64,000 bases of DNA from Vicinamibacteria bacterium (GTDB lineage: Bacteria; Acidobacteriota; Vicinamibacteria; Fen-336). This document shows positions 1 through 64,000 of the stretch, piece after piece. Below the pieces are notes generated by a model. That model was given only the letters and a program-made list of their open reading frames with translations. It made no database searches and was not told where the DNA came from. Position 1 is the stretch's first letter. The number at the start of each line of letters is the position of its first letter. The DNA lies in assembly GCA_035570235.1 (NCBI GenBank), contig DATMML010000073.1, positions 1-64,000 of the forward strand, read 5' to 3'. Position numbers and translations under genes: made by a program.

Positions 1-1564
1 CTGCCTGGGTCGAGAGGAACGCCTTGAGGTGGTCCACGTCCCTCTTCGACCCGACCATCTCTGCTGCCTCCGCGATCCACACGCCGGTCGTGTGCTCTAT
101 CGTCTCCTTCGAGGACTTGTCGAGGGTCAGGGTCTGGGAGAACCACTCGCCTTTAGGGCAGAGGGCTTGGACGGCGTTGCTCTTGTCGAGACCCTGCTCG
201 GACTCCAGGACGACCAGCTCGTCGAACTTGGAGCCGGGCCTGCGGATCCGCCTCACCGCGGCCACGAGGAACAGCAGCCCCACGGCGCGGACGTACTCCG
301 TGTCGGCGGCCTTGCCGTAGGTGACCAGCCACCTCTCTGCGCGCGGCGTGCCGTCCCACGTCAGCGAGTCGAGGTAGTCGCGGACCGGGTGGAAGTCGTC
401 CGTCGCGGCCATTAGGTGGACGACGTCTGAGAACAGGCTCTTGTCTGGCCGGAACTTGAGACCGTCGTCGAAGCCGAGCCAGAGGCGGAGCATCATCTCG
501 TCATCGAGTGGGACTCTCTTGCCGTCCCCGGTCTCCACGATCCTGCGGTTCGAGAATCGGTCGAGGCGGGGCCGCGTCTGGACGATCCTGAACGCCCGGC
601 GGATGTTCTCGGGGGACTTGCTGATCTTGCCGTCATCGCCGGCGAGCAGCTTCTCCTCGGGCGCCTTCTCGACCGCGCGCCTCGCGAGGTCCTCCAGGTC
701 CCGCTCCCCCCAGGGCTCGCGGCCCGGCTCGTCCGGGCACCGGAGCACGTCCACGCGGAGCTGGGCGAGCACGTCCTCGTACTGGAGTCCTCGGCACGCG
801 TGCATCCACGCGCGGTTCCGGAGCCACACGTCCTGGTGTCCGGGCCGGATCGGGGCCCCGTCCTCTGGCAGCGCGGCGGTCCTCGTGCGGTCCTTCGGCT
901 TCTCTTGCGGTTCCTGCCCGAGGAGTCCCAGCACCGCATCCGCTAGCCCCGGCAGCTCCTTCGTGGGGTCCCCCTCGGCCGCCGTCCCGGTCAGGGTGAC
1001 GAAGAGCCCGAGGCTGGAGACCTGGGGCGGGGAGTGTTTGAACGACACCTCCAGGGACCGCGGGCCGCGGAAGAGGGCGCGGAGTCCTCTTCCGGAAGGG
1101 GACGTGTCGGTATAGCATCCCGCCGACGTTACGAGGTCGACAATCTTCTTGGCGTCGTCGGAGACCGGGGTTCCGCCGTCCTCCTGGAAGCACCCGTCGA
1201 GGTCGAGGGCGGCGTATCCTTCTCCAAGTACGAGGACGAAGCCGATCCCGCCGCCGATCTTCGAGGCAACCTTCCTGGCCTCGTCGAGGGTCAGGTACGG
1301 CGGTTCCTGCCAGGCTTCGAGCTTGCGGCCCTCCTCCCCGGTCGGCGGTTTTCTACCCGGCTCGTCGTCGTGACGCTTCCACGCGAGGAACCGCGCCGGG
1401 AGTTGGGAGAGTTGGGGGAGGGCTGCGGCGGTGGGGTCCGGAAAGGTCTCTAACGGCCCGGACCGTTTTAGTTTAGCACGAGGCGCGACCGGATTCGCGG
1501 GGACTTGCGCGGGGTGCGGGGCGCTCACCGGCCTCCCGGGGGTAACGACAGGGTTCGGGATCAT
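1..1564 (-). CDS. VapE-family replication ATPase with N-terminal primase/polymerase-like region (partial)
   Basis: The frame is open from an ATG at 1564 to the window edge, so the C-terminus is missing; about 521 residues are visible. The N-terminal part (residues 35-85) has the PARFLAWKR and KPPTG to YLTLDEA pattern of NrS-1-like phage primase/polymerase proteins. From about residue 350 the VapE (PF05272) region follows, including the DYLDSLTWDGTPR motif. The P-loop around residues 452-462 reads ESEQGLDKSN, so the usual GKS/T is DKS. The downstream SKETIEH and WIAEAAEM to KAFLSTQ stretch is typical of VapE. Likely role: replication initiation or helicase of the element. It is the last gene of a minus-strand operon beginning at 2539. 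A GTG at 1525 behind GGGAGG is an alternative start. Confidence 0.72.
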   Translation of the reverse strand, partial: MIPNPVVTPGRPVSAPHPAQVPANPVAPRAKLKRSGPLETFPDPTAAALPQLSQLPARFLAWKRHDDEPGRKPPTGEEGRKLEAWQEPPYLTLDEARKVASKIGGGIGFVLVLGEGYAALDLDGCFQEDGGTPVSDDAKKIVDLVTSAGCYTDTSPSGRGLRALFRGPRSLEVSFKHSPPQVSSLGLFVTLTGTAAEGDPTKELPGLADAVLGLLGQEPQEKPKDRTRTAALPEDGAPIRPGHQDVWLRNRAWMHACRGLQYEDVLAQLRVDVLRCPDEPGREPWGERDLEDLARRAVEKAPEEKLLAGDDGKISKSPENIRRAFRIVQTRPRLDRFSNRRIVETGDGKRVPLDDEMMLRLWLGFDDGLKFRPDKSLFSDVVHLMAATDDFHPVRDYLDSLTWDGTPRAERWLVTYGKAADTEYVRAVGLLFLVAAVRRIRRPGSKFDELVVLESEQGLDKSNAVQALCPKGEWFSQTLTLDKSSKETIEHTTGVWIAEAAEMVGSKRDVDHLKAFLSTQA

Positions 1565-1588
1565 GACCCGAGGCACTTCAGCTTCCGG

Positions 1589-1822
1589 TCAGTAGTCTTC
1601 GTTTCCGGCACGTTCCACCTCTTGTGTGTTGGGGCGCGCCTGCGCCCGTGTTTTAGCGGTTCGCCTCGACGCGCGGCACGAGCCGCACCGCCGTGGCAGT
1701 TGGTACTCCAGCTTCGCCATCCGCAGCTGTTCTCCCAAGTTGATCGAGAACGCCCGGCCGCAGTCGAGGCACAGGCGCACGAGGTCCAGGGGCCGGGCGC
1801 ACTTCTCGCAGCACTCGCTCAC
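1589..1822 (-). CDS. Small zinc-ribbon protein (zf-trcl type)
   Basis: A 77-residue protein whose GTG start (SD GGGAGAG) overlaps the stop of the preceding gene as GTGA, implying translational coupling. It has two N-terminal cysteine pairs (CEKC and CLDCG) and a later CGSCR. The pattern CLDCG, then GEQ, then RRCGSCR matches the probable zinc-ribbon family PF13451 (zf-trcl). The basic tail after the last cysteine could bind nucleic acid. Its function in the element is unknown; a single-strand-binding, replication-accessory or regulatory role is inference. Confidence 0.68.
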   Translation of the reverse strand: MSECCEKCARPLDLVRLCLDCGRAFSINLGEQLRMAKLEYQLPRRCGSCRASRRTAKTRAQARPNTQEVERAGNEDY

Positions 1823-2043
1823 GGCCTCTCCCTCAGCGCCTCCCGCGCCCGGGCGACCGCGTCCTCGAGGCTGGTGCGGCGGCGCGTCCCGGAGAGCGCG
1901 TAGCCCCTCATGGCCTCGCGCCACGCCGAGGCGCAGCGGCCCCGATGCACGACGTACGAGCGCGCGAACGTGGTCCATGCCTCTTGGTCGGCCGGGGATG
2001 TCGGCCGGTCGCAGACGAGGCAGCGAGGTTGGCGCGCGGTCAC
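1819..2043 (-). CDS. Small CxxC protein of unknown function
   Basis: A 74-residue protein starting at a GTG that overlaps the stop of the AlpA-like gene (GTGA) and ending in a GTGA overlap with the zinc-ribbon gene. It begins with a CLVC pair near residues 8-11, later has a HRGRC motif, and ends in a basic, probably helical tail. The spacing C-x2-C then H-x3-C suggests one metal site. I recognise no family. Overlap at both ends strongly supports real translation. Confidence 0.6.
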   Translation of the reverse strand: MTARQPRCLVCDRPTSPADQEAWTTFARSYVVHRGRCASAWREAMRGYALSGTRRRTSLEDAVARAREALRERP

Positions 2044-2246
2044 GACTTCACCGGCGCCCTGCCGCCCCCGACGGGGCGTGACGCGACCCAGGCCGTGAGC
2101 TCCGACTCCAGCCAGGCCACGCGGTTCTCGGTGACGAGCCTGCGCCTGGGCGCGAGGCCCGCCCTCTCCAGGAGGTGCCAACGGGTACGCGACACGGAGG
2201 TGATCCGACGCCGCTCTGCCTCCGGCACGAGGCGGTCAGGAGTCAT
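2040..2246 (-). CDS. AlpA-family helix-turn-helix regulator / excisionase-like
   Basis: A 68-residue protein with the AlpA/MerR-like winged HTH layout: RLVPEAERRRITSVSRTRW for the helices, then RRRLVTENRVAWLESEL for the wing and last helix. AlpA proteins activate integrase genes or act as recombination directionality factors in P4-type elements, which fits the tyrosine integrase 1 kb away. The ATG overlaps the stop of the upstream gene (ATGA) and the stop overlaps the next start (GTGA). Confidence 0.75.
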   Translation of the reverse strand: MTPDRLVPEAERRRITSVSRTRWHLLERAGLAPRRRLVTENRVAWLESELTAWVASRPVGGGRAPVKS

Positions 2247-2539
2247 CGGGCGTCCTCGGGCTTCCGCCGGGCGGCGACGTACTCGTCCGCCGACTCGGCG
2301 TAGAGCGTGAGGAGCGGACCATCGTACGAGACGTACTTCGCGAGGGTGGCGAAGTTGATGAGGGTCGCCTCCGTCAGGCGGAAGGCTCTCCCCATAAAGG
2401 CCTGAGCGAGTGGTCCGGCACCGAGCCGGGAGGCGAGGGTCCCTTCGCCTACGAACTTGAAGTCGAGGACCGCCTGCTTGAAGGGTCGTGCGACCTTGAC
2501 GAGTGGGGAGAAGACCGGATTGACGGAGCCTTCGGCCAC
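2243..2539 (-). CDS. Hypothetical protein, first gene of the element operon
   Basis: About 98 residues with no family I recognise. The GTG at 2539 is chosen because GGAGG lies 8 bases upstream; a TTG at 2554 would add five residues but sits before that SD. The protein is moderately hydrophobic in the middle and ends with an acidic-basic tail (YVAARRKPEDAR). Its stop overlaps the AlpA start by ATGA. Being first in the operon suggests a replication or regulatory accessory role, but that is inference. Confidence 0.55.
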   Translation of the reverse strand: MAEGSVNPVFSPLVKVARPFKQAVLDFKFVGEGTLASRLGAGPLAQAFMGRAFRLTEATLINFATLAKYVSYDGPLLTLYAESADEYVAARRKPEDAR

Positions 2540-2730
2540 GTGGCGCGCCTCCAAAACAAGTGCGACGTTTCGGTTAGCGCGTGGCCGAACGGGGTTACGC
2601 GGCGACGCTTTAGAGAGGCGGTCGAGCCAATTTTACCCTTGCCCCAGGCGTACGAAAGGCTAGGTCTACTGTGCCGCTTTTTTCAATGCGACCGTAGGTT
2701 GCTAGCCCCGCCGGCCTCTCTACGACTCTT

Positions 2731-2751
2731 CCCCGGGCGCTGCACCCGGGG
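2731..2751. repeat. Perfect 7-bp inverted repeat (possible attenuator or operator)
   Basis: CCCCGGG at 2731-2737 and CCCGGGG at 2745-2751 flank a 7-base loop. It lies just downstream of the minus-strand TATAAT (2765-2760), so it would form a hairpin at the start of the operon leader. No T-run follows on either strand. Confidence 0.4.
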
Positions 2752-2901
2752 TTAACTACATTATATAACCTCTGGGCGGCGTGCGGGGTCTTTCTTGCCG
2801 GTTACGCGCGCCGGAGGGCCTCTGTACCCAAACACCTCCTCCTTCTCCTTCCTCGAAACGGCCGGCGGGGTAAAAAACGGGCCCGCAACCGGCTGAGCCC
2901 T

Positions 2902-2923
2902 AGAGTTCCGTTAACGAAACTCT
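2902..2923. promoter_or_regulatory. 22-bp palindromic operator in front of the RHH gene
   Basis: Half-sites AGAGTT and AACTCT flank a central GTTAAC (2910-2915); only one symmetric base pair is mismatched. It sits directly upstream of the TACACT box at 2926-2931 and 15 bases before the ATG, so a bound protein would block transcription. Ribbon-helix-helix proteins usually bind such short palindromes and repress themselves, hence autoregulation is inferred. Confidence 0.6.
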
Positions 2924-2925
2924 GT

Positions 2926-2931
2926 TACACT
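2926..2931 (+). promoter_or_regulatory. TACACT -10 box, probable leaderless start
   Basis: TACACT ends 7 bases before the ATG at 2939 and no Shine-Dalgarno lies between. A start site 7 bases downstream of the box would coincide with the start codon. The same layout occurs before several other genes in the window. Confidence 0.5.
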
Positions 2932-2938
2932 CGCCCGC

Positions 2939-3310
2939 ATGGGGACGGGCAGGCCGCGGCGGGACGAGACGCCGACGCTGGTCCTCGGGGTCAGGCTCAA
3001 CCGGCGGGAGCGCGAGGTCCTAGAGCGACTCAGGGCCGCCCGGCGAGGCACCCGCTCGCACCTGGTCAGGGAGGCGATCGCGCGGGGCGTCGCGGCGATC
3101 TTGGAGGACGAGAGCCACCCCGGGGCCGTGCGGGTCCCACTCACCGCGCGCCAGGTGGAGAGCCTGAGGCGGTTCGCCCGGGGCCGTCCCCTGGCTGACG
3201 TGGCCAGGCGCGCGGTCCAGCAGGGCCTCGTTGAGATGAGGGCCACGGAACGCAGGACCCGGGGCGCGTTCCGGGGGAAGAAGAAGCGCCGGAGATTGCC
3301 GGGGGCATGA
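2939..3310 (+). CDS. Tandem ribbon-helix-helix DNA-binding protein
   Basis: A 123-residue protein. Residues 15-55 (LVLGVRLNRREREVLERLR to LVREAIARGVAAIL) have the strand-helix-helix pattern of CopG/Arc-type RHH domains. Residues 64-100 (AVRVPLTARQVESLRRFA to VARRAVQQGLVEM) repeat that pattern, so one chain may form a pseudo-dimer. The C-terminal tail is strongly basic (GKKKRRR). Transcribed away from the element operon and preceded by a palindrome, it is probably an autoregulated repressor of the element. The ATG lacks a Shine-Dalgarno. Confidence 0.72.
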   Translation: MGTGRPRRDETPTLVLGVRLNRREREVLERLRAARRGTRSHLVREAIARGVAAILEDESHPGAVRVPLTARQVESLRRFARGRPLADVARRAVQQGLVEMRATERRTRGAFRGKKKRRRLPGA

Positions 3311-3353
3311 GTGGGTCGTCTGGGCTCCGTGTCCAACGATTCGCGGCCGTAGC

Positions 3354-4379
3354 CTACCGGTACGCGCGCGCGAGCGCCTCCTGGACCAGGGCCACGTCGA
3401 CGATGGCGTAGCGGCGGAACGTCTGCGCCGACTTCCAACCGCAGACGGCCATCACGACGTGCTGGGGAACGCCGAGCCGGACCATCCTCCGCGCGGACGA
3501 CCGCCGGAGGTCGTGGACCGTCTTCCCCGGCTGCCCCGCGGCCCGGCACGCGCGCGCCCAGGCCCGGTGGCCGATCCGGGCGGGGGTCCCGTCCTCCCGG
3601 GAGAAGACCCAGGGTGAGACCACGCCCCTCGCCCTCAGGTCGTCCCTGGTTCCCTGCCGCCGCCGGATCAGGGCGACCAGGCCGGGGATCGGGCCGTAAG
3701 GCACGACTCGGGCGGTGCCCGTCTTACTCGTCTCGATCCTGACCGTCTGCGCGGCCGGGTCAACCCCGTCCCAGGTCAGGCCCTCCGCCTCGCTCCGGCG
3801 CCAACCCGACCACCAGAGGAACTCCACCAGGTCCGCCGCGTCCTCCGGCAACCGGGAGCGCACGGCCTCGAACTGCTCCTCGTCGAAGAACACCCGCCGC
3901 GCGTTGTCCAAGCGGAGCGACTCGAAGTCGGGGACCACCGGGAGGAGGCCCCGGCGCCGGGCGAGGCGCAGCGCGCGACGGAGCCACGCCAACTCCAGGT
4001 TGACGGTCCCCCTGGCCGCTCCTTCCCCGAGCCGAGCGGCGGCGTACCGGGAGACCGTGTCGGCGGTGACGTCCCGGACCCTGGTCTTCGCGCCGAGGCC
4101 TCGCTCTAGGGAGGTGAACCGGGGGCCGACCTTGGAGGACGCGCGGCCGTTTGCTGTGTGGTCCTCCTCGACCAGGCGCCGGAGGTCGGACACCAGGAGG
4201 GGCGCCCCGGAGAGGGCCCCCTGGCCCGACGCGCGGACCCGTTCGAGGAGCAGGTCCCCGGCGTGCTTCTTGACGGAGGTGCGGGCGGACTCCCGGACGG
4301 TCCGCCCCCCGGCCCGGTACGCCATCCACCAAGTTCGGCCCCTCTGGTAGAGACCGCCCGTCCCACGAGGTCGCCTCAC
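3354..4379 (-). CDS. Tyrosine recombinase / integrase
   Basis: 341 residues, normal for phage-type integrases. The N-terminal 60 residues resemble an arm-binding domain (GGLYQRGRTWWMAYRAGGR), followed by a SAM-like core-binding domain to about residue 160. Catalytic residues are visible: R194 (GWRRSE), K219 (SKTG), H289 and R292 (HDLRR), W315 (GWKS, in place of the more common His) and Y324 (RRY). It mediates integration and excision with host attachment sites. The GTG start has GGGAGGTG about 6 bases upstream. It is transcribed away from the chromosomal junction and into the element, as is common when attachment site and integrase gene are neighbours. Confidence 0.92.
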   Translation of the reverse strand: MRRPRGTGGLYQRGRTWWMAYRAGGRTVRESARTSVKKHAGDLLLERVRASGQGALSGAPLLVSDLRRLVEEDHTANGRASSKVGPRFTSLERGLGAKTRVRDVTADTVSRYAAARLGEGAARGTVNLELAWLRRALRLARRRGLLPVVPDFESLRLDNARRVFFDEEQFEAVRSRLPEDAADLVEFLWWSGWRRSEAEGLTWDGVDPAAQTVRIETSKTGTARVVPYGPIPGLVALIRRRQGTRDDLRARGVVSPWVFSREDGTPARIGHRAWARACRAAGQPGKTVHDLRRSSARRMVRLGVPQHVVMAVCGWKSAQTFRRYAIVDVALVQEALARAYR

Positions 4380-5005
4380 CGCTCACCTCCCTAACCCTAT
4401 TCTAGCACTAGTTTACAGGTAGGTTACGTGAGCGTCTCTAAACTGTTAAAATCAAAGGTATTATATCTATAGACAGATTATGAATTATACACTACCCCGG
4501 ACGCAAGCCCTCTCTTCCGACCCTCGCTCCTGGCCGGGGAGGATCGCACCCGGGCCCGGATCTTCCTGTGCCACCTGGGTTTGGTCTGCCCCCCTCGAGT
4601 CGGTGTCATCGACGAGCCTCTGATGATTCCCGCGCCGCGTCCGCCAAAACTCGGGGCGCATTCCCTACGCTTCACGTGCTTGTGCCACCGGTCCAGCGCC
4701 CGCCAAGTGTGGACGAGTCCGCGTGGGAAGGTACTACGAACGCACGCCGAGCCAGGTCCCAAATTGCCCCGGCGAGCTGGTGCTCGGCCAGAGCTGCCGG
4801 GGTTCGGGGGTGGTCGGGCGATCCCACGAGTGCATACGGGAATCGGGAGGGCCGCCCGTATGCCAAGGCCGCTCTGCGAGTATCTCCTCGAATTCAGCAC
4901 CTCGGGAGCGCCCTGGTCGTTCCCACCCAGAGTAGCCTGGAACGCCTCCTCGGGGAGCAGAGCCCGGGCCGTGATACTCTGGCCACTGAGCATGCGCGGG
5001 AGGGA
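4380..5005. other. AT-rich junction and gene-free stretch
   Basis: This 626-base stretch has no supportable gene. From about 4400 to 4495 it is markedly AT-rich, unlike anything else nearby, and carries two TATAAT boxes read on the minus strand plus TAGAAT close to the integrase start. This is the likely attachment-site and int promoter region. From 4495 to 5005 the base composition returns to normal but no frame shows protein-like sequence. A GATACT box at 4974-4979 may serve the next gene. Confidence 0.5.
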
Positions 5006-5569
5006 GTGCGGGAGCAAGCGCCCCGGCGCGGGCACGGAGCGGCCTCCGAGTTGACGCGGCGGAACGCGGTCTTGGGGGGCCTGTTGGTCCTCGTCTTGGC
5101 CGCCGGGCTCACCCTCTGGCTGCGCGACACCTCTCCCCCCCCTCCCCACGCGTCCACGCCTCCGTCCGGGGAGGAGCTGCCGCTCATCGATCTCGCCCGC
5201 CTTCAGGCCGACCGCCCGGCGCCGCGCGTGCGCCGGCGCGACCTCTTCGAGTTCGGTGCGCCCCCCACACCCCCCCCGACTCCCCGCCCGGTGGCCCCGC
5301 CCACTCCGGAGACGCTGGGCCCCTCCTCGCCCACCGCGCCGCCCTCTCCGCGCCTCCCGCCCTTGAGCCTCCGCTACATCGGCTCCCTCGAGAACGCGCG
5401 GGGGCTGAGAGTCGCAGTCCTCCTCACGGATCGCAACGAGGTCCTGACCGGCCAGGCGGGGGAGGTCCTGGCCAACCGCTACCGGATCGCCCGGATCGGC
5501 TTCGAGTCCGTGGACCTCGAGGAGGTGGGCACGGGCCAAGTGCGCCGGCTGCCCTTGCGGGGGAACTGA
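5006..5569 (+). CDS. Membrane-anchored proline-rich protein with PilP/GspC-like C-terminus
   Basis: 187 residues from a GTG at 5006; a TTG at 5051 is the main alternative. One membrane segment (residues about 24-41, AVLGGLLVLVLAAGLTLWL) follows a short cytoplasmic N-terminus. Then comes a long Pro-rich linker and, from about residue 120, a small beta domain (LSLRYIGSL, then VLTGQAGEVLANRYRIARI, then VDLEEVGTGQVRRLPL). That is the layout of PilP and GspC homology-region proteins, which link inner-membrane platform and outer-membrane secretin. No pilus or secretion genes are adjacent, so the role is inference. The frame is open far upstream, but that part reads as non-coding. Confidence 0.65.
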   Translation: MREQAPRRGHGAASELTRRNAVLGGLLVLVLAAGLTLWLRDTSPPPPHASTPPSGEELPLIDLARLQADRPAPRVRRRDLFEFGAPPTPPPTPRPVAPPTPETLGPSSPTAPPSPRLPPLSLRYIGSLENARGLRVAVLLTDRNEVLTGQAGEVLANRYRIARIGFESVDLEEVGTGQVRRLPLRGN

Positions 5570-5585
5570 CCTCGGTATTTGAAGC

Positions 5586-6365
5586 CTAGATCTCGATCGT
5601 CCCTTCCAGATAGGGGACGACCCTCCCCGCGATCTTTACGCGGTCACCCCGGTCCTCGCAAAGCAGCTCACCTCCCCGCGGTGAGACCTGCAGAGCATGA
5701 AGCCGCGGCTTGCCCAGGCGCCGGGCCCAATAGGGCACCAGAGTGCAGTGAGCCGAGCCCGTTACCGGATCCTCGGGGACGCCCTGACGAGGGGCGAAGA
5801 AGCGCGAGACGAAGTCGACCTCCTGGCCGGGGGCCGTCGCGATCACCCCGAAGTACTCGAGCTCGGCCAGCTGGTCCTGGTTGGGCCGGAGGGCACGGAC
5901 CTCCTCCTCCCCATCGAATACCGCCATGACGTCCCGCGCCTTCCACACCTCGCGCGGCTTGCGGCCGAGGGCCATAACCACGGCCTCGGGAGCGGGAAGG
6001 GACTGGGGGGGCCGGGCCGGAAAATCGAGGGCCAGGAGGTCCTCGTCCCGGGTCACCATGAGGGGCCCGCTCTTGGATTGGAACGAGACGGCCGTCGACC
6101 CAGGCTCGAGGGAGGTCATGACAACGTGGGCCGAAGCCAGGGTGGCGTGCCCGCAGAGATCCACTTCGGTGGCGGGGGTGAGCCACCGGATCTCGTACTG
6201 ACCGCCCCCTCCCACCAGAAACGCGGTCTCCGAGAGGTTGTTCTCCGCCGCGATGGCCTGCAGAGTGTGAGTGTCTAGCCAATGTTCCAGGGGCACGACC
6301 GCCGCGGGATTGCCGGCAAAGACCCGACTGGTGAAAGTGTCAAGATGGTACAAGGCGAGCTTCAT
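5586..6365 (-). CDS. PhzF-family isomerase/epimerase
   Basis: 259 residues, the usual family length. PhzF proteins have two similar diaminopimelate-epimerase-like halves and act as isomerases on small acids; the substrate here cannot be predicted. The catalytic Glu is E46 in NLSETAF, and the second-half motif EDPVTGSAHC is present. The early HLDTFTSRVFAGNPAAV matches the family signature. The ATG overlaps the stop of the acetyltransferase gene (ATGA), so the two are co-translated. There is no phenazine cluster nearby. Confidence 0.88.
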   Translation of the reverse strand: MKLALYHLDTFTSRVFAGNPAAVVPLEHWLDTHTLQAIAAENNLSETAFLVGGGGQYEIRWLTPATEVDLCGHATLASAHVVMTSLEPGSTAVSFQSKSGPLMVTRDEDLLALDFPARPPQSLPAPEAVVMALGRKPREVWKARDVMAVFDGEEEVRALRPNQDQLAELEYFGVIATAPGQEVDFVSRFFAPRQGVPEDPVTGSAHCTLVPYWARRLGKPRLHALQVSPRGGELLCEDRGDRVKIAGRVVPYLEGTIEI

Positions 6366-6856
6366 TTCTCTATTGTGCCCCCGCTCACGATGCTTTCGCC
6401 CATGTTCAATTCCAAGAAGAGCGCTCCTTCGATGGGGTTCGGCCGGTAGGGCGCGATCCGCCGAAAGCCCAGGCTCTGGTACAGGCCGATGGCTCCCTTC
6501 ATCGACGGCACGGTGTCGAGCCGCATGCGGGCATAGCCGATCCTTCTCGCCTCCGCGATGATCGCGAGGGCCAGGCGCCGGCCGATGCCGGAGCCGCGGG
6601 CCTGGGGGCGCACGTAGAGACGCTTCATCTCCGAGGTCTGGCCGTCGAGCCGGCGCAGAGCCACGCAGCCCTCCGCCCCCCCCTCGCCCACGGCGAGAAG
6701 CAAGCAGCCGGTGGGCGGAGCGTACTCCCCTGGTAGGTCGCGGAGTTCCCGCTCGAAGTCCTGGAAGGCAAGGTCAAACCCCACGGTCGCGGCATACTCC
6801 GTGAACAGAGTGCGCACCTCCAGCAGTCGGTCGCCCCCGTGCGCGGACAGGATCAT
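6362..6856 (-). CDS. GNAT-family N-acetyltransferase
   Basis: 164 residues from the ATG at 6856, behind GGTGAG; a GTG at 6871 would add five. The acetyl-CoA-binding motif A is clear (MKRLYVRPQARGSGIGRRLA, the R/Q-x-x-G-x-G/A loop), and motif B ends in LYQSLGFRRI. The PGEYAPPTGCLLLA stretch is common in a GNAT subgroup with small-molecule substrates, but the acceptor is unknown. The gene is divergent from mazG and shares an overlapping -10 region with it (6892-6898). It probably forms an operon with the PhzF gene. Confidence 0.85.
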   Translation of the reverse strand: MILSAHGGDRLLEVRTLFTEYAATVGFDLAFQDFERELRDLPGEYAPPTGCLLLAVGEGGAEGCVALRRLDGQTSEMKRLYVRPQARGSGIGRRLALAIIAEARRIGYARMRLDTVPSMKGAIGLYQSLGFRRIAPYRPNPIEGALFLELNMGESIVSGGTIEK

Positions 6857-6890
6857 GCCCCAGTATCTCACCGCCGGATCGGGGGGTCGT

Positions 6891-6898
6891 AGATAATA
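6891..6898. promoter_or_regulatory. Overlapping divergent -10 boxes (GNAT gene / mazG)
   Basis: Read rightwards, GATAAT (6892-6897) lies 9 bases before the mazG ATG with no SD between. Read leftwards, the same bases give TATTAT (6898 to 6893), suitably placed for the acetyltransferase gene. Both directions appear to use one AT-rich site, so initiation may be mutually exclusive. No -35 element is obvious on either strand. Confidence 0.45.
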
Positions 6899-6906
6899 CG
6901 TGCGTC

Positions 6907-7767
6907 ATGAACCAACCCCCGCTCAAGGAAGCCGGCGATGCCTTCGCCCGCTTCGTGCAACTCATCGCCCGCCTGCGGGCCCCCGGGGGCTGCCCCTGGG
7001 ACCGGGAACAGACCCACGAGAGTCTGAAACCCATGACTCTGGAGGAGGCTTACGAGGTGGTGGAGGCCATCGACCACCGCGACGACCAGGAGCTGGCGGG
7101 CGAGCTCGGAGACCTCCTGCTCCAGGTGGTGTTCCACGCCCAACTCGCCACCGAAGGAGCTCGTTTCACGATCGCAGATGTCATCGAACGGGTTTTCGAG
7201 AAGATGGTCCGCCGCCACCCCCACGTCTTCGCCGACCATCCCGCGGCCACCCCGGGTGAGGTCCTCCGCAACTGGGAAGCCATCAAGGAGGAGGAGCGCG
7301 CGGGCAAAGGCAAGGGCAGCGACGCTTCGATGCTGGATAGCGTTTCCCGAGGCTTGCCCGCGACGATGGAGGCCTTCCAGATGACGACCAAGGTCTCCCG
7401 GGTGGGCTTTGATTGGCCAGACGCCACCTCTGTCCTCTCTAAGCTGGAGGAGGAAGTGGGGGAACTGAAGGAGGCGGTCGCCGCGGGGGAGGACCCGGCC
7501 GCGGTGGGAGAGGAGATCGGGGACCTGCTGTTCGTGATCGTGAACCTCTCCCGCCGCCTGGGGGTGGACCCGGAGAGCGCCCTCAAGGCCGGCAACCGGA
7601 AGTTCCGTCGCCGTTTTCGGTATGTGGAGGAGCAGCTGCGCGCGCGGGGCAAGAGACCCGCGGATTCCAGCCTTGAGGAGATGGACGGCCTTTGGAACGA
7701 AGCCAAAGGGCTGGAGGAAAAGCGAGCGGGCGACCACAGCGGGGCGAGGCCCCGCGGGGCAGATTAG
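6907..7767 (+). CDS. mazG: Nucleoside triphosphate pyrophosphohydrolase MazG
   Basis: 286 residues carrying two MazG all-alpha NTP pyrophosphatase domains, as in the E. coli enzyme. It hydrolyses NTPs and dNTPs to NMP and PPi, cleaning aberrant nucleotides and modulating ppGpp. The first domain starts with the signature LRAPGGCPWDREQTHESL and has the metal-binding EEAYEVVEA and ELGDLLLQVV. The second has KLEEEVGELKEA and EEIGDLLFVIVN. The start has no SD and GATAAT ends 9 bases before the ATG. It ends 22 bases from the convergent anti-sigma gene. Confidence 0.93.
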   Translation: MNQPPLKEAGDAFARFVQLIARLRAPGGCPWDREQTHESLKPMTLEEAYEVVEAIDHRDDQELAGELGDLLLQVVFHAQLATEGARFTIADVIERVFEKMVRRHPHVFADHPAATPGEVLRNWEAIKEEERAGKGKGSDASMLDSVSRGLPATMEAFQMTTKVSRVGFDWPDATSVLSKLEEEVGELKEAVAAGEDPAAVGEEIGDLLFVIVNLSRRLGVDPESALKAGNRKFRRRFRYVEEQLRARGKRPADSSLEEMDGLWNEAKGLEEKRAGDHSGARPRGAD

Positions 7768-7789
7768 GAGGTCGAGCTCCTCGGCGTGG

Positions 7790-8023
7790 CTAGCCTCGCG
7801 TCGTCCACGCCCGAATCCGCTCCTCCAGGCGCTGCCGGAGATCGGCGGGCAGCTTCGGCGGGTCACACTCCCGACAGAGACGGGCCAGATCCGCGAGGTC
7901 CCGATCGAGCTCGGAGCAGGGCGAGCAGTCCTTGAGGTGGGACCGGATCTCCTCGCACAGGTTCGGGGGCAGAGCGCCCTCCGCGAATTCGGTCAGCCGG
8001 CGCAGCAATTCGTCACAGCTCAT
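7790..8023 (-). CDS. Zinc-finger anti-sigma factor (zf-HC2)
   Basis: 77 residues. The N-terminal anti-sigma domain contains the zinc motif H-x3-C-x2-C (SHLKDCSPCSEL), typical of ZAS-type anti-sigma factors. No membrane segment follows, so it is probably a soluble, possibly redox-sensitive sensor that holds the neighbouring ECF sigma inactive. The ATG overlaps the sigma stop (ATGA), the usual arrangement giving matched amounts of the two proteins. Confidence 0.85.
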   Translation of the reverse strand: MSCDELLRRLTEFAEGALPPNLCEEIRSHLKDCSPCSELDRDLADLARLCRECDPPKLPADLRQRLEERIRAWTTRG

Positions 8024-8595
8024 GTCCGCCCCCGCCGGAAATGCTCACCAAGAAGGGACCGCAGCTTCAGGCGCGCCCGATGCAAGTGGACACGCACGGT
8101 GCCCGGCGGCATCCCCAGGATCGCCGCCACCTCCTCCGTCGGCCTCCCTTCCGCCTCCTTGAGCTCGAAGATCGCCCGCTGCGCGGGGGTGAGCGCGCCC
8201 AGGGCCTTTTCCAAGGCGACGCGGGTCTCTTTCCCTAGCAGGAGCGCGTCCGGCGGGCGGGCCCAGGAGGGCGCGCGGCCCATGTCCCCACCCTGGGGCG
8301 GCCGCGCCTCCGGATCATCCTCCGGCAGGGGGCCCTCGCGACCGCGCCTGCGAAGCAGGTCGATAGCCTTCGTAAAGACGATCCGGTGGAGCCAGGTGGC
8401 CAGGCTCGACTCACCACGAAAGCCGCTCTCCCGTTCGAGAGCCGTGGCAAAGGCCTCCTGAACGGCGTCCGCGGCCAGGTCAGGGTCGCGGGTGACGCGT
8501 AGGGCAAGGGCGTACAAGCGGTCGCCTTCCTCGAGCAGTGCCTTGGACAGGGCCTCCCGCCGAGAGGTCTCGGGAGCGGCCCCGCCCGGATCCAT
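8020..8595 (-). CDS. ECF-type RNA polymerase sigma factor
   Basis: 191 residues with sigma region 2 (RLYALALRVTRDPDLAADAVQEAF, then FRGESSLATWLHRIVFTKAIDLLRR) and region 4 (LGALTPAQRAIFELKEAEG, then EEVAAILGMPPGTVRVHLHRARLKL). The linker is proline-rich. It directs core polymerase to a stress regulon and is controlled by the overlapping zf-HC2 protein. Its ATG overlaps the thioredoxin stop (TGATG), so it is co-translated with thioredoxin, suggesting a redox or thiol response (inference). Confidence 0.92.
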   Translation of the reverse strand: MDPGGAAPETSRREALSKALLEEGDRLYALALRVTRDPDLAADAVQEAFATALERESGFRGESSLATWLHRIVFTKAIDLLRRRGREGPLPEDDPEARPPQGGDMGRAPSWARPPDALLLGKETRVALEKALGALTPAQRAIFELKEAEGRPTEEVAAILGMPPGTVRVHLHRARLKLRSLLGEHFRRGRT

Positions 8596-8942
8596 CAGCC
8601 GCGGACCGGCGCGGCGGCGAGCTGGCGGTCGAGGAGAGGGACCAGCTCCGATCGCGGCAGCGCCCCCACTCGTTGATCCACCACTTTCCCCTCCCGGAAG
8701 ACGAGGAGGGTGGGAATCGATCGGATGTCGTAACGGGCCGCCAGCTCTTCGTTATCGTCCACGTTCACCTTCGCAACCTTGACCCGGCCCGCATACTCCA
8801 CGGCCAGGGCGTCGATGGTGGGAGCGATCATCCGGCAGGGGGGGCACCAGATGGCCCAGAAGTCCACCAGCACTGGCTCCTTGGACCCGAGGACTTCCGC
8901 CTCCCAGTTCTCGCTCGTTAGCACGCACACATTTTCGCTCAC
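8595..8942 (-). CDS. Thioredoxin
   Basis: 115 residues from a GTG preceded by GGAG at 9 bases. This start gives the normal thioredoxin N-terminus ([17 protein letters not shown]); an ATG at 8975 would add 11 residues. The active site reads WCPPC instead of the classical WCGPC. The cis-Pro loop SIPTLLVF and the glycine pair region near the end are present. It is a cytoplasmic dithiol reductase or specialised oxidoreductase, first gene of an operon with the ECF sigma and anti-sigma genes. The extra Cys in ENVCVL is non-canonical. Confidence 0.9.
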
Positions 8943-9260
8943 CTTCAATACTCCAAGGGGAGCCCGAAAGCTCATGCCTTCGGCGGACTTCCCCCTACTT
9001 GGACGGGGACGGCCGCCCGTCGTTACAGTCTCCCGAGTCCGTCTGCGTCCCCCGGGCCTCGGCCCCGCCCGGAACGGGGCGCCGCCGAGCCCGCCTCCCC
9101 CACCCCATAGGCTGAGGGTCCGTCCTCCCCTGTCGGCCGTGCCCGAGTTCACCTTTGGAGGCTCTCCACTTCGCGGAGAGCCCCCTCCCGACCGGCCGCC
9201 CGTCCATTCGCCGGCGTCCCAGGACTCTTGACGCAGGGTAAGATCGTGCGGGAGGTAGCC
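8943..9260. promoter_or_regulatory. Divergent spacer, thioredoxin / bacterioferritin
   Basis: 318 bases without a convincing gene. The only clear structure is an 8-bp perfect inverted repeat at 9160-9182 (GGCTCTCC and GGAGAGCC, 7-base loop), about 80 bases before the bacterioferritin ATG. A TAAGAT box lies at 9239-9244. The TAAGAT resembles the -10 of the tRNA-Leu and ffh promoters, but no matching TTGACA is found at 17 bases. Confidence 0.4.
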
Positions 9261-9809
9261 ATGGCGAAAGAGTTCACGACCGACATCAAGACCTTGCGCG
9301 AGCGGGCTCGAAAGCACATCGAGAACGGGGCGGTGACCGAGGGGTACAAGGCCGACCGCCAAACCGTCATCCATGTCCTCAACGAGTCCCTAGCCACCGA
9401 GATCGTCTGCGTGCTCCGCTACAAGCGCCACTACTTCATGGCGGTAGGGATCCATGCCCAGGCTGTCGCCGCGGAATTCCTGGAGCACGCGAACGAGGAG
9501 CAGGGCCACGCCGACCAGATCGCCGAGCGTATCACCCAGCTGGGGGGCGCGCCCAACTTCAACCCGGAAGGGATGCTCACCCGCAGCCACTCCGAATACA
9601 AGGAGGGAGAAACGCTGGTGGACATGATCAAGGAGGACCTCGTCGCGGAGCGGATCGCCATCGACTCCTACGCGGAAATCGTGCGGTACCTGGGCAACGA
9701 CGACGTCACCTCCCGACGGATGATGGAGGGAATCCTAGCCATGGAGGAGCAGCACGCCGACGACCTGGCCAAGCTCCTCGTTACCCTCGACCCCACCAAG
9801 CAGGGCTGA
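9261..9809 (+). CDS. Bacterioferritin / ferritin-like protein
   Basis: 182 residues; the ATG has GGAGG 5 bases upstream. It has the four-helix ferritin pattern with metal ligands: E in [20 protein letters not shown] and H in [15 protein letters not shown], and later [16 protein letters not shown] and MEEQHADDL. This matches the Bfr/DPS-like ferritin group (COG2193) with a 20-residue N-terminal extension. It stores iron as ferric mineral and limits Fenton chemistry. A conserved haem-ligand Met cannot be assigned with confidence. An inverted repeat upstream may be its operator. Confidence 0.88.
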
Positions 9810-10064
9810 CCCTCAACCGCCGCACGGCGTCAGACTCCGGCGGGTTGCGCTACTCGACGTCCGTCGCCAGGCGATTCGCGAGGATCGGCGCCAGCGGCGG
9901 AAATCCAAGTCCAGGGAACAGCGCGATTCTTAGCCCGGGGTCCTGCTTCATAGCCCCTGCGCCTCTCCTTCGGACTCGCGTGGATGGGCCGCGAAGTCGG
10001 TGCGGATTGGCCATCCCGCTCCGTGCCGGGGGGCGGCACTAGGCCAAGCGTCGGAGCCTGCCGC

Positions 10065-10070
10065 TATACT
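10065..10070 (+). promoter_or_regulatory. TATACT -10 box, probable leaderless start of RNase D
   Basis: TATACT ends 7 bases before the GTG at 10078, and no Shine-Dalgarno exists in the gap. The transcription start would fall at or next to the start codon. Confidence 0.5.
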
Positions 10071-10077
10071 CTGGCTC

Positions 10078-11202
10078 GTGGCCCGTTGGATCCAAGACCC
10101 CCGTCAACTCTCTGCGCTAGTCTCCTCGCTCGGGGAGTGCCGCGCGCTGGCCCTCGACACGGAGTCGGACAGCCTCCACCACCACTTCGAGAAGGTGTGC
10201 CTTATCCAGCTCGCCACCGACAAGGGGGAAGCGTGCCTCATCGACCCCCTGGCCTTGCCCCAACTCGCGCCCCTGGGGGCCATCCTGGCCGACCCCGCCG
10301 TCGTGAAGGTCCTCCATGGTGCCGACTATGACGTGACCACCCTCAAGCGCGACTTCTCCTTTTCCTTTGCCTCCCTATTCGACACCATGATCGCGGCGCG
10401 CTTTCTGGGCCTCCCCGAGATCGGCCTCCAAGCCCTCGCCCGGAAAGAGCTGGGCGTGGCCCTGTCCAAGGAGAGTCAGAAAGACGATTGGTCGCGACGG
10501 CCGCTCACCCCCCAGCAGGAGGCTTACGCCCTGGCCGACGTCCAGCACCTCTTGATCCTGCGCGAGCGGTTGGCGGAGCGTCTGCGCGGCCTCGGCCGCC
10601 TGGACTGGGTGGACGAGGAGTGCTCGGCGGTGGCGGCGCTGCCCCCCGCGCGCCGGGGCCCGGAGCCAGAGGGCTACCTCAGGATCAAGGGGGCACGACG
10701 TCTGCCTCCCCGGGGGTTGGCCGTGCTCCGCGAGCTCGTGGCCTGGCGTGAGGGGAGGGCCGCGTCCACCGACATCCCCGCCTTCAAGATCTTGGGCAAC
10801 GAGACGCTGCTCTCCCTCGCGGAAAGGGTCCCGCACACGCCCGCCGAGCTCGGCGAGGTGCGGGGGGTTCTCCCGCGCCTGCGGGATCAGGCGGGCGCCC
10901 TGCTCGCGGCGGTCGGCCGGGCCCTTGAGCTCCCGGAGGGGGAACTTGTCGTCCTGCCTCCCACCCGGCGCCCGCTGGTCCCCGACGAGGTCCGACGGCG
11001 GGTGGAGCGCCTCAAGGCCTGGCGGGCCCGCGAGGCGGTGCGCGCGCAGCTCGATGTCTCGGTCATCCTGCCCCAGCGACTCATCGACCGCCTGGCGGAG
11101 GCCGCCCCTCGCGAGACCGCCGACCTCGAGGTGGTGGCGGGGTTGCGGCGCTGGCGGATCCTGGCCTACGGGGCGGAGCTGGTGAGCGCCCTCCGGGCCT
11201 GA
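10078..11202 (+). CDS. rnd: Ribonuclease D
   Basis: 374 residues from the GTG at 10078. The DEDD exonuclease domain occupies residues 1-180: ExoI ALDTESDSL (D-x-E), ExoII VLHGADYDV, and ExoIII YALADVQHL with the DEDDy tyrosine. An HRDC nucleic-acid-binding domain follows (RGLAVLRELVAWREGRA, then ILGNETLLSLA). It trims tRNA and other stable RNA 3' ends in the cytoplasm. The frame is open upstream to 10000, but that part lies before the TATACT box. Confidence 0.92.
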   Translation: MARWIQDPRQLSALVSSLGECRALALDTESDSLHHHFEKVCLIQLATDKGEACLIDPLALPQLAPLGAILADPAVVKVLHGADYDVTTLKRDFSFSFASLFDTMIAARFLGLPEIGLQALARKELGVALSKESQKDDWSRRPLTPQQEAYALADVQHLLILRERLAERLRGLGRLDWVDEECSAVAALPPARRGPEPEGYLRIKGARRLPPRGLAVLRELVAWREGRAASTDIPAFKILGNETLLSLAERVPHTPAELGEVRGVLPRLRDQAGALLAAVGRALELPEGELVVLPPTRRPLVPDEVRRRVERLKAWRAREAVRAQLDVSVILPQRLIDRLAEAAPRETADLEVVAGLRRWRILAYGAELVSALRA

Positions 11203-11276
11203 GGGCGCGTCCAACGCGCGGGCGCCCAAGCGTTTATCATAGGCACCCGTCGGGAACGCTCTCGGGAGGATGCCTG

Positions 11277-13364
11277 CTGACCACCATCGGCAAGTTTGAG
11301 ATCCTGGCCGAACTGGGCCAGGGTGCCATGGGCAAGGTTTACCGCGCCCGTGATCCCGTGCTCGACCGTTTCGTGGCCCTAAAGACGGTGGCCCCGGGGC
11401 TGCTCGCCAACCAGGACACCCTCGCCCGCTTCCAGCGTGAGGCCCGGGCCGCGGCCAAGCTCCAGCACCCGAACGTGGTCACCATCTTCGAGCTGGGAGA
11501 GACGGGCTCCACGGTGTACATCGCGATGGAACTGCTGGAGGGCATGGACTTGTCCCAGGTCATGGTCCCCCCGGACCGCTTCTCCCTGGAGCAGAAGATC
11601 CGCATGATGGTGGACGTCTGTCGCGGACTGGACTATGCCCACAAGCAAGGGGTCATCCATCGCGACGTGAAGCCGGCCAACATCCGGGTGGGGGGGGACG
11701 GCACGGTGAAGATCCTGGACTTCGGGATCGCCCGCCTGGTGGACTCCACCATGACCCAGACCGGCCTCGTCCTCGGCACCCCGAGCTACATCGCGCCCGA
11801 GGTGCTCCAGGGCGGCCGGGTGGACCACCGCACGGACATGTGGGCGGTGGGCGTGATCCTCTACGAGATGCTCGCGGGCCGACGGCCATACGAGTCGAAG
11901 ACGATCACGGGCCTCGTCTACCAGATAGTCCACGCTCCCCTCCCCCCCATAGACGCCAAGGGCTTGCCCGAGGCCCTCCTGGGCGCGGTGACGAAGGCGC
12001 TGGCGCGGGACCCGGGGGCAAGGTTCCGGGACATGGCCGAGATGGGTCGCGCACTCCAGTCCGCGATAGGGCTCTCGGGTCCGGTCGAGCCCGACCTCGA
12101 CCCCGCGGTCCGGCAGCGTGCCTACGAAGTGAACTACGAGGATGCCCGACGGCGGTTGGCGGAGAACGACCTGACGGGGGCGCTGGCGGCGGCGCGGCGC
12201 GCCCAGTCGCTCGATCCCACCCGCACCGCGATCGTGGCCCTGATCGAGGCCATCGAGGGCCTCCTCCTCTCCGGGGAGACGATGTCTCACGCCCCACCCG
12301 ACCGCGACGCCGCGGCTACGCGCCTCTCGGACGGGACCCTCCTGGCGGGAGCGGCGCCCCTCGCCCCGGCCTACCCCGCCGAGCCCCTCGCCGAGAAGCC
12401 GCCGCCCACCGCCGCCCTCTCCGAGCTGCGGCTGCGGGGGGCCGCGGTCTTCCGTGAGCTCGCCACATTCGGCGAGCCACCGGCCACCCAAGCCGTGGCC
12501 CTCTCCCCGGTCAAGGACGTGCTCGCGATCTCGGGCTCGGACGGGGCGATTCGCCTATGGGACCTTTATTCGCGCACGAAGGCGCTCACGCTGCGCACCG
12601 AGATGCACCGTCGCAACGGCCATGACGCCCTCGCCCTCTCCTTGGCCTGGTCTCCCGACGGCGCCCTTCTGGCCTCGGGCCATGTGGACGGGGGCGTCCA
12701 CGTTTGGGATATGGAACGGGGTGAGGAGGTCCCGGTGAAGCTGCGCCATGACGCGCTGGTGGGGGCCCTGGCCTTTTCCCCTGATGGCTCCACCTTGGCC
12801 ACGGGCTGCATGGATTCGAGCCTGCGCCTTTGGGACGTGGGCGCCGCCCTCGCCGGTGAGGCCCGGCGCGAGTTGCTGCGCCAGCCCGCGGGCGTGACCG
12901 CCCTCGCCTACGCGGGGGGTGGCGAGTGGCTGGTGACCGGCCACGTCAACCGCATCCTGCGGATGCTGGATGCGACCACGGGCCGGCTCCTGGCCACCCT
13001 GCGCGGGCCCGAAGCCCTGGTGAGCCTGCTCTGCCTATCCCCCGACGGCCACCACCTGGCGGTGGCCAGCCACGACCGCTCGATCCGGCTCTTCGACCTC
13101 GCGACCCGGGAACAGGTGGCGGTCGTGGCCGGCCACCGCAAGCCGGCCACCTCCCTCTCCTTCTTCGCGGACGGGACTCACCTCGCCACCGTGGCCCAGG
13201 ACAACAGCGTCCAACTCTGGGACCTGGAGGCCCACGCCCCTCTGGCCGCGCTCTGGGGGCCGGCGGAGGAGAGCTTCACGGGTGTGACTCTCTTCGGAGG
13301 CGGTCACCACATCGCGGTAGCCCTCGGCGACGGCCGCATCCGCGTTTGGGGCCCCACGGCCTGA
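11277..13364 (+). CDS. Ser/Thr protein kinase with C-terminal WD40 propeller
   Basis: About 695 residues. The kinase domain (residues 5-270) has the glycine loop GQGAMGKVY, K36 in ALKTV, HRDVKPANI with D131, DFG at 149-151 and APE. A TPR-like linker follows, then seven WD40 repeats from about residue 400 to the end, each closing with WD-like pairs (IRLWDL, VHVWDM, LRLWDV, IRLFDL, VQLWDL), enough for one propeller. There is no membrane segment, so it is cytosolic. No ATG, GTG or TTG precedes the glycine loop in frame; CTG at 11277, 7 bases after GGAGG, is the best start. An ATG at 11270 is out of frame and hits a stop after nine codons. Confidence 0.88.
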   Translation: MTTIGKFEILAELGQGAMGKVYRARDPVLDRFVALKTVAPGLLANQDTLARFQREARAAAKLQHPNVVTIFELGETGSTVYIAMELLEGMDLSQVMVPPDRFSLEQKIRMMVDVCRGLDYAHKQGVIHRDVKPANIRVGGDGTVKILDFGIARLVDSTMTQTGLVLGTPSYIAPEVLQGGRVDHRTDMWAVGVILYEMLAGRRPYESKTITGLVYQIVHAPLPPIDAKGLPEALLGAVTKALARDPGARFRDMAEMGRALQSAIGLSGPVEPDLDPAVRQRAYEVNYEDARRRLAENDLTGALAAARRAQSLDPTRTAIVALIEAIEGLLLSGETMSHAPPDRDAAATRLSDGTLLAGAAPLAPAYPAEPLAEKPPPTAALSELRLRGAAVFRELATFGEPPATQAVALSPVKDVLAISGSDGAIRLWDLYSRTKALTLRTEMHRRNGHDALALSLAWSPDGALLASGHVDGGVHVWDMERGEEVPVKLRHDALVGALAFSPDGSTLATGCMDSSLRLWDVGAALAGEARRELLRQPAGVTALAYAGGGEWLVTGHVNRILRMLDATTGRLLATLRGPEALVSLLCLSPDGHHLAVASHDRSIRLFDLATREQVAVVAGHRKPATSLSFFADGTHLATVAQDNSVQLWDLEAHAPLAALWGPAEESFTGVTLFGGGHHIAVALGDGRIRVWGPTA

Positions 13365-13384
13365 GCGGCTTTCTGCCCCCTTAC

Positions 13385-13552
13385 AGGGGCGCCTTGGCCT
13401 CCAGGGGAGCGGGTGGTGGTGAGGGTGGCCAGGGCGGCACGCCTCTCCAGTACGATCACCCGCAGGCCGGGGCGGGAGGCGAGGAGGGCGGTGGCCGCGC
13501 CCACGATTCCTCGCTCACGATCACGATGTCAGCCGGGAAGTCGACGGCCGAG
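13385..13552 (-). pseudogene. Decayed N-terminal fragment of an FAD-dependent oxidoreductase
   Basis: On the minus strand, one frame gives a DFPADIVIV strand (13552 to about 13515). The adjoining frame gives IVGAATALLASRPGLRVIVLERR and LATLTTTRS, the Rossmann start of a DAO-family oxidoreductase. The GxGxxG loop that should join them is broken by a frameshift (IVS-EE where GGGIVG is expected). Similarity stops where the kinase 3' end begins, so the remaining 300 or more residues are gone. It is a gene remnant, not a functional protein. Confidence 0.6.
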
Positions 13553-13578
13553 GGCGGGCGATACGGGCGCCCACGCGG

Positions 13579-14418
13579 CTATTCTGTCTTCCCCCCGCGC
13601 CGGAAGACCAAGGATCGGATCTCGCCCTCTCTCTTCCAGAGGCCCATGCGGTGAAAGGCGAAGTCGTACTTCACGGGATCCTCGGGGTCCAGGCGTCGGA
13701 GCCGGCGGGTGATGTCCGCGGCCATGGCCCAACCCGGTGACTTGTAGCGGGTGAGGCGCACGCGGCGGGCAATCGCGTAGACGTGCGCATCCAGGGGGAT
13801 GACGAGGACCGAGGGCTCCAACGTTCGCCACACCCCGAGGTCCACGCCTCCGCGGCGCACCATCCAGCGCAGGTAAAGGTTCAAGCGCTTGCAGGCGCTG
13901 CCATCCTCCGGGGAGGGGAAGAAAAACCGCACCCCGGCCCGAGCCGGCAGCCCGCGCCCGCGGTAGAGGCCGCCGTGGTCAAGGGCAAGGGCCCGGGCCG
14001 AGAAGGAGGCCAGGGCGGGACCCACGTCGGGGTGGGCGGCATAGCCCTCCGCGAAGAAGGCCTCCACCGACCCGTGCGACTCGATCATCTGGCGGGCGAA
14101 GAAGAGCAGGCAGGCCACGTCCCGCCCGTCGTTGAAGCGGTGGCGAAAGCCGGAGAGCCGTCGCGCGGAGGCGAGCGGGTCAAGGTGGCGTACGGCTTCC
14201 GCGGGCCGGGGGCCCAGCAGGGCGAGGACGGCGGCAATGCTCTTCTTGATCTGGGCTACGTTTCCATAGGCCAGGGAGGAGGCCAGGAGCCCGACCACCT
14301 CTTGGTCCGCCGGGGTCTTCTGCGCACGCACAAACTGCAAGGGATCGGGATCCACGAAGCGCGGGTCGTATTGTAGGTAGAGGGCTTCGAGTCGCCGGCG
14401 CAGGTCGGCCTCCCGCAT
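13579..14418 (-). CDS. TIGR02757 (DUF2400) family protein
   Basis: 279 residues. Hallmarks of TIGR02757 are present: QYDPRFVDPDPLQFVRAQ near the start, VVGLLASSLAYGNVAQIKKSI, GSACKRLNLYLRWMVRR, and the C-terminal LVIPLDAHVYAIARR. The KRLN-RWMVR and D-H segment resembles HhH-GPD glycosylase-like folds, but its biochemical role is not established. The start is ATG with TAGAAT ending 7 bases upstream and no SD, so a leaderless mRNA is likely. It is divergent from the DHS-like gene, and the spacer between the two starts is only 111 bases. Confidence 0.85.
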   Translation of the reverse strand: MREADLRRRLEALYLQYDPRFVDPDPLQFVRAQKTPADQEVVGLLASSLAYGNVAQIKKSIAAVLALLGPRPAEAVRHLDPLASARRLSGFRHRFNDGRDVACLLFFARQMIESHGSVEAFFAEGYAAHPDVGPALASFSARALALDHGGLYRGRGLPARAGVRFFFPSPEDGSACKRLNLYLRWMVRRGGVDLGVWRTLEPSVLVIPLDAHVYAIARRVRLTRYKSPGWAMAADITRRLRRLDPEDPVKYDFAFHRMGLWKREGEIRSLVFRRGGKTE

Positions 14419-14425
14419 GAACTCA

Positions 14426-14431
14426 ATTCTA
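14426..14431 (-). promoter_or_regulatory. TAGAAT -10 box for the TIGR02757 gene
   Basis: Read on the minus strand, TAGAAT is followed by 7 bases and then the ATG at 14418. No ribosome-binding site fits in between. Confidence 0.5.
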
Positions 14432-14516
14432 GGCTCCCGCCGAGGGTCACCACCACCCGAAGCCGCCGCTCTTCCGCCGCGGGGAACGGCTCCTTGCGCA
14501 CCTCCCTCCCCCCGCA

Positions 14517-14522
14517 TACCAT
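14517..14522 (+). promoter_or_regulatory. TACCAT -10-like box for the DHS-like gene
   Basis: TACCAT ends 7 bases before the ATG at 14530, again without a Shine-Dalgarno. It matches the TANNNT leaderless layout seen at other genes in the window. Confidence 0.4.
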
Positions 14523-14529
14523 CGCCTCC

Positions 14530-15597
14530 ATGACGCAGTCACGCCAGTTCCACGACGGTCGTGCGGACGGCCTCATCCCCTTGGAGAGCTTGGACCTTGA
14601 TCAGGTCACGTCGTTCGCGTCCCTGCTGCGCGGCATGTCCAGGACCGCCTTCAGCGGCCGCGCGCTGGGCGAAGCTTTGGACGTGACCCTGGCCATGGTC
14701 CGAGACCCCGAGTGCAAAGTGGTGCTGACCCTCTCCGGGGCCATGACCATCGCCAAGATGGGCAAAGTCATCGCCAAGATGATCGACACGGGGATGGTAC
14801 AGGCGGTGGTCTCCACCGGCGCCCTCATGGCCCACGGCCTTTCCGAGGCCGTGGGCATGGTCCACTACCGTCACGACCCCCGCCTGAGCGACGAAGAGTT
14901 GTTCGACAAGGGCTACAACCGGGTCTACGACACCCTGGAGATGGAGGCCAATCTCAACTACGTGGAGGAGTTTTCGTCCCGGGCCCTGGAGGGCGTGCCC
15001 CCGGAACGGGAGCTGTCGAGCGAGGTCGTGTGCCGCGCTCTGGGGCGCGTCCTGGCCGCGGAGCCGGAGGGCACGGGCGTCTTGCGCAGCGCTTACTTGA
15101 AGCAGGTGCCGGTGTACGTTCCCGCTTTCACCGACTCGGAGCTCGGCCTCGACCTCTCCACCTGGGCCATGAAGCAAGCCCAGGCCCGCGGGGTAAAGGA
15201 CCCCCTGGCTCTGCTCTCCCACACCCCGCGCTACAACCCCTACCTGGACCTCAATAGCTTTGCCCGCTTCGCGTTGGACGCGAAGCGGCTTGGTATTTTC
15301 ACCATCGGGGGCGGGGTGCCCCGCAACTGGGCCCAGGAAGTGGGCCCCTACATCGACATCACCAACCACCGGTTGGGCCTCGATCTGAAGCCGCCCCGCT
15401 ATCAGTATGGAGTGCGCATCTGCCCGGAGCCCGCGCACTGGGGCGGGCTCTCCGGTTGCACGTATTCGGAGGGCGTGTCCTGGGGGAAGTTCGTGCCCTT
15501 GTCGGAGGGGGGACGCTTCGCCGAGGTCTACGCGGACGCCACCACCGTCTGGCCGTTGCTGATCAAAGGCGTGCTCGAGGAGCTGGACGCGCGCTGA
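14530..15597 (+). CDS. Deoxyhypusine synthase-like protein (possible homospermidine synthase)
   Basis: 355 residues. The fold signatures of deoxyhypusine synthase are present: KVVLTLSGAMTIAKMGKVI (NAD-binding), VSTGALMAHGLSEA, YDTLEMEANLNYVEEF, IGGGVPRNWAQEVGPYI and the active-site lysine K320 in EGVSWGKF. In eukaryotes the enzyme transfers a butylamine from spermidine to eIF5A. Bacteria lack that target, and several bacterial homologues make homospermidine from putrescine or spermidine. That activity is the likeliest here, but unproven. The start is chosen at ATG 14530 because it follows the TACCAT box. A strong hairpin (15629-15654) ends the transcript. Confidence 0.88.
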   Translation: MTQSRQFHDGRADGLIPLESLDLDQVTSFASLLRGMSRTAFSGRALGEALDVTLAMVRDPECKVVLTLSGAMTIAKMGKVIAKMIDTGMVQAVVSTGALMAHGLSEAVGMVHYRHDPRLSDEELFDKGYNRVYDTLEMEANLNYVEEFSSRALEGVPPERELSSEVVCRALGRVLAAEPEGTGVLRSAYLKQVPVYVPAFTDSELGLDLSTWAMKQAQARGVKDPLALLSHTPRYNPYLDLNSFARFALDAKRLGIFTIGGGVPRNWAQEVGPYIDITNHRLGLDLKPPRYQYGVRICPEPAHWGGLSGCTYSEGVSWGKFVPLSEGGRFAEVYADATTVWPLLIKGVLEELDAR

Positions 15598-15628
15598 TCC
15601 CTAAACCGCGCCACGCCCGGAAGCGGCC

Positions 15629-15654
15629 AGGGGCGCTCCTCACGGAGCGCCCCT
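15629..15654. terminator. 11-bp hairpin between convergent genes
   Basis: AGGGGCGCTCC (15629-15639) and GGAGCGCCCCT (15644-15654) form a perfect stem with a 4-base loop. It lies between the convergent DHS-like and HhH genes, so it can terminate both. There is no T-run on either side, as is common in high-GC genomes. Confidence 0.65.
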
Positions 15655-15664
15655 GCCCTTGCCC

Positions 15665-15988
15665 TCACTTCTGCTTGGCGATGATCTGGTCCTTGATCTT
15701 GTCGTAAGTGGCCTGGGGAATGATCTTCTTGTCCACCAGCTCGTTCTTGCCCCGGTAGGGACGCCCCTCGACGATCTTCTTCGAGTAGGCCTCGCCGATC
15801 CCGGGTAGCGTCTGCAGGTCCTTGGCGCTGGCGGAGTTGATGTCCATCAGCTCCTTCTTGTCCGCCGCCTTCTTCTCGGTCGCCGCCGACTTGTCCGTCT
15901 TCGGATTGTCGGCCCGTACGGGAATGGCGGCCAGGGAGACCACGGCCAGAGCCGCCAGGAGCGGCAGGAGCCTCTTCAGAATTCGCAT
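15665..15988 (-). CDS. Secreted helix-hairpin-helix protein (ComEA-like)
   Basis: 107 residues. A signal peptide ([25 protein letters not shown]) precedes a Lys/Ala-rich linker and a helix-hairpin-helix DNA-binding motif ([25 protein letters not shown]). This is the ComEA layout, so a periplasmic DNA-binding role in uptake is possible, though the C-terminal part ([14 protein letters not shown]) is also common in secreted HhH proteins without known competence function. The ATG at 15988 has GAGGAG 9 bases upstream; an ATG three codons earlier would overlap that spacing. Confidence 0.82.
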
Positions 15989-16111
15989 AGCGATCATCTC
16001 CTCGTCTAAGGAAAAACAGCCGGAGTCTAGGTCCACCATACCCTTCCTCCGCTCAGCCGTCCAGCCCGCGCCTTGCGGCTCCGCGGGGGCCCCCATAGAA
16101 TGCCCGCGACC

Positions 16112-17707
16112 ATGGCCAGCCAATACGACGCCATCGTGGTGGGCGGAGGGCACAACGGCCTCGTGAACGCGGCCTACCTGGCGCGGGCGGGCAAGAAGGT
16201 GCTGGTGCTCGAACGCCGGCACCTCCTGGGGGGGGCGGCGGTGACGGAGGAGGTATTCCCGGGGTTTCACTTCTCGGTCTGCTCCTACGTGGTCTCCCTG
16301 CTGCGGCCCGAGATCATCCGTGAACTGGACCTGCCCCGCCACGGCCTGGAGATCCTTCCCCTGGACGGCACCTTCACCCCCATGCCCGATGGCGACTACC
16401 TCTGGCGCATGGGCGACCACGCGCGTACTCGGCGCGAGATATACCGCCATTCTCCATTGGACGCGGAAGCCTACGATGAGTACGCGAAGGCCATGGTAGA
16501 CATGGCCCGCTTCGTGAAGCCGATCCTGTCCATGGTCCCGCCCGATCCTCTCTCCTTTGACTTGGCCGGGCTGGGGCGCCTCTGGCGGCTGGGCCAGCGC
16601 TTCCGAGGGCTCTCCCGCGGGGACCAGCACAACCTGGTCCAGCTCATGACCATGAGTGCAGCCGACCTCTTGGACCAGTGGTTCGAGACGGACGTGCTGA
16701 AGGCCACCATGTCCGCGAGCGGAATCATCGGGACGTTTCTGGGGGTACGCTCGCCGGGCACCGCCTACGTGCTCCTCCACCACTACATGGGAGAGATCGA
16801 CGGCGCCTTCCGCTCCTGGGGCTTCTCCCGGGGGGGCACGGGGGCTATCAGCCAGGCCATCGCGGGGGCGGCCCGTGAGGCGGGAGCGGAGATCCGCACC
16901 GAGGCTTCGGTGGTCCGGATCAAGGTAACGGGCGGGCGGGCGGTGGGGGTGGTCCTTGAGGGGGGAGAGGAGATCGCAGCCCGCGCCGTGATCTCGAGCG
17001 CGGACCCCCACGTGACCTTCGTCAAGCTCTGCGAGCCGGGCGTCTTGGACGCCGAGTTCCTGGAAGAGGTGCGGCGCTACAAGTTTCGGGGCTCGTCGGG
17101 CAAAGTCAACCTGGCCCTGGACGGCCTCCCGGACTTCAAGAGCCTGCCCGGGCGGGGGCCCCATTTGCGGGGCGCCATCTCGATCTCGCCCAGTGTCGAG
17201 TACATGGAGCGGGCCTACGACGACGCCAAGTACGGCGCCTTCTCACGGCGGCCCTACATCGACGTCGTGATCCCTTCCCTGACCGATCCTTCCGTGGCTC
17301 CCCCCGGCAAGCACGTGCTCTCCTGCTTCGTGCAATACGCCCCCTACAAGCTGAGGGAAGGGACCTGGGACCAGCAGCGAGACGCCTTCGGGGACACCGT
17401 GATCGAGACCCTGGCCGAGCACGCCCCCAACTTGAAGAAGCTGATTCTGCACCGGCAAGTGCTCACCCCCCTGGACTTGGAGCGGGAGTGGAGCCTTACG
17501 GAGGGGAACATCTTCCAGGGCGAGCTGTCCTTGGAGCAGCTGTTCTTCCTGCGGCCGGTGGCAGGCTGGGCGCGCTACCGGACGCCAGTGCGCAACCTCT
17601 ATATGTGCGGGTCGGCGACGCACCCCGGGGGCGGGATCATGGGCGCGCCAGGGCGGATCGCCGCCTTGGAGATCCTGAAGGACTGGAGGCGCGGGAAGGT
17701 GGCATGA
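16112..17707 (+). CDS. FAD-dependent oxidoreductase, phytoene dehydrogenase-like (first of a pair)
   Basis: 531 residues. The Rossmann FAD motif is at the N-terminus ([21 protein letters not shown], then VLVLERR), followed by LGGAAVTEE. The C-terminal FAD contact [20 protein letters not shown] is typical of the PYROXD2/CrtI-like group (COG1233). No carotenoid genes are adjacent, so the substrate is unknown. The start is ATG 16112, which has TAGAAT 10 bases upstream and no SD. The stop overlaps the next gene (ATGA), so the two paralogues are translated together and may act jointly. Confidence 0.88.
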
Positions 17708-19284
17708 GGGCGGACGTCATCGTGGTGGGGGGCGGGCCTAATGGACTGACCGCGGCCGCCCTCCTGGCTAAGGGCGGCCTGAAGCCCCTCGTGCTCGAGC
17801 GCCGCCACCTGGTGGGGGGCGCTGCCGTCACCGAGGAGTTCCACCCCGGTTTCCGGGCCTCCACCGTGGCCCACACCCTCGGCCCCTTCCGTGGCTCCCT
17901 CCTCGCGGAGCTGGGGCTCTTCCCGCAGGGGCTCACGCTCATCGAGCCGGAGCCACGCCTGTTCGCGCCCCGGCCGGACGGACGCGGCCTTCTCCTGTGG
18001 GGCGATCCCGAGAAGACCGCAGCCGAGATCGGCCGCTTCTCGACCGCCGATGCCAGGAGCTATCCTGAGTTCCACCGTTCCCTGGGTCGGATCTCCGCCC
18101 TCCTCGCACGGCTGCTCACCATGACCCCGCCCGACCTCGACTCCCCCCGGCCGCGCGACCTCTGGCCGCTGCTGGGCCTGGGCCTCGGCTTCCGGCGGCT
18201 CGGGCGCAAGGATGCGCACCGGCTGCTGCGCTGGGGCCCCATGGCGGTTGCGGACTTCGTGCAGGAATGGTTCGGCAACGAGCTTCTGCGCGCCGTGGTC
18301 GCCGCGCGGGGTCTTAAGGGCATGTTCGCCGGGCCCTGGTCCGCGGGCACCACGGCCAACCTGCTGCTGCAGGCAGCGGCAGGGGCCGGCAACGGCGCCG
18401 GCGACACCGTGCTCGTCAAGGGCGGGCTGGGGGCGCTCACAGGGGCCGTGGCCGCGGCCGCGCGGGGCTTCGGGGCCGAGATCCGCACGGGTGCGGAGGT
18501 GGAACGCATCATTACGAAGCAGGGGCGAGTGAGCGGCGTGCTCCTGGCGGGGGGGGAGGAGATCCCAGCCCCCACGGTGGTGTCGGGGCTCGACCCCCAG
18601 AGCACCTTCCTGAGATTGGTGGACCCTGCCCTCCTCGACCCCGACGACCTCCGTCGCATCCGTAACTATCGCCAGGGGGGCATGGCCTCCAAGGTTAACC
18701 TGGCCCTTGCCCGCCTCCCCGCCTTCGGGCTCGATGCCGGGGAGGCGCCCGCGCTCCTGCGGGGGCGGCTCCACATCGGACCCGAGCTCGACGCTCTCGA
18801 GCGAGCCTTCGACGACGCCAAGCACGGCGGCATCTCGCAGCGTCCTTACCTGGACGTCACCATCCCCTCCCTGGTCGACCCCGACCTGGCCCCGCCCGGA
18901 AACCACGTCATGTCCGTCTACGCGCAATACACCCCCCGCAAGCTGAGAGCGGGAGACTGGAAACAGCGCACCCCGGAGGTGCTGGAGGCGGTGCTCGCCA
19001 CCCTCGAGGACTATTCGCCCGGTCTCCGCGGCCTCGTCGTCGGCCACCAGGTACTGACTCCTCTGGACCTAGAGGAGACCTACGGCATCACGGGGGGCCA
19101 TCCCTTTCACGGGGAGCCTTCCCTCGACCAGCTCTTTCTGGCCCGGCCGCTTCTGGGCTGGGCCCGCTATCGCGGGCCGGTTGAGGGCCTCTACATGTGC
19201 GGCGCGGGCACGCACCCCGGGGGCGGCGTCACCGGTGGCCCGGGAGCCAATGCCGCGCGCGAGATCCTGCGCGATCTCCGCTGA
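17704..19284 (+). CDS. FAD-dependent oxidoreductase, phytoene dehydrogenase-like (second of a pair)
   Basis: 526 residues and clearly paralogous to its neighbour along the whole length: [35 protein letters not shown], a shared AFDDAKHGGISQRPYLDVTIPS stretch and the end LYMCGAGTHPGGGVTGGPGAN. It starts inside the stop codon of the first gene (ATGA). Tandem, coupled COG1233 proteins suggest either a heterodimer or consecutive oxidations of related substrates (inference). Confidence 0.88.
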   Translation: MRADVIVVGGGPNGLTAAALLAKGGLKPLVLERRHLVGGAAVTEEFHPGFRASTVAHTLGPFRGSLLAELGLFPQGLTLIEPEPRLFAPRPDGRGLLLWGDPEKTAAEIGRFSTADARSYPEFHRSLGRISALLARLLTMTPPDLDSPRPRDLWPLLGLGLGFRRLGRKDAHRLLRWGPMAVADFVQEWFGNELLRAVVAARGLKGMFAGPWSAGTTANLLLQAAAGAGNGAGDTVLVKGGLGALTGAVAAAARGFGAEIRTGAEVERIITKQGRVSGVLLAGGEEIPAPTVVSGLDPQSTFLRLVDPALLDPDDLRRIRNYRQGGMASKVNLALARLPAFGLDAGEAPALLRGRLHIGPELDALERAFDDAKHGGISQRPYLDVTIPSLVDPDLAPPGNHVMSVYAQYTPRKLRAGDWKQRTPEVLEAVLATLEDYSPGLRGLVVGHQVLTPLDLEETYGITGGHPFHGEPSLDQLFLARPLLGWARYRGPVEGLYMCGAGTHPGGGVTGGPGANAAREILRDLR

Positions 19285-19412
19285 TCACCGAGGGCGAGGG
19301 CAGCCTCTCTGAAGGCCGGCAACTACGAGCTACGGTCCCTCTCTAGGAGTTGGAGGACGATAGCACCCCCAAGCCTCAGCCTCGGCGATTCCCGTCCATG
19401 GCGACCGCCGTC

Positions 19413-19796
19413 CTACTCGCTCAGGTCGATCGCATCGACCTTGTCAGGATAGAAGGCGATCATCTCCTTTAGGGCGGACATCTCGTCGTACGGCTGCTCG
19501 TAGCTCCATACGGCGTTTTCTGGTCCATTCACGAAGGAAAAATAAGACGCATCGCCTTTGAACGGGCAGTGCGTGGAATGTGTTGTGCGCGTGAGCCGCT
19601 GCATCTTCACGTCCTTGCGGGGCAAGTAGTAGACAGGAGGATAGCGGCTCTCCTGGAGCGCGATCGCGTCGCGGGTATCGGCGATGACTTCGCCCTTGAA
19701 CGTTACCCGTACGCGCACGCCCGCGGGCTTCGTGGTAACGCGGTGGTCGGGGTGCTCTTTGAAACCCGGGGCTGGGTTAGGGAGCGACTCTTTCAT
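19413..19796 (-). CDS. DUF427 domain protein
   Basis: 127 residues covering one DUF427 (COG2343) domain: VRVTFKGEVIADTRDAIALQE, PPVYYLPRKDV, and the signature STHCPFKGDASYFSF, then AVWSYEQPYDEM. The family has a compact beta-tent fold and no established reaction. The ATG has GGAGG 5 bases upstream. It stands alone, convergent to the oxidoreductase pair. Confidence 0.88.
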   Translation of the reverse strand: MKESLPNPAPGFKEHPDHRVTTKPAGVRVRVTFKGEVIADTRDAIALQESRYPPVYYLPRKDVKMQRLTRTTHSTHCPFKGDASYFSFVNGPENAVWSYEQPYDEMSALKEMIAFYPDKVDAIDLSE

Positions 19797-20107
19797 CGAA
19801 TCCTCCGCACGTGGCGGGAAAGCCCCCTAACCGCGCAGGAGCCCCCCACCACCTGGACGGCAACCATCGAAGTGAACGGCCCGGCTGCAGGCGGCACGCC
19901 AGAACGACGCTTGCCTTCACCTTCCCGGTATTATCGTCGCTTAGATCACCGGGCCAAAGGGAACCGAGCCGGCTGGGCCGAGGGAGCGACCCAACCACGG
20001 AATGTTCGGCCTCCCGATCCATTATTGGACCCCGTACCGGCCGGCCCCCGAGCGTTGACAGCCGAGCCCCTGCCCTCTAAGATCATCGTTTGTTCGCCAG
20101 CCTCCGT
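19797..20107. other. Spacer between DUF427 gene and tRNA-Leu
   Basis: 311 bases with no gene I can support. The right end holds the tRNA promoter (20053-20081). A GATAAT on the minus strand near 19930 could serve the DUF427 gene, but it is about 135 bases from that start and lacks a matching -35. Confidence 0.4.
20053..20081 (+). promoter_or_regulatory. Sigma-70 promoter of tRNA-Leu
   Basis: TTGACA (20053-20058), a 17-base spacer, then TAAGAT (20076-20081). The predicted start at about 20088 leaves a leader of roughly 20 bases before the tRNA. The ffh promoter uses the same two hexamers and spacing. Confidence 0.75.
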
Positions 20108-20192
20108 GCCGGAGTGGTGGAATTGGCAGACACGCACGTTTGAGGGGCGTGTGGGGAAACCCGTGCGGGTTCGAGTCCCGCCTCCGGCACCA
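20108..20192 (+). tRNA. tRNA-Leu (anticodon GAG)
   Basis: 85 bases including an encoded CCA. Acceptor arms GCCGGAG (20108-20114) and CTCCGGC (20182-20188) pair fully, with discriminator A and CCA at 20190-20192. The D-loop region GGAATTGGCAGACAC, the T-arm CGGGTTCGAGTCCCG and a long class II variable arm identify a leucine tRNA. The anticodon loop is TTGAGGG with anticodon GAG at 20142-20144, reading CUC and CUU codons. It ends 5 bases before the stop codon of the convergent membrane protein gene. Confidence 0.95.
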
Positions 20193-20197
20193 CTGCT

Positions 20198-22840
20198 TCA
20201 GGCCTCGGCCAGCGCGCTGAACGCCAGCAGGACAAGGGGCAGGGCTACGGCCTCGGCGGAGACGCCCCGCGACAGGAAGAGGCCGAGCCCTACGGCCAGG
20301 CCCGCGAGGGCCAGCGGCGACGGCTCTCCCCGGGACGCCAGCAGCAGGGCCCCCATCGCCAGCACCGCCGCCAGCGGGGCCAGGGCAAAGACGGCGAGGG
20401 CGAGGGTACCGTCGGGCGCGCCCCAGTAAAGGAAGAGGTTGGCCAGGCCCAGGCCCGGGCCCACTCCCCCTTCCGCCCACATCGCGGCCGCAAACGCCCC
20501 CGCGTCGGGCAGGACCGTAGGCAGGACCAGGACCAGATAGCCCGCCACGACCCCTCCGAGGGCGCGCGGCCAGAGAACCCGGCCCCCGCGGGCCAGCGGC
20601 GCGAGCAGGAAGGGCACCCCCAGCCAGGCTCGGTGGTCGAGGGCGCCGGCCGCACCCGCCACGGCTCCGGCCAGGAAAGCCCGGCCACCAGTCGCCAGGG
20701 CCAGACTCCCGAGAAGCGCCACCAGGGGCAGGGCGGCGGGCGATCCGAACACCGTGCCGAGGGCGAGAGGAGGGGCCAGACCGGCCAGGGCCAGAGCGAG
20801 CGGGCGCTCCGCGGGTCTGCCCAGGCCGGCCGCGAGCGCCATGAGAAGGCCGAGAGCCAATAGCGTGATGATGCGCGGGTCGCGGGTCCCGGCGACGAGG
20901 GCGGCCAGCGTGGTGGAGCCGGGGGGGAGAACGGGGTCCTCGGGGACGAGGGCACCGGGCGGATCCATTCGGAAGCTGGTCGTCCAGGCCTCGCGGCCGG
21001 CCCCCGACCCCGCAGGGGGTGCGTCCGCGAACGGGCTCCGGCCGTGGGTGAGGCGCTGAGCGTCGGACGCTACTCGGACCACCCAGTCGTCCTGGGCGCG
21101 CGGCGTGCCCGTCCACCGGCCAACCGAGATGACGACCAGGGTCGGTACCACGACCACCGACACCACGGCCAGAACCACCAGCCCCGCCCGCAGGCGGGCG
21201 GAGGCTCCGAGGGCAAAGAGCAGGAGGTAAACCAGGGCCAGGCCGGCGGCGGTCGCGCTCAGCAAGAGCCCCAAAGGATCGGCGGTGAGATGGATACCCG
21301 CGCGGGGGGCGAGGATCGCACAGAGACCCTTGAGCCTCAGGGGAAGGCCTCCGGCCACCGCGTCCTCCCAAGTCGTGCGAAAGACCGCGTGCTCCGCCAT
21401 CTCGACGGCAAGGGCCAAGAGGAGGAGGGGAACGGCCGCCACGTCCGCCTCCCGGCGAAGGACGAGGAACGCCAGGGGCAATAACACCGCCACCGGAATC
21501 AGGTAGTTCGGATGCACGACCCGGGAGAAATAGAGCGAGGCCAGGAGTGCCCCGCTGCCCGTGATGAGGGCGGTGGCGGCTCCGCCCCTGCGCAGCTGCA
21601 CGTGCAGCAGGAGGAGGCCCCAGGGGACGAGCAAGAGGTAGAACAGGCTGAACGGAAAGTAGTCGCGCAGGCTGGCCACGCGGCCGAAATAGATGAGGAA
21701 GTTGGCGAAGCCGAACCCCGGCGTCCCCCCGAGCGGATAGTTGTCACCTCCGGGCAGGCCGACGTTGTAGACGAAGATGTCACGGTAGAAGGCCCGGAGG
21801 TCGAGCGCGGCCACGGGCGCCACCACGGCCACGAAGACGAGGGTGGCGACGGCGGCCGGACGTGCCATCCGAAGGAGCGCGGAGCGGCTCCCCAGACCAC
21901 GCCAGTCTCGGGCCCCGGAGAGGTGGACGAGCAAGAACGGGGCGAAGGGCCAGGCCAGCTGCTTGGTCGCGCAGGCGAAGCCCAGGGCGAGGGCGCAAAG
22001 AAGCGGTCGATCCGCGCGCGCGAGGCGGACGGCGCCCAGGATCAGAGCTACGAAAATGATGTCGTTGGCCCCGAAGATTTGGTGCCAGTACGCGAGGGGG
22101 TTCAGGGCGACGAGGGCAGCGGCGGCGAGCCGCGCCGACGCTCCCTCCGCGTAGCCCACCGCCAGCCACACCGCCAGCCCGTAGGCGAGCAGGGTCACGA
22201 GGCGGGGGTCGAAGAACCCGAAGAGCGCCCGGCCGGCCAGATAGAAAGGCATCATCACGAGGTGCGTGCCGGGCAGATACGCGTGATGGTGCAGGATGGG
22301 ATTCCCCCCGAAGGCCTCCCAGAAGCGGGAGACCCTCGCCTCCTTGCCCAAGATCGAGTCCGAGTAGTCCGCGCCGTAGGGACTCTGGCCGGCCAGGATC
22401 TTGTCGAGGGCGAGGGGAATCTGGACCACGCCCCCGTCCTGGCCGTAGGGTCGGTCCATCCACCGGCCCATGGCCACGAAGGCGAGGCTCGGACCCACGA
22501 CCAGAGCCGCGCTGGCCGCGGCGATCACTGCCGCCCGCAGCCGCGGTCGCGCTCCGAAGGTGGCCAGGGCGAGGTACACGAGGGCGAGACCGGTGGCCAC
22601 CGCGCCCAGGACCAGGGCTATGGGGTCGCGGTCGAGACCGGACCCCGGGCGGGGAAGCCAGGGGGCGATCCACTCCGGCAACGCCGCCAGATGCGGGTCG
22701 TGGAGCAGCCGCCAGGCCAGAACGCGTGGGGGATCGTGCAGGAGCAGATCCCGCGCGATCAGGAGGAGAAGCGCGGGGACGATGGCGGCATCAAGGCTCG
22801 GGAGGCGGGGCTTCGCCGGGGCCTGGGCCTCTGCTTCCAG
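20198..22840 (-). CDS. Polytopic membrane protein with internal duplication (GT-C glycosyltransferase-like)
   Basis: About 880 residues and some 20 hydrophobic segments. Two halves repeat the same layout. Half one opens with [19 protein letters not shown] and [17 protein letters not shown]; half two with [19 protein letters not shown] and [17 protein letters not shown]. Each ends with a matching block ([12 protein letters not shown] and [12 protein letters not shown]). Topology resembles GT-C polyprenyl-phosphate sugar transferases, but no DxD catalytic motif is certain. The start is uncertain: the frame upstream of TTG 22681 encodes another membrane segment ([17 protein letters not shown]) and contains no ATG, GTG or TTG before an in-frame stop. 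CTG 22840, two bases after the upstream gene's stop, is proposed. Confidence 0.72.
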
Positions 22841-22841
22841 C

Positions 22842-23012
22842 CTACTTCCCGCTCACGGGGGTGACCGTGACCCGCGCCCCGCATGAACAGACAAGGCTTC
22901 TCACCGCCCACTCGATCTTCAGCAAGCGGCCACAGGCGGAGCAGGCGATGTATGTCCCCGCCCCGTAAGTGCCGCGGGGTGTGCGGCGGGACGGAGGCGC
23001 GGACTCTCTCAT
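22842..23012 (-). CDS. Zinc-ribbon microprotein
   Basis: 56 residues, from an ATG with AAGGGGGT upstream. Two cysteine pairs (YIACSACGRLL and LVCSCGARV) form a small zinc ribbon preceded by a basic tail (PPSRRTPRGTYG). The stop TAG is followed after one base by the proposed CTG start of the membrane protein, so the two are probably coupled. I know no specific function. It is short enough to be missed by default gene-calling limits. Confidence 0.6.
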   Translation of the reverse strand: MRESAPPSRRTPRGTYGAGTYIACSACGRLLKIEWAVRSLVCSCGARVTVTPVSGK

Positions 23013-23103
23013 CAAGACCCCCTTGCCGCCGGGTCACGCGCGGGATATCGACGACATCAGCTTACGCCCGCCTTCCGGGAGCGGTCAAGGGGTCCGTTTG
23101 CGT

Positions 23104-23119
23104 GGTCAGGAGCCTGACC
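23104..23119. terminator. Hairpin downstream of the MFS gene
   Basis: GGTCAGG and CCTGACC pair around a 2-base loop, 28 bases after the MFS stop on the minus strand. No T-run follows, so it is a weak terminator candidate. Confidence 0.35.
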
Positions 23120-23146
23120 CCCTTCCGGGTCCGGGCAGGGTCCGGG

Positions 23147-24367
23147 TCAGAGCGCACGCAGACGCCCACTTCGGAAATAGATCGAGAGCACGAGGGCGAC
23201 GAGCACGGCGCAGAACGCACCAAGGACGACGGGGGCGCCCAAGGGCCTGACCAGGGCCCCCGCGGCCAAGCTGCCGAGCGGCATCCCGCCCCGAAAAGCG
23301 AGCCCGTAGATGCTCAGCACGCGCCCGCGGAAGACATCGGGGGCGTTCTCTTGGACGAGGGAGTTGAGGGTAGAGAAAGCCGTGACGAGGCTGGCCCCCG
23401 AGATCAGGAGCAGGATCATGGCCGGTAGCTGTTGGTGGGAGAACAAGGCGCCGATGGTGGCCAAGCCGTAGACCACGAAAGCGAGAAGCAGAGCCCGACC
23501 GCGGCCCTCCACCTTTCCGCGCTGCGCGGTGGCGATCGCGCCCGCGATGGCCCCCACGCCAAAGCTGGCGAGGAGCAAGCTGTAGCCGGCGACTCCCGTG
23601 CCGAGAACGTTGCCCGCCACCACGGGCAGGTAGGTGATCAAGGGGAATGAGAGGAAGCTGCCCGCCGCTCCCAGGAGGGCCAGCACGGACAGGAGGGGGC
23701 TGTCGAGGACGTGGCGGATGCCCGCCTTCAGGCTCTCGGCCAGGCTCTCCTTGGGAACGGACGCAGGGGCGGGCAGCTCGATACGCAGGAGGGCCACGAT
23801 CACGGCTAGGAAGGAGAGCGCGTTGGCGGCGAAGCAGGCCCCGGTGCCCGCCCGGGCCAGAAGCAAGCCCGCGATCACCGGCCCAATCGCCCGCGACAAG
23901 TTGAACTGGAGAGAGTTCAGGGCCACCGCGTTGGGGATCTTCTCCGCCGGCACCAGGCTCGTGAGCACCGCCTGGTAGGTGGGGGCCGACTGCGACTGGG
24001 CGAGGCCGGTGAGAAACGCGATGAGGAGGATGGCGCCGATTCCGAGGGCGCCCGTCCAGTAGAGCAGGCCCAGGACCAACGCCATCGCCATCTGGAACGT
24101 CTGGGAGGCGAGGAGGATCCGTCGGCGGTCCACCCGGTCCGCCACCGCGCCCCCCAAGAGCATGAAGGTGAGGAGCGGCAGGTCGGAGGCGAAGGCCCGC
24201 AGGCCCAGGTAGAAGGGGTCGCCCAGGCGCGTGAAGATCAGCCAGGACAGGGCAACGTCTTGGGTCCAGGTCCCGATGCTGGACAGGAACGCCCCCGTCC
24301 ACAGAAGCCGGAAACTTCGGAAGGCGAACGCGGAGAGGAAGCCGGGAAGCTTCCCCGCCGAACTCAC
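23147..24367 (-). CDS. MFS transporter (EntS-like, MFS_3)
   Basis: 406 residues with 12 predicted membrane helices. Residues 12-40 (FRSFRLLWTGAFLSSIGTWTQDVALSWL) and the loop GGAVADRVDRRRILLASQ carry the MFS motif A of the MFS_3/EntS group, which exports siderophores or drugs. The substrate is unknown and no siderophore cluster is near. It starts at a GTG overlapping the surE stop (GTGA), so it is translated with SurE. A hairpin follows its stop. Confidence 0.88.
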   Translation of the reverse strand: MSSAGKLPGFLSAFAFRSFRLLWTGAFLSSIGTWTQDVALSWLIFTRLGDPFYLGLRAFASDLPLLTFMLLGGAVADRVDRRRILLASQTFQMAMALVLGLLYWTGALGIGAILLIAFLTGLAQSQSAPTYQAVLTSLVPAEKIPNAVALNSLQFNLSRAIGPVIAGLLLARAGTGACFAANALSFLAVIVALLRIELPAPASVPKESLAESLKAGIRHVLDSPLLSVLALLGAAGSFLSFPLITYLPVVAGNVLGTGVAGYSLLLASFGVGAIAGAIATAQRGKVEGRGRALLLAFVVYGLATIGALFSHQQLPAMILLLISGASLVTAFSTLNSLVQENAPDVFRGRVLSIYGLAFRGGMPLGSLAAGALVRPLGAPVVLGAFCAVLVALVLSIYFRSGRLRAL

Positions 24368-25191
24368 CGGAGGCCCCAGGCCTCGAGTGCGGCGATGGCT
24401 CCCCGGTCATTCACCTCGATGCGCAGAGGGGTCACCGCCACAAAGCCTTCGCGGATGGCCCCGACGTCTGTCTGGGGGTCGGGGTCCACGGGCTCTGCCC
24501 AGAGGTTCCAGTAGTAGACCTCGTGGCGAGGGCTCTCTCGCCGCTCGTACCGGTCGACACCCGCCTTCAGGCTATGGGGCACGACCTTGATGCCCCGGAT
24601 GGGCACGGCGGGCACGTTGACGGAGAGGAAGGTGCCGGGGGGAAGGCCCCGCTTGAGGACCTCGGACGCGATGCGCGCGACGACCGCCGCCCCCGGAGCG
24701 TAGTCCATCCGCGTCGAGCTGACCAGGCTGGCGGCAACGGCGGGAATTCCGTCGAAGGCTGCCTCCCGGGCCGCGCCCAGGGTGCCCGAGATGTAGATGG
24801 TGAGCCCGGCGTTGTCCCCGCGGTTGATTCCGGAGACTACGAGATCCGGTCTCTGCGGGAGGAGAGAAGTCAGGGCTAAACGCACGCAGGTGGCGGGCCG
24901 GGCCGCGATTCGGTACCAGGGCCCCTGCCCTCCTTCCCCTCGGACCAGAGGCTCGATCACGTTCACCATGATCGGCTCGACATAGGTGATGCCGTGGCCG
25001 ACCCCGCTCTGGTTTTCGGCGGGAGCGGCCACCGTCACCTCGCCCACCCGGGCCAGCTCCGCGTAGGCGGCCAGGAGACCGGGGGCCTCGATGCCATCAT
25101 CGTTGGAGAGGAGGATGCGCGGCCGCCGATCCGCGGCTTCGGCAGCCGTCACGAGCAGAAGCAACCCGATCACGACCGCCTGTCGCCGCAT
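24364..25191 (-). CDS. surE: SurE 5'-nucleotidase with signal peptide
   Basis: 275 residues. The SurE core is intact: metal-binding ILLSNDDGIEAPGL (DD pair), AAPAENQSGVGHGIT, VVSGINRGDNAGLTIYISGTLGAAREA. SurE proteins dephosphorylate nucleoside 5'- and 3'-monophosphates and are normally cytosolic. Here the first 22 residues (MRRQAVVIGLLLLVTAAEA, then AD) form a clear signal peptide, so the enzyme is probably exported. The ATG at 25191 is preceded by AGGAGG; a GTG two codons earlier is less likely. It is divergent from the zinc-ribbon membrane protein gene and overlaps the MFS gene. Confidence 0.9.
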   Translation of the reverse strand: MRRQAVVIGLLLLVTAAEAADRRPRILLSNDDGIEAPGLLAAYAELARVGEVTVAAPAENQSGVGHGITYVEPIMVNVIEPLVRGEGGQGPWYRIAARPATCVRLALTSLLPQRPDLVVSGINRGDNAGLTIYISGTLGAAREAAFDGIPAVAASLVSSTRMDYAPGAAVVARIASEVLKRGLPPGTFLSVNVPAVPIRGIKVVPHSLKAGVDRYERRESPRHEVYYWNLWAEPVDPDPQTDVGAIREGFVAVTPLRIEVNDRGAIAALEAWGLR

Positions 25192-25201
25192 CTCCACCTC
25201 C

Positions 25202-25207
25202 TATACT
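25202..25207 (+). promoter_or_regulatory. TATACT -10 box, probable leaderless start
   Basis: TATACT is separated by 6 bases from the ATG at 25214 with no Shine-Dalgarno. The complementary strand of the same spot carries the surE leader and its AGGAGG. Confidence 0.5.
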
Positions 25208-25213
25208 GTGGCC

Positions 25214-25504
25214 ATGCCCTTCCCCTGCCCCGCCTGCGCAGCCCCCGTCCTGCGCTCCCCCCCGCGCTGGGCCCAGCGCTGCCAGGCCTGCGGAGCGATG
25301 CTCCGTGCGCGACCGGTAGATGGGGACGGACCCCACCCCGCTTACCAGGTGGAAGTGGCGGGTCGTCCCGAGACCCGCCGCCGGGTCGAGATCCCCTGGG
25401 ACGAGGCCCAGGGCCGCCGGCTGGCCACGTGGCTTCTCTGGTCCTCCCTGCTCACCTTGGGCCTCGTCCTGGTGCTGTACGTCCTCGCCCGCTTTGTACC
25501 CTAA
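25214..25504 (+). CDS. Zinc-ribbon protein with C-terminal membrane anchor
   Basis: 96 residues. Two CxxC knuckles at the N-terminus (CPACAAPV and CQACGAML) form a zinc ribbon. After a polar middle part, residues about 69-93 (LATWLLWSSLLTLGLVLVLYVLA) form one membrane helix, leaving a four-residue tail. Probable tail-anchored inner-membrane protein with the zinc ribbon in the cytoplasm; no family function known. Its stop codon overlaps the stop of the convergent basic microprotein by three bases. Confidence 0.68.
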   Translation: MPFPCPACAAPVLRSPPRWAQRCQACGAMLRARPVDGDGPHPAYQVEVAGRPETRRRVEIPWDEAQGRRLATWLLWSSLLTLGLVLVLYVLARFVP

Positions 25505-25620
25505 CCCTGTTTCCGGCCGGGCTTCTTGGCCGCGGCCGCGATGGTCGCCTTCTTCTTCGCTTTCCTGGCCTTCTCCCGGCGCTTCCTTCGGCGACGGATC
25601 TCCCTCATTCTTTCGATCAT
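25501..25620 (-). CDS. Highly basic microprotein
   Basis: 39 residues, over half Lys, Arg and Ala (MREIRRRRKRREKARK, then AKKPGRKQG). The ATG overlaps the stop of the MshEN-domain gene (ATGA), which argues for real translation. It could bind nucleic acid or an acidic surface, but no family is recognised. The stop overlaps that of the convergent zinc-ribbon gene. Confidence 0.5.
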   Translation of the reverse strand: MIERMREIRRRRKRREKARKAKKKATIAAAAKKPGRKQG

Positions 25621-26630
25621 TCGATCTCCTTGCTCTCGGCGCCGGGCTCGCCCCCGGAGGCCTTCTGGGTCTCCGCAATCCGTTTGCGGATGATGCGTAG
25701 GTAAGCGCGGGGGACCTTCTGGATGAAGACCATCAGCTCCCCCAGCTCCGCTTTCACGTTTCCGGCCGCGCCCTGGTCTCCGTAGATCAGGTTGACCACC
25801 CGCCCTTTGACCACCACCGGAAAGAGGGCGATGTTGGTGCCCGGGCGCTTGGCCAAGGTCTTCAGGAAGCTCTGGTTCTCCTCCTCCAAGCCAAGCCGCC
25901 CGATGAAAACCGTCTTCGCCCCCGTCACGGTACGGAACACGGAGGGTTTCTCGAGCGGGATGCGCAGGCTGGTGGCCAGGCTCCGGTCCATCCCCTCTCC
26001 CGTTCCATTCCAGCCCAAGACCCAAGGCTCCCGCACGATGAAGAAGATCACGCGTCGGAAGAAACGCGCGCACAAAGCAATGAGGGCCTCCACGACTTCG
26101 TCGCGGGTGGTGGCGGCATCGATCTGGGCGGCCGCGGTGGCCAGGTCCGGGAGCTCCCGGGCGGGGGGCGACGGCGGGTGGTGGGTGTCGGTGTAGCGCC
26201 AGCGCTCGTCCACGCCGTAGTGGTCGCGTAGGAGCTGAATCATCCGGAACTCAGGAACGACCAGGGGCTTGACGATGTAGCCCAGGGAGTAGCCTACTTG
26301 GGCCACCGCGGTGTGATCGCTGGGGTCGACCATGAGCAGGAAGAGCGTCTTGCCCCGAATCCGGTAGGGGAAGACCTTGTGACGTGCGGCCAAGGCCTTG
26401 GGCACCAGGGCCACCGCCTCCTCCTCTCGGTCCGCGAGACCCACGCCGGGGGCGGGCACTCCGTGGGCCCGGGAGAGGCCCTCCTGCAGACGTTGCTCGG
26501 TTATGAAGCCCAACTCGTGAAGGTTGGTGCCCAGGCGACCCCCGTAGAGAACCTGGTGTTGGACGGCCTCTTGCAGCTGTCGTTCCGTCACGATCCCGCG
26601 GTCACGCAGGATCCGGGCAAGGATGGACAG
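25617..26630 (-). CDS. MshEN/GspE-N domain protein without ATPase domain
   Basis: About 337 residues. The N-terminal 110 residues match the GspE N-terminal (MshEN) domain: ILARILRDRGIVTERQLQEA, then YGGRLGTNLHELGFITEQRLQEGL. RLGxxL-x-x-G repeats of this kind bind c-di-GMP in MshE. The rest is not the GspE ATPase (no Walker box) and looks like a GAF-like regulatory domain (VVEALIALCARFFRRVIFFIV, IALFPVVVKGRVVNLIYGD). An effector that senses c-di-GMP is a reasonable inference, given the EAL protein encoded divergently. No ATG, GTG or TTG fits the family start; CTG 26630 has GGAGG 5 bases upstream. TAGAAT lies at 26653-26658. Confidence 0.7.
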   Translation of the reverse strand: MSILARILRDRGIVTERQLQEAVQHQVLYGGRLGTNLHELGFITEQRLQEGLSRAHGVPAPGVGLADREEEAVALVPKALAARHKVFPYRIRGKTLFLLMVDPSDHTAVAQVGYSLGYIVKPLVVPEFRMIQLLRDHYGVDERWRYTDTHHPPSPPARELPDLATAAAQIDAATTRDEVVEALIALCARFFRRVIFFIVREPWVLGWNGTGEGMDRSLATSLRIPLEKPSVFRTVTGAKTVFIGRLGLEEENQSFLKTLAKRPGTNIALFPVVVKGRVVNLIYGDQGAAGNVKAELGELMVFIQKVPRAYLRIIRKRIAETQKASGGEPGAESKEIE

Positions 26631-26734
26631 GTAACCCTCCGCAGAACTCGTTATTCTAGACCGGTTTCTTTGCCGCTTCGCTCGCGGTGGGCTATGATCC
26701 GAGTCGTCTTCTCCCGCGCCGAACACCCTGGATC

Positions 26735-27136
26735 ATGAAGAAGAAAATCCTGATCGTGGACGACGAGGACGATATCCGCCATTTTCTGGAGCTCGTGCTG
26801 CGACAAAGCGGCTACGAAGTGTATGCGGCGGGGGGGGGCGAGGAGTGCCTGGCCCGGGCCGGCCAGTTGCGCCCGGACCTGATCCTGCTCGACATCATGA
26901 TGCCCGTCATAGATGGCTGGGAGGTGCTGCGCCAGCTCAAGGGGCGGGCCGACACCGCTCCCCTCCCCGTGGCCATCCTCTCCGCGCGCACCGAAGCCAA
27001 GGACCGGGCGCGCGGGATGGGGGCGGGGGCGGTGGACTACATCGGCAAGCCCTTTGCCCTCCACGAGCTCTTGAAGAGGATCGAGACCATCTTCAAGTCG
27101 GTGGGCGACGGGGCCAAGGTCGGCGGAGATGCCTAG
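26735..27136 (+). CDS. Single-domain response regulator (CheY-like)
   Basis: 133 residues forming one receiver domain: acidic pair in ILIVDDEDDIRHF, phosphoacceptor D53 in LILLDIMMP, Ser/Thr in VAILSARTEAK and Lys in DYIGKPFALHEL. No output domain follows. Its last 8 bases overlap the EAL gene, so it probably controls that protein. There is no histidine kinase in the window. A TATGAT box lies at 26693-26698; the ATG has no clear SD. Confidence 0.92.
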   Translation: MKKKILIVDDEDDIRHFLELVLRQSGYEVYAAGGGEECLARAGQLRPDLILLDIMMPVIDGWEVLRQLKGRADTAPLPVAILSARTEAKDRARGMGAGAVDYIGKPFALHELLKRIETIFKSVGDGAKVGGDA

Positions 27137-28370
27137 GTCGATCGTGGAGCCCTTCCCCCCCTACCAGGACCGCCTCCCGGAGCTGCAGAAAGAGCTCACG
27201 GAGCGGGGCAGCCTGGGCTTGCTGGTCCTAGACGCCTCTGCCCTCGCCGCCATCGAGGACCAGTACGGCACCGAGGCCTACGAGGAGGTGCGTCAGCGGG
27301 TCTTCAAGATCCTCGAAGAGCAACGGGGCAAGGACTATCGGGACGGCGATATTCTGACCACCGACCGGCCTAGGGGGCTGCGCTTCCTGTTCTTTCTGGA
27401 GCGCAAGCGACGCCGGGACGTGCCTTTTTCCATCTCCGACCTGAAGGCCGCCCGCGGCCGGTTGCTCGCCTCCCTCCTTCCCAACCTGTCCCGGGCCTCC
27501 TTTCCGTACTTCAAGACCCCCCCCCGCCTGGAGGTCGGCTGCGGAATCGCCGTCCACAACCCCCTGCTGCACCCGGACCGCGTCGTGCGGCGTGCTCTCC
27601 GGGAGGCGCTCGACCTCGCCGCCCACGAGCGGAAGAGCAGCAGCCTCCAGGTGCTGGAGCGCCTGCACGACATCATCCTGCGCGAACGGGTGGTGACGGC
27701 CTACCAGCCGATCCTCAGGATCAAGGAGGGCACCGTGCTGGGCTTCGAGGCCCTCTCCCGCGGGCCCCGGGGGACGGGCCTCGAGACCGCGGACGCCCTC
27801 TTCGCGGCCGCCACCTCCCATTGCCTGCTGGTGGAGCTGGACCGCCTTTGCCGGCGGTGCGCCCTCCTCGCCTCGGGCCGGATACCCTCCAGCGCTAAGA
27901 TCTTTATCAACACCCTCCCCGCCACCATGCGCGACCCGCAGTTCCGGGGAAAGCCCCTGATCGACTTCCTGGACAAGGCCCAGGTCGCACCGAACCGGAT
28001 CGTCATCGAGATCACGGAGAAGCTGGTCATCGAGAACTACGCCCTGTTCCGCGAGACCATGGCTTACTTCACGGATCTCGGCATGTCGTTTGCGGTCGAC
28101 GACGTGGGGGCGGGGTACTCCGGCCTGGAGTCCATCGCCAAGCTCAAGCCGACCTATCTCAAGATCGACACCGCGCTCGTGCGGGAGGTGCACGTGAGCG
28201 TGGTCAACCGCGCGATGTGCAAGGCCATCATCTCCTTAGGCAACAGCGTCGGGGCCACCGTCATTGCAGAGGGCATCCAATCTGAGGAAGAAACACAGGC
28301 CCTGAAGGCCATGGGGGTGGACTACGGGCAGGGATACTACCTGGCCCGACCGGACCCCGGCAACGAATGA
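27129..28370 (+). CDS. EAL-domain c-di-GMP phosphodiesterase with degenerate GGDEF-like N-terminus
   Basis: 413 residues. Residues 1-185 resemble a diguanylate cyclase fold that has lost the GGDEF signature. The EAL domain (about 190-410) keeps the catalytic residues: EAL in LGFEALSRGP, N in FINTLP, E in VIEITEK, the DD pair in FAVDDVGAGYSGL, K in LKPTYLKID, E in VIAEGIQSEEE and Q in GQGYYLARP. It should hydrolyse c-di-GMP to pGpG. It is translationally coupled with the upstream receiver protein and faces the MshEN protein, giving a compact c-di-GMP locus. Confidence 0.9.
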   Translation: MPRSIVEPFPPYQDRLPELQKELTERGSLGLLVLDASALAAIEDQYGTEAYEEVRQRVFKILEEQRGKDYRDGDILTTDRPRGLRFLFFLERKRRRDVPFSISDLKAARGRLLASLLPNLSRASFPYFKTPPRLEVGCGIAVHNPLLHPDRVVRRALREALDLAAHERKSSSLQVLERLHDIILRERVVTAYQPILRIKEGTVLGFEALSRGPRGTGLETADALFAAATSHCLLVELDRLCRRCALLASGRIPSSAKIFINTLPATMRDPQFRGKPLIDFLDKAQVAPNRIVIEITEKLVIENYALFRETMAYFTDLGMSFAVDDVGAGYSGLESIAKLKPTYLKIDTALVREVHVSVVNRAMCKAIISLGNSVGATVIAEGIQSEEETQALKAMGVDYGQGYYLARPDPGNE

Positions 28371-28559
28371 AAGAGGATTCCTCCCTTCCGATCGGGGGCC
28401 TCGCCCGCGGCGACCCCCAAGGCGGGAGTCGCGCTCCCCGGTGATCCCCGCTGAGCCTGTGCCTCCCCGGCGTCGCGGGGGCCCGGTCAGGGTGGAGGGG
28501 GGAGCGGCGTGGGGAGGGGCGGGCGATTTGTCGGGCCCGAGCGCGGGAGGAAATGAGCG

Positions 28560-29123
28560 GTGTTCAAGATCGCGGTCGACGAGAAGACCTACCTGCAGCT
28601 CCTCGAGGAGCACCACGCGGAGGAGCTCTTCGCCCGCGTTGAGGAGAACCGGCGTTACCTAAGGACCTGGCTCCCCTGGCTCGATCGCAACTCGACCGTC
28701 GAACACACGCGGGCTTTCATCCGGGCGAGCCTCGAGCAGTTTGCGAGCCGCAACGGTTTTTCCTGCGGGCTGTGGCACGAGGGAGCCCTCGCCGGGGCGG
28801 TCGGGCTTCACGCCGTCGACTGGGCGAACCGGAAGAGCGGGATCGGCTACTGGGTCGGGGAGTCCTACCAGGGACGCGGCCTTATCAGCCGGGCCTGCTC
28901 CCGCCTCTTGGATCACCTCTTCGGCGAGCTCGGACTGAACTGCGTGGAGATCGCGTGTGCCCCCGGGAACCGGAGGAGCTGTGCCATCCCCGAGAGGCTG
29001 GGCTTCACGCGGGAAGGCGTGCTCCGGAAGCGGGAGTGGCTCTACGACCACTTCGAGGACCACGTCGTCTACAGCATGCTGGCCGAGGAGTGGCCGGCGC
29101 GGCGCACCCCCTCTAAGGACTAA
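28560..29123 (+). CDS. RimJ/RimL-type GNAT acetyltransferase
   Basis: 187 residues from a GTG with GGGAGG 9 bases upstream. It has the RimJ/RimL family pattern: RRYLRTWLPWLDR, IGYWVGESYQGRGLISRACSRLLDHLF (acetyl-CoA loop Q-G-R-G), then CVEIACAPGNRRSCAIPERLGFTREGVLR. Family members acetylate ribosomal-protein N-termini or small amines such as spermidine; the target is unknown. The end overlaps the stop of the convergent FHA gene by three bases. Confidence 0.88.
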   Translation: MFKIAVDEKTYLQLLEEHHAEELFARVEENRRYLRTWLPWLDRNSTVEHTRAFIRASLEQFASRNGFSCGLWHEGALAGAVGLHAVDWANRKSGIGYWVGESYQGRGLISRACSRLLDHLFGELGLNCVEIACAPGNRRSCAIPERLGFTREGVLRKREWLYDHFEDHVVYSMLAEEWPARRTPSKD

Positions 29124-29443
29124 ACTCCGCCCGCCACCGGATCCGGGCCCGCCGCGGTCAGGAACCAGCACCGCGCTCGCCCGAACCGCACTTCGTCCCC
29201 ATGCCGCAGCTGGCGCTCCCTCACCACTTCCCCGTTGACCCGCGTAAGGTTGGTCGATCCCAGGTCCAGGACGAAGAAACCCGCCCCGCGGCGCTCCACG
29301 CGCGCGTGCGCGCGCGAGACCAGCGGCTCGTCGACGCAAATGTCCGCCGTCTCGTCGCGGCCCACGAGCATGACGTCGGCCTCGAGGGGAAAGTCGACCC
29401 GGGACCCGTCGCGCCGCTCCCAGACCAACCGGGGCGCGCTCAA
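29120..29443 (-). CDS. FHA-domain protein (phosphothreonine reader)
   Basis: 107 residues consisting of one FHA domain: VMLVGRDETADICV, then SRAHARVERRGAGFFVLDLGSTNLTRVNG, containing the phosphopeptide-binding G-R, S-x-x-H and N-G residues. It is the last gene of the operon that also encodes a Ser/Thr kinase and a PP2C phosphatase, so it probably reads that kinase's phosphorylation state. The TTG start overlaps the preceding stop (TTGA). Confidence 0.85.
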   Translation of the reverse strand: MSAPRLVWERRDGSRVDFPLEADVMLVGRDETADICVDEPLVSRAHARVERRGAGFFVLDLGSTNLTRVNGEVVRERQLRHGDEVRFGRARCWFLTAAGPDPVAGGV

Positions 29444-31656
29444 GGCCCGGTGAGCCCGCCCCGGCGCGCGGCCAGCGATGCCACCCCCGGCCCGTCATTG
29501 TTGATGAGGGTCGCCTCCTTGAAGGCGGCGGCCGCGCGGTAGGCCTCCAGGGCCTGGGGCTTGTAGTTGAGCCGCTCCAAGGCCACCCCGAGGTAGTAGA
29601 GGGCCGTTCCCTGGGAGAGGCCGGGACGCTGCGGCAGCTCCGCCTTGGCCTTGGACAAGTACTCGTGGGCGGCGGCAAAGTCCTGGAAATGCATGGCGCA
29701 AAGGCCCAGGTTGAGCCGCGCGAATGCGGCCTCCTCCGTCCCCGGGTAACCTTCCACCACCTGCCGCAGGTCCATCATTACTTTGTTGTACAGAAGGTTG
29801 GGATCGAAGAGGGGGATCTCCTGGGCGGTCTGGTCCAGGGTCAGGTCCGCGGTGTGCGTGCCGCCCGCTCCCCTCAGTTGGAGCGAGAGTTTCTCTTTTG
29901 GCTTCTTCTGCTCCAGCAGGGCCAGAAGGTCGGCCGTACGCTTCACAGGCTTGCCCTCCGCCGCGTAGACCACCTCCCCCACCTGCACGCCCGCCCGGGC
30001 GGCCGGGCCCCCGGGCACGACGCGCAGGATGGGCACGCCCTCGTGCAAGAGCGTGTCGACGGTGATGGCGCCGCTCCAGGGGCGGTAACTGGTGATCCTC
30101 TGGTCGACCTTGGCGATGACCCGCGCATAGGAGGCCGACTCCGCAAAGGTGACGTCCAGGGCCTCGGCCTGCGTGTTACCCGCAGCCAAGAAGTGCAGGA
30201 CGGCGGTACGCTGGAGCCTCTCCTCCGGCAACTCCGCCACCAGAAAGCCCTGGACCTCCAGGGTCGTGGCCAGCCTCTCCGTCACCTTGCGCACGAGGTC
30301 AGGGTCGGTACCCCCCGTCACCAGGGCGCGGGGGGTGATCTTCTCCTGCTCGAGGATGCGGTCCACGATCTCGCGGGGGGCGGGAATGAAGTTGAGGGTG
30401 GTGATCTTGCCCAAGTTCTCGCGGATCTTCTCGTCGGCGTCGACCAGGTTCCGCTCGCCGGCGGAGCTGTCGGCCACCACGCCCAGAAAGGCGAGGGTGG
30501 GGCGGATCGGGCAGTCCAGGCTGACCGCCTCATCCTTGCCGAGCACGATCTCCTTGACGAACTTCCCGGAGGCGTGCTTGACCTCGATCCGGCGCCGACC
30601 CGAGCAGACGCCCTCCAGCTCCGCCGGGGTCACGCCCTTGGCCTCGCCGTCCAGGAAGATCTTGGCCCCCGGGGGGTCCGAGGTCAGGCGCAGCGAGGCC
30701 AGCGACTCCTCCATGCGCACGGGTTCCGCGTCGTAGTCCTGGGCCAAGGGCGTGTCGAGGGTGCGGCGCACCGTCTCGTGGCAGCGCTTCCGAAGCTCGA
30801 TGCTGTGGTTTCCCAAGGAGAGGTTGCCAACCTCGACGCGGGCGGAGGCCCGCGCGGGGTCCAGGCCCTTGGTCCGGGTCGTTTCTATAAGGTCGGGGGC
30901 GAGGGTACCCGCAGTGGTGGCGCGGAGTTCCCCGTCCACCCAGATCTCCACCCCCGCGGGCTCGGTGATGAAGTAGGTGCTGGCTAGGGTTCGGGTCAGC
31001 TCGACCTGCAGGGCCTCGGTGGCCCGGGGCCCGATGCCCAGGGTGCGGGTCTCCGTCCGGTAGCCCTCCTTGGCGATTTCCACCGTGTAGTCTCCGGCCA
31101 GTACCTCCAGGGGGAAGAAGTCTGTGAGGCCCAGCTCGAGCATGCTCTCGCCGCCCCCCGTCAGCCTTACCTTGGCCCCCGCCGGCTTGGAGGAGACGGC
31201 CAAGTAGCCCACCAGCCCCTTCTTCACGGAGGCGAACAGGTCCGCGATCTTGGGCGAGACCTTCTCCCGGCTCAGTGTGTAGGAGGGGTTGATTTGGATG
31301 AGGAGTCGGAAGTTCTCGGAGGCTTTCTCCTGCAGGCCGATGTTGAAGTAAGCACGGCCCCGGTACTCGTAGGCCTGGATCAGGATATCCCGGCCCCGGG
31401 CGGACAGCGGTCCCTGCCGCCGCAGCCCCTCTAGACGGCCGATGACCTCGTCGAAGAGCACGATGGAGCGGCTCTGCTGGGGCCCGTCGAACTCCACGAT
31501 GGCCCGCGCCAGCTGGTCCTGAGCGGACTGGATCTCCCTCTGCGTGGCCTCGGGACCGGGGGGGGCAGCCCCGGTCTGGGCCAGCCCCGCCCGGCTGAGG
31601 GCGATAAGGGCGAGCGCGATCGCTCCCGGATGTCCGCGTCCCCTCCGTCGCCTCAT
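29440..31656 (-). CDS. Secreted PEGA/PDZ/TPR protein
   Basis: 738 residues. A signal peptide (to about residue 26) is followed by a TPR-like helical part (AYEYRGRAYFNIGLQEKASENFRLLI). Several PEGA-type beta modules come next (VSSKPAGAKVRL, ITEPAGVEIWVDG, LTSDPPGAKIFLDGEAKG). A middle region of unknown type precedes a PDZ domain (PILRVVPGGPAARAGVQVGEVVYAAEGKPV), and more TPR helices close the protein. PEGA modules usually sit on the outer face of the membrane, and the PDZ could bind peptide C-termini. With the neighbouring PEGA kinase it may form an envelope complex (inference). Confidence 0.82.
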   Translation of the reverse strand: MRRRRGRGHPGAIALALIALSRAGLAQTGAAPPGPEATQREIQSAQDQLARAIVEFDGPQQSRSIVLFDEVIGRLEGLRRQGPLSARGRDILIQAYEYRGRAYFNIGLQEKASENFRLLIQINPSYTLSREKVSPKIADLFASVKKGLVGYLAVSSKPAGAKVRLTGGGESMLELGLTDFFPLEVLAGDYTVEIAKEGYRTETRTLGIGPRATEALQVELTRTLASTYFITEPAGVEIWVDGELRATTAGTLAPDLIETTRTKGLDPARASARVEVGNLSLGNHSIELRKRCHETVRRTLDTPLAQDYDAEPVRMEESLASLRLTSDPPGAKIFLDGEAKGVTPAELEGVCSGRRRIEVKHASGKFVKEIVLGKDEAVSLDCPIRPTLAFLGVVADSSAGERNLVDADEKIRENLGKITTLNFIPAPREIVDRILEQEKITPRALVTGGTDPDLVRKVTERLATTLEVQGFLVAELPEERLQRTAVLHFLAAGNTQAEALDVTFAESASYARVIAKVDQRITSYRPWSGAITVDTLLHEGVPILRVVPGGPAARAGVQVGEVVYAAEGKPVKRTADLLALLEQKKPKEKLSLQLRGAGGTHTADLTLDQTAQEIPLFDPNLLYNKVMMDLRQVVEGYPGTEEAAFARLNLGLCAMHFQDFAAAHEYLSKAKAELPQRPGLSQGTALYYLGVALERLNYKPQALEAYRAAAAFKEATLINNDGPGVASLAARRGGLTGP

Positions 31657-31681
31657 GGTCTCACCTCGAAAACCGCTGCTT

Positions 31682-33160
31682 TTAGCGGTAGCGCAGGACC
31701 TTCTCCGCCCGCTCGTCCCAGACGAGGACGGCGCCCGTGGGATCCAGGGTTAGGGCCCGCGGCTTCTTAAGTTCCGGCCCCGTGAGGCCGGCCAAGAGCT
31801 GGCCCGAGGGGGAAAAGATCTGGACCGCCCCTTCCTCGTCCGCCACGTAGGTGTTCCGGAAAGGATCCACCGCCACGTCCACGGGCCGGCGGAGGCCTGC
31901 GGGACCCACCGTGCGCAGGAGCCGGCCGGTCTCGTCGAAGACGCGGATCGTCTTTTCCTCGCGGTCGAGAAGGACGATGCCCCCCTCCCCGTCCACGAAC
32001 ATCCGCGAGACCACGCGCTCTTTCGCGTCCTTCTCTGGGAAGAGGCCCTGGTATTCGAACTTGCCGTTATAACGGTAGACCCTCTTCCGCTTCTCGTCCG
32101 AAACGAGAACGCTGCCCCCGGGGGTGATGGTGGCGGCCAGGATCCTGTCGAGCGCCTCCGGAATCCCCGGCTTGTCGGAGGGGATGGCGTAGGACTTCAG
32201 GTCTTTGGGCCCGATGCGCACGGCCAGTCGAGCGGCCACGACGATCTCTCCGCGCGGAGAGAGGGAGAGGCTGCGCAGGTCCTCTCCGGGGAGGCCAGGG
32301 CCCGCCTTGCCTCCGGGGTCGATGGGCACGGCGGTTTTTGTCTTGTCGGACGCAATCCAGAGGGTGCCCGTGGGCGTCATGAGGACGGCCCGCACGTCCT
32401 TCAGGAGGTCGCCCGAGCCCACCGCGTAGCCGGCGTCCACCGTGAACGCGGGCTTGGCGAAGCCGTAGAGGCGATAGAGAGCGGTGATGCGCTCCAGCGC
32501 CCGGGGCGCCCACTCGCTCTCGGGAAAACGATTACGGACCTGCTGGAACTCCTCCATGGCCGAGAGGGCATCGCCCTTCAGGGCCAGGCAGTGTCCGACC
32601 TGGAACTGGGCCGCGGCCGCGGCCTCGCTGCTCGGGTATTCGAGGGAGACCCGGCGGCTCACGTCGACCGCCTCCGACAGCCGACCCGCCTTGCGGTGAA
32701 CGAGTCCCGAGGCGTAGAGGGCGCGCGAGACCCACTCCGTGCTCCGAGGGTAGAGGTTCTGCACGCGCGTGAACTGGGCGAGGGCGTCGTCCAGCTCCGC
32801 GGCGCTAGCGGCGCGGCTCATGGTCAGGTGCCCGAGCCAGTAGTAGGCACCAGGGGCGGCGTCGCTCTGGGGAAACTGCTTTGCGACCTGGTCGAATGAG
32901 GTGCGCGCCTTGTCGGGGTCTCCTTCCACCTCTAATCGATAGCGGCCGATCTCCAGCAGGGCCTGGCCCACGGCCTCGGCGCGGGGGAAGCTGTTGACGA
33001 TGATGTTGAAGTTGTCCAGGGCCTGCTTGAGCTTGCCCTGGGCCCAGTAGGCCCGGCCGTCCTCCAGCAGACGCCGCGCCTGCTGGTCCGGAGATTCTTG
33101 GGGGTGGGCGGGGGCCGGAATTGCCACCAGGGCGACGGCCAGGATCCAGCGCCGGGACAA
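31682..33160 (-). CDS. Secreted TPR / NHL-repeat beta-propeller protein
   Basis: 492 residues. After a signal peptide (to about residue 20), residues 30-235 form TPR repeats (RAYWAQGKLKQALDNFNIIVNSFP, then YYWLGHLTMSRA and FQVGHCLALKGDALSAMEEF). From about 245 to the end there are NHL-like beta-propeller blades (GEIVVAARLAVRI, GGIVLLDREEKTIRVFDETGRLLRTVG, RNTYVADEEGAVQIFSPSGQLL). It is likely a periplasmic scaffold. The start is TTG, with AGGA upstream, 3 bases after the kinase stop. Confidence 0.82.
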   Translation of the reverse strand: MSRRWILAVALVAIPAPAHPQESPDQQARRLLEDGRAYWAQGKLKQALDNFNIIVNSFPRAEAVGQALLEIGRYRLEVEGDPDKARTSFDQVAKQFPQSDAAPGAYYWLGHLTMSRAASAAELDDALAQFTRVQNLYPRSTEWVSRALYASGLVHRKAGRLSEAVDVSRRVSLEYPSSEAAAAAQFQVGHCLALKGDALSAMEEFQQVRNRFPESEWAPRALERITALYRLYGFAKPAFTVDAGYAVGSGDLLKDVRAVLMTPTGTLWIASDKTKTAVPIDPGGKAGPGLPGEDLRSLSLSPRGEIVVAARLAVRIGPKDLKSYAIPSDKPGIPEALDRILAATITPGGSVLVSDEKRKRVYRYNGKFEYQGLFPEKDAKERVVSRMFVDGEGGIVLLDREEKTIRVFDETGRLLRTVGPAGLRRPVDVAVDPFRNTYVADEEGAVQIFSPSGQLLAGLTGPELKKPRALTLDPTGAVLVWDERAEKVLRYR

Positions 33161-33163
33161 AGC

Positions 33164-35266
33164 CTATTCCTTTCGGCCGGTGACGAAAGCGGCCCCGCCA
33201 GGGACGACCTCGGCGGTCTCCTGCCTCTTCGTCCCGTCCGCCCACCGGAAAGAGACGGCGTGGACCCCCGCCGCCGCCGCCTTGTCCAGGATGGGGGGGT
33301 AGTCCACGAAGGCACCGTCGATGAAGACCTGACAATTGTCGGGGTTGGCGCGGATGCTGATCTTGCCGAGGCCCGGCGCCTCCACCACCGCCTGACCGCC
33401 CGCTCCCACCGTCACCGCGACGTCGGTTCGAAGGAAATAAGGACTCGAGACCAGGGTCAGGACCTGCCGGCCCGCGGGCAGCGAGACCCGCGGCGCCACC
33501 TGCTCGCGCGCCAGCGGCTTCCCCCGCCAGAGGACGTCCAGGGGGTAGGTCGAGGCCACCGTGACCGTGCCCAGGGGGCCCACGGGCTCCAGCTTCGTCC
33601 GCACGTCCGTGGGCACCTGGCCCGGGATGAGACGCACCTCCTGCGGCGCGTAGCCGTCGAGGACGATGTTGAGGCGGTGCTCCAGGCTGGGATCGAAGGG
33701 CACATCGATGGGCGTGGTTCCCGCGAGCCTTTGGCCGTCCAGGGCCACAAAGGCGCCCGGGGGATCGCTCATCACGGGCAGGGCGACCGAGGCCGCGGCC
33801 AGGGCGACAGAGACGGCCTCCCCCGCGGGCAGCGGCAGCTTCACGGTGCGGACCTCGTCCTTGTGACCCTCCTTGCGGAAGGTCAGGACCAATCGCGGGG
33901 GAAGGGGCGGCGAGAGCACCAGCTCCCCGTTGGTCTGCACCCCCGTCTCCTTCCCATCCAGGAGCACCGCGGCCCCCACCGGCTGGGAACGCACGGGGAT
34001 GTGGACGGCGGCCGACGGCGAACGGCTAGCCACCAAGGCCAAGACCACGGCCGCCGTGACCGCCACCCCCAAGAGGGCTCCCCACAAGAGCCCCCGCCCC
34101 TTCCCCCCCGGGGGGGGGACCTCGGCGGGTTGGACGGTGGTGGGGGGGAGCAGAGTCTCGGGCGCGCGGCGAGTAGCCGGCGCGTGAAAGGTGGTATCCA
34201 GCTCCGGGAAATCGTCGGGCTCGGGGGCGGGGGGGTGCGCGCGACGCTGGAGGTCACGGTTGGCCGTGCGCAAGGCACGGCGGACTTCCACCGAGTGGGG
34301 GCTCTCCTCCTTGAGCTCGCGCAGCCGCCGCAGGCTCTCGTCGACACCGCCTTCCTTCAAGAGGCGGCGCGCCGCCTTCACCGCCTCCTGGGCGTCGCCG
34401 GAGCGAGGCACCCCTCGCAGCGTGCGCGAGTAAGACTCCAAGACGTCGGCCAGATCGTCGGCCAGGCCGCCCGCCGAGGGGTAGCGCCGGTCGGGGTCCT
34501 TGGCCAGAGCGCGGTCCAGGACCTCCTGCAGGCGGGGGGTCAGCCCCCCGATCTCCGTGTTCAGAGGAGGCGGAGGATCGTGCACGATCTTGTAAAGCAC
34601 CTCCGTGGCCCCCTCCCCCGTGAAGGGTCGCCGGCCGGCCAGGAGCTCGTAGAGGATCACCCCCAGCGAGAAGACGTCGCTGCGACCATCCAAGGGCTTG
34701 CCGCGTACCTGCTCGGGGCTCATGTAATGGACGGTACCCACCATCATCCCCGCCTTGGTGAGCTGGGTCCCCCCCAGCTTGGCGATCCCGAAGTCCATGA
34801 TCTTGGCGGTGCCGTCGTCGAGAAGCCGGATGTTGCTGGGCTTGATGTCGCGGTGGATGATCCGGTGCTCGTGGGCGTAGGCCAGCCCCCGGCAGACCTG
34901 GATCACGATATTCAGCTGCTCCGGCAGGAGCAGGGTCTCCCCCGAGCGCAGAAGGGCCTCGAGGTCGACCCCGGGCAGGAGCTCCATGGCGATGAAGGAC
35001 ATCCCGCGGTCCGCGCCCAGCTCGAAGACGGTCACGATGTTGGGATGCTGTAGCTTGGCCGCGGCCTTGGCCTCGACCTCGAAGCGCTTCCGGCTCTCCT
35101 CGTCGAGGGACCCCTCTAGGGTCAGGGTCTTGACCGCCACCTCGCGCTCCAGGGTCTCGTCCAGGCACCGGTAGACCATCCCCATGCCCCCCCGGCCGAT
35201 GCGGCTGATCACCCGGTACCTGCCGATGCGTCGACGCGAGCGCAGCCCCGCCTGGTCTGGGAGCAC
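33164..35266 (-). CDS. Membrane Ser/Thr protein kinase with extracytoplasmic PEGA domains
   Basis: 700 residues. The kinase domain (15-270) has the glycine loop GRGGMGMVY, K46 in VAVKTL, D140 in HRDIKPSN, DFG at 158-160 and SPEQ in place of APE. A TPR-like and Pro-rich linker contains Thr pairs (LDTTF, PTTV) suited to FHA recognition. One membrane helix (about 393-415) leads to three PEGA-like modules outside (RSQPVGAAVLLDG, MSDPPGAFVALDG, RANPDNCQVFIDG). It is thus a receptor kinase that could sense cell-wall or periplasmic ligands. The GTG start lies 3 bases after the phosphatase stop. Confidence 0.92.
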   Translation of the reverse strand: MLPDQAGLRSRRRIGRYRVISRIGRGGMGMVYRCLDETLEREVAVKTLTLEGSLDEESRKRFEVEAKAAAKLQHPNIVTVFELGADRGMSFIAMELLPGVDLEALLRSGETLLLPEQLNIVIQVCRGLAYAHEHRIIHRDIKPSNIRLLDDGTAKIMDFGIAKLGGTQLTKAGMMVGTVHYMSPEQVRGKPLDGRSDVFSLGVILYELLAGRRPFTGEGATEVLYKIVHDPPPPLNTEIGGLTPRLQEVLDRALAKDPDRRYPSAGGLADDLADVLESYSRTLRGVPRSGDAQEAVKAARRLLKEGGVDESLRRLRELKEESPHSVEVRRALRTANRDLQRRAHPPAPEPDDFPELDTTFHAPATRRAPETLLPPTTVQPAEVPPPGGKGRGLLWGALLGVAVTAAVVLALVASRSPSAAVHIPVRSQPVGAAVLLDGKETGVQTNGELVLSPPLPPRLVLTFRKEGHKDEVRTVKLPLPAGEAVSVALAAASVALPVMSDPPGAFVALDGQRLAGTTPIDVPFDPSLEHRLNIVLDGYAPQEVRLIPGQVPTDVRTKLEPVGPLGTVTVASTYPLDVLWRGKPLAREQVAPRVSLPAGRQVLTLVSSPYFLRTDVAVTVGAGGQAVVEAPGLGKISIRANPDNCQVFIDGAFVDYPPILDKAAAAGVHAVSFRWADGTKRQETAEVVPGGAAFVTGRKE

Positions 35267-35269
35267 GGG

Positions 35270-36034
35270 CTATTCCTGGAACTGCAAGAGGACCACGGTG
35301 ATGTTGTCCTCACCCCCGTGGGCATTGGCCTCCGCCACGAGGTCCTTGGCCGCCTTCTCGATGTCGCCCCCCGCGCTCCCCAGGATCCGGGCGATGTCGT
35401 CGTCGGAGACCATGGTGGTGAGCCCATCCGAGCAGAGGAGCAGGATCTCCCCCGATTTCATCTTCCGGGTCTGCATGTCCACCAGCAGGTCGGCCTTTCC
35501 CCCCAGGGCTCGGGTGACCACATTGCGCAGCGGGTGCCCCCGGGCCTGGTCGGCGGAGATGACCCCGCTCTGGATCTGCTCGTTGACCCAGGAGTGGTCG
35601 CTCGTGAGTTGGGTGAAGGCTCCCTCGCTGAAGAGGTAGATGCGGCTGTCCCCCACGTGCCCGATGTTGGCGGCGTCACCGTCCACGAGCACGGCGGCCA
35701 CGGTGGTGGCCATCCCCTCGTACTCGGTCTTTTCCTTCGTGGTCTCCAGTACCTTCCGGTTGGCGTGCCTTATCGCGGTCTTGAGCCGGTTGCCATCGTA
35801 GGAGATGTTCTCGTCCAGGCCGAAGGGCCAGGTGATCTCCTCGTCCCCGCTGGTCAGGCACACGAACTCGTTGATGGAGTCGACGGCGACCTTGGAGGCC
35901 ACCTCCCCCGCGGCGTGGCCCCCCATCCCGTCCGCCACCACGAAGAGCTTCTGCTCGGGGTTCAAGAAGAGGGCGTCCTCGTTGCCCTTGCGCTTGCGCC
36001 CCACGTCGGTGACGGCCTGGTAGACGATCTTCAT
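35270..36034 (-). CDS. PP2C-family Ser/Thr phosphatase (Stp-like)
   Basis: 254 residues from ATG 36034. It has the PP2C motifs KRKGNEDALFL, FVVADGMGGHAAGEVAS (metal Asp), NIGHVGDSRIYLF, LLCSDGLTTMV and the final GGEDNITVVLL. It removes phosphate from Ser/Thr and would reverse the action of the kinase encoded immediately downstream. It is cytoplasmic, with no membrane helix. Kinase and phosphatase are separated by only 3 bases, the usual bacterial PknB/Stp arrangement. Confidence 0.93.
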   Translation of the reverse strand: MKIVYQAVTDVGRKRKGNEDALFLNPEQKLFVVADGMGGHAAGEVASKVAVDSINEFVCLTSGDEEITWPFGLDENISYDGNRLKTAIRHANRKVLETTKEKTEYEGMATTVAAVLVDGDAANIGHVGDSRIYLFSEGAFTQLTSDHSWVNEQIQSGVISADQARGHPLRNVVTRALGGKADLLVDMQTRKMKSGEILLLCSDGLTTMVSDDDIARILGSAGGDIEKAAKDLVAEANAHGGEDNITVVLLQFQE

Positions 36035-36041
36035 CGGGCGG

Positions 36042-36644
36042 TCAGGAGCGATGGAGGCCAAGTTCCCCCGCAATCTTCTGCACCCGGGGATCCCGGGGGG
36101 CCAGGCGGAGGGCGGTCTCCACCGATTTCTGCGCGCGCCGGGTCAGGCCCTGATGGTGGAGCAGGGCGGCCAGGTCCACGAAGAAGGCCGCGTTGGAGGG
36201 AGAGAGCTGGGTGGCCTTCTCCATCGCCTGAATGGCCTCCCGCATGGACGCGGAGTGTCGGCTCAGGGCCCGACCCAGGGCGTGATGGTAGCGGGCCTCG
36301 CCCGGCATATGGTGCACGGCCGTGCGCAGCAGGGTGACCGCGTCCGCGTGTTGTCCGGCCTCCAGCATCTTCGCTGCCCGCTCGAAAGCGTCCTTGGCCA
36401 TCTCCACCGGACCCACGGGGTGGGGGCGTTCCCGCTCGGCATCGTACTCCCTTCGGCTATTCTCGTTGAAAAGCGTGTTGAAGGCCGCGGTCAGGTCCTT
36501 GAAGAAGGATTGGGCCCGCTCCTTCTCTGTGGGATCCGAGAAGCGGTCCGGGTGCCGCTCCTTGGCCAGTTGCATATAAGCACGGCGGATCTCGGCGGGG
36601 ACCGCCGTCGAGGACACGCCGAGGATCTGGTAGTAGTCGGTCAT
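36042..36644 (-). CDS. J-domain protein with C-terminal TPR
   Basis: 200 residues. The J domain (1-70) has YYQILGVSSTAVPAEIRRAY and the HPD motif (AKERHPDRFSD), so it should stimulate a DnaK ATPase. The second half forms TPR helices (AKMLEAGQHADAVTLLR, HALGRALSRHSASMREAIQAMEKA). It lacks the Gly/Phe and zinc regions of true DnaJ. It is probably a specialised co-chaperone for the operon's products. It sits 7 bases before the phosphatase gene. Confidence 0.88.
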   Translation of the reverse strand: MTDYYQILGVSSTAVPAEIRRAYMQLAKERHPDRFSDPTEKERAQSFFKDLTAAFNTLFNENSRREYDAERERPHPVGPVEMAKDAFERAAKMLEAGQHADAVTLLRTAVHHMPGEARYHHALGRALSRHSASMREAIQAMEKATQLSPSNAAFFVDLAALLHHQGLTRRAQKSVETALRLAPRDPRVQKIAGELGLHRS

Positions 36645-36651
36645 GACCCGC

Positions 36652-37734
36652 TCAGTGCTTCCCCCCGGGCTGCTCGGCGTTCTTGATGAAGCGCTGGGCG
36701 TGCTTGCGGATCGCATCCGGAACGTTCCGGTCGAAAGCCAGGCTCTTGATGTCTCGGGGGTTCAAACGCGTCACCATGCCCAGGGAGATAGCCAGGGGGG
36801 TGCGCGGGTTCCGCACCAGATTCGCGACCACGCTGTACTTCTTGGTCCACTCCCGGTGGCTTCCGATCTGGCGCAGGATCTCGTCGGAGATGTTTTTCAT
36901 GCCCGAAAACGCCTCCACCTCCGACTCCGTCAGCCGCGGGCTGCCCAGCACGGCGGTGGACACGATGCGGTTGGGGTCGCGCACCAGGATGGCCCGATCC
37001 TCGCGGGTTCCTTTGAGGGCGGTGATGACCTTCTCCGCCGTGTTCAGGCGGTAGATCTTCTGGACCGCGCTGACCTTCTCGATATCCTTGCGCTCCTCGT
37101 CCGAGAGGATGCGGACGACCGCCTCGTCCGGGGAAATGGGGGCCTCGGCAACGACGGGTTCGGGCACGGCCGGAGTCGGATGGGGCTCGGGGACGGGCGC
37201 GGCGGGGGGCGGGGGCGCTTCCGCCGGCTGTTGCCCGATGCGGAACGTCTCGCGCAGCTCGCGCAAGCGGCGCCGCTGGTCGTTGTTGAGGCTGGGGTTG
37301 GCTTCCAGGGCTTCGAGCAGAGAGGTGCGGCGCAGGAGGCGGACCTGGTTGATCACGACCAGCTCCGCCAGCTCCTGGGAGAGCGAGCTGGCCAGGGCCT
37401 CCACCGCCTCGTCCGTGAGCGACGTGTTCTGGAGCGCTGCCTCGCGCAGCTCTCGCTCGCTGCGGTAGGTGACCCCCCAGGCCAGGATGGCGGGCGGGGT
37501 CTCGCGGCTCTTGAGGATCGGCAGGAACTCCTCGCGCGGGAACGCGGCCAAGGACGCGCCGGCCGTGTCCCGAATCTCCTTCTCCGCGTCGTGGAGGAGA
37601 TCGGTCAGCAGCTCGAGCACGTCCTCCGGCTTGAGGGGCAGAGCGCCCTGGGCGGCCAAGAGGCGGAGCTCCTTCGGGACCCCGCCCCTGCGAAACTGCT
37701 CGACCAGGGGGTTCGTGACCCGGGCTTCGGACAT
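36652..37734 (-). CDS. Armadillo/HEAT-like helical repeat protein
   Basis: 360 residues, nearly all helical, no membrane segment or signal. Repeated units have a NP-x-T/S-P-L-x-x-S/A-L look (LVRNPRTPLAISLGMVTRLNPRDIKSLAFDRNVPDAIRK). A Pro/Ala/Glu-rich linker (residues about 170-205) separates two helical parts. The same module recurs in the gene at 38601, so the two are paralogues. This resembles DUF2336-like or HEAT-type scaffolds, function unknown. It lies between the RodZ-like and J-domain genes of the operon with 6-7 base gaps. Confidence 0.7.
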   Translation of the reverse strand: MSEARVTNPLVEQFRRGGVPKELRLLAAQGALPLKPEDVLELLTDLLHDAEKEIRDTAGASLAAFPREEFLPILKSRETPPAILAWGVTYRSERELREAALQNTSLTDEAVEALASSLSQELAELVVINQVRLLRRTSLLEALEANPSLNNDQRRRLRELRETFRIGQQPAEAPPPPAAPVPEPHPTPAVPEPVVAEAPISPDEAVVRILSDEERKDIEKVSAVQKIYRLNTAEKVITALKGTREDRAILVRDPNRIVSTAVLGSPRLTESEVEAFSGMKNISDEILRQIGSHREWTKKYSVVANLVRNPRTPLAISLGMVTRLNPRDIKSLAFDRNVPDAIRKHAQRFIKNAEQPGGKH

Positions 37735-37740
37735 GGACCC

Positions 37741-38499
37741 TCAGCTGCTGTGGGACGCGTGTCCGCCCGGCGCGTCCTCCACGAGAGAGGGCAGGTTCTT
37801 CCTCGTGATCACGATGTTTCGCCGCACCTCGCCGCTCTTGCCGAGCGGCACTCCGGGGCGGTCATTCACGCGGAAGGCCAGGCCGCCCGCGTTGCCGACG
37901 CTGAGCACGAGCTCACCGTGGGCCTCCAGGGTCTCCGACTCCCCTTGGCTCATGACGCGGTCGATCACGGTCTGGCCGTCCGCCTGCACCTGCACCCAGC
38001 AGTTCTGCTGGGCGGTCAGGGTGAGCACCAGGCTCTCCGGCGGGGGGCCGGGAGGGCCGGGGTCGGCGGGCGGAGGGTAAACGCGGTCCGCGGGCAGGAC
38101 GACGCCGGTGGCGGCGGCGGGGAGCGGGGAGACCCGCCCGCCGTGGTCGGATGCGCCCTTGCGCAGGGAGAGGGCGGCGGCCGCAACCGCCAGCGCGCCC
38201 ACAAAGAGAAGGCCGCGCGGGGGCGTCCGACGGCGGGGCGGCGGAGGTTTCTTCTCCACCGCCTGGTCCCCATGCACGTAGAGGAAGTCGGCCACCAGGC
38301 GTTCCTGGTCCAGTCCTAGGTGACGCGCGTATTGCCGCACGAAGGCGCGGGGGAAGAGACCACCGGGGAGCACATCGACGCGGTCCTGCTCGAGGGCCTG
38401 CAGGAAACGCACGCTGATCTTGGTGGCGTCGGCGATCTCCCGAAGGCTGATCCCGCGAAGCTCCCGCTCTCTACGAAGGTTCTCGCCGAACGAAGCCAT
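37741..38499 (-). CDS. RodZ-like membrane protein (HTH_25, DUF4115)
   Basis: 252 residues. An N-terminal XRE-type helix-turn-helix (FGENLRRERELRGISLREIADATKISVRFLQALE) is followed by a basic linker, one weakly hydrophobic membrane helix (RGLLFVGALAVAAAALSL) and a C-terminal beta domain (LTLTAQQNCWVQVQADG, DUF4115). RodZ couples MreB to the cell wall machinery and fixes cell shape. As the first gene of the operon, behind a clear promoter, it links the signalling module to envelope growth (inference). Confidence 0.85.
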   Translation of the reverse strand: MASFGENLRRERELRGISLREIADATKISVRFLQALEQDRVDVLPGGLFPRAFVRQYARHLGLDQERLVADFLYVHGDQAVEKKPPPPRRRTPPRGLLFVGALAVAAAALSLRKGASDHGGRVSPLPAAATGVVLPADRVYPPPADPGPPGPPPESLVLTLTAQQNCWVQVQADGQTVIDRVMSQGESETLEAHGELVLSVGNAGGLAFRVNDRPGVPLGKSGEVRRNIVITRKNLPSLVEDAPGGHASHSS

Positions 38500-38567
38500 A
38501 TCTGGAGCCCGCCGCTCCCTCTGCTCCCCAAGGCTTCCGAAAAAAGGTGATCGCGAAGCGCGTGCGG

Positions 38568-38597
38568 ATTCTACGCGAGCCCGGTGAAGGCTGTCAA
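38568..38597 (-). promoter_or_regulatory. Sigma-70 promoter of the eight-gene signalling operon
   Basis: On the minus strand, TTGACA (38597 to 38592), an 18-base spacer, then TAGAAT (38573 to 38568). Transcription would begin near 38560, giving a leader of about 60 bases to the RodZ-like ATG. Downstream genes to 29120 have gaps of 25 bases or less. Confidence 0.75.
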
Positions 38598-38600
38598 ATC

Positions 38601-39359
38601 CTATGTGGCTGAGCCCCTGAGGGTTCGGCCACTATCGGGGGGTTGCGGAGTCTCCGCCACGCGCAGCGCCGCCGCTTGGACCAGGGGTCGCAAACCGGGG
38701 GTCTCGGCCACGCGCAGGAGGTCTCTTCGGGTGAGGGAACTGAGCTGGAGGAGCGCCAGGGGGAGGGGCGTGCGGGGCTGCAAGGCGAGGGCCAGCCGGA
38801 CGCCGTAGCACTCCGACCAGCGCGGGGAGGAGACCGCGGCCTCGATCAGGGCGCCGGAAACCTCGGGCTGCCGAAGCGCGAGCAGGAAGTCCTCCTCCCT
38901 CAGCCGGGGGTTGATGAGGGCCGCGCGGGCCACCTTGGGCCCCGGGTCGGAAAGCAAGGGGCGGAGGACGGCGGGGGTCGCGATCTTGGCTAGCGTCACC
39001 CGTTCGCCCAGCCGGAGGTCGGGGAGCAGGTCCTTCAGAATGGCCTCGCTGCGCACCCGCACCGCGCCCGGCACGTGGGGGCTGGCGGCCACGTCCGCAA
39101 GGTCGCGCCAATAGAGCGAGGGCAAGAGCCGGAGCGAGAGGGCGCGGGGCGCGTTCGGGTTCAACACCAGCTTGCCGAGAACGTGGGCACGCTCGGACCA
39201 AGGGGGGGTCGTGCCGACGAGTTCGAGGAACCGAACGGGCAGGGCCCGTCGGAGCAGGCTGATGAGCACGCTGTCCTCGGGATCGTGGCGGGTGAGCGCC
39301 TCTCGCAGCCGCTCCCCGTGCGGCCCGGCCTGGAGGATCTCCGCGTGGAGGGCCTCCAT
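38601..39359 (-). CDS. Armadillo/HEAT-like protein, paralogue of the 36652 gene
   Basis: 252 residues from ATG 39359; a GTG at 39389 is an alternative with GGGGGG 8 bases upstream. The module WSERAHVLGKLVLNPNAPRALSLRLLPSLYWRDLADVAASPHVPGAVR aligns with the repeat unit of the protein encoded at 36652. No membrane segment. Function unknown; a helical scaffold is the best guess. Its stop lies right at the -35 of the downstream operon promoter, so that promoter separates it from the operon. Confidence 0.65.
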   Translation of the reverse strand: MEALHAEILQAGPHGERLREALTRHDPEDSVLISLLRRALPVRFLELVGTTPPWSERAHVLGKLVLNPNAPRALSLRLLPSLYWRDLADVAASPHVPGAVRVRSEAILKDLLPDLRLGERVTLAKIATPAVLRPLLSDPGPKVARAALINPRLREEDFLLALRQPEVSGALIEAAVSSPRWSECYGVRLALALQPRTPLPLALLQLSSLTRRDLLRVAETPGLRPLVQAAALRVAETPQPPDSGRTLRGSAT

Positions 39360-39428
39360 GGCACCCTCGGGGGCCGGCTTGGCCCTCACGGTCGCGCCCC
39401 CCTACTCCCCGGCCCTCCTCTGCCGGGC

Positions 39429-39662
39429 TCAGCCACGGCCACCGGGGGGGGAGAGGTGCTGGCGGACATCGTGGAGCGCCAAAACGATGTTGACCAGCCC
39501 AAGGCCGGTCACCGCTCCCCGGGTGAAGGCGCTCAGCAGCACGGCCCGCACCGCGGGATGCGGCTGCAGGAGGTAGTTGGTGTCCCAGAGCGAGGTCCAG
39601 GGCGCCCAGGCCAAGATGAGTCCCACTAGGAGCGAGCTAAAGATGGAGAGGAAGGGGGCCAT
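39429..39662 (-). CDS. Small membrane protein, two helices
   Basis: 77 residues with two hydrophobic segments: residues 4-24 (FLSIFSSLLVGLILAWAPWTS) and 44-64 (SAFTRGAVTGLGLVNIVLAL). A Trp/Tyr-rich periplasmic loop (WDTNYLLQPHPAVR) lies between. It looks like a reduced version of small inner-membrane proteins found near helical scaffold genes; I cannot name a family. It lies between the giant TPR gene and the armadillo-like gene, on the same strand. Confidence 0.6.
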   Translation of the reverse strand: MAPFLSIFSSLLVGLILAWAPWTSLWDTNYLLQPHPAVRAVLLSAFTRGAVTGLGLVNIVLALHDVRQHLSPPGGRG

Positions 39663-39696
39663 GGGTTGACGACGTTCTCCCGCCGCGGGGGCCGGC

Positions 39697-42600
39697 CTAG
39701 CGCAGGGCCGCCCGCAGGTCGCGGACCTTGGTGGCCACGTCGCGGAAGTTGGCGTCCTGGCCGTAGAGGTCGGTGAAGACGTGCAGGGCCTTGTCCGTAT
39801 CCCCGGCCGCCTCCAGCGCGCTGGCGAGATCGTAGCGGAGACCTTGGTATTCCTCCTCGCTCCGGTCAGGGGCGGTCAGGCCTTTCTCAAACCACTTCAC
39901 CGCCAGCTTGGCCATGCCCTTCTCCAGAAAGCAGATGCCGAGCATGCTGCTGCATTCAAGGAGGCGGTTCTCGTCCTTGGCCGCCAGCTGGAACTCGGCG
40001 ATGGCCTCGTCGATGAGCCCCATCTCCTTGTAGGCGATGCCGAGGTTGTAGCGGGTGTCGTAGTCCTCCTTGCCCAGCTGCTTGTCGACGCCCTTCTTGA
40101 ACTCCTTGAAGATGTCGGCGAGGCCGGCGTCGCCGAGGTCCGTCCCCGAGGCCGGGACCGGCTCCTCCACCGCCGACTGGGCGCCGAACAGGCCTCCGAG
40201 CTCCGCCCCCAGGTCCAGTCCGCCCTCCTCCGCCGGCGGAGGGGCCGGCTCGGGTTCGTCGAGACCGAGCTCGCCCAGCGGGTCGTCGAGCAACGAATGC
40301 GGCCGGACCTCCGCCCGCAGCGGCGGCTCGTCCACCAGATCGGCGGCTTCGTCGGGAGGCGGAGCGCTGGGGACCCGCGGTCGAGACGGCGGCGGCGGAA
40401 TTTTAGCCTCGTCGAGGCCCAGCTCCGCCATCTTGCGCGCGATCGCGGGATGACCGGAATACCGTTCCCCGATCTCGCTCAGGGCCTCTTTGGCATCGTC
40501 GACGAAGCCCAGGGAGATGTAGGACTCGACCTCGTCCAGGACCTTCTGCAGCTCGGCCGGGATCCCGCCGCTGGGCGGGGGGGCGGGCGGCGCCTTCGGG
40601 GGCGGGGCCGGCTTCTTCGCCGTCGGCGGCGGCATCGGCAGGGCGGCGGGCTTGGGGACGATCCTTGAGGGCTTGGGAGGAGGAGCGACCGGCCGGGGAG
40701 GGGGCGCGACGGGCCGGGGGGCAGCGGCGACCGGTGGCGGAGGCACGGGGGCGGGACGCGGCGGCTCAGGGGCGGGGCGCGCCGGGGCTTTCTTGGCCGG
40801 CGCCGGGGGGGGAGGCTCCAGCAACGGCGTCTCCTCCTCGATGCCCAGCGAAATCTCCTCTTCGAGCTCCGCCCCCCCCTCCACGTCGACCGGAACGTCG
40901 ATCTCCGTCGCGGGCTCCGCGGCTTGGGAAGGCTCCTCCTCCAAGAAATGGCCGGTCAACTCGCCCTCCGCCCCCGACTCCATCCCGAGGTCCAGAGCCT
41001 GGAGATCAGGCTCGGGGACTTGATCCAGAGCCGGCGCGTCCAGCCCGCCCTCTTCCACTTCCAGCGGGATCTCTTCTTCCACCGGATCCGGGGGCGGAGG
41101 GGCGGGGGCGGGAGCCGGCTCCTTCCGCGGCGCGGCTTTGGGGGCGGGAGGGGCGGCGGCGGGGGCGGCGGCGGCCGCGGGGGCGGGGGCCGGCGGCGGC
41201 GGAGAGAGCTGGCGTGCCTCGGCCGCGTGGGTCTCCGCAGCCGCCGCATCCCCTTTCAGGCGGAAGATCTCGGCCAGGAGCCGGGATTGCTCGGCCGCCT
41301 TCTCGTTCTCGCCCTTCTCCTTGAAGACGTCGCGCAGCTCCTGTCGAGCCTCGACGTTGTCCGCGAAACGGACGATCACCGCCTCGAGCTGGTCGCGGGC
41401 CTTGTCCACGAGACCGTATTTCCGGAACACCCTCCCCTCGGCCAGGTGCTCGTTGATGAACTCCTGGTCCTCTTCGCTGAGAGGCCCGGAGAGCTGGATC
41501 GCGGCGCGGGGGCCGGACGCGGGGGCGGCCGGGGCCGGCGCGCTCGGGGCGGAGGTCGCCTCGGGGCCCGCGAGCTCGAAGTCCTCTTCCACGACCGGGG
41601 CGGGGGCGGCGGGGGCAGTCGGCCGGCCGCCCTTCTTGGAGCGCACGAACTCCAGCTTGTTCCGGTGCTGCTCGTTCTGGGGCTCGAGCCCCACCAGGAT
41701 CTCCAGGACGGAAGCCGCCTGGTCCATCTGCCCCTGGTTGATGTAGGCCTCGACGATCTGCGAATAGGTGCCCGGGACCGCGCTGTCCTTGCGCAGCTGG
41801 CGGTAGACCTCGACGAGCTTGAGCAGGCTCTTGACGTGGGCGGGGTTCCTCTGGACGATCTGCTGGAGCAGGCTGGCCGCGCGCTCCCCTTCCTTGCGCT
41901 CCAAGAGCCGGTCCACGACCGGAAGCAGCTGCTCGTAGGCCCGATCGAACTGCCCTTGCATGAGGCACATGCGCCCCATGAGGGTGCGCGCCTCCTGATC
42001 CTGGGGATCCTGCTGCAGGAGTCGGCGGAAGATGCCGTCCGCCTCCTCCACGCGCCGAGCCCCCAGATAGGCCTCGCCCAGACGGAGCGCCACATCCTTG
42101 TCCTTCGGAGACTGCCGGCTGGCCTCCTCCAGGAAATGGATGGCCTTGTCATAGTTCTTCTGAACGAGGTGTATGCGGGCCAGCTCCACCCGGAGGCGGC
42201 TGCTCTTGGGGTCGATCTTCAGGCCCTTCTCCAGGACCTGCAGCGCCTCCGCCAGGTGGCCCTTCTTGTTCAACTCGTCGGCGATGGCGATGTGTTCCTC
42301 GACGGCCTTGGTCGCGTTCCCGTCGCGAGTGTAGAGGTCGGCCAGCTTGCTGCGGACCTTGAGGTCGGCGGGGTCGATCTCCGCCATCTTCTTCAGGGCG
42401 TCGCCCGCCTCCCGGACCCGCCCGCGCTTGATGTACTCGTCGAGGACGATCTGGTACTGGCCCTTGGCCTCCACCATGAGGCCCTGCTTCGCGTAGAGGT
42501 CGGCGAGGTTGAGGTACGGCTCGAGGGCGGAGGCGTCCAGCTTGTTGATCTGCTTCCAGAGGGCGATGGCCTTCAGGAGGAAGCCGTCCTGGGCCAGGTA

Positions 42601-42804
42601 GTTGGCCACCTTCGCGTATTCGCTCGCCGCCTCCTTGACCTTGTTGAGCCGGGTGTAAAGGTCCCCGATCTTCTTGACCGTGTTCCAGTCGCGCGGGTTG
42701 TCGTCGACGAGCTGGCGATAGAGGGTGATGGCCTTGTCGAAACGCCCGGCCTTCTCCTCCTTCTCCGCGTCCTGCTTGACCTTGACGGGGTTGATCTTGG
42801 CCAC
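39697..42804 (-). CDS. Large cytoplasmic TPR protein with Pro/Ala-rich linkers
   Basis: 1035 residues and no signal peptide. The first 390 residues are TPR repeats (KEEKAGRFDKAITLYRQLVDDNP, KVKEAASEYAKVANYLAQDG, KNYDKAIHFLEEASRQSP). More helical repeats follow (EHLAEGRVFRKYGLVDKARDQLEAV), interrupted by long Pro/Ala/Glu linkers (about 395-435 and 540-790). The C-terminal 130 residues are again TPR (NLGIAYKEMGLIDEAIAEFQLAA). Such proteins are scaffolds; several Myxococcus and Acidobacteriota TPR proteins of this layout relate to motility or secretion, but I cannot assign a partner. GTG start behind AGGTAGGGCGGGC. Confidence 0.8.
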   Translation of the reverse strand: MAKINPVKVKQDAEKEEKAGRFDKAITLYRQLVDDNPRDWNTVKKIGDLYTRLNKVKEAASEYAKVANYLAQDGFLLKAIALWKQINKLDASALEPYLNLADLYAKQGLMVEAKGQYQIVLDEYIKRGRVREAGDALKKMAEIDPADLKVRSKLADLYTRDGNATKAVEEHIAIADELNKKGHLAEALQVLEKGLKIDPKSSRLRVELARIHLVQKNYDKAIHFLEEASRQSPKDKDVALRLGEAYLGARRVEEADGIFRRLLQQDPQDQEARTLMGRMCLMQGQFDRAYEQLLPVVDRLLERKEGERAASLLQQIVQRNPAHVKSLLKLVEVYRQLRKDSAVPGTYSQIVEAYINQGQMDQAASVLEILVGLEPQNEQHRNKLEFVRSKKGGRPTAPAAPAPVVEEDFELAGPEATSAPSAPAPAAPASGPRAAIQLSGPLSEEDQEFINEHLAEGRVFRKYGLVDKARDQLEAVIVRFADNVEARQELRDVFKEKGENEKAAEQSRLLAEIFRLKGDAAAAETHAAEARQLSPPPPAPAPAAAAAPAAAPPAPKAAPRKEPAPAPAPPPPDPVEEEIPLEVEEGGLDAPALDQVPEPDLQALDLGMESGAEGELTGHFLEEEPSQAAEPATEIDVPVDVEGGAELEEEISLGIEEETPLLEPPPPAPAKKAPARPAPEPPRPAPVPPPPVAAAPRPVAPPPRPVAPPPKPSRIVPKPAALPMPPPTAKKPAPPPKAPPAPPPSGGIPAELQKVLDEVESYISLGFVDDAKEALSEIGERYSGHPAIARKMAELGLDEAKIPPPPSRPRVPSAPPPDEAADLVDEPPLRAEVRPHSLLDDPLGELGLDEPEPAPPPAEEGGLDLGAELGGLFGAQSAVEEPVPASGTDLGDAGLADIFKEFKKGVDKQLGKEDYDTRYNLGIAYKEMGLIDEAIAEFQLAAKDENRLLECSSMLGICFLEKGMAKLAVKWFEKGLTAPDRSEEEYQGLRYDLASALEAAGDTDKALHVFTDLYGQDANFRDVATKVRDLRAALR

Positions 42805-42861
42805 GCCCGCCCTACCTAGTCCCCTTGGCGGTCGGCCCGGGGAGCAAACCGCCGCCCACGC

Positions 42862-43533
42862 TCAGAACAGCCACGGCTGGGTCCCCTGGAAGGAGCGGCG
42901 GTGGATTGCGGAGGGCCCTAGGCGCCTTAGGGCAAGCCGGTGGTCTTCGCTCGCGTAGCCCATGTTGTGAGCCAGGCCGTAACCGGGATGGCGGAGGTCC
43001 CACTCCCGCATGATACCGTCCCGGGCCACCTTGGCCACGATGGAGGCGGCGGCGATGGAGACGGAGAGGGCGTCCCCCTTGATGATGGGACGCTGGGGCA
43101 GGGCGAGACCGGGAACGGTGAGCGCGTCCACGAGAAGCAGGCCCGGCCGGACGCTCAAGCTCTCCACCGCCCGCCGCATGGCCAGGTAGGTGGCGCGGAG
43201 GATGTTGAGGCAGTCGATCTCCTCCGGTTCCGCGCAACCGAGGGCCCAGGCTCGAGCCTGGCTGCGTATACGGGCGGAGAGCGACTCGCGCTGCCTCTGG
43301 GTCAGGCGTTTGGAGTCGTCCAGTCCTTGGGTGTCGAAGGCCTCGCCCAGCACCACCGCCCCCGCCACCACCGGACCGCAGAGGGCACCCCGGCCCACCT
43401 CGTCCACTCCCGCGACCAGCGCGTGGCCCTCGGCGTAAGCCTCCTCTTCGAAACGTGCGTCGCAATGAAGTTCCTCGCCCCGGTAGACGAGGGGCCGCCG
43501 GCCGCGGGCAGACCGCTTCCTACGCGCCGTCAT
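42862..43533 (-). CDS. rnhB: Ribonuclease HII
   Basis: 223 residues from ATG 43533, with a basic N-terminal extension. The catalytic carboxylates are in VAGVDEVGRGALCGPVVAGAVV (D and E), LDDSKRLTQRQRE, and LLLVDAL, with DHRLALRRLGPSAIHRRSF near the end. It cuts the RNA part of RNA-DNA hybrids and removes misincorporated ribonucleotides. It is the last gene of the ffh/rpsP/trmD/rplS operon, its usual place. Confidence 0.93.
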   Translation of the reverse strand: MTARRKRSARGRRPLVYRGEELHCDARFEEEAYAEGHALVAGVDEVGRGALCGPVVAGAVVLGEAFDTQGLDDSKRLTQRQRESLSARIRSQARAWALGCAEPEEIDCLNILRATYLAMRRAVESLSVRPGLLLVDALTVPGLALPQRPIIKGDALSVSIAAASIVAKVARDGIMREWDLRHPGYGLAHNMGYASEDHRLALRRLGPSAIHRRSFQGTQPWLF

Positions 43534-43604
43534 GACCCCATCCGGACCCCGCCTCGCGCAAGCCGCCACCTCCGGTCCGCGGTGCGCCCCTCCCCGCCCC
43601 GGAG

Positions 43605-43994
43605 CTAGGCCTCCGCTCGCTTCTCTTTCATGCGTCCGGCCTTCCCCTTGCGGTCTCTCAGGTAATAGAGCTTGGCCCGCCGCACCCGGGCCTGCTTGAC
43701 GACCTCGATCTTCTCGATGGTCTGCGCGTGCAACGGGAAGATCCGCTCCACCCCCTGTCCGAACGAGACCTTGCGGACGGTCATGGTGGCGCGGGCTCCG
43801 CTGCCCCGGAGGCCGATCACCACTCCCTCGAAGACCTGAACCCGCTCCCGCTCCGTCTCCTTGGGCTTGCCTTTGATCTCCTCCTTGACGCTCGTCTCCT
43901 TGACCCGCACGTGCACGCGCACGGTGTCGCCGGCGCTGAGTCGGGGGAGGGCCTTCTTCAGGTCGGAGGCCTCGATACTGTCGATGGGATTCAT
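43605..43994 (-). CDS. rplS: 50S ribosomal protein L19
   Basis: 129 residues from ATG 43994, behind AGGA at 8 bases; slightly longer than the usual 115. It has [18 protein letters not shown]-type sequence, [38 protein letters not shown], and the basic [22 protein letters not shown] end. L19 sits at the 30S-50S interface. The insert [19 protein letters not shown] accounts for the extra length. Confidence 0.95.
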
Positions 43995-44004
43995 TTCTAT
44001 CTTC

Positions 44005-44793
44005 CTATTCCGGTAGTGCGAACGTTTCCTTCTTTGGGGTCTCCCCCGCCTCTTCCCCCCGCCCATCCTCGAGCTCGCGCAGGAGACTCTCGTCCTCCGC
44101 GGAGAGCCGGGCCGCCTTCAGCAGGTCCGGGCGTCGCTCGCGGGTCGCGCGCAGGGCTTGCTGGCGCCGCCAGCGCCGGACCCGCTCGTGGTCGCCCGAG
44201 AGGAGGACCTCCGGAACGGCCCGTCCCCGCACCACCGCCGGTCGCGTGTAGTGGGGATGGTCCAGAATGCCGTCCGCGAAGGAGTCGGCCTCCGCCGAGC
44301 CAAGGTCGCCCAGGGCCCCCGGCAGCAGCCGTACCGTGGCTTCGATGACGGCCAGGGCCCCGACTTCGCCGCCCGTGAGCACGAAGTCGCCCAGGCTCAT
44401 CTCTTCCGTGGCCAGGCCTTCCCGGACCCGCTCGTCGATCCCCTCGTAACGCCCGCAGAGCAGGAGCAGCCGGTCCAGGCCGGCATAGCGCTCGGCCGTC
44501 CGCTGGTCGAAGGGGCGGCCACGGGGAGAGAGCAGCACCACCCCCCTCCGCTCCCCGGGCGCGGCCGGGATGGCCTCCGCTGCCCGGAAGAAAGGCTCCG
44601 CCTTCATGACCATGCCTGGACCGCCCCCGAAGGGAGCGTCGTCCACGGTCCGGTGGCGGTCGTCCGTGTAGTCCCGGAGGTCGTGCACCCGTATGTCCAC
44701 GAGCCCGCTCTCGCGGGCGCGCTGCACGATACCCTCGGCGAGGGGGGCCAAGACCAAACGGGGAAAGATGGTGAGCACCTCAATCCGCAGCAT
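44005..44793 (-). CDS. trmD: tRNA (guanine37-N1)-methyltransferase
   Basis: 262 residues. The SPOUT trefoil-knot motifs are clear: [65 protein letters not shown] and [12 protein letters not shown]. It methylates G37 of tRNAs reading CNN codons with S-adenosylmethionine, preventing +1 frameshifts. The start overlaps the rimM 3' end by 14 bases. Confidence 0.95.
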
Positions 44794-45316
44794 CGACCAG
44801 CTCCGGAAGGACCGCCACCAAGCGACCGCGGGAGAGGTCCACCCGCGTCACGAAGGGCGCGGCCAGGGGGATGAGCGATTCCCCCCCCGCCCCCCGCACG
44901 ACCAGCACGGGAGCGGCCGCTCCCGTCTCCAGCAGATCCACCACCGTGCCCAGCGGGCGCCCGGCCGCGTCTTCTGCGCAGAGGCCCCGGAGCTGGTGAT
45001 GGTAATACGAGCCCTCCGGCAACGGAGTGAGCTCGTCCTCATCGATGCGGATCTCCAGGCCCCGGTAACCTTCCGCCTCGTCGATCGAGTCCACGCCCTC
45101 CAGCTTGAGTACGAAGCGCCCCTTGTGGGGCCAGCAGGAGGTCACCGTCACCTCGCGGGCTCCGCCTCCGGGTCCGGGCACGAAGGCCCGGCGAAGGGAG
45201 GGGAAGCGATCGGGCCGATCGGAGAGGGACTGGGTCAGGACCTCACCCTTCCGGCCCTGGGGCTTCACGACCCGGCCGATCACGACCAGGTCGCTAAAGG
45301 TGCGGGGGGCGGTCAA
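44780..45316 (-). CDS. rimM: Ribosome maturation factor RimM
   Basis: 178 residues: N-terminal RimM barrel (DLVVIGRVVKPQGRKGEVLTQSLSDRPDRF) and C-terminal PRC-barrel-like part (YYHHQLRGLCAEDAAGRPLGTVVDLLETGAAPVLVV-like, ending FVTRVDLSRGRLVAVLPE). It assists 30S head assembly with S19. A TTG start overlaps the khpA stop (TTGA). Confidence 0.93.
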   Translation of the reverse strand: MTAPRTFSDLVVIGRVVKPQGRKGEVLTQSLSDRPDRFPSLRRAFVPGPGGGAREVTVTSCWPHKGRFVLKLEGVDSIDEAEGYRGLEIRIDEDELTPLPEGSYYHHQLRGLCAEDAAGRPLGTVVDLLETGAAAPVLVVRGAGGESLIPLAAPFVTRVDLSRGRLVAVLPELVDAAD

Positions 45317-45543
45317 TCCCGGATCTCCAGCTCGCAGGGCCGACCCCGGCGCCGGCCCACTGCCTCCAGGACCGTGCGCAGGGCGTCGGCGGTGCGGCCC
45401 CGGCGGCCGATGACCCGGCCGCGGTCGCCGGGGGCCACCTCCAGCTCCAGCACCGACACCCCCCCCTCCACGCGCTCCTCAACGAACACGTGCTCGGGCG
45501 CCTCCACCAGGGCCCGCACGAGGGTTATGAGCAGTGTCTCCAC
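45313..45543 (-). CDS. khpA: KH-domain RNA-binding protein KhpA
   Basis: 76 residues from a GTG. It is a single KH domain with the GxxG loop embedded in VAPGDRGRVIGRRGRTADALRTVL, preceded by LLITLVRALVEAPEHVFVEE. KhpA pairs with KhpB to bind RNA in many bacteria. It lies at its conserved position between rpsP and rimM. Confidence 0.92.
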   Translation of the reverse strand: METLLITLVRALVEAPEHVFVEERVEGGVSVLELEVAPGDRGRVIGRRGRTADALRTVLEAVGRRRGRPCELEIRD

Positions 45544-45548
45544 CGCTT

Positions 45549-45794
45549 CTAGCCCGCGGCCTCGGCCTTTCGCTTGAGCAGGCTGCGGACGGTGTCCGAA
45601 GCTCGAGCTCCCTTGCCGATCCAGTACTGCGCCCGCTCGGCGTCGATCTTCACCACCGCCGGGTTGCGCCGTGGATCGTAGTGCCCCAGCACCTCCACGA
45701 ATCGCCCGTCCCGCCACGCCTTGGAATCCGCGACCACCACCCGATAGTAGGGTCTCTTGGTAGTCCCCGTCCGTCTCAGTCTGATCGAGAGCAT
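45549..45794 (-). CDS. rpsP: 30S ribosomal protein S16
   Basis: 81 residues, typical length: LSIRLRRTGTTKRPYYRVVVADSKAWRDGRFVEVLGHYDPRR and the late YWIGKGARASDTVRSLL. It acts in 30S body assembly. It lies 14 bases after ffh and 5 bases before khpA. Confidence 0.95.
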   Translation of the reverse strand: MLSIRLRRTGTTKRPYYRVVVADSKAWRDGRFVEVLGHYDPRRNPAVVKIDAERAQYWIGKGARASDTVRSLLKRKAEAAG

Positions 45795-45808
45795 CCTCGT
45801 GCCTTCCT

Positions 45809-47149
45809 TTACCGAAAATGGGGCAGGCGTGCGGCCATGCGCTTCATGGCCTTGGCTCCTCCCCCCAGGCCCTTCATGAGCCTCCGCGCCTGCGCAAACT
45901 GCTTGAGAAGCCGGTTCACGTCCTCGACCGCGTTGCCGCTCCCCCGGGCAATCCGCTTCTTGCGGCTGCCGTTGATGATCGAGGAGTCGCGACGCTCCTT
46001 GGCCGTCATGGAATCGATGATGGCGATGGCCCGCCCCATCTCCGCCTCCCCCGCGTCCACGTCCACGCCCCGCAGAGAGCCGGCTCCCGGGATCATGGAC
46101 AGCACCTCATCGAGCGGTCCCATCCGCCGGAGCTGCGTCATCTGGTCCCGGTAGTCATCGAGGGTGAACTCGCCCCGGCGGAGCTTGCGGACGAGCTCCT
46201 CCCCCTTCTCGTGGTCCGCCGCTTGCTCCGCCCGCTCGATGAGGCCGAGCACGTCCCCCATGCCCAGGATGCGCGCCACCATCCGGCTGGGCAGGAACGG
46301 CTCCAGGCCGTCCACCTTCTCCCCCACCCCCGCGAACTTGACCGGGCAGCCGGTGACCGCGGCCGCGGAGAGAGCCGCCCCTCCCCGCGCGTCTCCGTCC
46401 AGCTTGGTGAGGACGATGCCGGTGATGCCGATGCGTCGGTGGAACTCCTCCGCGCTGCGGACGGCATCCTGGCCGGTGAGCGCATCCGCCACGTAGAGGA
46501 CCTCGCTGGGCTCGGCGATGGTCTTCAGCTCCTGGAGCTCCGTCATCAGCGCCTCGTCGATGTGGAGCCGGCCCGCGGTGTCCACGATGACGAAGTCGTG
46601 GCCGAGGTCCCCGGCCTCGCGGAGGGCCGAGCGCAGGAGTTCCCGGGGGTCCGAGCTCTCGAGGGGGTGATGCACCTTCTGGTCCGCCTGCGCTCCCAGC
46701 GTCCGGAGCTGCTCGCGGGCGGCTGGGCGGTTGACGTCCGTCGACACGAGGAGGGGGTGGCTCCCCCGCGCGGAGAGCCAGCGTCCGAGCTTGGCCACGG
46801 TCGTGGTCTTGCCCGAGCCTTGGAGTCCGGCCATCAGCACCACGGAGGGAGGGCGGGCCGAGGTCAGCACCCGCGGCGGCTCCTCGCCGCCCAGCACGGC
46901 CACCATCTCGTCCCGCACCACTCGCAGCACGGCTTGGTCGGGGGTGAGGCTCCTCAGCACCTCCTGGCCGGTGGCCGCCACCCGGACACGGTCCAGGAGC
47001 TGCTTGACTACTTTGAAGTGAACGTCCGCTTCCAGCAGGGCGAGCCGAACCTCACGCAGGGCTGCGTCCACGTGCGCCTCGGACAGCGCACCTTGACCCC
47101 GGAGCGACCGAAAGATCCCCTGGAGCCTTTCGCTCAGTGCTTCGAACAA
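45809..47149 (-). CDS. ffh: Signal recognition particle protein Ffh
   Basis: 446 residues from TTG 47149, giving the standard N-terminus FEALSERLQGIFRSLRG, with GAGGTG about 8 bases upstream. The frame continues upstream but is not protein-like. NG domain: GLQGSGKTTT (G1), VSTDVNRPAAREQL, VIVDTAGRLH, LTKLDGDARGG. M domain: MGPLDEVLSMIPG, then ERRDSSIINGSRKKRIARGSG for 4.5S RNA binding. Transcribed from the promoter at 47237-47265. Confidence 0.95.
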   Translation of the reverse strand: MFEALSERLQGIFRSLRGQGALSEAHVDAALREVRLALLEADVHFKVVKQLLDRVRVAATGQEVLRSLTPDQAVLRVVRDEMVAVLGGEEPPRVLTSARPPSVVLMAGLQGSGKTTTVAKLGRWLSARGSHPLLVSTDVNRPAAREQLRTLGAQADQKVHHPLESSDPRELLRSALREAGDLGHDFVIVDTAGRLHIDEALMTELQELKTIAEPSEVLYVADALTGQDAVRSAEEFHRRIGITGIVLTKLDGDARGGAALSAAAVTGCPVKFAGVGEKVDGLEPFLPSRMVARILGMGDVLGLIERAEQAADHEKGEELVRKLRRGEFTLDDYRDQMTQLRRMGPLDEVLSMIPGAGSLRGVDVDAGEAEMGRAIAIIDSMTAKERRDSSIINGSRKKRIARGSGNAVEDVNRLLKQFAQARRLMKGLGGGAKAMKRMAARLPHFR

Positions 47150-47236
47150 GAAAACGTCACCTCGATACGCGGATTCGTGCCAGATGTCGTACCCCGATGC
47201 CGCAGCGCCGCCCGGGGCAACCCAAAGCAATAGTTG

Positions 47237-47265
47237 ATCTTATGGCACAACGGTCGGTTTGTCAA
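47237..47265 (-). promoter_or_regulatory. Sigma-70 promoter of the ffh operon
   Basis: On the minus strand, TTGACA (47265 to 47260), a 17-base spacer and TAAGAT (47242 to 47237). The leader to the ffh TTG is about 80 bases. The tRNA-Leu promoter has the same hexamers and spacing. Confidence 0.78.
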
Positions 47266-47311
47266 ACCCTAAAGCCCACTCCCGCCGCGGGTTAGGCCCC
47301 CCTCCCCCGAT

Positions 47312-47773
47312 CTAGAACGTCCGGGCAATGGCCAGCAGAGCCGCCATCTTCTGGTTCGTGTCCCGAAGGCGGCTGGCCAGGGTCCGTCCGAAGGCCCAGA
47401 AGAACTTGGAGGTCAGGTCCGGGCGGTTCGCCATCAGGGTCGCTACCTCCTGGTGGGGGAGGGCCAGGACTTCGCAGTCGGTGTGGGCGATGGCGTGGGC
47501 CGAAGCCGGGCCCCCGTCGAGGAACTCCATCTCCCCGAAGAACTCCCCCGGCCGCAGGATGGCGAGGGCCTCCTCCCCCCCGCCGGGAACGGCCTTGCTG
47601 ATCCGGACCTGCCCCTGGTGGATCACCTGCAGCTGTCCACCGGGAGAGCCCTCGGTCAAGATGACGGCCCCTTCCCCGTAGCGCTTCACCAGGCCCACCA
47701 TGAGGACCTGGGCCAGCTCCTCGTCATCGAGCTCCCGAAAGAGGGACACCGTCTTCAGAAACTCTTGGATCAT
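47312..47773 (-). CDS. Cyclic-nucleotide-binding domain protein
   Basis: 153 residues, one cNMP-binding beta-roll: FRELDDEELAQVLMVGLVKRYGEGAVILTEGSPGGQLQVIHQGQVRI, then the phosphate-binding cassette GEFFGEMEFLDGGPASAHAIA with Glu but an Ala-rich replacement of the Arg-Ser pair (PASAHA where R-S/T-A is common). No helix-turn-helix or other output domain follows. The window also encodes an adenylate cyclase at 54854, a plausible source of ligand. It lies between ribBA and the ffh promoter. Confidence 0.85.
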   Translation of the reverse strand: MIQEFLKTVSLFRELDDEELAQVLMVGLVKRYGEGAVILTEGSPGGQLQVIHQGQVRISKAVPGGGEEALAILRPGEFFGEMEFLDGGPASAHAIAHTDCEVLALPHQEVATLMANRPDLTSKFFWAFGRTLASRLRDTNQKMAALLAIARTF

Positions 47774-47842
47774 GGTTGGCGCGGGCCAGCCCCCAAGAGG
47801 CGCGACCCCGCGCCCGGAAGGGGTCGTTAGACCTTGGGACGG

Positions 47843-49054
<1,212 letters not shown>

Positions 49055-49106
49055 CGCTCCCCAAGCGCGGTCCGAAAGGAGCGCGGGAGCGCTCCCCGCG
49101 CGACCC

Positions 49107-49706
49107 CTAGAGGCCGCCGCGCGCGGCCAGGAGCCTTTCCACGTACTTCGCGATCACGTCCACCTCGAGGTTCACGGGGTCGCCCAACCGCGCGTCCCGG
49201 AGGCTGGTAACTTCGAGTGTATACGGGATCAGAGCCACTGTGAAGGCGCGGGAGCGGAGGCCGGCCACGGTCAGGGATACGCCATCCACTGCCACCGAGC
49301 CCTTCTCGACCAGATAGCGCTCCAGCTCCGGGGGAGGCTCCACCGTGAGCTCGGCGGACTCGCCCAGAAGGCGCCATTCGCGCACCCGTCCCACGCCGTC
49401 CACGTGCCCCTGGACGATGTGGCCGTCGAAGCGACCCTCGGCGCGGAGCGGGCGCTCCAGGTTCACCCTCACCCCGGGCTGGAGCCGTTCCCCAAACGCC
49501 GTGCGTTTCAGCGTCTCCTCCGTGAGCTCGCAGGAGAATCCCGAGGGATCCGACCGGACCGCGGTCAGGCAGCAGCCGTTGACGGCGATGGATCCCCCCG
49601 GGGCCGGCCCGAGAAGGCCCCCGGCATCGATGCGCACCTCGAGCACATCCCCCCTCCGCTCCACGGCCGTGACCGTCCCCGTGACCTCGACGATTCCCGT
49701 GAACAT
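49107..49706 (-). CDS. ribE: Riboflavin synthase alpha chain
   Basis: 199 residues. Two lumazine-binding barrels repeat: [12 protein letters not shown] and [14 protein letters not shown] in the first, [11 protein letters not shown] and [16 protein letters not shown] in the second. It dismutates two 6,7-dimethyl-8-ribityllumazine molecules to riboflavin. The C-terminal helix keeps the [14 protein letters not shown] trimerisation segment. Confidence 0.95.
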
Positions 49707-49781
49707 GTTCGACGCCTCGCCCGGCCGCGCCCGGGAGGGCCGGTCTCGCGGGTGCCATTTGACCTTTCGGCTCGACGCCCG

Positions 49782-50957
49782 TCAATCCCGGGCGCCCTCC
49801 CGCCGCGGGTACCAGAGCTCGAACAGGCGGGGCTCGGGCCAGGGGCCGGGGAGCGAGGGATCGACCGTCCGCCCGCGCCGGAGGGGGCTCTCAGGGCTCA
49901 GCCGCAGGGCCTGCCGGAGCCTCGTCGGGTCGGGGCCCCCGAAGGCGGGCCGGCCGTGGCGCCCGCCCAGCAGGAGGGGGGCCCGGAAGAGGGCGACCGC
50001 GTCCACGCTCCGCGCGGCCAGGAACGCGCCCAGCACCTCGGAGCCGCCCTCCACCATCAGGCTTCGGATCCCGCGGGTCCAAAGGGTGGCCAGCGCCCAG
50101 GGGAGGGAGACCCGGGAGCGCGCTCCGGGCTGGGAGACCACCCTCACCCCCCGGGCCTCCAGCCGGCGGCGGCGACCCGGGTCCGCTTCGCGGCAGAGAA
50201 CGAGAAGAGGGAAGCGCCGCGCGGAGCGCACGAGCCGGCCGGCGGGGGGCAGACGCAAGTGCGAATCCAAGACTACGCGAAGAAAGGGCCGCTTCACCCC
50301 CGGCACGGGCAGAAGCAGGGGATCGTCGGCGAGGACGGTGCCGATCCCGACCAGGACCGCGTCGTGCAGGCGCCTCAGGCTGCGGGCCTGCCGCCTCTGG
50401 GCCGGACTCGTGATCCACTTGGATTCGCCGTTAGCGGTGGCCAGGCGCCCGTCGAGGGTGAGACCGCTCTTCAGGAGGACGAAGGGACGGCCGGCCCGGG
50501 CGGAGACCACGAAGCGCTCGTTCAGGAGTAGGGCCTCCACTCCCAGCACTCCCGTGGTCACCTGGAGCCCGGCCCTCCGCAGCCGGGAGAGCCCGCGCCC
50601 GTCCACGCGGGGATCGGGATCGGGCAGAGCCGCCACCACCCGTCGCACGCCCGCGGAGAGGATCTGGGGCACGCAAGGTGGCGTGCGGCCCTGATGCGCG
50701 CAGGGCTCTAGGGTGACGTAGAGGGTGGAGCCCCGTGCCCGGGCCCCCGCCCGGGCCAAGGCCACGACCTCGGCGTGGGGGCCCCCCGCGCGGGCATGGT
50801 GTCCCTCCCCCACCACCCGGCCCTCCCTCACCACCACGCAGCCCACGACCGGGTTGGGGTTGGTCTCGCCCAGGCCGCGCGCGGCCAGGCGAAGGGCGCG
50901 GGCCATGAACCGTTCGTCCGTGTGTGTGGGCGGGACGCCCGGGAGCGCGGTCTTCAT
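49782..50957 (-). CDS. ribD: Bifunctional riboflavin deaminase/reductase RibD
   Basis: 391 residues. The N-terminal deaminase has GETNPNPVVGCVVV, GGPHAEVVAL (zinc His, catalytic Glu) and TLEPCAHQGRTPPC (zinc cysteines). The C-terminal reductase has FVLLKSGLTLDGRLATANGESKWIT and SLMVEGGSEVLGAFL. It performs the second and third steps of riboflavin synthesis. The ATG overlaps the ftsY stop (ATGA). No FMN riboswitch is present; the gene lies inside a longer transcript. Confidence 0.94.
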   Translation of the reverse strand: MKTALPGVPPTHTDERFMARALRLAARGLGETNPNPVVGCVVVREGRVVGEGHHARAGGPHAEVVALARAGARARGSTLYVTLEPCAHQGRTPPCVPQILSAGVRRVVAALPDPDPRVDGRGLSRLRRAGLQVTTGVLGVEALLLNERFVVSARAGRPFVLLKSGLTLDGRLATANGESKWITSPAQRRQARSLRRLHDAVLVGIGTVLADDPLLLPVPGVKRPFLRVVLDSHLRLPPAGRLVRSARRFPLLVLCREADPGRRRRLEARGVRVVSQPGARSRVSLPWALATLWTRGIRSLMVEGGSEVLGAFLAARSVDAVALFRAPLLLGGRHGRPAFGGPDPTRLRQALRLSPESPLRRGRTVDPSLPGPWPEPRLFELWYPRREGARD

Positions 50958-51868
50958 TCCCAGCCCAGGAGGCTGTCGGTGAAGGCGGCGGCGTCGAAAG
51001 GCAGGAGGTCCTCCGCCGACTCCCCCACCCCCACGTAGCGGATGGGGATCCCGAGCTCGCGCACCACCGCCACCGCCACCCCGCCCTTGGCCGTCCCGTC
51101 GAGTTTGGCGAGGACGAGACCGGTGACCCCCGCGGAGCGGGCAAACTCCCGGGCCTGGGCCAAGCCGTTGGACCCCACGGTGGCGTCAAGGACGAGCAAG
51201 GTCTCGTGGGGAGCCCCCGGCACTTCACGGCCGGCAACGCGCACCATCTTGGCCAGCTCCGCCATCAGGTTGCCCTTGGTGTGGAGGCGTCCCGCGGTGT
51301 CCACCAGGACGGCGTCTTGTCCCCGCGCCTTCGCCGCGCGGAGGCCGTCGGTGAGGACCGCGGAGGGCTCCGCCCCCTCTGACCCCCGGTGGAAGGCGGC
51401 CTCCGCACGCTCCGCCCACACCGCGAGCTGCTCCGCGGCGGCGGCCCGAAAGGTGTCGGCGGCGCAGAGCAGGACGCTGCGGCCCTCGTTCTTCCAGGCC
51501 CGGGCCAGCTTGCCGATGGTGGTCGTCTTGCCGGCCCCGTTGACCCCCACCACGAAGACCACCCAGGGCCTCGAGAGGAAGGGGGCGGCGGGATCGGGCC
51601 GCTCGAGCGCGCGGCGGATCTCGTCCCTTAGGGCTGCGCGCAGGGCGGAGACCCCGCCCCCCGAGAGAGGACCGTGCCGCAGGCGCTCCATGGCCTCCTG
51701 CACCGCGGGCAGCCCGAGATCCGCCACCAGGAGGGCCTCCTCCAGCGCCTGGAGAGCGGCCGGATCGAGGGGCCGCCGCCCGCTCAGGAGGTCCCCCACC
51801 GGGGTCTCCAGCACCTCCCGGGTGCGGGCCAGGCCTCCGCGCAGCCGATCGAGGAGGGACGCGCTCAC
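50954..51868 (-). CDS. ftsY: Signal recognition particle receptor FtsY
   Basis: 304 residues from GTG 51868, overlapping the roadblock gene stop (GTGA). The NG GTPase is complete: VVFVVGVNGAGKTTTIGKLA, CAADTFRAAAAEQLAVW, AVLVDTAGRLHTKGNLMAELAK, LAKLDGTAKGG and IRYVGVGESAEDLLPFD. The acidic N-terminal A domain is nearly absent, so membrane binding relies on the short N-terminal helix. Works with Ffh (45809). Confidence 0.94.
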   Translation of the reverse strand: MSASLLDRLRGGLARTREVLETPVGDLLSGRRPLDPAALQALEEALLVADLGLPAVQEAMERLRHGPLSGGGVSALRAALRDEIRRALERPDPAAPFLSRPWVVFVVGVNGAGKTTTIGKLARAWKNEGRSVLLCAADTFRAAAAEQLAVWAERAEAAFHRGSEGAEPSAVLTDGLRAAKARGQDAVLVDTAGRLHTKGNLMAELAKMVRVAGREVPGAPHETLLVLDATVGSNGLAQAREFARSAGVTGLVLAKLDGTAKGGVAVAVVRELGIPIRYVGVGESAEDLLPFDAAAFTDSLLGWE

Positions 51869-52218
51869 AGAGCAGCGTCCAACTCTTCCTGGGTCTGCGC
51901 GGAGTGCCGGATGCCCTGGGCCAGGAGGACCTCGGGGCCGAGGGACACCACCAAGTAGTAGCCGTCCTTGAGGGGACGCAGGATCACGGTGCCGAGGGCG
52001 TAGCGGCACAGGATGTGGTGGATCCCCCCCCCCGCATAGCGCTTCATCGTCCGCTGGGCGACGGCGAGGCCGATGCCCTGATAGGCCCCGATGAGGCGGT
52101 GGCGGTAGTCGCGGGCCCCCGCCTCCACCACCACCTCGCCCACCCCGTCGATGAGAAGCGCCGCTTGGGCCCCGGTCACCGCCCGGAGCAGCCGCTCGAG
52201 GGCTGCGAGGTAGGGCAA
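51865..52218 (-). CDS. Roadblock/LC7-domain protein (MglB-like)
   Basis: 117 residues forming one roadblock/LC7 domain (LERLLRAVTGAQAALLIDGVGEVVVEAG, then YALGTVILRPLKDGYYLVVSLGPEVLLAQGIR). Such proteins act as regulators or GAPs of small Ras-like GTPases such as MglA, but no MglA gene is in the window. Start TTG 52218 with GAGG 5 bases upstream; the frame is open further upstream without a better start. Coupled to ftsY. Confidence 0.82.
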   Translation of the reverse strand: MPYLAALERLLRAVTGAQAALLIDGVGEVVVEAGARDYRHRLIGAYQGIGLAVAQRTMKRYAGGGIHHILCRYALGTVILRPLKDGYYLVVSLGPEVLLAQGIRHSAQTQEELDAAL

Positions 52219-52271
52219 GCGGTCCTCAGCGTCCCGGGGAGGGACAACGACGGAAGGGGAGCATGCCGATG

Positions 52272-53030
52272 CTACTTGGGAAGCTCCTTGAGCAGCTCCC
52301 CTGCGCGCCGGCCGGAGGGGCCCCCGGGGTCCTTCTTGAGCGCACCCTCCAAGCAGGTGCGCGCCTCCTTGAAGCGTCCCACCCGGTTGTAAAGCTGTCC
52401 GAGGCTCAGGAGCAGCCCCGGATTTTCGGGCGCCTCCTTGGCCCCGATCTCCAGCTGAGCGATGGCCTCCTCCACGCGGCCCAGCCCCACGAGGGCGTCC
52501 GCGAGGCCGAGGTAGGGGTCGGCGTAGGACTTGTGGCGGTTGACGCTGGTCCTAAACCAGTTGGCGGCCTCGCCATAGTTCTTTTCCTCGAGGAACGCCT
52601 CCCCCAGGTTGCGGGCGGAGATCTCGGGGGTGGGGTTGGTGGGGTCGTTGAAGGCGGCCAGGAACTCCTTCTTGCCCTCCTCCCGGTTGCCGGCCAGGAT
52701 CAGGGCCGACCCCAGGTCATTGCGCACGTCCGTGTAGTAGGGGTTGAGCTCCAGGGCCTTCTTGAAGGCCTCGGTGGCGTCCGCAAACTTCTGCTTCTGG
52801 GCAAGGGCCTGGCCGAGCCCCTTGTAGAAGTACGGGTTCTTGGGGTCGAGCTTGATCGCCTTCTTGAACTCGTCGATGGCCATGTCCGCCCGACCCTCGC
52901 GCAAATGCATGAGGCCGGCGGCGAAGCGGCTCTCGGGGTCGGCCTGGGCGGCGGCCGCGCCCGCGAGGCCCACGGCCAGGAAGAGGACGAGGGCGGTCCT
53001 ATGGAGCAGTCGCTTGCGGAATGGATTCAT
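52272..53030 (-). CDS. Secreted TPR protein
   Basis: 252 residues: a signal peptide (to about residue 28) then five to six TPR units (LMHLREGRADMAIDEFKKAIKLDP, YYKGLGQALAQ-like FKGLGQ, DLGSALILAGNREEGKKEFL, NLGEAFLEEKNYGEAANWF, LSLGQLYNRVGRFKEARTCLE). It resembles PilF-type pilotin TPR proteins but lacks a lipobox Cys. No pilus genes are adjacent. Operon position after the HD-GYP gene. Confidence 0.78.
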   Translation of the reverse strand: MNPFRKRLLHRTALVLFLAVGLAGAAAAQADPESRFAAGLMHLREGRADMAIDEFKKAIKLDPKNPYFYKGLGQALAQKQKFADATEAFKKALELNPYYTDVRNDLGSALILAGNREEGKKEFLAAFNDPTNPTPEISARNLGEAFLEEKNYGEAANWFRTSVNRHKSYADPYLGLADALVGLGRVEEAIAQLEIGAKEAPENPGLLLSLGQLYNRVGRFKEARTCLEGALKKDPGGPSGRRAGELLKELPK

Positions 53031-53041
53031 GATTCGGGACC

Positions 53042-54850
53042 TCAGGCGCTAGGGATGGAGGGAGCCGGCTCCGCGACGGGAGCGGCCGGGACTTGCCCCG
53101 CTTCCGCCTGGCGGGCGGCCACGGAGGCGCGGCGGGCCTTTGCGGGCGTCAGTTCCCCCGCGGCGGCGGCCCGTTCGAAGGCCTCCACACAGACGAGGTC
53201 GAACTTCTTCCCGGCCAGAAACCGCAGGCGGGCGAGCGCGGCTTCGAAGGTCATGGCCTTGGAGTAGGGGCGATCGGTGGTCATGGCGTCGAACGCGTCG
53301 GCCACGCTCACGATCCGGCCCAGGAGAGGGATCTCCTCCCCCTTGAGCCCGTCCGGGTAGCCGCTGCCGTCCATGTTCTCGTGGTGCATGAGCCCCGCCC
53401 CCGCCATCTCCTTGAGGAGGGGAACCGCCTCCAGGATGTGGGCCCCCCTGGTGGGGTGCTGCTTCATGATCTCGTACTCGTCCTCGGTGAGGGCCGCCGC
53501 TTTACGCAGGATCTTGTCCTCGATCCCGATCTTGCCCACGTCGTGGATGATGCCGGAGAGGTGCACCCTCTCCACCTCTTCGGGAGTCATGCCCAGGTGC
53601 TTGGCCGTGATCATCGAGTAGTAGGCCACGCGTTCGGAGTGGCCGCGGGTGTAGGGGTCCTTCTCGTCGATGGCGTTGGCGAGCATGCGTATGGAGCCCA
53701 TGAAGAGCTCCTTGTTGGTGGTGGCCGCCCTTTGGATCTCCTCGATGGACTTCTGGATCTCGTCTCCCATCTGGTTGAAGGCGTCCGCCAGCAGCCCCAC
53801 TTCATTCTCGCTCTTGATAGAGACGCGGGTCGCGTAGTCACCCCCGGCCAGCCGGCGGGCCCCTTGGGCCAGTTGCTGGATAGGCCGGCTGATCTGTCCC
53901 GCGAAGGTCACCCCCAGAACGATGGCCAGCACCGTCACCACCGCCACCAGGGCCAGGGACTTCCGTCGCATGTCGAAAGCCGTGAAGTACGCCTTGCCCT
54001 CCTCCACCTGGACGATGACCCCCCACCCGGAGTCGTCGGGGACCCGGGTGTAGGTCCCGAGCATCTTGATCGCGCCCCCGGGGGCGGGGATCGCGAAGGG
54101 GCGGGTGGCGGCGATGCCCTTGGACTCGAGGAATTCGCGCACGATCTCGATGTTCGACATGTCGGTTCCGAGGCCCACCGATCGGTCGGAGTGGGCGATG
54201 ATGTGGCCGCGGCCATCGACCACGTACACCGCGAACAGCTGCTCCCCCGTCTGCTCGGTCATGCGCCAGACGGGCAGCAGGCTGGCCACGGCGAGGACCA
54301 CCCCCTGCACCGCGCCCCCGTACTTGACCGGCTCCGTGATCACGAGCACGGGCTCCTGGAGCGAACTCGAGACCAGGGGCTGCCCGGTCATGGAAGTCCC
54401 CTGCAGGCCGCGGTAGAAGCCCTCCCGGAGCGCCTCCTGGATGGCGGGCTCCTGGAGCTGGACCCCGGACTGTGGCCCCTGCCCCGCCCGATCCACCACG
54501 CTCACCGAGTTGAAGCCGGTGTTCTCCCCCAGGTAGCGCTCCAGCGCCTTCTGATCGCGGATGTGGGCCAGCCGGGTGGGGAAGGGAATCATCCCCCCGT
54601 CCACTTCCATCGTGCGGGCGATGGCCGTCACCTGGGCCCGGAGGCTTTCCACATAGATGGCGGTCTGCTGGGACAGACTGCGCGCCATGTCGAGCTGGGT
54701 CGCCTTCTGGCTGAACTCCAGGCTCTCGCGGCTGGTGGAGACGAGCTTGTAGGAGGTCCACAGGAGCGGCACCACCCCCACCGCAAAGAGCAGGGCCAGC
54801 AAGTAGACGAGGATGCGTCCGCGACGCCTTCGCGGCCCGGTGCCGGGCAC
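53042..54850 (-). CDS. Membrane HD-GYP phosphodiesterase with Cache-type sensor and HAMP
   Basis: 602 residues. A short N-terminus and helix 1 (VYLLALLFAVGVVPLLW) are followed by a large extracytoplasmic dCache-like domain (about 35-290), helix 2 (LALVAVVTVLAIVLGVTFAG), a HAMP segment (RPIQQLAQGARRLAGGDY) and an HD-GYP domain (about 395-560). HD metal sites are HSERVAYYSMI, IIHDVGKIGI and GLMHHENMDGSGYPDGL, plus VADAFDAMTTDRPY. It likely hydrolyses c-di-GMP in response to an external ligand. GTG start 3 bases after the cyclase stop. Confidence 0.9.
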   Translation of the reverse strand: MPGTGPRRRRGRILVYLLALLFAVGVVPLLWTSYKLVSTSRESLEFSQKATQLDMARSLSQQTAIYVESLRAQVTAIARTMEVDGGMIPFPTRLAHIRDQKALERYLGENTGFNSVSVVDRAGQGPQSGVQLQEPAIQEALREGFYRGLQGTSMTGQPLVSSSLQEPVLVITEPVKYGGAVQGVVLAVASLLPVWRMTEQTGEQLFAVYVVDGRGHIIAHSDRSVGLGTDMSNIEIVREFLESKGIAATRPFAIPAPGGAIKMLGTYTRVPDDSGWGVIVQVEEGKAYFTAFDMRRKSLALVAVVTVLAIVLGVTFAGQISRPIQQLAQGARRLAGGDYATRVSIKSENEVGLLADAFNQMGDEIQKSIEEIQRAATTNKELFMGSIRMLANAIDEKDPYTRGHSERVAYYSMITAKHLGMTPEEVERVHLSGIIHDVGKIGIEDKILRKAAALTEDEYEIMKQHPTRGAHILEAVPLLKEMAGAGLMHHENMDGSGYPDGLKGEEIPLLGRIVSVADAFDAMTTDRPYSKAMTFEAALARLRFLAGKKFDLVCVEAFERAAAAGELTPAKARRASVAARQAEAGQVPAAPVAEPAPSIPSA

Positions 54851-54853
54851 CCC

Positions 54854-56530
54854 TCAGGCCTCCCGAGCGGCGGCCCCGCGGGCCGGAGTCGCTTCGGAGC
54901 GGGTTTGGGCGACGACCTCGTAGACCGCGACCTCTCTCTCCTTGCCCTTGAGAGTGAAGGTGCCCAGGCTCCGGCAGTCGAAGAGGTCGGCCACGCTGGC
55001 CCGCGTATTCTCCCCGATGACCACCATGCCCGGCTTGGCCACCGAGCTCTCCAGGCGGCTGGCCGTGTTCACGGTGTCGCCGAGCACCGTGTACTCCTTC
55101 TTGTTGACGCTCCCGATCTCCCCCGCCACCGCCTTGCCGCTGTTGATGCCGATGCGGACGCGCACGGTGGGCCCTTCTTTGCGATCGGCGTTGAACTCGG
55201 CCAGGCGTTCCTGCATCTCCAGGGCGGCGCGGATGGCGCGGGCCGCATGGTCGGGCATGTCGAGGGGGGCCCCGAACACGGCCATGATCGCGTCCCCGAT
55301 GTACTTGTCGAGCGTCCCCTCGTACTTGAAGATCACGTCCGTCATGCGCGAGAGATAGTCGTTCAGGAGCAGCGCCACCTGGGAGGGGCTCATCTTCTCG
55401 GACATGGTCGTGAAGCCGACGATGTCCGCGAAGAGAACCGTGACCTCCTTGACCTCCGGCACCCCCAGGGCCGCTCCCTGGGAATCGGAGGTGGCGAGGA
55501 TCCGGCTCGTGACCTGGGGAGAGAGGAATCGCCCCAGGCGCTCCCTTTTCTTCTCCTCGGCCACGATCTTCTGGTTGAGTCGGGCCCGCTCCACAGCCAC
55601 CGCCGCGTAGTTGGCGAGAGCGGTGAGAAGATCGAGGTCGTTGAGGGTGAAGCAGTTGGTGAGCATGGGGGAGTCCACGTGGATGATCCCGATGACCTGG
55701 TCCTTGTTCCAGAGGGGAGCGCACATCGCGCTCCGAATCCCGTGAAACCGGATGGAGTCCCCGGCCCCGAAGCGGGGGTCCACCATCGCGTCGGAGGTCA
55801 GGATGGAGACGCGGTCCTTCAGCACGCGGTCGGCGATGGTCTTGGAGATCGTGATCTTTCCGGTGTCGCTGCCCGCGCCCGGCGTACGGTGCTTGATCAC
55901 CATGGGTACGAGCTTGTTGTCCGGCTCCTCCTGCAGCATGAGGAAGCCGCGGTCAGAGGGAATGTGGTCGAAGACGATATCCATGACCTGTTGAAGCACC
56001 TCTTCCACGGGCCGGACCGCGATCAAGGTCTCCGCCACCTTGGTGAGGACCTTCAGGATGCGGTTGGACTTCTCGATCTCCTGCAGGTCCACGGCCGGGG
56101 TGGCCTTGCGGGGATCGGCGGGCGTGGGGATGCTGCCCGCGGTGTCGCTCGTGGAGAGAAGCCGGGAGAGCTCGCCCACGCTGCGGATGATGGTGCCCGC
56201 CTCCTCGGAGAGCGGCTTGGCCTCGTCCAGGATGACCTTGCCTTCGAGCGTCTTGCTCAAGGTCATCAGGAACTTCCCGAGCAGGATCCGGTCCCCGTCC
56301 TTGAGGGGGGCCTCCACCACGGGCACTCCGTTGACCTGGGTGCCGTTCTTGGACTTGAGGTCGGCGATCCGCACCCCGTCCTCGTCCACTGTGATGCGGG
56401 CGTGGGTGCGGGAGATGCCGAAGTCCTTGAGGACGATCTGGCAGTCGGGTGAGCGACCGATCACCACCTCGCCGGTGGTGAAGGTATACGCCTGCGGGGT
56501 GTCTCCGTCCTGATAGACCAGGCGATACAT
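54854..56530 (-). CDS. FHA-GAF-adenylate cyclase (class III)
   Basis: 558 residues. FHA domain at 1-95 (VVIGRSPDCQIVLKDFGISRTHARI, SKNGTQVNG), GAF at about 170-330, cyclase at about 365-540. Catalytic metal Asp in VTVLFADIVGFTTM and KYIGDAIMAVFGAP, the adenine-specifying Lys in LDKYIGD, and transition-state Asn/Arg in GDTVNTASRLE. The FHA domain implies control by Ser/Thr phosphorylation. TAGAAT at 56573-56578, overlapping the gpsA stop codon, may be its -10. The cyclic-nucleotide-binding protein at 47312 is a candidate receptor. Confidence 0.92.
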   Translation of the reverse strand: MYRLVYQDGDTPQAYTFTTGEVVIGRSPDCQIVLKDFGISRTHARITVDEDGVRIADLKSKNGTQVNGVPVVEAPLKDGDRILLGKFLMTLSKTLEGKVILDEAKPLSEEAGTIIRSVGELSRLLSTSDTAGSIPTPADPRKATPAVDLQEIEKSNRILKVLTKVAETLIAVRPVEEVLQQVMDIVFDHIPSDRGFLMLQEEPDNKLVPMVIKHRTPGAGSDTGKITISKTIADRVLKDRVSILTSDAMVDPRFGAGDSIRFHGIRSAMCAPLWNKDQVIGIIHVDSPMLTNCFTLNDLDLLTALANYAAVAVERARLNQKIVAEEKKRERLGRFLSPQVTSRILATSDSQGAALGVPEVKEVTVLFADIVGFTTMSEKMSPSQVALLLNDYLSRMTDVIFKYEGTLDKYIGDAIMAVFGAPLDMPDHAARAIRAALEMQERLAEFNADRKEGPTVRVRIGINSGKAVAGEIGSVNKKEYTVLGDTVNTASRLESSVAKPGMVVIGENTRASVADLFDCRSLGTFTLKGKEREVAVYEVVAQTRSEATPARGAAAREA

Positions 56531-56575
56531 GACCCTGAGCGGCCCGAGGCCGCGCCCGTCCCGGAAGTCCTTATT

Positions 56576-57556
56576 CTACTCCCTTTTCAAGCTCCTGAGC
56601 ATCAGCTCGTCCACCGCCTCCCGGGGCGGCTTACCCTGGTAGAGAACCGCGCGCATCTGTTCGGCAATCGGCATCTCGATCCCCGCCCGGGCGGCCAAGG
56701 CGCAGGCGGCGAGTGTCGTACGGACTCCTTCCGCCACCAGCCCCGCCGTAGCCTCGCCCAGGCTCCGGCCGGACCCCAGGGCTTCCCCCACCCGCCGGTT
56801 GCGCGAAAGAACGCCCGTGCACGTGAGCACGAGGTCACCAAGTCCGGCCAGCCCGGCCAGGGTGTCCGGCCGACCCCCCAGGCCCACCGCCAAGCGGGAC
56901 ATCTCGGCCAGGCCGCGGGTGATGAGGGCGGCCAGGGTGTTGTGGCCATAGCCCAGGCCGCTCACGATCCCTCCCGCGATCGCGATCACGTTCTTGAGCG
57001 CCCCCCCGAGCTCCACCCCCACCACGTCGTCGCTGGAATAGGCCCGGAAGGTCCGGCTGGAGAGGGTCTTCTGCACCGCCTCCGCCACTCTGCGGTCAGC
57101 GGAGGCCACGACCACGGCCGTGGGCTGCTCGCGGGCGACCTCGAGGGCGAAAGAGGGCCCGGAGAGGACAGCCAGGGGAAGCCCGGGCACCTCCTCCTGC
57201 GCCACCTGCGTCATGCGCTGGAGAGTGTCGATCTCGAGTCCTTTGGTGGCGGAGACGAGAACCGCCTCCTTGGGCGCCAACCCCTTGAGCGCGCGGTACA
57301 CGCCGCGGCAGAACTCGGACGGGATCACGACCAGGAGGACCTCCGCCCCCTCGACCGCCGCGGGGAGGTCGTGGGTGGCGGCGATGCCCGCGGGTAAGGC
57401 CACCCCCGGCAGATGCCTGGGGTTCCCGCCGCCCTCGGCGATGTCGCGGGCGACCTCGGGCTCGCGGGCCCAGAGGCGCACGCGGTGGTCGGCGCGCACG
57501 CAGTGGGCGGCGAGGGCGGTTCCCCACGCTCCTCCTCCGAGGACGGTGACCCTCAC
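56576..57556 (-). CDS. gpsA: Glycerol-3-phosphate dehydrogenase [NAD(P)+]
   Basis: 326 residues from GTG 57556, overlapping the plsY stop (GTGA). NAD motif VTVLGGGAWGTALAAH, then VVIPSEFCR, LVSATKGLEID, VLSGPSFALEVA, GVELGGALKNVIAIAGGI (catalytic Lys) and GLAGLGDLVLTCTG. It makes sn-glycerol-3-phosphate for phospholipids, the substrate of PlsY encoded next to it. Confidence 0.95.
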   Translation of the reverse strand: MRVTVLGGGAWGTALAAHCVRADHRVRLWAREPEVARDIAEGGGNPRHLPGVALPAGIAATHDLPAAVEGAEVLLVVIPSEFCRGVYRALKGLAPKEAVLVSATKGLEIDTLQRMTQVAQEEVPGLPLAVLSGPSFALEVAREQPTAVVVASADRRVAEAVQKTLSSRTFRAYSSDDVVGVELGGALKNVIAIAGGIVSGLGYGHNTLAALITRGLAEMSRLAVGLGGRPDTLAGLAGLGDLVLTCTGVLSRNRRVGEALGSGRSLGEATAGLVAEGVRTTLAACALAARAGIEMPIAEQMRAVLYQGKPPREAVDELMLRSLKRE

Positions 57557-58152
57557 CGTGCAGGCGCCCCCAGCCGGCCCTCCCGGCCTTGGGCCAGGCG
57601 CACGATGTTGCCGCGGTGTCTCCAGATGACCAGGGCCGCGGCGCCGGTGGCGGCCCAGGCCACGGGCGGTGGAGAGCCGAGGATGAGGGTAGCCGCTGCC
57701 AGGGCGACCGCTCCCACCATCGAGCCCACCGAGACGTAGCGGGTCATGGCCACCACGAGCGCGAACGCGCCCACGGCCAGGAGGGTGGCATAGGGAGCCA
57801 GGAGCAGAAAGGCCCCCGCCCCCGTGGCCACGCCCTTGCCCCCCTGGAAGCCGAGCCAGGGGGGATACATGTGCCCGATCACGGCTCCCAGGGCGGCCAG
57901 GGCGGGGAGGACGCTCGAGGTCGGGGCCAGGGAGGACACGACCAGGGCCGCGGCCGCGCCTTTGCACGCGTCCAGCAGGAGGGCCAGCAGCCCCGCCGCC
58001 TTCCCCGCGCTCCGCATTACGTTGGTGGCCCCCACATTGCCACTCCCCACCCGGCGGACATCGGCCACGCCGAAAGCGCGAGCCACCATAAAGCTGAAGG
58101 GGACGGAGCCGATGAGATAGGCGCCGGCCAGGAGAGCGAGATGCCAGGGCAT
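57553..58152 (-). CDS. plsY: Acyl-phosphate:glycerol-3-phosphate acyltransferase PlsY
   Basis: 199 residues, five or more membrane helices. The conserved motifs are GAYLIGSVPFSFMVAR, RVGSGNVGATNVMRSAG, and GHMYPPWLGFQGGKGVATGAGA. It acylates glycerol-3-phosphate with acyl-phosphate in the inner membrane. It lies between thpR and gpsA, overlapping gpsA. Confidence 0.95.
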   Translation of the reverse strand: MPWHLALLAGAYLIGSVPFSFMVARAFGVADVRRVGSGNVGATNVMRSAGKAAGLLALLLDACKGAAAALVVSSLAPTSSVLPALAALGAVIGHMYPPWLGFQGGKGVATGAGAFLLLAPYATLLAVGAFALVVAMTRYVSVGSMVGAVALAAATLILGSPPPVAWAATGAAALVIWRHRGNIVRLAQGREGRLGAPAR

Positions 58153-58162
58153 TCCGCCCAGT

Positions 58163-58729
58163 CTACGCCCCGAGGAGAAAGCTCGCGAGGGGGGTGTAGA
58201 GCGCGCCTTCCCGCCCGACCTCGCTCCTGTAGAGGACCAGGCTCTCGAGGGAGACCTTGCCCAGGTCGGCGGGGGGCAGCTCAGGCGAGGGGGCCCGCTC
58301 TCGCCAGCGTCCGAGGGTTAGGTGCGAGCGGAAAGGCCGGGTCTCGCGCGGGAAGCCCACTCCCACCGCAGCCTCTTCGCAAGCCGCCTGAAGGGCCAGG
58401 ACCGGGGGCGCCAGCGAGACTCCGAGCCAGAGCACGCGCGGGCTGCCCCGGGGGGGGAACAGGCCGAGACCAGAGATCTGGGCCTCGGACGGTGGGCAGG
58501 CGGCGGCGAGCCCCTGGAGCCGCGGCCCCAGCTGCTGGATCTGCGCGGGGAGCGTGGATCCGAGAAAGCGCAGCGTGAGGTGGATCCCCTCCGGGCGGAC
58601 AAAGCGCACGCCGGGCACGCGGTGTCGGATCTCCCCCATCAGCTCCGCGATCCGCGCGCGCAGGCCCGACCCGATGGCGAGGGCCACAAAGGCCCGGACG
58701 TGGTCGGGTGGGTCCCCGCCCCGCCTCAC
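58163..58729 (-). CDS. thpR: RNA 2',3'-cyclic phosphodiesterase
   Basis: 188 residues. The two HxTx motifs are present: IHLTLRFLG with H50, and SHLTLGRW about 85 residues later. Members open 2',3'-cyclic phosphates of RNA and were first called 2'-5' RNA ligase. The GTG start overlaps the cinA stop (GTGA). Confidence 0.92.
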   Translation of the reverse strand: MRRGGDPPDHVRAFVALAIGSGLRARIAELMGEIRHRVPGVRFVRPEGIHLTLRFLGSTLPAQIQQLGPRLQGLAAACPPSEAQISGLGLFPPRGSPRVLWLGVSLAPPVLALQAACEEAAVGVGFPRETRPFRSHLTLGRWRERAPSPELPPADLGKVSLESLVLYRSEVGREGALYTPLASFLLGA

Positions 58730-59979
58730 CAGTGGGCGAGGCCGAGCAGGCCGCGCCGCATCATCTCCAGAGCCGCCTGCGAGGCCTGATAGCGGACGCG
58801 CTCGCGTCCGCCGGGAAAATGGACCTTGCGCACGCGTGTGCCCGCCGCCCCATCCAAGGCGAGGAAGACGAGGCCGACCGGCTTCTCCGCGCTCCCCCCG
58901 TCGGGGCCTGCGATGCCCGTGATACCCACCCCGATCGCGGTGCCCGCCGCCCGGCGCACTCCCGCGGCCATGGCCGCCGCGACCTCTGCCGAGACCGCGC
59001 CCACGGAATCAAGGAGAGCCGCCTCCACCCCCAGAAGCTCGGCCTTGGCGCGGTTGGAGTAGGTCACGTACGCCCGCTCCAGGAAACGACTGGCCCCCGG
59101 CACATCGGTGAGGCGCGCGGAGAGAAGGCCCCCCGTGCAGGACTCGGCCAGGGCCAGGGTCAGCCCCCGCTCGCGGAGGAGGTCGGCTACGACTTCCGGC
59201 AGCTCGCGCCCGTCCTCCCCATAGATGCGGCCGGGGAGGCTCTCGCGCAGCCCCGCGGCCAAAGCCTCGATCCGCGCTTGCGCCTCCGCCTCCGAAGCCC
59301 CGCTCGCGGTGAGGTGGAGCTCTACCTGGCCAGGTCCCCCCAGGATGGTCGTGCGCGGGTTGGTGAACGACTTGTAGACCGGCGCCACCGCCTGTTCGAC
59401 GTCACTCTCCGACATGGAGGCGATCTTGAGCACGCGCGTCCGAAGCACGGTGCCCCCCGCCCGGTCCCGGATCAGGGGCGAGACCTGCTCCTCGAACATC
59501 GGCTCCATCTCGGTCGGGGGGCCGGGCAGGAGGATGAGCACCCGGGCTCCGCTCTCCACGCGCTGGCCCGGCGCCGTGCCCCGAGGATTGGGCAGGACGA
59601 TGGCACCTTCGATCACATCCGCCTGCTTCTCGTTGACGGGCGCCATCTCCCGGAGATATCGGCGGAAGCGTTCCTTCAGCATCTCCAGGAGCCGGGGGTC
59701 CCGGTGAAGCCCGCGTCCGAGGGCGGCCGCCGCCGCCTCGCGGGTGAGATCGTCCTCCGTGGGACCCAGTCCCCCCGTCGCGATCACGATGTCGGCGCGG
59801 GCGAGCGCGGCGCGGAAGGCGGACTCAAGAAGGGCCGCGTCATCGGCGACCGTGACCCGCGACCCCACCTCCACGCCCAGCTCCCGCAGCCTTTCCGTCA
59901 GATAGAGGGCGTTGGTGTCGGAGCGGAGCGGGGTGAGGAGTTCGCTGCCCACGGCCAGGATCTCGGCCCGCAGGGTCAT
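58726..59979 (-). CDS. cinA: CinA: nicotinamide-nucleotide amidase / damage-inducible protein
   Basis: 417 residues. The N-terminal MoCF-like domain (EILAVGSELLTPLRSDTNALYL, VIATGGLGPTEDDLTREA, LLPGPPTEMEPM) is linked to ADP-ribose pyrophosphatase activity. The C-terminal CinA domain (LALAESCTGGLLSARLTDVPGASRFL, ITGIAGPDGGSAEKPVGLVF) deamidates nicotinamide mononucleotide. It is followed by the overlapping thpR gene and preceded by the overlapping pgpA gene. Confidence 0.94.
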   Translation of the reverse strand: MTLRAEILAVGSELLTPLRSDTNALYLTERLRELGVEVGSRVTVADDAALLESAFRAALARADIVIATGGLGPTEDDLTREAAAAALGRGLHRDPRLLEMLKERFRRYLREMAPVNEKQADVIEGAIVLPNPRGTAPGQRVESGARVLILLPGPPTEMEPMFEEQVSPLIRDRAGGTVLRTRVLKIASMSESDVEQAVAPVYKSFTNPRTTILGGPGQVELHLTASGASEAEAQARIEALAAGLRESLPGRIYGEDGRELPEVVADLLRERGLTLALAESCTGGLLSARLTDVPGASRFLERAYVTYSNRAKAELLGVEAALLDSVGAVSAEVAAAMAAGVRRAAGTAIGVGITGIAGPDGGSAEKPVGLVFLALDGAAGTRVRKVHFPGGRERVRYQASQAALEMMRRGLLGLAHW

Positions 59980-60473
59980 GTCAGGGGCCAGACGAGGAGC
60001 CCAACCCGGAGGATGAGGTTGGCGTAAATGCCGGCCATGACGTCATCCACCATGATCCCCCAGCCGCCCGGAAGCCGCTCGAAGTCGCGGGCGGGATAGG
60101 GCTTGACCACGTCCAGGAGGCGGAAGAGCACGAACCCGAAGATCACGATCCAGGGCCGGAAGGGCAGGGCCAGGAGAGAGACCCACATGCCGATCACCTC
60201 GTCCCAGACCACGATTGACGGGTCCTCCTGCCCCACCCGTCGGGCGACGTGGGAAGCGGCGGCCACCCCGACGAGGAAGAGGACCGCTGCCAAAGCGGCC
60301 TGCTGAGCAAGGGCGAGTCTCTGGAGGGGCCAGAAGAGCAGCACTCCGAGGGCGGAGCCCGCGGTGCCGGGGGCGAAGGGCGCGTATCCCGAGCCGAAAC
60401 CCGTGGCCAGAACCGTGGCGCAGGCGGTGATGAAGCGGGAGCGCGGGGCCGCGGGCGGAGCGGGATCGGCCAT
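59976..60473 (-). CDS. pgpA: Phosphatidylglycerophosphatase A
   Basis: 165 residues with four membrane helices. The family motifs are FGSGYAPFAPGTAGSALGVLLFW, VVWDEVIGMWVSLL and GGWGIMVDDVMAGIYANL. It dephosphorylates phosphatidylglycerophosphate. With gpsA and plsY it places three phospholipid genes in one transcript. Stop overlaps the cinA start (ATGA). Confidence 0.93.
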   Translation of the reverse strand: MADPAPPAAPRSRFITACATVLATGFGSGYAPFAPGTAGSALGVLLFWPLQRLALAQQAALAAVLFLVGVAAASHVARRVGQEDPSIVVWDEVIGMWVSLLALPFRPWIVIFGFVLFRLLDVVKPYPARDFERLPGGWGIMVDDVMAGIYANLILRVGLLVWPLT

Positions 60474-60489
60474 GGACGGGGATCATATC

Positions 60490-62142
60490 CTAGCGCCGGC
60501 GGAGCCGGCCCTCGGGATCGCGGGGGGCCACGCGCACGGTCTCGGAATGGGCAATGGCGACGCGGCCGCGCCCTCCGCGGGCGGGGCGCAGGTGCTTGCG
60601 CCGTGTCACGTGGACGTCCACCTGGGCCGCGGCCCGGGCGTCGCTGAAAAAAGCCGCCACCTCTGCCGCCTCCCTGAAGTCCTCTCCCCCCGCGCGGCCC
60701 TCCGGGTCCCGGAGTATGACTTGGGCCCCGGGCACGTCCCGGGCGTGCAGCCACACGTCCTCCGGACGCGCCACGTGAAAGGTCAAGTGATGGTTCTCTT
60801 TCGCCCCCCTCCCCACCAGCAGCGAGAACCCGCGCGCGGTGAGGTAATGGCGAGAGCCGGGCCTGGCCGTCGTACCCGACTCCCGTCCACCCCCGCCTCC
60901 TTCCGCTCCCCGCGGCGGCTCGAGGTCGGCGACGTCTCGGGCCTCGTGGAGGCGGGCCTCGCGGGCCCGCTCGGCTTCCAGGGCGACCCGCGTCTCCCCC
61001 AGGCGCGTCTCCACTTGGCGCCGCGCTTTCTCGATGCGCCGGGCCTTCTGGAAAAGGCGGTCCGCGTTGCCGGGGGCGGAGAGGGTCGGATCGACCGCCA
61101 CCAGCAGGTGCCGATCGGGGGCGTAGGGATCGGGGACCTCCGCTTTTCCCGCCACGGGAGCGAAGCTGCCCGGGGAGGCGAGGAGGGCCTCCGCTTCCCT
61201 CCGCAGCCGTGCCGCCTCGGGCAGGCCCTGGAGGTCCCCGAGGAGATGGGCCTCGAGCTGGGCGAGACGGCGCCCCTTACGACCGGCCTCCTGAAGGGCG
61301 CTCTTCCTCGCCCGCTCGAAGCGCGTCCCCCGCGAGCGAGCGAGCAGAAACAGAGAGGCGGCTTCGAGCCAGGAGGCAGGGTGAAGGGCCACGCGCTTAT
61401 GCCCCTCGAGGGGAAAAGGGGCGAGGGCCACAGCCTCGGGGGGAGCGAGGTCGGCGTCGTGCCACGTCGCCATCGGTCCGGGAGCGAGCAGGGTCGGGCG
61501 CGGAGAGGCCAGCCGGGTCCGCAGGGCGGCCAGTGACTCCGGCTGCCCGTCCAGCTCCCGCGCCAGAAGCGGGCCCAGGCCCGGGCAGACGCTGAGCAGC
61601 GCCCGGGGAAGGCTGCGCCCCGTGGCCGCGGCGGTGGCGGCCGCCGCGGCCAGGAGCCGCGGATCGACGCGGTCCCATTCTCGCTCCCCCGCCGCCGCCG
61701 GCAGCGGCCAAGCCGGTGGCCCCGCCCCCACCGTGGCGAGGGCGGCTCCCTCCACGATGAGCGTGAGGGCCGGCACTCCGGAAAGCCGAAGGACGAGGAG
61801 GGCCCGCCCGACGTCCATCACCACCGTCCTCTCTCCGAGAATGCGATGGAGCGCCGTGAGCCGGACTCCTCCCAGGTGCTTGCGGAGGAGCAGCAGGGCT
61901 TGTCGGGCGCCTCCCGGGGCCTCGTCCTCCGCCCCCTGGGCGAGAAAGCGGGCTTGGGTGCGGGGGAGACGGTAGAGACCGGCCGTGCCGGGGGCAGCCT
62001 CCAGCCAGAGCCAGTGATCCCGGTCCCCGGAAACCTCGAAAGCGATGGAATGCGGGCCGCCCAGGTGCGGCCGTCCCAAGTGTCGGCCCCGGACAAACGG
62101 CTCGAGTTCGGCGATCACGTGATCGAGGGTCAGGGAGTCCAT
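60490..62142 (-). CDS. rqcH: RqcH-type ribosome quality control protein (NFACT)
   Basis: 550 residues. NFACT-N domain (LDHVIAELEPFVRGRHLGRPHL, LLLLRKHLGGVRLTAL), two coiled-coil stretches (LQEAGRKGRRLAQLEAHLL; RIEKARRQVETRLGETRVALEA) and the NFACT-R domain (ISLLVGRGAKENHHLTFHVARPEDVWLHARDVPG). It binds split 50S subunits with peptidyl-tRNA and tags stalled chains with alanine. At the tRNA-contacting Asp-Arg position of the Bacillus protein this one has Gly-Glu-Arg (LGERTVV), a conservative change. Confidence 0.85.
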   Translation of the reverse strand: MDSLTLDHVIAELEPFVRGRHLGRPHLGGPHSIAFEVSGDRDHWLWLEAAPGTAGLYRLPRTQARFLAQGAEDEAPGGARQALLLLRKHLGGVRLTALHRILGERTVVMDVGRALLVLRLSGVPALTLIVEGAALATVGAGPPAWPLPAAAGEREWDRVDPRLLAAAAATAAATGRSLPRALLSVCPGLGPLLARELDGQPESLAALRTRLASPRPTLLAPGPMATWHDADLAPPEAVALAPFPLEGHKRVALHPASWLEAASLFLLARSRGTRFERARKSALQEAGRKGRRLAQLEAHLLGDLQGLPEAARLRREAEALLASPGSFAPVAGKAEVPDPYAPDRHLLVAVDPTLSAPGNADRLFQKARRIEKARRQVETRLGETRVALEAERAREARLHEARDVADLEPPRGAEGGGGGRESGTTARPGSRHYLTARGFSLLVGRGAKENHHLTFHVARPEDVWLHARDVPGAQVILRDPEGRAGGEDFREAAEVAAFFSDARAAAQVDVHVTRRKHLRPARGGRGRVAIAHSETVRVAPRDPEGRLRRR

Positions 62143-62171
62143 GCGGGGACGGCGCGGAAGGAAAGCGGGCC

Positions 62172-63167
62172 TCAGCCCTTAATGACGCGGGTGTGGAGGA
62201 TCCGATCGTGTAGGGCCCGCCGCGCGGGGTCGAAGAGCATGGGGACGAGGCCCAAGCCGGCAACGAGCACGCAGAGCGCCCCGAGGGCGGTCCTCAAGAG
62301 CGCCCGGAGGTAGCCGGCGGGACGGCCGGCCACGTCGACCACGCGCAGGCCAACCCAGATCTTGCCCAGGGTCTGGCCGGTGGTCCCTCCGAAATAGCCG
62401 CCGTAAAGGACGCCCAGAAAGGCCAGATAGGCGACAAGATAGGGCCAGGTGGGACGTAGCCCCCGAATCGGCACGTGGGCGGCGCGGCTGGCGAAGTAGA
62501 CGACTAGGGCCCAGAGGGAGCCCAGGAGGCCGAGGTCCGCGGCTGCCGCCTGGACCCGCTCGCGGAAGAAGGCCGGCCGCTCAACCGGGCGCACGCCGGG
62601 CGGGGCGGCGGGCACCTCCAGGGACCACTCGCGCGGTCGCCCTTCCTCGGGGCGGGGCTCGAGGCTGGGCGGCTCGCGGAGGAACTCTCCGCCCATTTCC
62701 AGCTCCGCCCCGCGGGAAGTGCCGCGGTGGAAATCGGTCTCCGGGGGACGAAGCGGGAGGTCCAGAGGGGGGGGCGGGAGGGAGTGGAAGTCGTCCCCGC
62801 CGTGGCTCCGCTCTCTTGCCGGCGCTTCGACCTCGGCGGGGGTGACGGGGGGGATCCCCTTCGCCTCCAGCGCGGGGGGCTCCGGCGGCGTCGCGGCTGG
62901 CTCCTCGCTGTCGAAGAGGGGCAGCCCCGCGTCCTCCGCCCTCTTGCGCTTGCGATGGCGAATCCGCTCCTTGACCTCATCCTTCCACGTCTTCTCTTTC
63001 TTGCGGAGGCCGGGGATCTCGCGCAGCGGCTCCGCCTTGCCCCGGGCGGGCGGGGTCAGGGGATCGGGGGCGAGCGCGCCCTCCACCGCGGGGGCCACCA
63101 CCGCCCCGCAGTAGAGACAACGCTCTTGGCCGGTCGCCAGGGCCTGACCGCAGGCCGGGCAGGTCAC
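62172..63167 (-). CDS. Zinc-ribbon RDD-family membrane protein
   Basis: 331 residues. An N-terminal zinc ribbon (CPACGQAL, then CLYCGAVV) leads to a long charged and Pro-rich cytoplasmic part (KKEKTWKDEVKERIRHRKRKRAED). The C-terminal RDD domain has three membrane helices (DLGLLGSLWALVVYFASRAA, WPYLVAYLAFLGVLYGGYFG with GTTGQTLGKIWVGLRVV, and ALLRTALGALCVLVAGLGLVPML). RDD proteins may act as small transporters or membrane sensors. The GTG start overlaps the preceding stop (GTGA). Confidence 0.8.
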   Translation of the reverse strand: MTCPACGQALATGQERCLYCGAVVAPAVEGALAPDPLTPPARGKAEPLREIPGLRKKEKTWKDEVKERIRHRKRKRAEDAGLPLFDSEEPAATPPEPPALEAKGIPPVTPAEVEAPARERSHGGDDFHSLPPPPLDLPLRPPETDFHRGTSRGAELEMGGEFLREPPSLEPRPEEGRPREWSLEVPAAPPGVRPVERPAFFRERVQAAAADLGLLGSLWALVVYFASRAAHVPIRGLRPTWPYLVAYLAFLGVLYGGYFGGTTGQTLGKIWVGLRVVDVAGRPAGYLRALLRTALGALCVLVAGLGLVPMLFDPARRALHDRILHTRVIKG

Positions 63168-63889
63168 CGGCGCGAGCCTCCCTCCCGGAGCATCGTCTCC
63201 GCCTGGCTCCGGAAGCGGAGCGCGAAAGGATAGGCGGGATCCTGGGGGGTCACGCGGTCGATGGCGGCGAGGGCGCCCTCGGCATCGCCCTGCTCGATGA
63301 GCCGGCGCGCCTCCGCGAGCGCCGGGTCAGCCGCGCTCATCGGCCCCAGGGGGGACGTCGGAAGGGCCATAACGCGCGGGGAGGGGACGCCGGCCAGACC
63401 GTCCACGAGGCGCTCCCAGGTGGAGGCGACGGTGCTGGCGAGGAGGGCAAAGCCAAGGGCCCAGAGGGCGACGAGGGCGTGACGGTGCCATCCCTCCCCC
63501 CGTCGAAACTCCGTCTCGGCTCCCGGAAAAGCAACCTCCGCAGCGGCCGAGAGTCTCCGCGCCCCGTCCTCCCGATCGGGGAGTTCCCCCGCTCGCTCGT
63601 GGTCGTCCAGGGGGGGCACGGCCCCAGCGGGAAGATCGCCCGCGCGCGCGCCATGGCCGGCCAGAACCGCGCCCTTGGACTCTTCGAGGCGGACGAGAGC
63701 GCGGCGCTCCTGCTCGGCGTCGGCGGCCTCCGCTTCCCGTCGTCCCTGGCGCGCACCCGCGTGGCCCCGGTCCTGGACCAAGATGCGCCCGAAGACGAGC
63801 CCCGCCTCCTGGCTTCGGCCACGCCGGAGGAGGCGCCGCCCCTTGGACAGCCAGCGCTGGGTCCCGTTCGGGGTGAGCCGCTTTACCAA
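63164..63889 (-). CDS. TPR-like protein with one membrane helix
   Basis: 241 residues. The start is a TTG at 63889; AGGAGG lies 11 bases upstream and directly precedes an out-of-frame ATG whose five-codon frame ends in the TTG. N-terminal part is TPR-like and basic (RRLLRRGRSQEAGLVFGRILV). One membrane helix (RHALVALWALGFALLASTVAS) precedes a C-terminal half-TPR (AEARRLIEQGDAEGALAAIDRV). Function unknown; it probably belongs with the RDD gene. Confidence 0.6.
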   Translation of the reverse strand: MVKRLTPNGTQRWLSKGRRLLRRGRSQEAGLVFGRILVQDRGHAGARQGRREAEAADAEQERRALVRLEESKGAVLAGHGARAGDLPAGAVPPLDDHERAGELPDREDGARRLSAAAEVAFPGAETEFRRGEGWHRHALVALWALGFALLASTVASTWERLVDGLAGVPSPRVMALPTSPLGPMSAADPALAEARRLIEQGDAEGALAAIDRVTPQDPAYPFALRFRSQAETMLREGGSRR

Positions 63890-63914
63890 GTAGCCCGCAT
63901 CCTCCTGATCTGCG

Positions 63915-63927
63915 CCTCATTATGAGG
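63915..63927. promoter_or_regulatory. 13-bp palindrome overlapping a CATAAT -10-like box
   Basis: CCTCAT, a central T, then ATGAGG. Read on the minus strand it includes CATAAT, positioned to drive the gene at 63889. It could be an operator or only the -10 region. Confidence 0.35.
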
Positions 63928-64000
63928 AAAGCCCCTGGGGGATTCAAGGCGAAAAACGCTGGCCCTCGGCCTCAAGGCGTGGGCGAGCACCACCCCGGAA

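Follow-up and report, generated by a model that had tools for sequence, protein, structure and literature searches.

A tandem GT-C-fold membrane protein of a Vicinamibacteria family with a candidate catalytic module and a degenerate copy of it

The stretch of DNA analysed here (64,000 nucleotides from a Vicinamibacteria bacterium, below called the window) carries on its minus strand a gene for a long membrane protein in which the two halves resemble each other. The question raised by this locus is whether one half is a copy of the other and, if so, whether both could still act as glycosyltransferases. The earlier note on this DNA had proposed a fusion of two GT-C-like modules, giving either one catalytic and one non-catalytic domain or an internal dimer. 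The whole gene, its two modules and the linkers used to compare them are listed below, with residues numbered so that K1 lies at window position 22813.

20198–22840, minus strand: whole gene, tandem GT-C-fold membrane protein (predicted); open frame, orthologues without internal stops
21449–22813, minus strand: N-terminal module, residues 1–455, GT87-like, with catalytic-type residues kept (Pfam GT87, N-half alignment A1, model)
20201–21448, minus strand: C-terminal module, residues 456–871, degenerate copy of the N module (hhalign, reciprocal profile matches, own model)
22625–22738, minus strand: N-module linker between the first two long helices, residues 26–63, with R30, W34 and D63 common to the C module
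21278–21391, minus strand: equivalent C-module linker, residues 475–512, with R479, W482 and D512 invariant; missing from the single-module relative

Internal duplication and predicted fold

The sequence blocks that the earlier note had seen in both halves are all found in one minus-strand frame, in the same order and at similar spacing, within two copies of a module of 415–455 aa. The opening blocks keep a constant offset of 449 residues (GLALVYL at 75/524, GRW at 116/565, QD at 125/574 and G-x-SP at 142/591), and the two closing blocks follow at 369/790 (offset 421) and 430/848 (offset 418). Chance was excluded by BLASTP, by shuffling and by hhalign. When the window protein was aligned to itself as had been suggested, its N half matched its C half by BLASTP with an E-value of 1e-15 (35% over 247 aa). 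The local alignment score between the halves was 362 against a shuffle maximum of 161, which places it 14 to 32 SD above the shuffles (300 at each of four block sizes, some of them preserving local composition). Alignments of the N halves (A1, 11 sequences) and of the C halves (A2, 10 sequences) were matched by hhalign over 403 columns at 99.9% and E 9e-32, and controls with reversed or shuffled columns reached a probability of at most 18%. Searched over whole genomes, the N-half profile matched its own C half end to end (6–452 of 455, E 7e-26) and also the C half of the orthologue in genome G006 (E 2.5e-23), and the C-half profile matched complete N halves over nearly the full length of the profile (E 5e-39 to 2e-25). 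The halves are homologous end to end, with matching secondary structure and with the second half closest to the first, and they are the product of a tandem internal duplication. The duplication had been recognized correctly; the point at which the unit had been taken to start had not, as the repeat begins before the opening block with an extra N-terminal helix and linker, and the boundary between the modules lies at about residue 455/456 (window position about 21449).

AlphaFold2 models, which rest on 10 sequences, reached a mean pLDDT of 83 and a pTM of 0.90 for the full protein and a pTM of 0.76 for the C half alone. The correspondence of helices between the halves was taken from secondary-structure lists of the full model and is as follows (N-half residues/C-half residues).

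Pairs 1–5: 7–25/457–474, 29–38/479–487, 64–85/513–534, 90–119/539–568, 127–140/577–589
Pairs 6–10: 203–221/647–664, 225–236/667–678, 239–246/681–688, 251–266/694–708, 270–283/712–725
Pairs 11–14: 310–335/747–779, 388–409/803–826, 412–428/833–847, 435–452/853–870

The earlier note had allowed that the halves might prove to differ in fold, and this was not borne out by the prediction, in which the helices correspond except for one (N-half helix 339–351) that has no C-half counterpart. Among PDB structures, Foldseek placed GPI mannosyltransferase I, ALG3, PIG-U, PimE, ArnT and ALG6 closest to the full model, at weak E-values (best 1.5e-3). For the C-module model, also at weak E-values (best 0.035), the closest were EmbB, ALG3, ALG9, AftA, ALG6, ArnT, PIG-U and PimE. 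All high-probability matches were of GT-C fold, and matches to other folds were of low probability. Profiles of the N and C modules gave chance matches only when searched against the sequences of solved structures, and the fold assignment therefore stands on structure comparison and Pfam. The protein is accordingly placed by its models in the GT-C fold superfamily, with a predicted membrane-helix core, both the full and the C-module model matching GT-C structures best at the weak E-values given above. Short loops after the second long helix, GARPRLR in one half and GASARLR in the other, suggest that both halves have the same orientation in the membrane. Sequence, profile and structure evidence agree on two fused GT-C-like modules.

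Catalytic-type residues and selection in the two modules

The motifs on which the comparison of the two modules depends are the following.

22421–22450, minus strand: N-module loop with D126, candidate GT-C catalytic Asp; in all N modules covering it and in the single-module relative
22262–22309, minus strand: N-module HHxYLPGxH motif (H176, H177, Y179, H184); invariant in N modules, essentially missing in C modules
21932–21964, minus strand: N-module K284 motif; invariant in N modules and also found in the single-module relative, whereas C modules have D/E/A/S or a gap
21701–21730, minus strand: N-module GGTPG motif; the C module retains only PG-x-G-(L/V)-x-N
21503–21526, minus strand: N-module SRVVHPNY motif (R431, N436, Y437); invariant in N modules, also found in the single-module relative, lost from C modules
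21077–21094, minus strand: C-module QDDWVV, putative remnant of the catalytic-Asp loop; Asp in five of nine C modules
20957–20995, minus strand: C-module-specific loop motif REAxxxSFRxDPP; E608, S613, F614, P618 and P619 invariant among C modules

The N module of the window protein matched Pfam GT87 (PF09594) at 30–32.6 bits, the curated cut-off being 25, and 10 of the 11 N modules were matched by this profile. The window's own C module gave no match to GT87, which was weakly reached by five of ten C halves (best E 0.001). D126, H176, Y179, N250, K284, R431, N436 and Y437 do not vary among N modules and also occur in the single-module relative (L059, described below). The equivalents of H176, Y179, N250, K284, N436 and Y437 have been lost in all nine C modules compared, that of R431 in eight and that of D126 in four. 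The fold-type residues R30, W34, D63, D202 and R204 are kept in 9/9 C modules, and only 24% of the invariant polar N positions are retained there. The acidic residue that serves GT-C enzymes as catalytic base in their first extracytoplasmic loop has a counterpart, D126, in every N module covering the position, and an Asp is present there in 5/9 C modules, having been lost from C modules in at least two lineages (genome G007 and the genus of G005, G011 and G013). The catalytic base of PimE is D58, which lies in its first periplasmic segment, and its activity requires K195 (PMC12041525); by analogy, D126 and K284 may correspond to this catalytic Asp and this required Lys.

Both halves are under purifying selection and the C module evolves faster, with dN/dS (YN00) of 0.14–0.16 for C modules versus 0.04–0.07 for N modules and a mean column identity of 67% in A1 versus 52% in A2. 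Among C modules 38 columns are still invariant, and of the nine C halves that were unmasked and read to their end, eight keep about 395 aa or more. The orthologue in genome G010 (L005, positions 2737–3711, plus strand) has a C module short by about 90 aa, including core-helix equivalents, in a frame that is still open. Judged by its lost catalytic-type residues, its retained fold and the selection acting on it, the C module appears to be a pseudoenzyme, in which the Asp has been lost only partly. Of the two arrangements first envisaged, that of one catalytic and one non-catalytic domain is favoured, because most of the invariant polar residues of the N half are replaced in the C half.

Start codon, neighbourhood and distribution

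Two genes upstream of the tandem gene enter the discussion of its start and context.

22842–23012, minus strand: zinc-ribbon-like ORF of 56 aa, CxxC...CxC; kept in six syntenic loci, its stop adjoining or overlapping the start of the GT-C gene
23147–24367, minus strand: MFS_3 transporter gene, constant upstream neighbour, context only (Pfam MFS_3 E 4e-76, synteny)

The open frame has 884 codons and would give a product of 880 aa if started at CTG 22840. Before the conserved N-terminus there is no ATG, GTG or TTG, and this CTG, one base past the stop of the zinc-ribbon-like ORF, is the sole in-frame NTG. The first conventional start, TTG 22681, was rejected because the conserved N-terminal helix would be cut off. 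At the orthologous loci L015, L017 and L024 the CTG overlaps the stop of the small ORF as CTGA, and at L016 and L022 it stands immediately behind that stop. At L020, L021 and L025, where no small ORF was seen, the gene starts with GTG, read in the context GTGA, and at L019 it starts with ATG. From this pattern of starts and stops, translation probably begins at CTG 22840, and a conserved non-AUG start reached by translational coupling is possible for the window and the five relatives with CTG (L015, L016, L017, L022 and L024). An assembly error or frameshift was ruled out by the stop-free open frames in several independent genomes.

The small ORF, in which Pfam found nothing over its cut-off, has the motif CxxCGxLLxIxWxxRSxVCxCGA and is conserved between the MFS_3 and GT-C genes at L015, L016, L017, L018, L022 and L024; it is probably coupled translationally to the GT-C gene. 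The conserved gene order is MshEN gene, MFS_3 gene, tandem GT-C gene and tRNA-Leu gene, the last of these (20108–20192, opposite strand) lying 5 bases from the end of the GT-C gene. Genes for an EAL protein and for carotenoid-type oxidoreductases are found farther out in several genomes. The neighbouring genes (MFS_3, SurE, MshEN, EAL, GNAT and carotenoid-type oxidoreductase) form no glycan operon and give no glycan hint. The MshEN protein, of c-di-GMP-binding type (25617–26726, minus strand), and the EAL phosphodiesterase (27129–28370, plus strand) are encoded divergently, a pair kept at L015 and L017. Elsewhere in the window are a gene for a deoxyhypusine synthase-family protein in a bacterium (14494–15597, plus strand; Pfam DS E 3e-71; 81–84% identical at L016 and L021) and one in which WD40 repeats are fused to a protein kinase domain (11328–13364, plus strand).

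Within one family of soil-type Acidobacteriota (Vicinamibacteria), 11 of 14 genomes carry the tandem gene, with some copies split or cut by contig ends, the sample being 10–11 sequences from metagenome-assembled genomes. Profile searches of the other families of the class gave no match at comparable score. The conserved gene order makes vertical inheritance probable. The search for single-module relatives proposed at the outset did find one, L059, a protein of 440 aa from genome G217 in another Acidobacteriota family (E 5e-52). It is like the N module in its motifs and unlike the tandem protein in having one module and no linker of about 35 aa after its first helix; this linker, with R30, W34 and D63, is common to both modules of the tandem protein. 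Relatives of the genome carrying L059 were examined and held no further single-module protein, no N-module relative was found on viral contigs, and no relative of the single-module protein was found on plasmids. Weak matches from the class and phylum (L037–L043, L060 and L061) were other GT-C/PMT-type proteins or chance and were left out. In a tree with long branches, which deserves moderate trust, all C modules fall into one clade (100/100), and a further split (87/94) sets the N and C modules together apart from the single-module rows. One ancient duplication in the stem of this Vicinamibacteria family is the simplest history.

Possible roles of the degenerate module

We consider it probable that the protein combines an active polyprenyl-phosphate-sugar transferase with a pseudo-GT-C module, the fusion having arisen through a single ancient internal duplication. 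The ancestor would have been a single-module GT87-like GT-C enzyme that used a polyprenyl-phosphate sugar donor at the periplasmic face, and its module would have been duplicated in tandem within one gene in the stem of the family. Transfer would be carried out by the N module, with D126 of the first periplasmic loop as the base activating the acceptor hydroxyl; the donor phosphate and sugar would be bound by K284 together with residues of the HHxYLPGxH, GGTPG and SRxxHxNY motifs. The C module would have lost sugar transfer; as a covalently joined pseudo-GT-C partner it would stabilise the N module, or perhaps help to hold the acceptor through its REAxxxSFRxDPP loop. Several points count against this explanation: the C modules are not uniformly dead by the Asp criterion, the residue being present in 5/9; the deletion of about 90 aa in the G010 orthologue would be expected of a relic no less than of a partner; the gene has no glycan genes around it; and the Foldseek E-values are weak, for models built on 10 sequences.

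The Asp retained in those five C modules, the purifying selection and the C module's own conserved loop motif would also agree with a bifunctional protein, in which both modules are active on two sugars or in two steps and the active site of the C module has changed. We think this quite unlikely, as C modules are without the His, Tyr, Asn, Lys and Arg common to N modules and the single-module relative, the Asp has gone in the lineages named above, and core-helix equivalents are lost in G010. If the C module were instead a decaying relic, kept only through its fusion and without a function of its own, its faster evolution and lower column identity, its longer branches and the G010 deletion would all be expected; the length preserved in 8/9 C halves, a dN/dS well below 1 and the 38 invariant columns, which include the C-specific loop motif, make this an unlikely account.

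A GT-C fold that binds or handles lipid-linked sugars in the manner of PIG-U, without being a glycosyltransferase, would suit the presence of PIG-U among the best structural matches and the absence of a glycan operon around the gene. This too is improbable, since the catalytic-type residues do not vary among N modules and recur in a relative from another family, and the GT87 profile scores above its curated cut-off. That two separate GT-C genes became fused, with no internal duplication, is hardly credible, even though the same genome has separate GT-C-like genes: the C module matches the N module best (hhalign score 233, versus 30 and 18 for single-module relatives), the linker residues R30, W34 and D63 recur in both modules and are missing from the single-module relative, and no free-standing C module turned up in the search of the class beyond a single weak, partial match in genome G001.

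GT-C enzymes are often dimers, and they have at least one inactive relative, PIG-U. In the EmbA-EmbB/EmbB2 and PMT dimers two GT-C modules stand side by side, and Emb structures are among our matches; those dimers consist of separate chains with soluble extra domains, whereas the tandem protein is one chain with one module degenerate. PMTs are described as obligate dimers (PMC12705809). PIG-U is a member of the GT-C clan and not an enzyme (PMC7801869); it has the fold without catalysis and is among the best matches of both models, but it is a separate subunit of a eukaryotic complex, the GPI transamidase, and has no active copy of its own module in the same chain. PimE-type GT-C proteins (GT87) share with the N module the fold class and the Asp in the first periplasmic loop, in addition to the profile match. 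PimE has one GT-C module; the tandem protein adds a second, degenerate module behind it, and each of its modules has two extra N-terminal helices before the helix leading to the Asp loop.

A limited literature search found no paper describing tandem GT-C proteins. Tentatively, the putative transferase with its degenerate copy may represent a new class of single-chain GT-C pseudo-dimers confined to one Acidobacteriota family, in which an active module has its active site controlled or completed by its own degenerate copy, and a REAxxxSFRxDPP loop holding the acceptor would be an example of such control. With its natural pairing of an intact GT-C module and a degenerate one in a single chain, and with a single-module relative in the same phylum, this family is a clean case, and it opens the question of how a membrane glycosyltransferase module becomes a partner without catalysis and what role it then takes on.

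Follow-up and report, generated by a model that had tools for sequence, protein, structure and literature searches.

The locus raises the question of why a RodZ-like protein, a receptor Ser/Thr kinase, a PP2C phosphatase, an FHA protein and two putatively exported proteins should be encoded behind a single promoter, and whether together they form one system. Acidobacteria are abundant in soil, and no description of what acidobacterial kinases of this kind read was found in the literature searched. In the window (the whole 64,000-nucleotide stretch that was analysed), open reading frames and Pfam matches placed eight genes on the minus strand in the 29120–38499 region, following one near-consensus promoter. 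The features, with two upstream neighbours, are as follows.

39697–42804, minus strand: upstream TPR protein (SgmX-like match far under cut-off)
38601–39389, minus strand: upstream paralogue of the C-terminal region of gene 2 (sequence comparison)
38568–38597, minus strand: sigma-70-like promoter, TTGACA-N18-TAGAAT, about 70 bases 5' of gene 1
37741–38499, minus strand: gene 1, RodZ-like, with HTH_25, a probable transmembrane helix and RodZ_C (Pfam, hydropathy)
36652–37734, minus strand: gene 2, HEAT-repeat protein with a conserved C-terminal region, residues 226–355 approximately (family profile)
36042–36644, minus strand: gene 3, J-domain and TPR (DnaJ and TPR in Pfam; likely start 36644)
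35270–36034, minus strand: gene 4, PP2C phosphatase, Stp1/IreP family (NCBIfam; likely start 36034)
33164–35266, minus strand: gene 5, Ser/Thr kinase, linker, one transmembrane segment and PEGA-containing outer part (Pfam Pkinase and two PEGA)
34187–34210, minus strand: gene 5 linker motif FPELDTTF just inside the membrane, candidate FHA phosphothreonine dock (conservation)
34028–34093, minus strand: gene 5 transmembrane segment (hydropathy)
31682–33160, minus strand: gene 6, TPR (YbgF/CpoB-like) and NHL protein (Pfam; N-terminus signal-peptide-like by eye)
29440–31656, minus strand: gene 7, TPR-PEGA-PEGA-LpoB/TolB-N-like domain-PDZ-TPR (Pfam and fold search; N-terminus signal-peptide-like by eye)
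30076–30510, minus strand: gene 7 middle domain, residues 383–527, LpoB/GNA1162/PelC/TolB-N-like predicted fold (Foldseek)
29821–30087, minus strand: gene 7 PDZ domain, residues 524–612, HtrA/DegS type (Pfam, fold search)
29120–29443, minus strand: gene 8, single FHA domain with phosphothreonine-binding residues kept (Pfam)

The structural claims of an earlier note on this DNA were upheld. All eight frames were found on the one strand, and no gap between genes 1 to 8 exceeds 25 bases when genes 3 and 4 are taken from their likely starts. The promoter is the only sigma-70-like site found in 27000–40500, where shuffled sequences average 0.4, and it is conserved 5' of gene 1 alone: the best site 5' of rodZ scores at least 10/12 in 14 of 18 merged loci (those joining the RodZ end to the kinase genes), and a sigma-70-like site scan of the 120 bases 5' of genes 2 to 8 found none of 14–19 loci reaching 9 at any gene. 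The cluster is most likely one transcription unit, and we infer that its genes are co-transcribed; as the -35 box lies three bases from the stop of the upstream same-strand gene (38601–39389), read-through from upstream may also occur. The gene order, too, stood when genomes were searched. The merged arrangement was read in 20 genomes (14 of family f1, three of f2 and three of f10, the last count omitting G041, a fourth f10 genome with a gene 7 fragment), with all eight genes on one contig in 16, contig ends cutting the other four and none contradicting it, where split frames (L044 gene 6; L066 genes 2 and 6) and unread stretches (L054 gene 2; L066 gene 5) were scored as present. Kinase identity to gene 5 across these loci is 36–62%. 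Alignments covered all 14 untruncated copies of gene 7 (A1), 18 of 19 kinases (A2, L049 omitted), 23 of 28 HEAT proteins (A3; L049, L059, L063, L065 and L066 omitted) and 70 of 73 middle domains (A4; one L137 and two L142 copies omitted, L138 also being left out).

Pfam confirmed the domain calls made earlier for seven genes; the proposed "armadillo-like" scaffold, gene 2, gave only a sub-threshold HEAT_2 match (E 1.2e-4), but a profile of its family picked up designed HEAT (alphaRep) proteins. In gene 1, HTH_25 (77.2 bits, cut-off 24.6) and RodZ_C (64 bits, cut-off 23.9) flank a probable transmembrane helix at about residues 94–112, with a modest hydropathy peak of 1.75 at residue 94. Its HTH matches structures 4gqm, 3fym and 2wus_R, which we take to be RodZ proteins, and it scored 53.8 of 375 bits and 24 of 208 bits against two NCBIfam RodZ equivalog models, the first streptococcal by name and the second presumably enterobacterial. 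No other RodZ_C match was found in the genome, which also contains MreB and a second HTH_25 protein lacking a RodZ_C match. Judged by its domains, helix and single HTH_25 plus RodZ_C copy, gene 1 is RodZ-like, with MreB binding and a cell-shape role predicted.

The signalling set claimed for genes 3, 4, 5 and 8 proved sound, almost every orthologue keeping its catalytic or binding motifs. The J-domain HPD motif of gene 3 is kept in all 19 merged loci. Gene 4 exceeds the cut-off of the Stp1/IreP model NF033484 (260.4 bits against 230), and three of its PP2C metal-ligand motifs are present in 19/19 loci and the fourth in 18/19. The kinase retains HRDxKPxN and DFG in 19/19 merged loci and VAxK in 18/19, while the FHA protein retains GR in 14/14 loci, SRxHA in 12/14 and NG in 13/14. 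For PknB-FhaA, PMC12077195 reports that FHA docks on the kinase linker in its phosphorylated form. In gene 5 the linker form EL...(F/Y) occurs in 19/19 merged loci with threonine before F/Y in 15/19; the variants carry alanine (L050) or serine (L051) at that position, or read ELTELY/ELTEIY in f10, and an LDETRFAST-like motif was seen by eye in seven other loci of the same class.

The PEGA parts are placed outside the membrane because of the signal-peptide-like N-termini of genes 6 and 7, which would direct export, and the transmembrane helix of gene 5. In gene 6 the NHL match reaches 25 bits (Pfam cut-off 20) and the TPR part 103.4 bits against the YbgF model TIGR02795 (cut-off 90.1), with 65.8 of 383 bits, short of cut-off, against the full CpoB model. 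For the middle domain of gene 7, a PDB sequence search returned only chance-level matches (best E 0.017), and a fold search was therefore needed. A whole-protein fold search picked up mainly the PDZ domain. With the middle domain, Foldseek ranked GNA1162 first (E 2.5e-4) and LpoB next (E 3.8e-4); PelC and TolB came lower. Against LpoB the Foldseek probability was 1.00, with TM 0.47–0.50 and Z 7.2; VIA-align Z values for the LpoB-like fold, 7–8.4, are borderline. LpoB, PelC and TolB-N form one envelope domain group, and gene 7 is predicted to hold a newly recognised member-like domain at residues 383–527. It differs from that group in being set between PEGA and PDZ in a larger protein and in lacking, in the window's copy, an N-terminal cysteine for a lipobox; a few relatives do have one (by eye).

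Comparison with described systems bears on the earlier statement that none has this set. For the exact set it holds, as no equivalent of the eight genes was found in the literature searched, but a functionally close system exists. PknB carries extracellular repeats. In the actinobacterial pkn cluster (fhaA/fhaB-pstP-rodA-pbpA-pknA-pknB), kinases, an antagonist phosphatase and FHA proteins stand with elongation genes, according to PMC3296230. The window's cluster likewise unites genes for a receptor kinase, a PP2C and an FHA protein; however, it has PEGA rather than PASTA, RodZ and a HEAT protein rather than RodA and a PBP (Pfam found neither RodA nor a class B PBP among the eight genes), adds a J-protein and two exported proteins, and belongs to another phylum. 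PASTA kinases are also paired with Stp1/IreP phosphatases in PrkC/PrpC and StkP/PhpP, a likeness shared by gene 4, above the Stp1/IreP cut-off, and by gene 5, whose best NCBIfam match is PknB_PASTA_kin. That match (331.4 bits) lies below the cut-off of 450, however, Pfam found no PASTA in gene 5, the outer repeats being PEGA, and PEGA, NHL and PDZ partners are added.

Where the merged arrangement came from was addressed through relatives, whose gene content indicates that the cluster is a fusion of two evolutionary blocks. Module A (TPR, rodZ and HEAT protein, by trmD) is most likely an older resident cell-shape locus, and Module B (PP2C, PEGA receptor kinase, TPR/NHL protein, PEGA/LpoB-like/PDZ/TPR protein and FHA) most likely an envelope-sensing phospho-signalling unit. 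The upstream TPR protein is also found at seven of eight unmerged RodZ loci, and the gene 2 paralogue stands upstream of the promoter in 13 of 14 f1 loci and two f10 loci, though not at that place in three f2 loci or L066. The core of PEGA kinase, TPR/NHL and PEGA/PDZ/TPR proteins recurs across Acidobacteriota away from RodZ: among 56 other gene 7 loci, a non-random selection from the better matches, gene 6 lies upstream in 52, the kinase in 39 and both in 37. FHA is near the core in 15/20 loci of the same class versus 4/36 outside it, and PP2C in 7/20 versus 1/36. RodZ and HEAT genes were near the core in none of the 56. As the RodZ link was observed in f1, f2 and f10 only, it is for that lineage alone that gene linkage makes the proposed tie between an envelope assembly and RodZ-dependent growth plausible.

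In a gene 7 tree of 74 rows, built by a quick method with SH-aLRT support only, the 15 merged rows require two changes because the f3 rows (L105 and L106, on a long branch) sit beside the single f10 row (97) inside the merged clade (99). The tree is compatible with one fusion followed by loss in f3. The merged state as ancestral and lost elsewhere was also weighed against this tree. Chance clustering in a kinase-rich genome (three f1 genomes searched gave at least 41–48 kinase-profile matches each) was rejected, because 20 genomes share the order and 37 of 56 further loci retain the core.

The chances are about even that the single transcription unit joins Modules A and B so as to couple envelope sensing to phospho-control of growth. 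A bolder reading, at a probability of roughly 0.4, is a previously undescribed envelope surveillance system of Acidobacteriota, in which a PEGA kinase reads a periplasmic NHL and LpoB-fold/PDZ complex and which, wired to rodZ in one lineage, controls elongation in response to the condition of wall synthesis or of the outer-membrane proteins. In the mechanism that we infer for the joined unit, with contacts, substrates and signal all predicted, the products of genes 6 and 7 would build a periplasmic assembly touching wall-synthesis or outer-membrane machinery through the CpoB-like TPR and LpoB-like domain, the PDZ domain would read exposed C-terminal peptides, and the PEGA domains of the assembly would contact those of the kinase. 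Occupancy would alter kinase clustering and lead to autophosphorylation of the linker (FPELDATF-like), onto whose phosphothreonine the FHA protein would dock, bringing in a target; the Stp1-type PP2C would reset the system, and the J-protein may handle the scaffold or a target. The kinase may phosphorylate proteins of elongation, RodZ or the HEAT scaffold for example. PMC6593474 reports that a S. thermophilus pknB mutant loses a RodZ-like phosphopeptide (on tyrosine, and possibly indirectly). Given the absence of RodZ and HEAT genes near the core in 56/56 other loci, the main target may be a protein other than RodZ.

The conserved linkage names a kinase, phosphatase, phospho-reader, exported partners and cell-shape gene together, so that the signal and control targets of PEGA receptor kinases become a question reducible to a few binding and deletion tests. 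Growth control by kinases, which uses PASTA sensors in Actinobacteria and Firmicutes, may have been put together independently in a further phylum from different sensor parts, and where the core joined the rodZ operon, growth may be tied to the state of the envelope.

A different and somewhat unlikely explanation is that genes 6 and 7 are an envelope structural or assembly factor of the LpoB/CpoB/TolB kind, with the kinase, PP2C and FHA proteins only tuning it and RodZ sharing the operon just so that growth genes are expressed together. The predicted LpoB-like domain agrees with this, as do 17 of the 56 loci in which gene 7 has no kinase match upstream, 15 of them with gene 6 (L101, L102 and L105 among the 17 being cut by contig ends, and L097 carrying a kinase fragment). 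Gene 7 is also kept in all ten f3 genomes, which give one or two kinase-profile matches each, and in L106, the sole f3 locus extending as far as trmD, genes 6-7-FHA stand beside an LD-carboxypeptidase and a Mur ligase. The exported pair therefore probably has a kinase-independent role, as far as gene content can tell, given those kinase-poor f3 genomes and 15 loci. Against the explanation as a whole, 39 of 56 loci have the PEGA kinase upstream, a higher share than expected of a bystander.

It is unlikely that the cluster is an operon of convenience, the kinase module having fallen behind the rodZ promoter with no functional tie to RodZ. The restriction of the RodZ link to f1, f2 and f10 would suit such an origin, and the rodZ promoter seems older than the fusion, since five of eight unmerged rodZ loci have a site scoring at least 9/12. 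However, all 20 genomes preserve the order despite the kinase divergence given above, and f3, with genes 6-7-FHA by trmD in L106, misses RodZ, HEAT and most kinases together (profile searches found no full RodZ HTH match and no HEAT gene in f3 genomes).

PppA is the PP2C of the type VI secretion (T6SS) threonine phosphorylation pathway. Control of a T6SS in the PpkA-PppA-Fha manner would involve the same protein classes, including the kinase PpkA and its Fha partner described in PMC3953482, but was rejected as highly improbable, as the window's genome has no match to VipA (the one T6SS family searched), gene 8 falls far below the cut-off of the FHA model TagH, no T6SS genes occur among the identified neighbours, and an exported scaffold and RodZ are the partners instead.

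No plasmid match to gene 7, and none covering 80% of gene 5, was found. A gene 7 scan of 84,980 species gave 20 loci, four of them weak, every one in a record titled as Acidobacteria, Vicinamibacteria or Terriglobia, although the two peptide patterns used are insensitive and gene 7 may occur outside these groups.

Both the existence of the gene cluster and its conservation across genomes are firmly established. Reading-frame analysis of the window, which lies on contig C73 of a 5.72 Mb host genome in 138 contigs, placed eight genes on the minus strand from 38499 to 29120. The domain make-up proposed in the earlier note was backed by Pfam for seven of them, namely RodZ-like gene 1 (HTH_25, RodZ_C), DnaJ/TPR gene 3, PP2C gene 4, kinase/PEGA gene 5, TPR/NHL gene 6, PEGA/PDZ/TPR gene 7 and FHA gene 8, while gene 2, described there as armadillo-like, gave only a HEAT_2 match below threshold. 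The proposed spacing, eight same-strand genes with gaps of 25 bases or less, was borne out given the likely starts of genes 3 and 4, which are set out here with the upstream trmD gene.

36644, minus strand: likely start of gene 3
36034, minus strand: likely start of gene 4
44005-44793: trmD, upstream of the cluster in the window

When the gene order was compared across genomes, genes 1-8 were found in the same order and on the same strand around gene 2 in families f1 (14 genomes), f2 (3) and f10 (3). This merged arrangement, in which the kinase module is joined to the RodZ operon, was complete on one contig in 16 genomes and ended at contig edges in four (G006, G011, G034 and G040), with no contradicting genome among the f1, f2 and f10 stretches examined. 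Two f10 genomes (G030, G034) carried an extra FHA match between gene 7 and the gene-8-like FHA. The kinase, phosphatase, J-domain and FHA motifs were unbroken in nearly all orthologues. Relatives of an EAL-domain protein, encoded in the window at 27129-28370 (plus strand) close to the cluster's downstream end and oriented towards it, occupied the same place at six other f1 loci.

The single promoter claimed ahead of the eight genes proved to be the sole sigma-70-like site in the 13.5 kb scanned, its -35 box lying three bases from the stop of a gene (38601-39389) paralogous to the C-terminal region of gene 2. Gene 1 is present at 18 merged loci; the top-scoring site within 120 bases before it reached at least 10/12 in 14 of them and at least 9/12 in 16, and in the 120 bases before each of genes 2-8 no site reached 9/12 (14-19 loci). 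In base-shuffle controls, P was ≤0.005 in 11 of the 12 loci of the first set (the exception, L046, gave 0.045) and in four of six further loci (L053, 0.045; L051, 0.075). The conserved site before gene 1, together with the lack of any reaching 9/12 before genes 2-8, supports the prediction from sequence that genes 1-8 form one transcript. Promoters of types other than sigma-70-like may exist, and transcription may also read through into the cluster from upstream. Upstream of RodZ, the window encodes a large TPR protein (39697-42804, minus strand), the N-terminal part of which scored 235 bits against a cut-off of 1800 with the model for SgmX, a protein of type IV pili formation.

Gene 2 was present in 28 of the 40 genomes searched, the host genome included; the 12 without it comprised ten of family f3 and two of f4. 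At eight loci from other families of the class (L056-L063), only RodZ and HEAT were found of the eight genes, with trmD at all eight and the upstream TPR gene at seven. Upstream trmD also accompanied the cluster in the window, at eight f1 loci and at one f10 locus. All ten f3 genomes searched had gene 7 and MreB; none had gene 2 or a full HTH_25 match (one partial at the cut-off and one weaker partial were seen), and kinase-profile matches numbered 1-2 in f3 versus 9-59 in 12 other genomes (E 1e-20). Both f3 loci examined (L105, L106) had genes 6, 7 and FHA, and L106 had trmD upstream and LD-carboxypeptidase and Mur ligase genes downstream. In the gene 7 tree, f3 grouped with the f10 row (support 97) inside the merged clade (99). 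The simplest history is a fusion at the trmD-rodZ locus, after which f3 lost the block from RodZ to the kinase; this family also suggests that the exported pair, genes 6 and 7, is able to do without this kinase.

A search of 193 class genomes at E 1e-10 gave gene 7 matches in 98, many of them to a single domain, and by a hand count among the matches listed at least 59 genomes exceeded 90 bits; in the phylum, 122 of 396 genomes had matches at E 1e-20. At 56 loci away from RodZ, picked from the better gene 7 matches, gene 6 lay upstream in 52, a PEGA kinase in 39 and both in 37, with RodZ and HEAT in none. The kinase-NHL-PEGA/PDZ trio is therefore a unit at phylum level. Within the class it is accompanied by FHA and less often by PP2C (kinase upstream 15/20, FHA 15/20, PP2C 7/20; outside the class 24/36, 4/36 and 1/36), and the RodZ-HEAT-DnaJ linkage was confined to one clade among the loci examined. 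In a relative from the phylum, three gene 7 homologues lie within a single stretch of 20 kb (L111 and L142), which suggests tandem expansion.

By model match, gene 4 is a Stp1/IreP member and the gene 5 kinase is nearest to PASTA kinases; no PASTA match was found in the gene 5 protein, which has one clear transmembrane helix. Its linker retained an EL...(F/Y) motif at all 19 merged loci (FPELDATF-like in f1/f2, ELTELY/ELTEIY in f10), with Thr preceding the F/Y in 15, and LDETRFAST-like motifs were seen by eye at seven other class loci. By analogy with PknB-FhaA, where FHA is reported to dock on the phosphorylated kinase linker (PMC12077195), FHA protein 8 may dock on a phosphorylated gene 5 linker.

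The N-termini of genes 6 and 7 appeared signal-peptide-like by eye, and the TPR part of gene 6 exceeded the YbgF model cut-off. Gene 7 was modelled with AlphaFold2 (pLDDT 87.5), its PDZ domain being HtrA/DegS-like (best Z 15.8, 86 residues, rmsd 1.2). The middle domain, modelled alone from 70 sequences (pLDDT 92.4), matched GNA1162 (E 2.5e-4) and LpoB (E 3.8e-4) in a fold search, with PelC and TolB lower in the list. VIA-align Z scores (FlgT 8.4, CT253 8.0, PelC 7.3, LpoB 7.2, GNA1162 7.2, TolB 7.0) were borderline, unrelated folds beginning at 6.5 and below, and a sequence-profile search of the domain found none of these six proteins. Because LpoB activates a wall synthase in E. coli and CpoB coordinates wall synthase with the Tol system there, a tie of genes 6 and 7 to the wall or outer membrane is favoured by analogy.

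The mechanism of sensing and elongation is proposed by reasoning, and we give it a probability of about 0.5. In the literature searched, no paper combined 'PEGA domain', FHA and kinase, or joined Acidobacteria, PEGA and threonine kinase; a few paired the PEGA domain with NHL or with protein kinases, or Acidobacteria with Hanks-type or with both RodZ and kinase, and these appeared unrelated. The nearest system in concept is the actinobacterial pkn cluster (PMC3296230). A Streptococcus thermophilus pknB mutant is reported to have lost a RodZ-like phosphopeptide, on tyrosine and possibly indirectly (PMC6593474). The cluster varies an already-known kind of system, in which control by kinase, phosphatase and FHA is tied to a growth gene, and it builds on a core that occurs across the phylum and is apparently undescribed.

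Elsewhere in the window lie a further Ser/Thr kinase with WD40 propeller repeats (11328-13364, plus strand) and a second FHA protein, an FHA-GAF-adenylate/guanylate cyclase (54854-56530, minus strand), followed by a dCache-HAMP-HD protein (53042-54850, minus strand). The AT skew of 20001-24000 was 0.29, far above the remainder of the window, and one reading frame in this segment weakly matched a GT87 glycosyltransferase.
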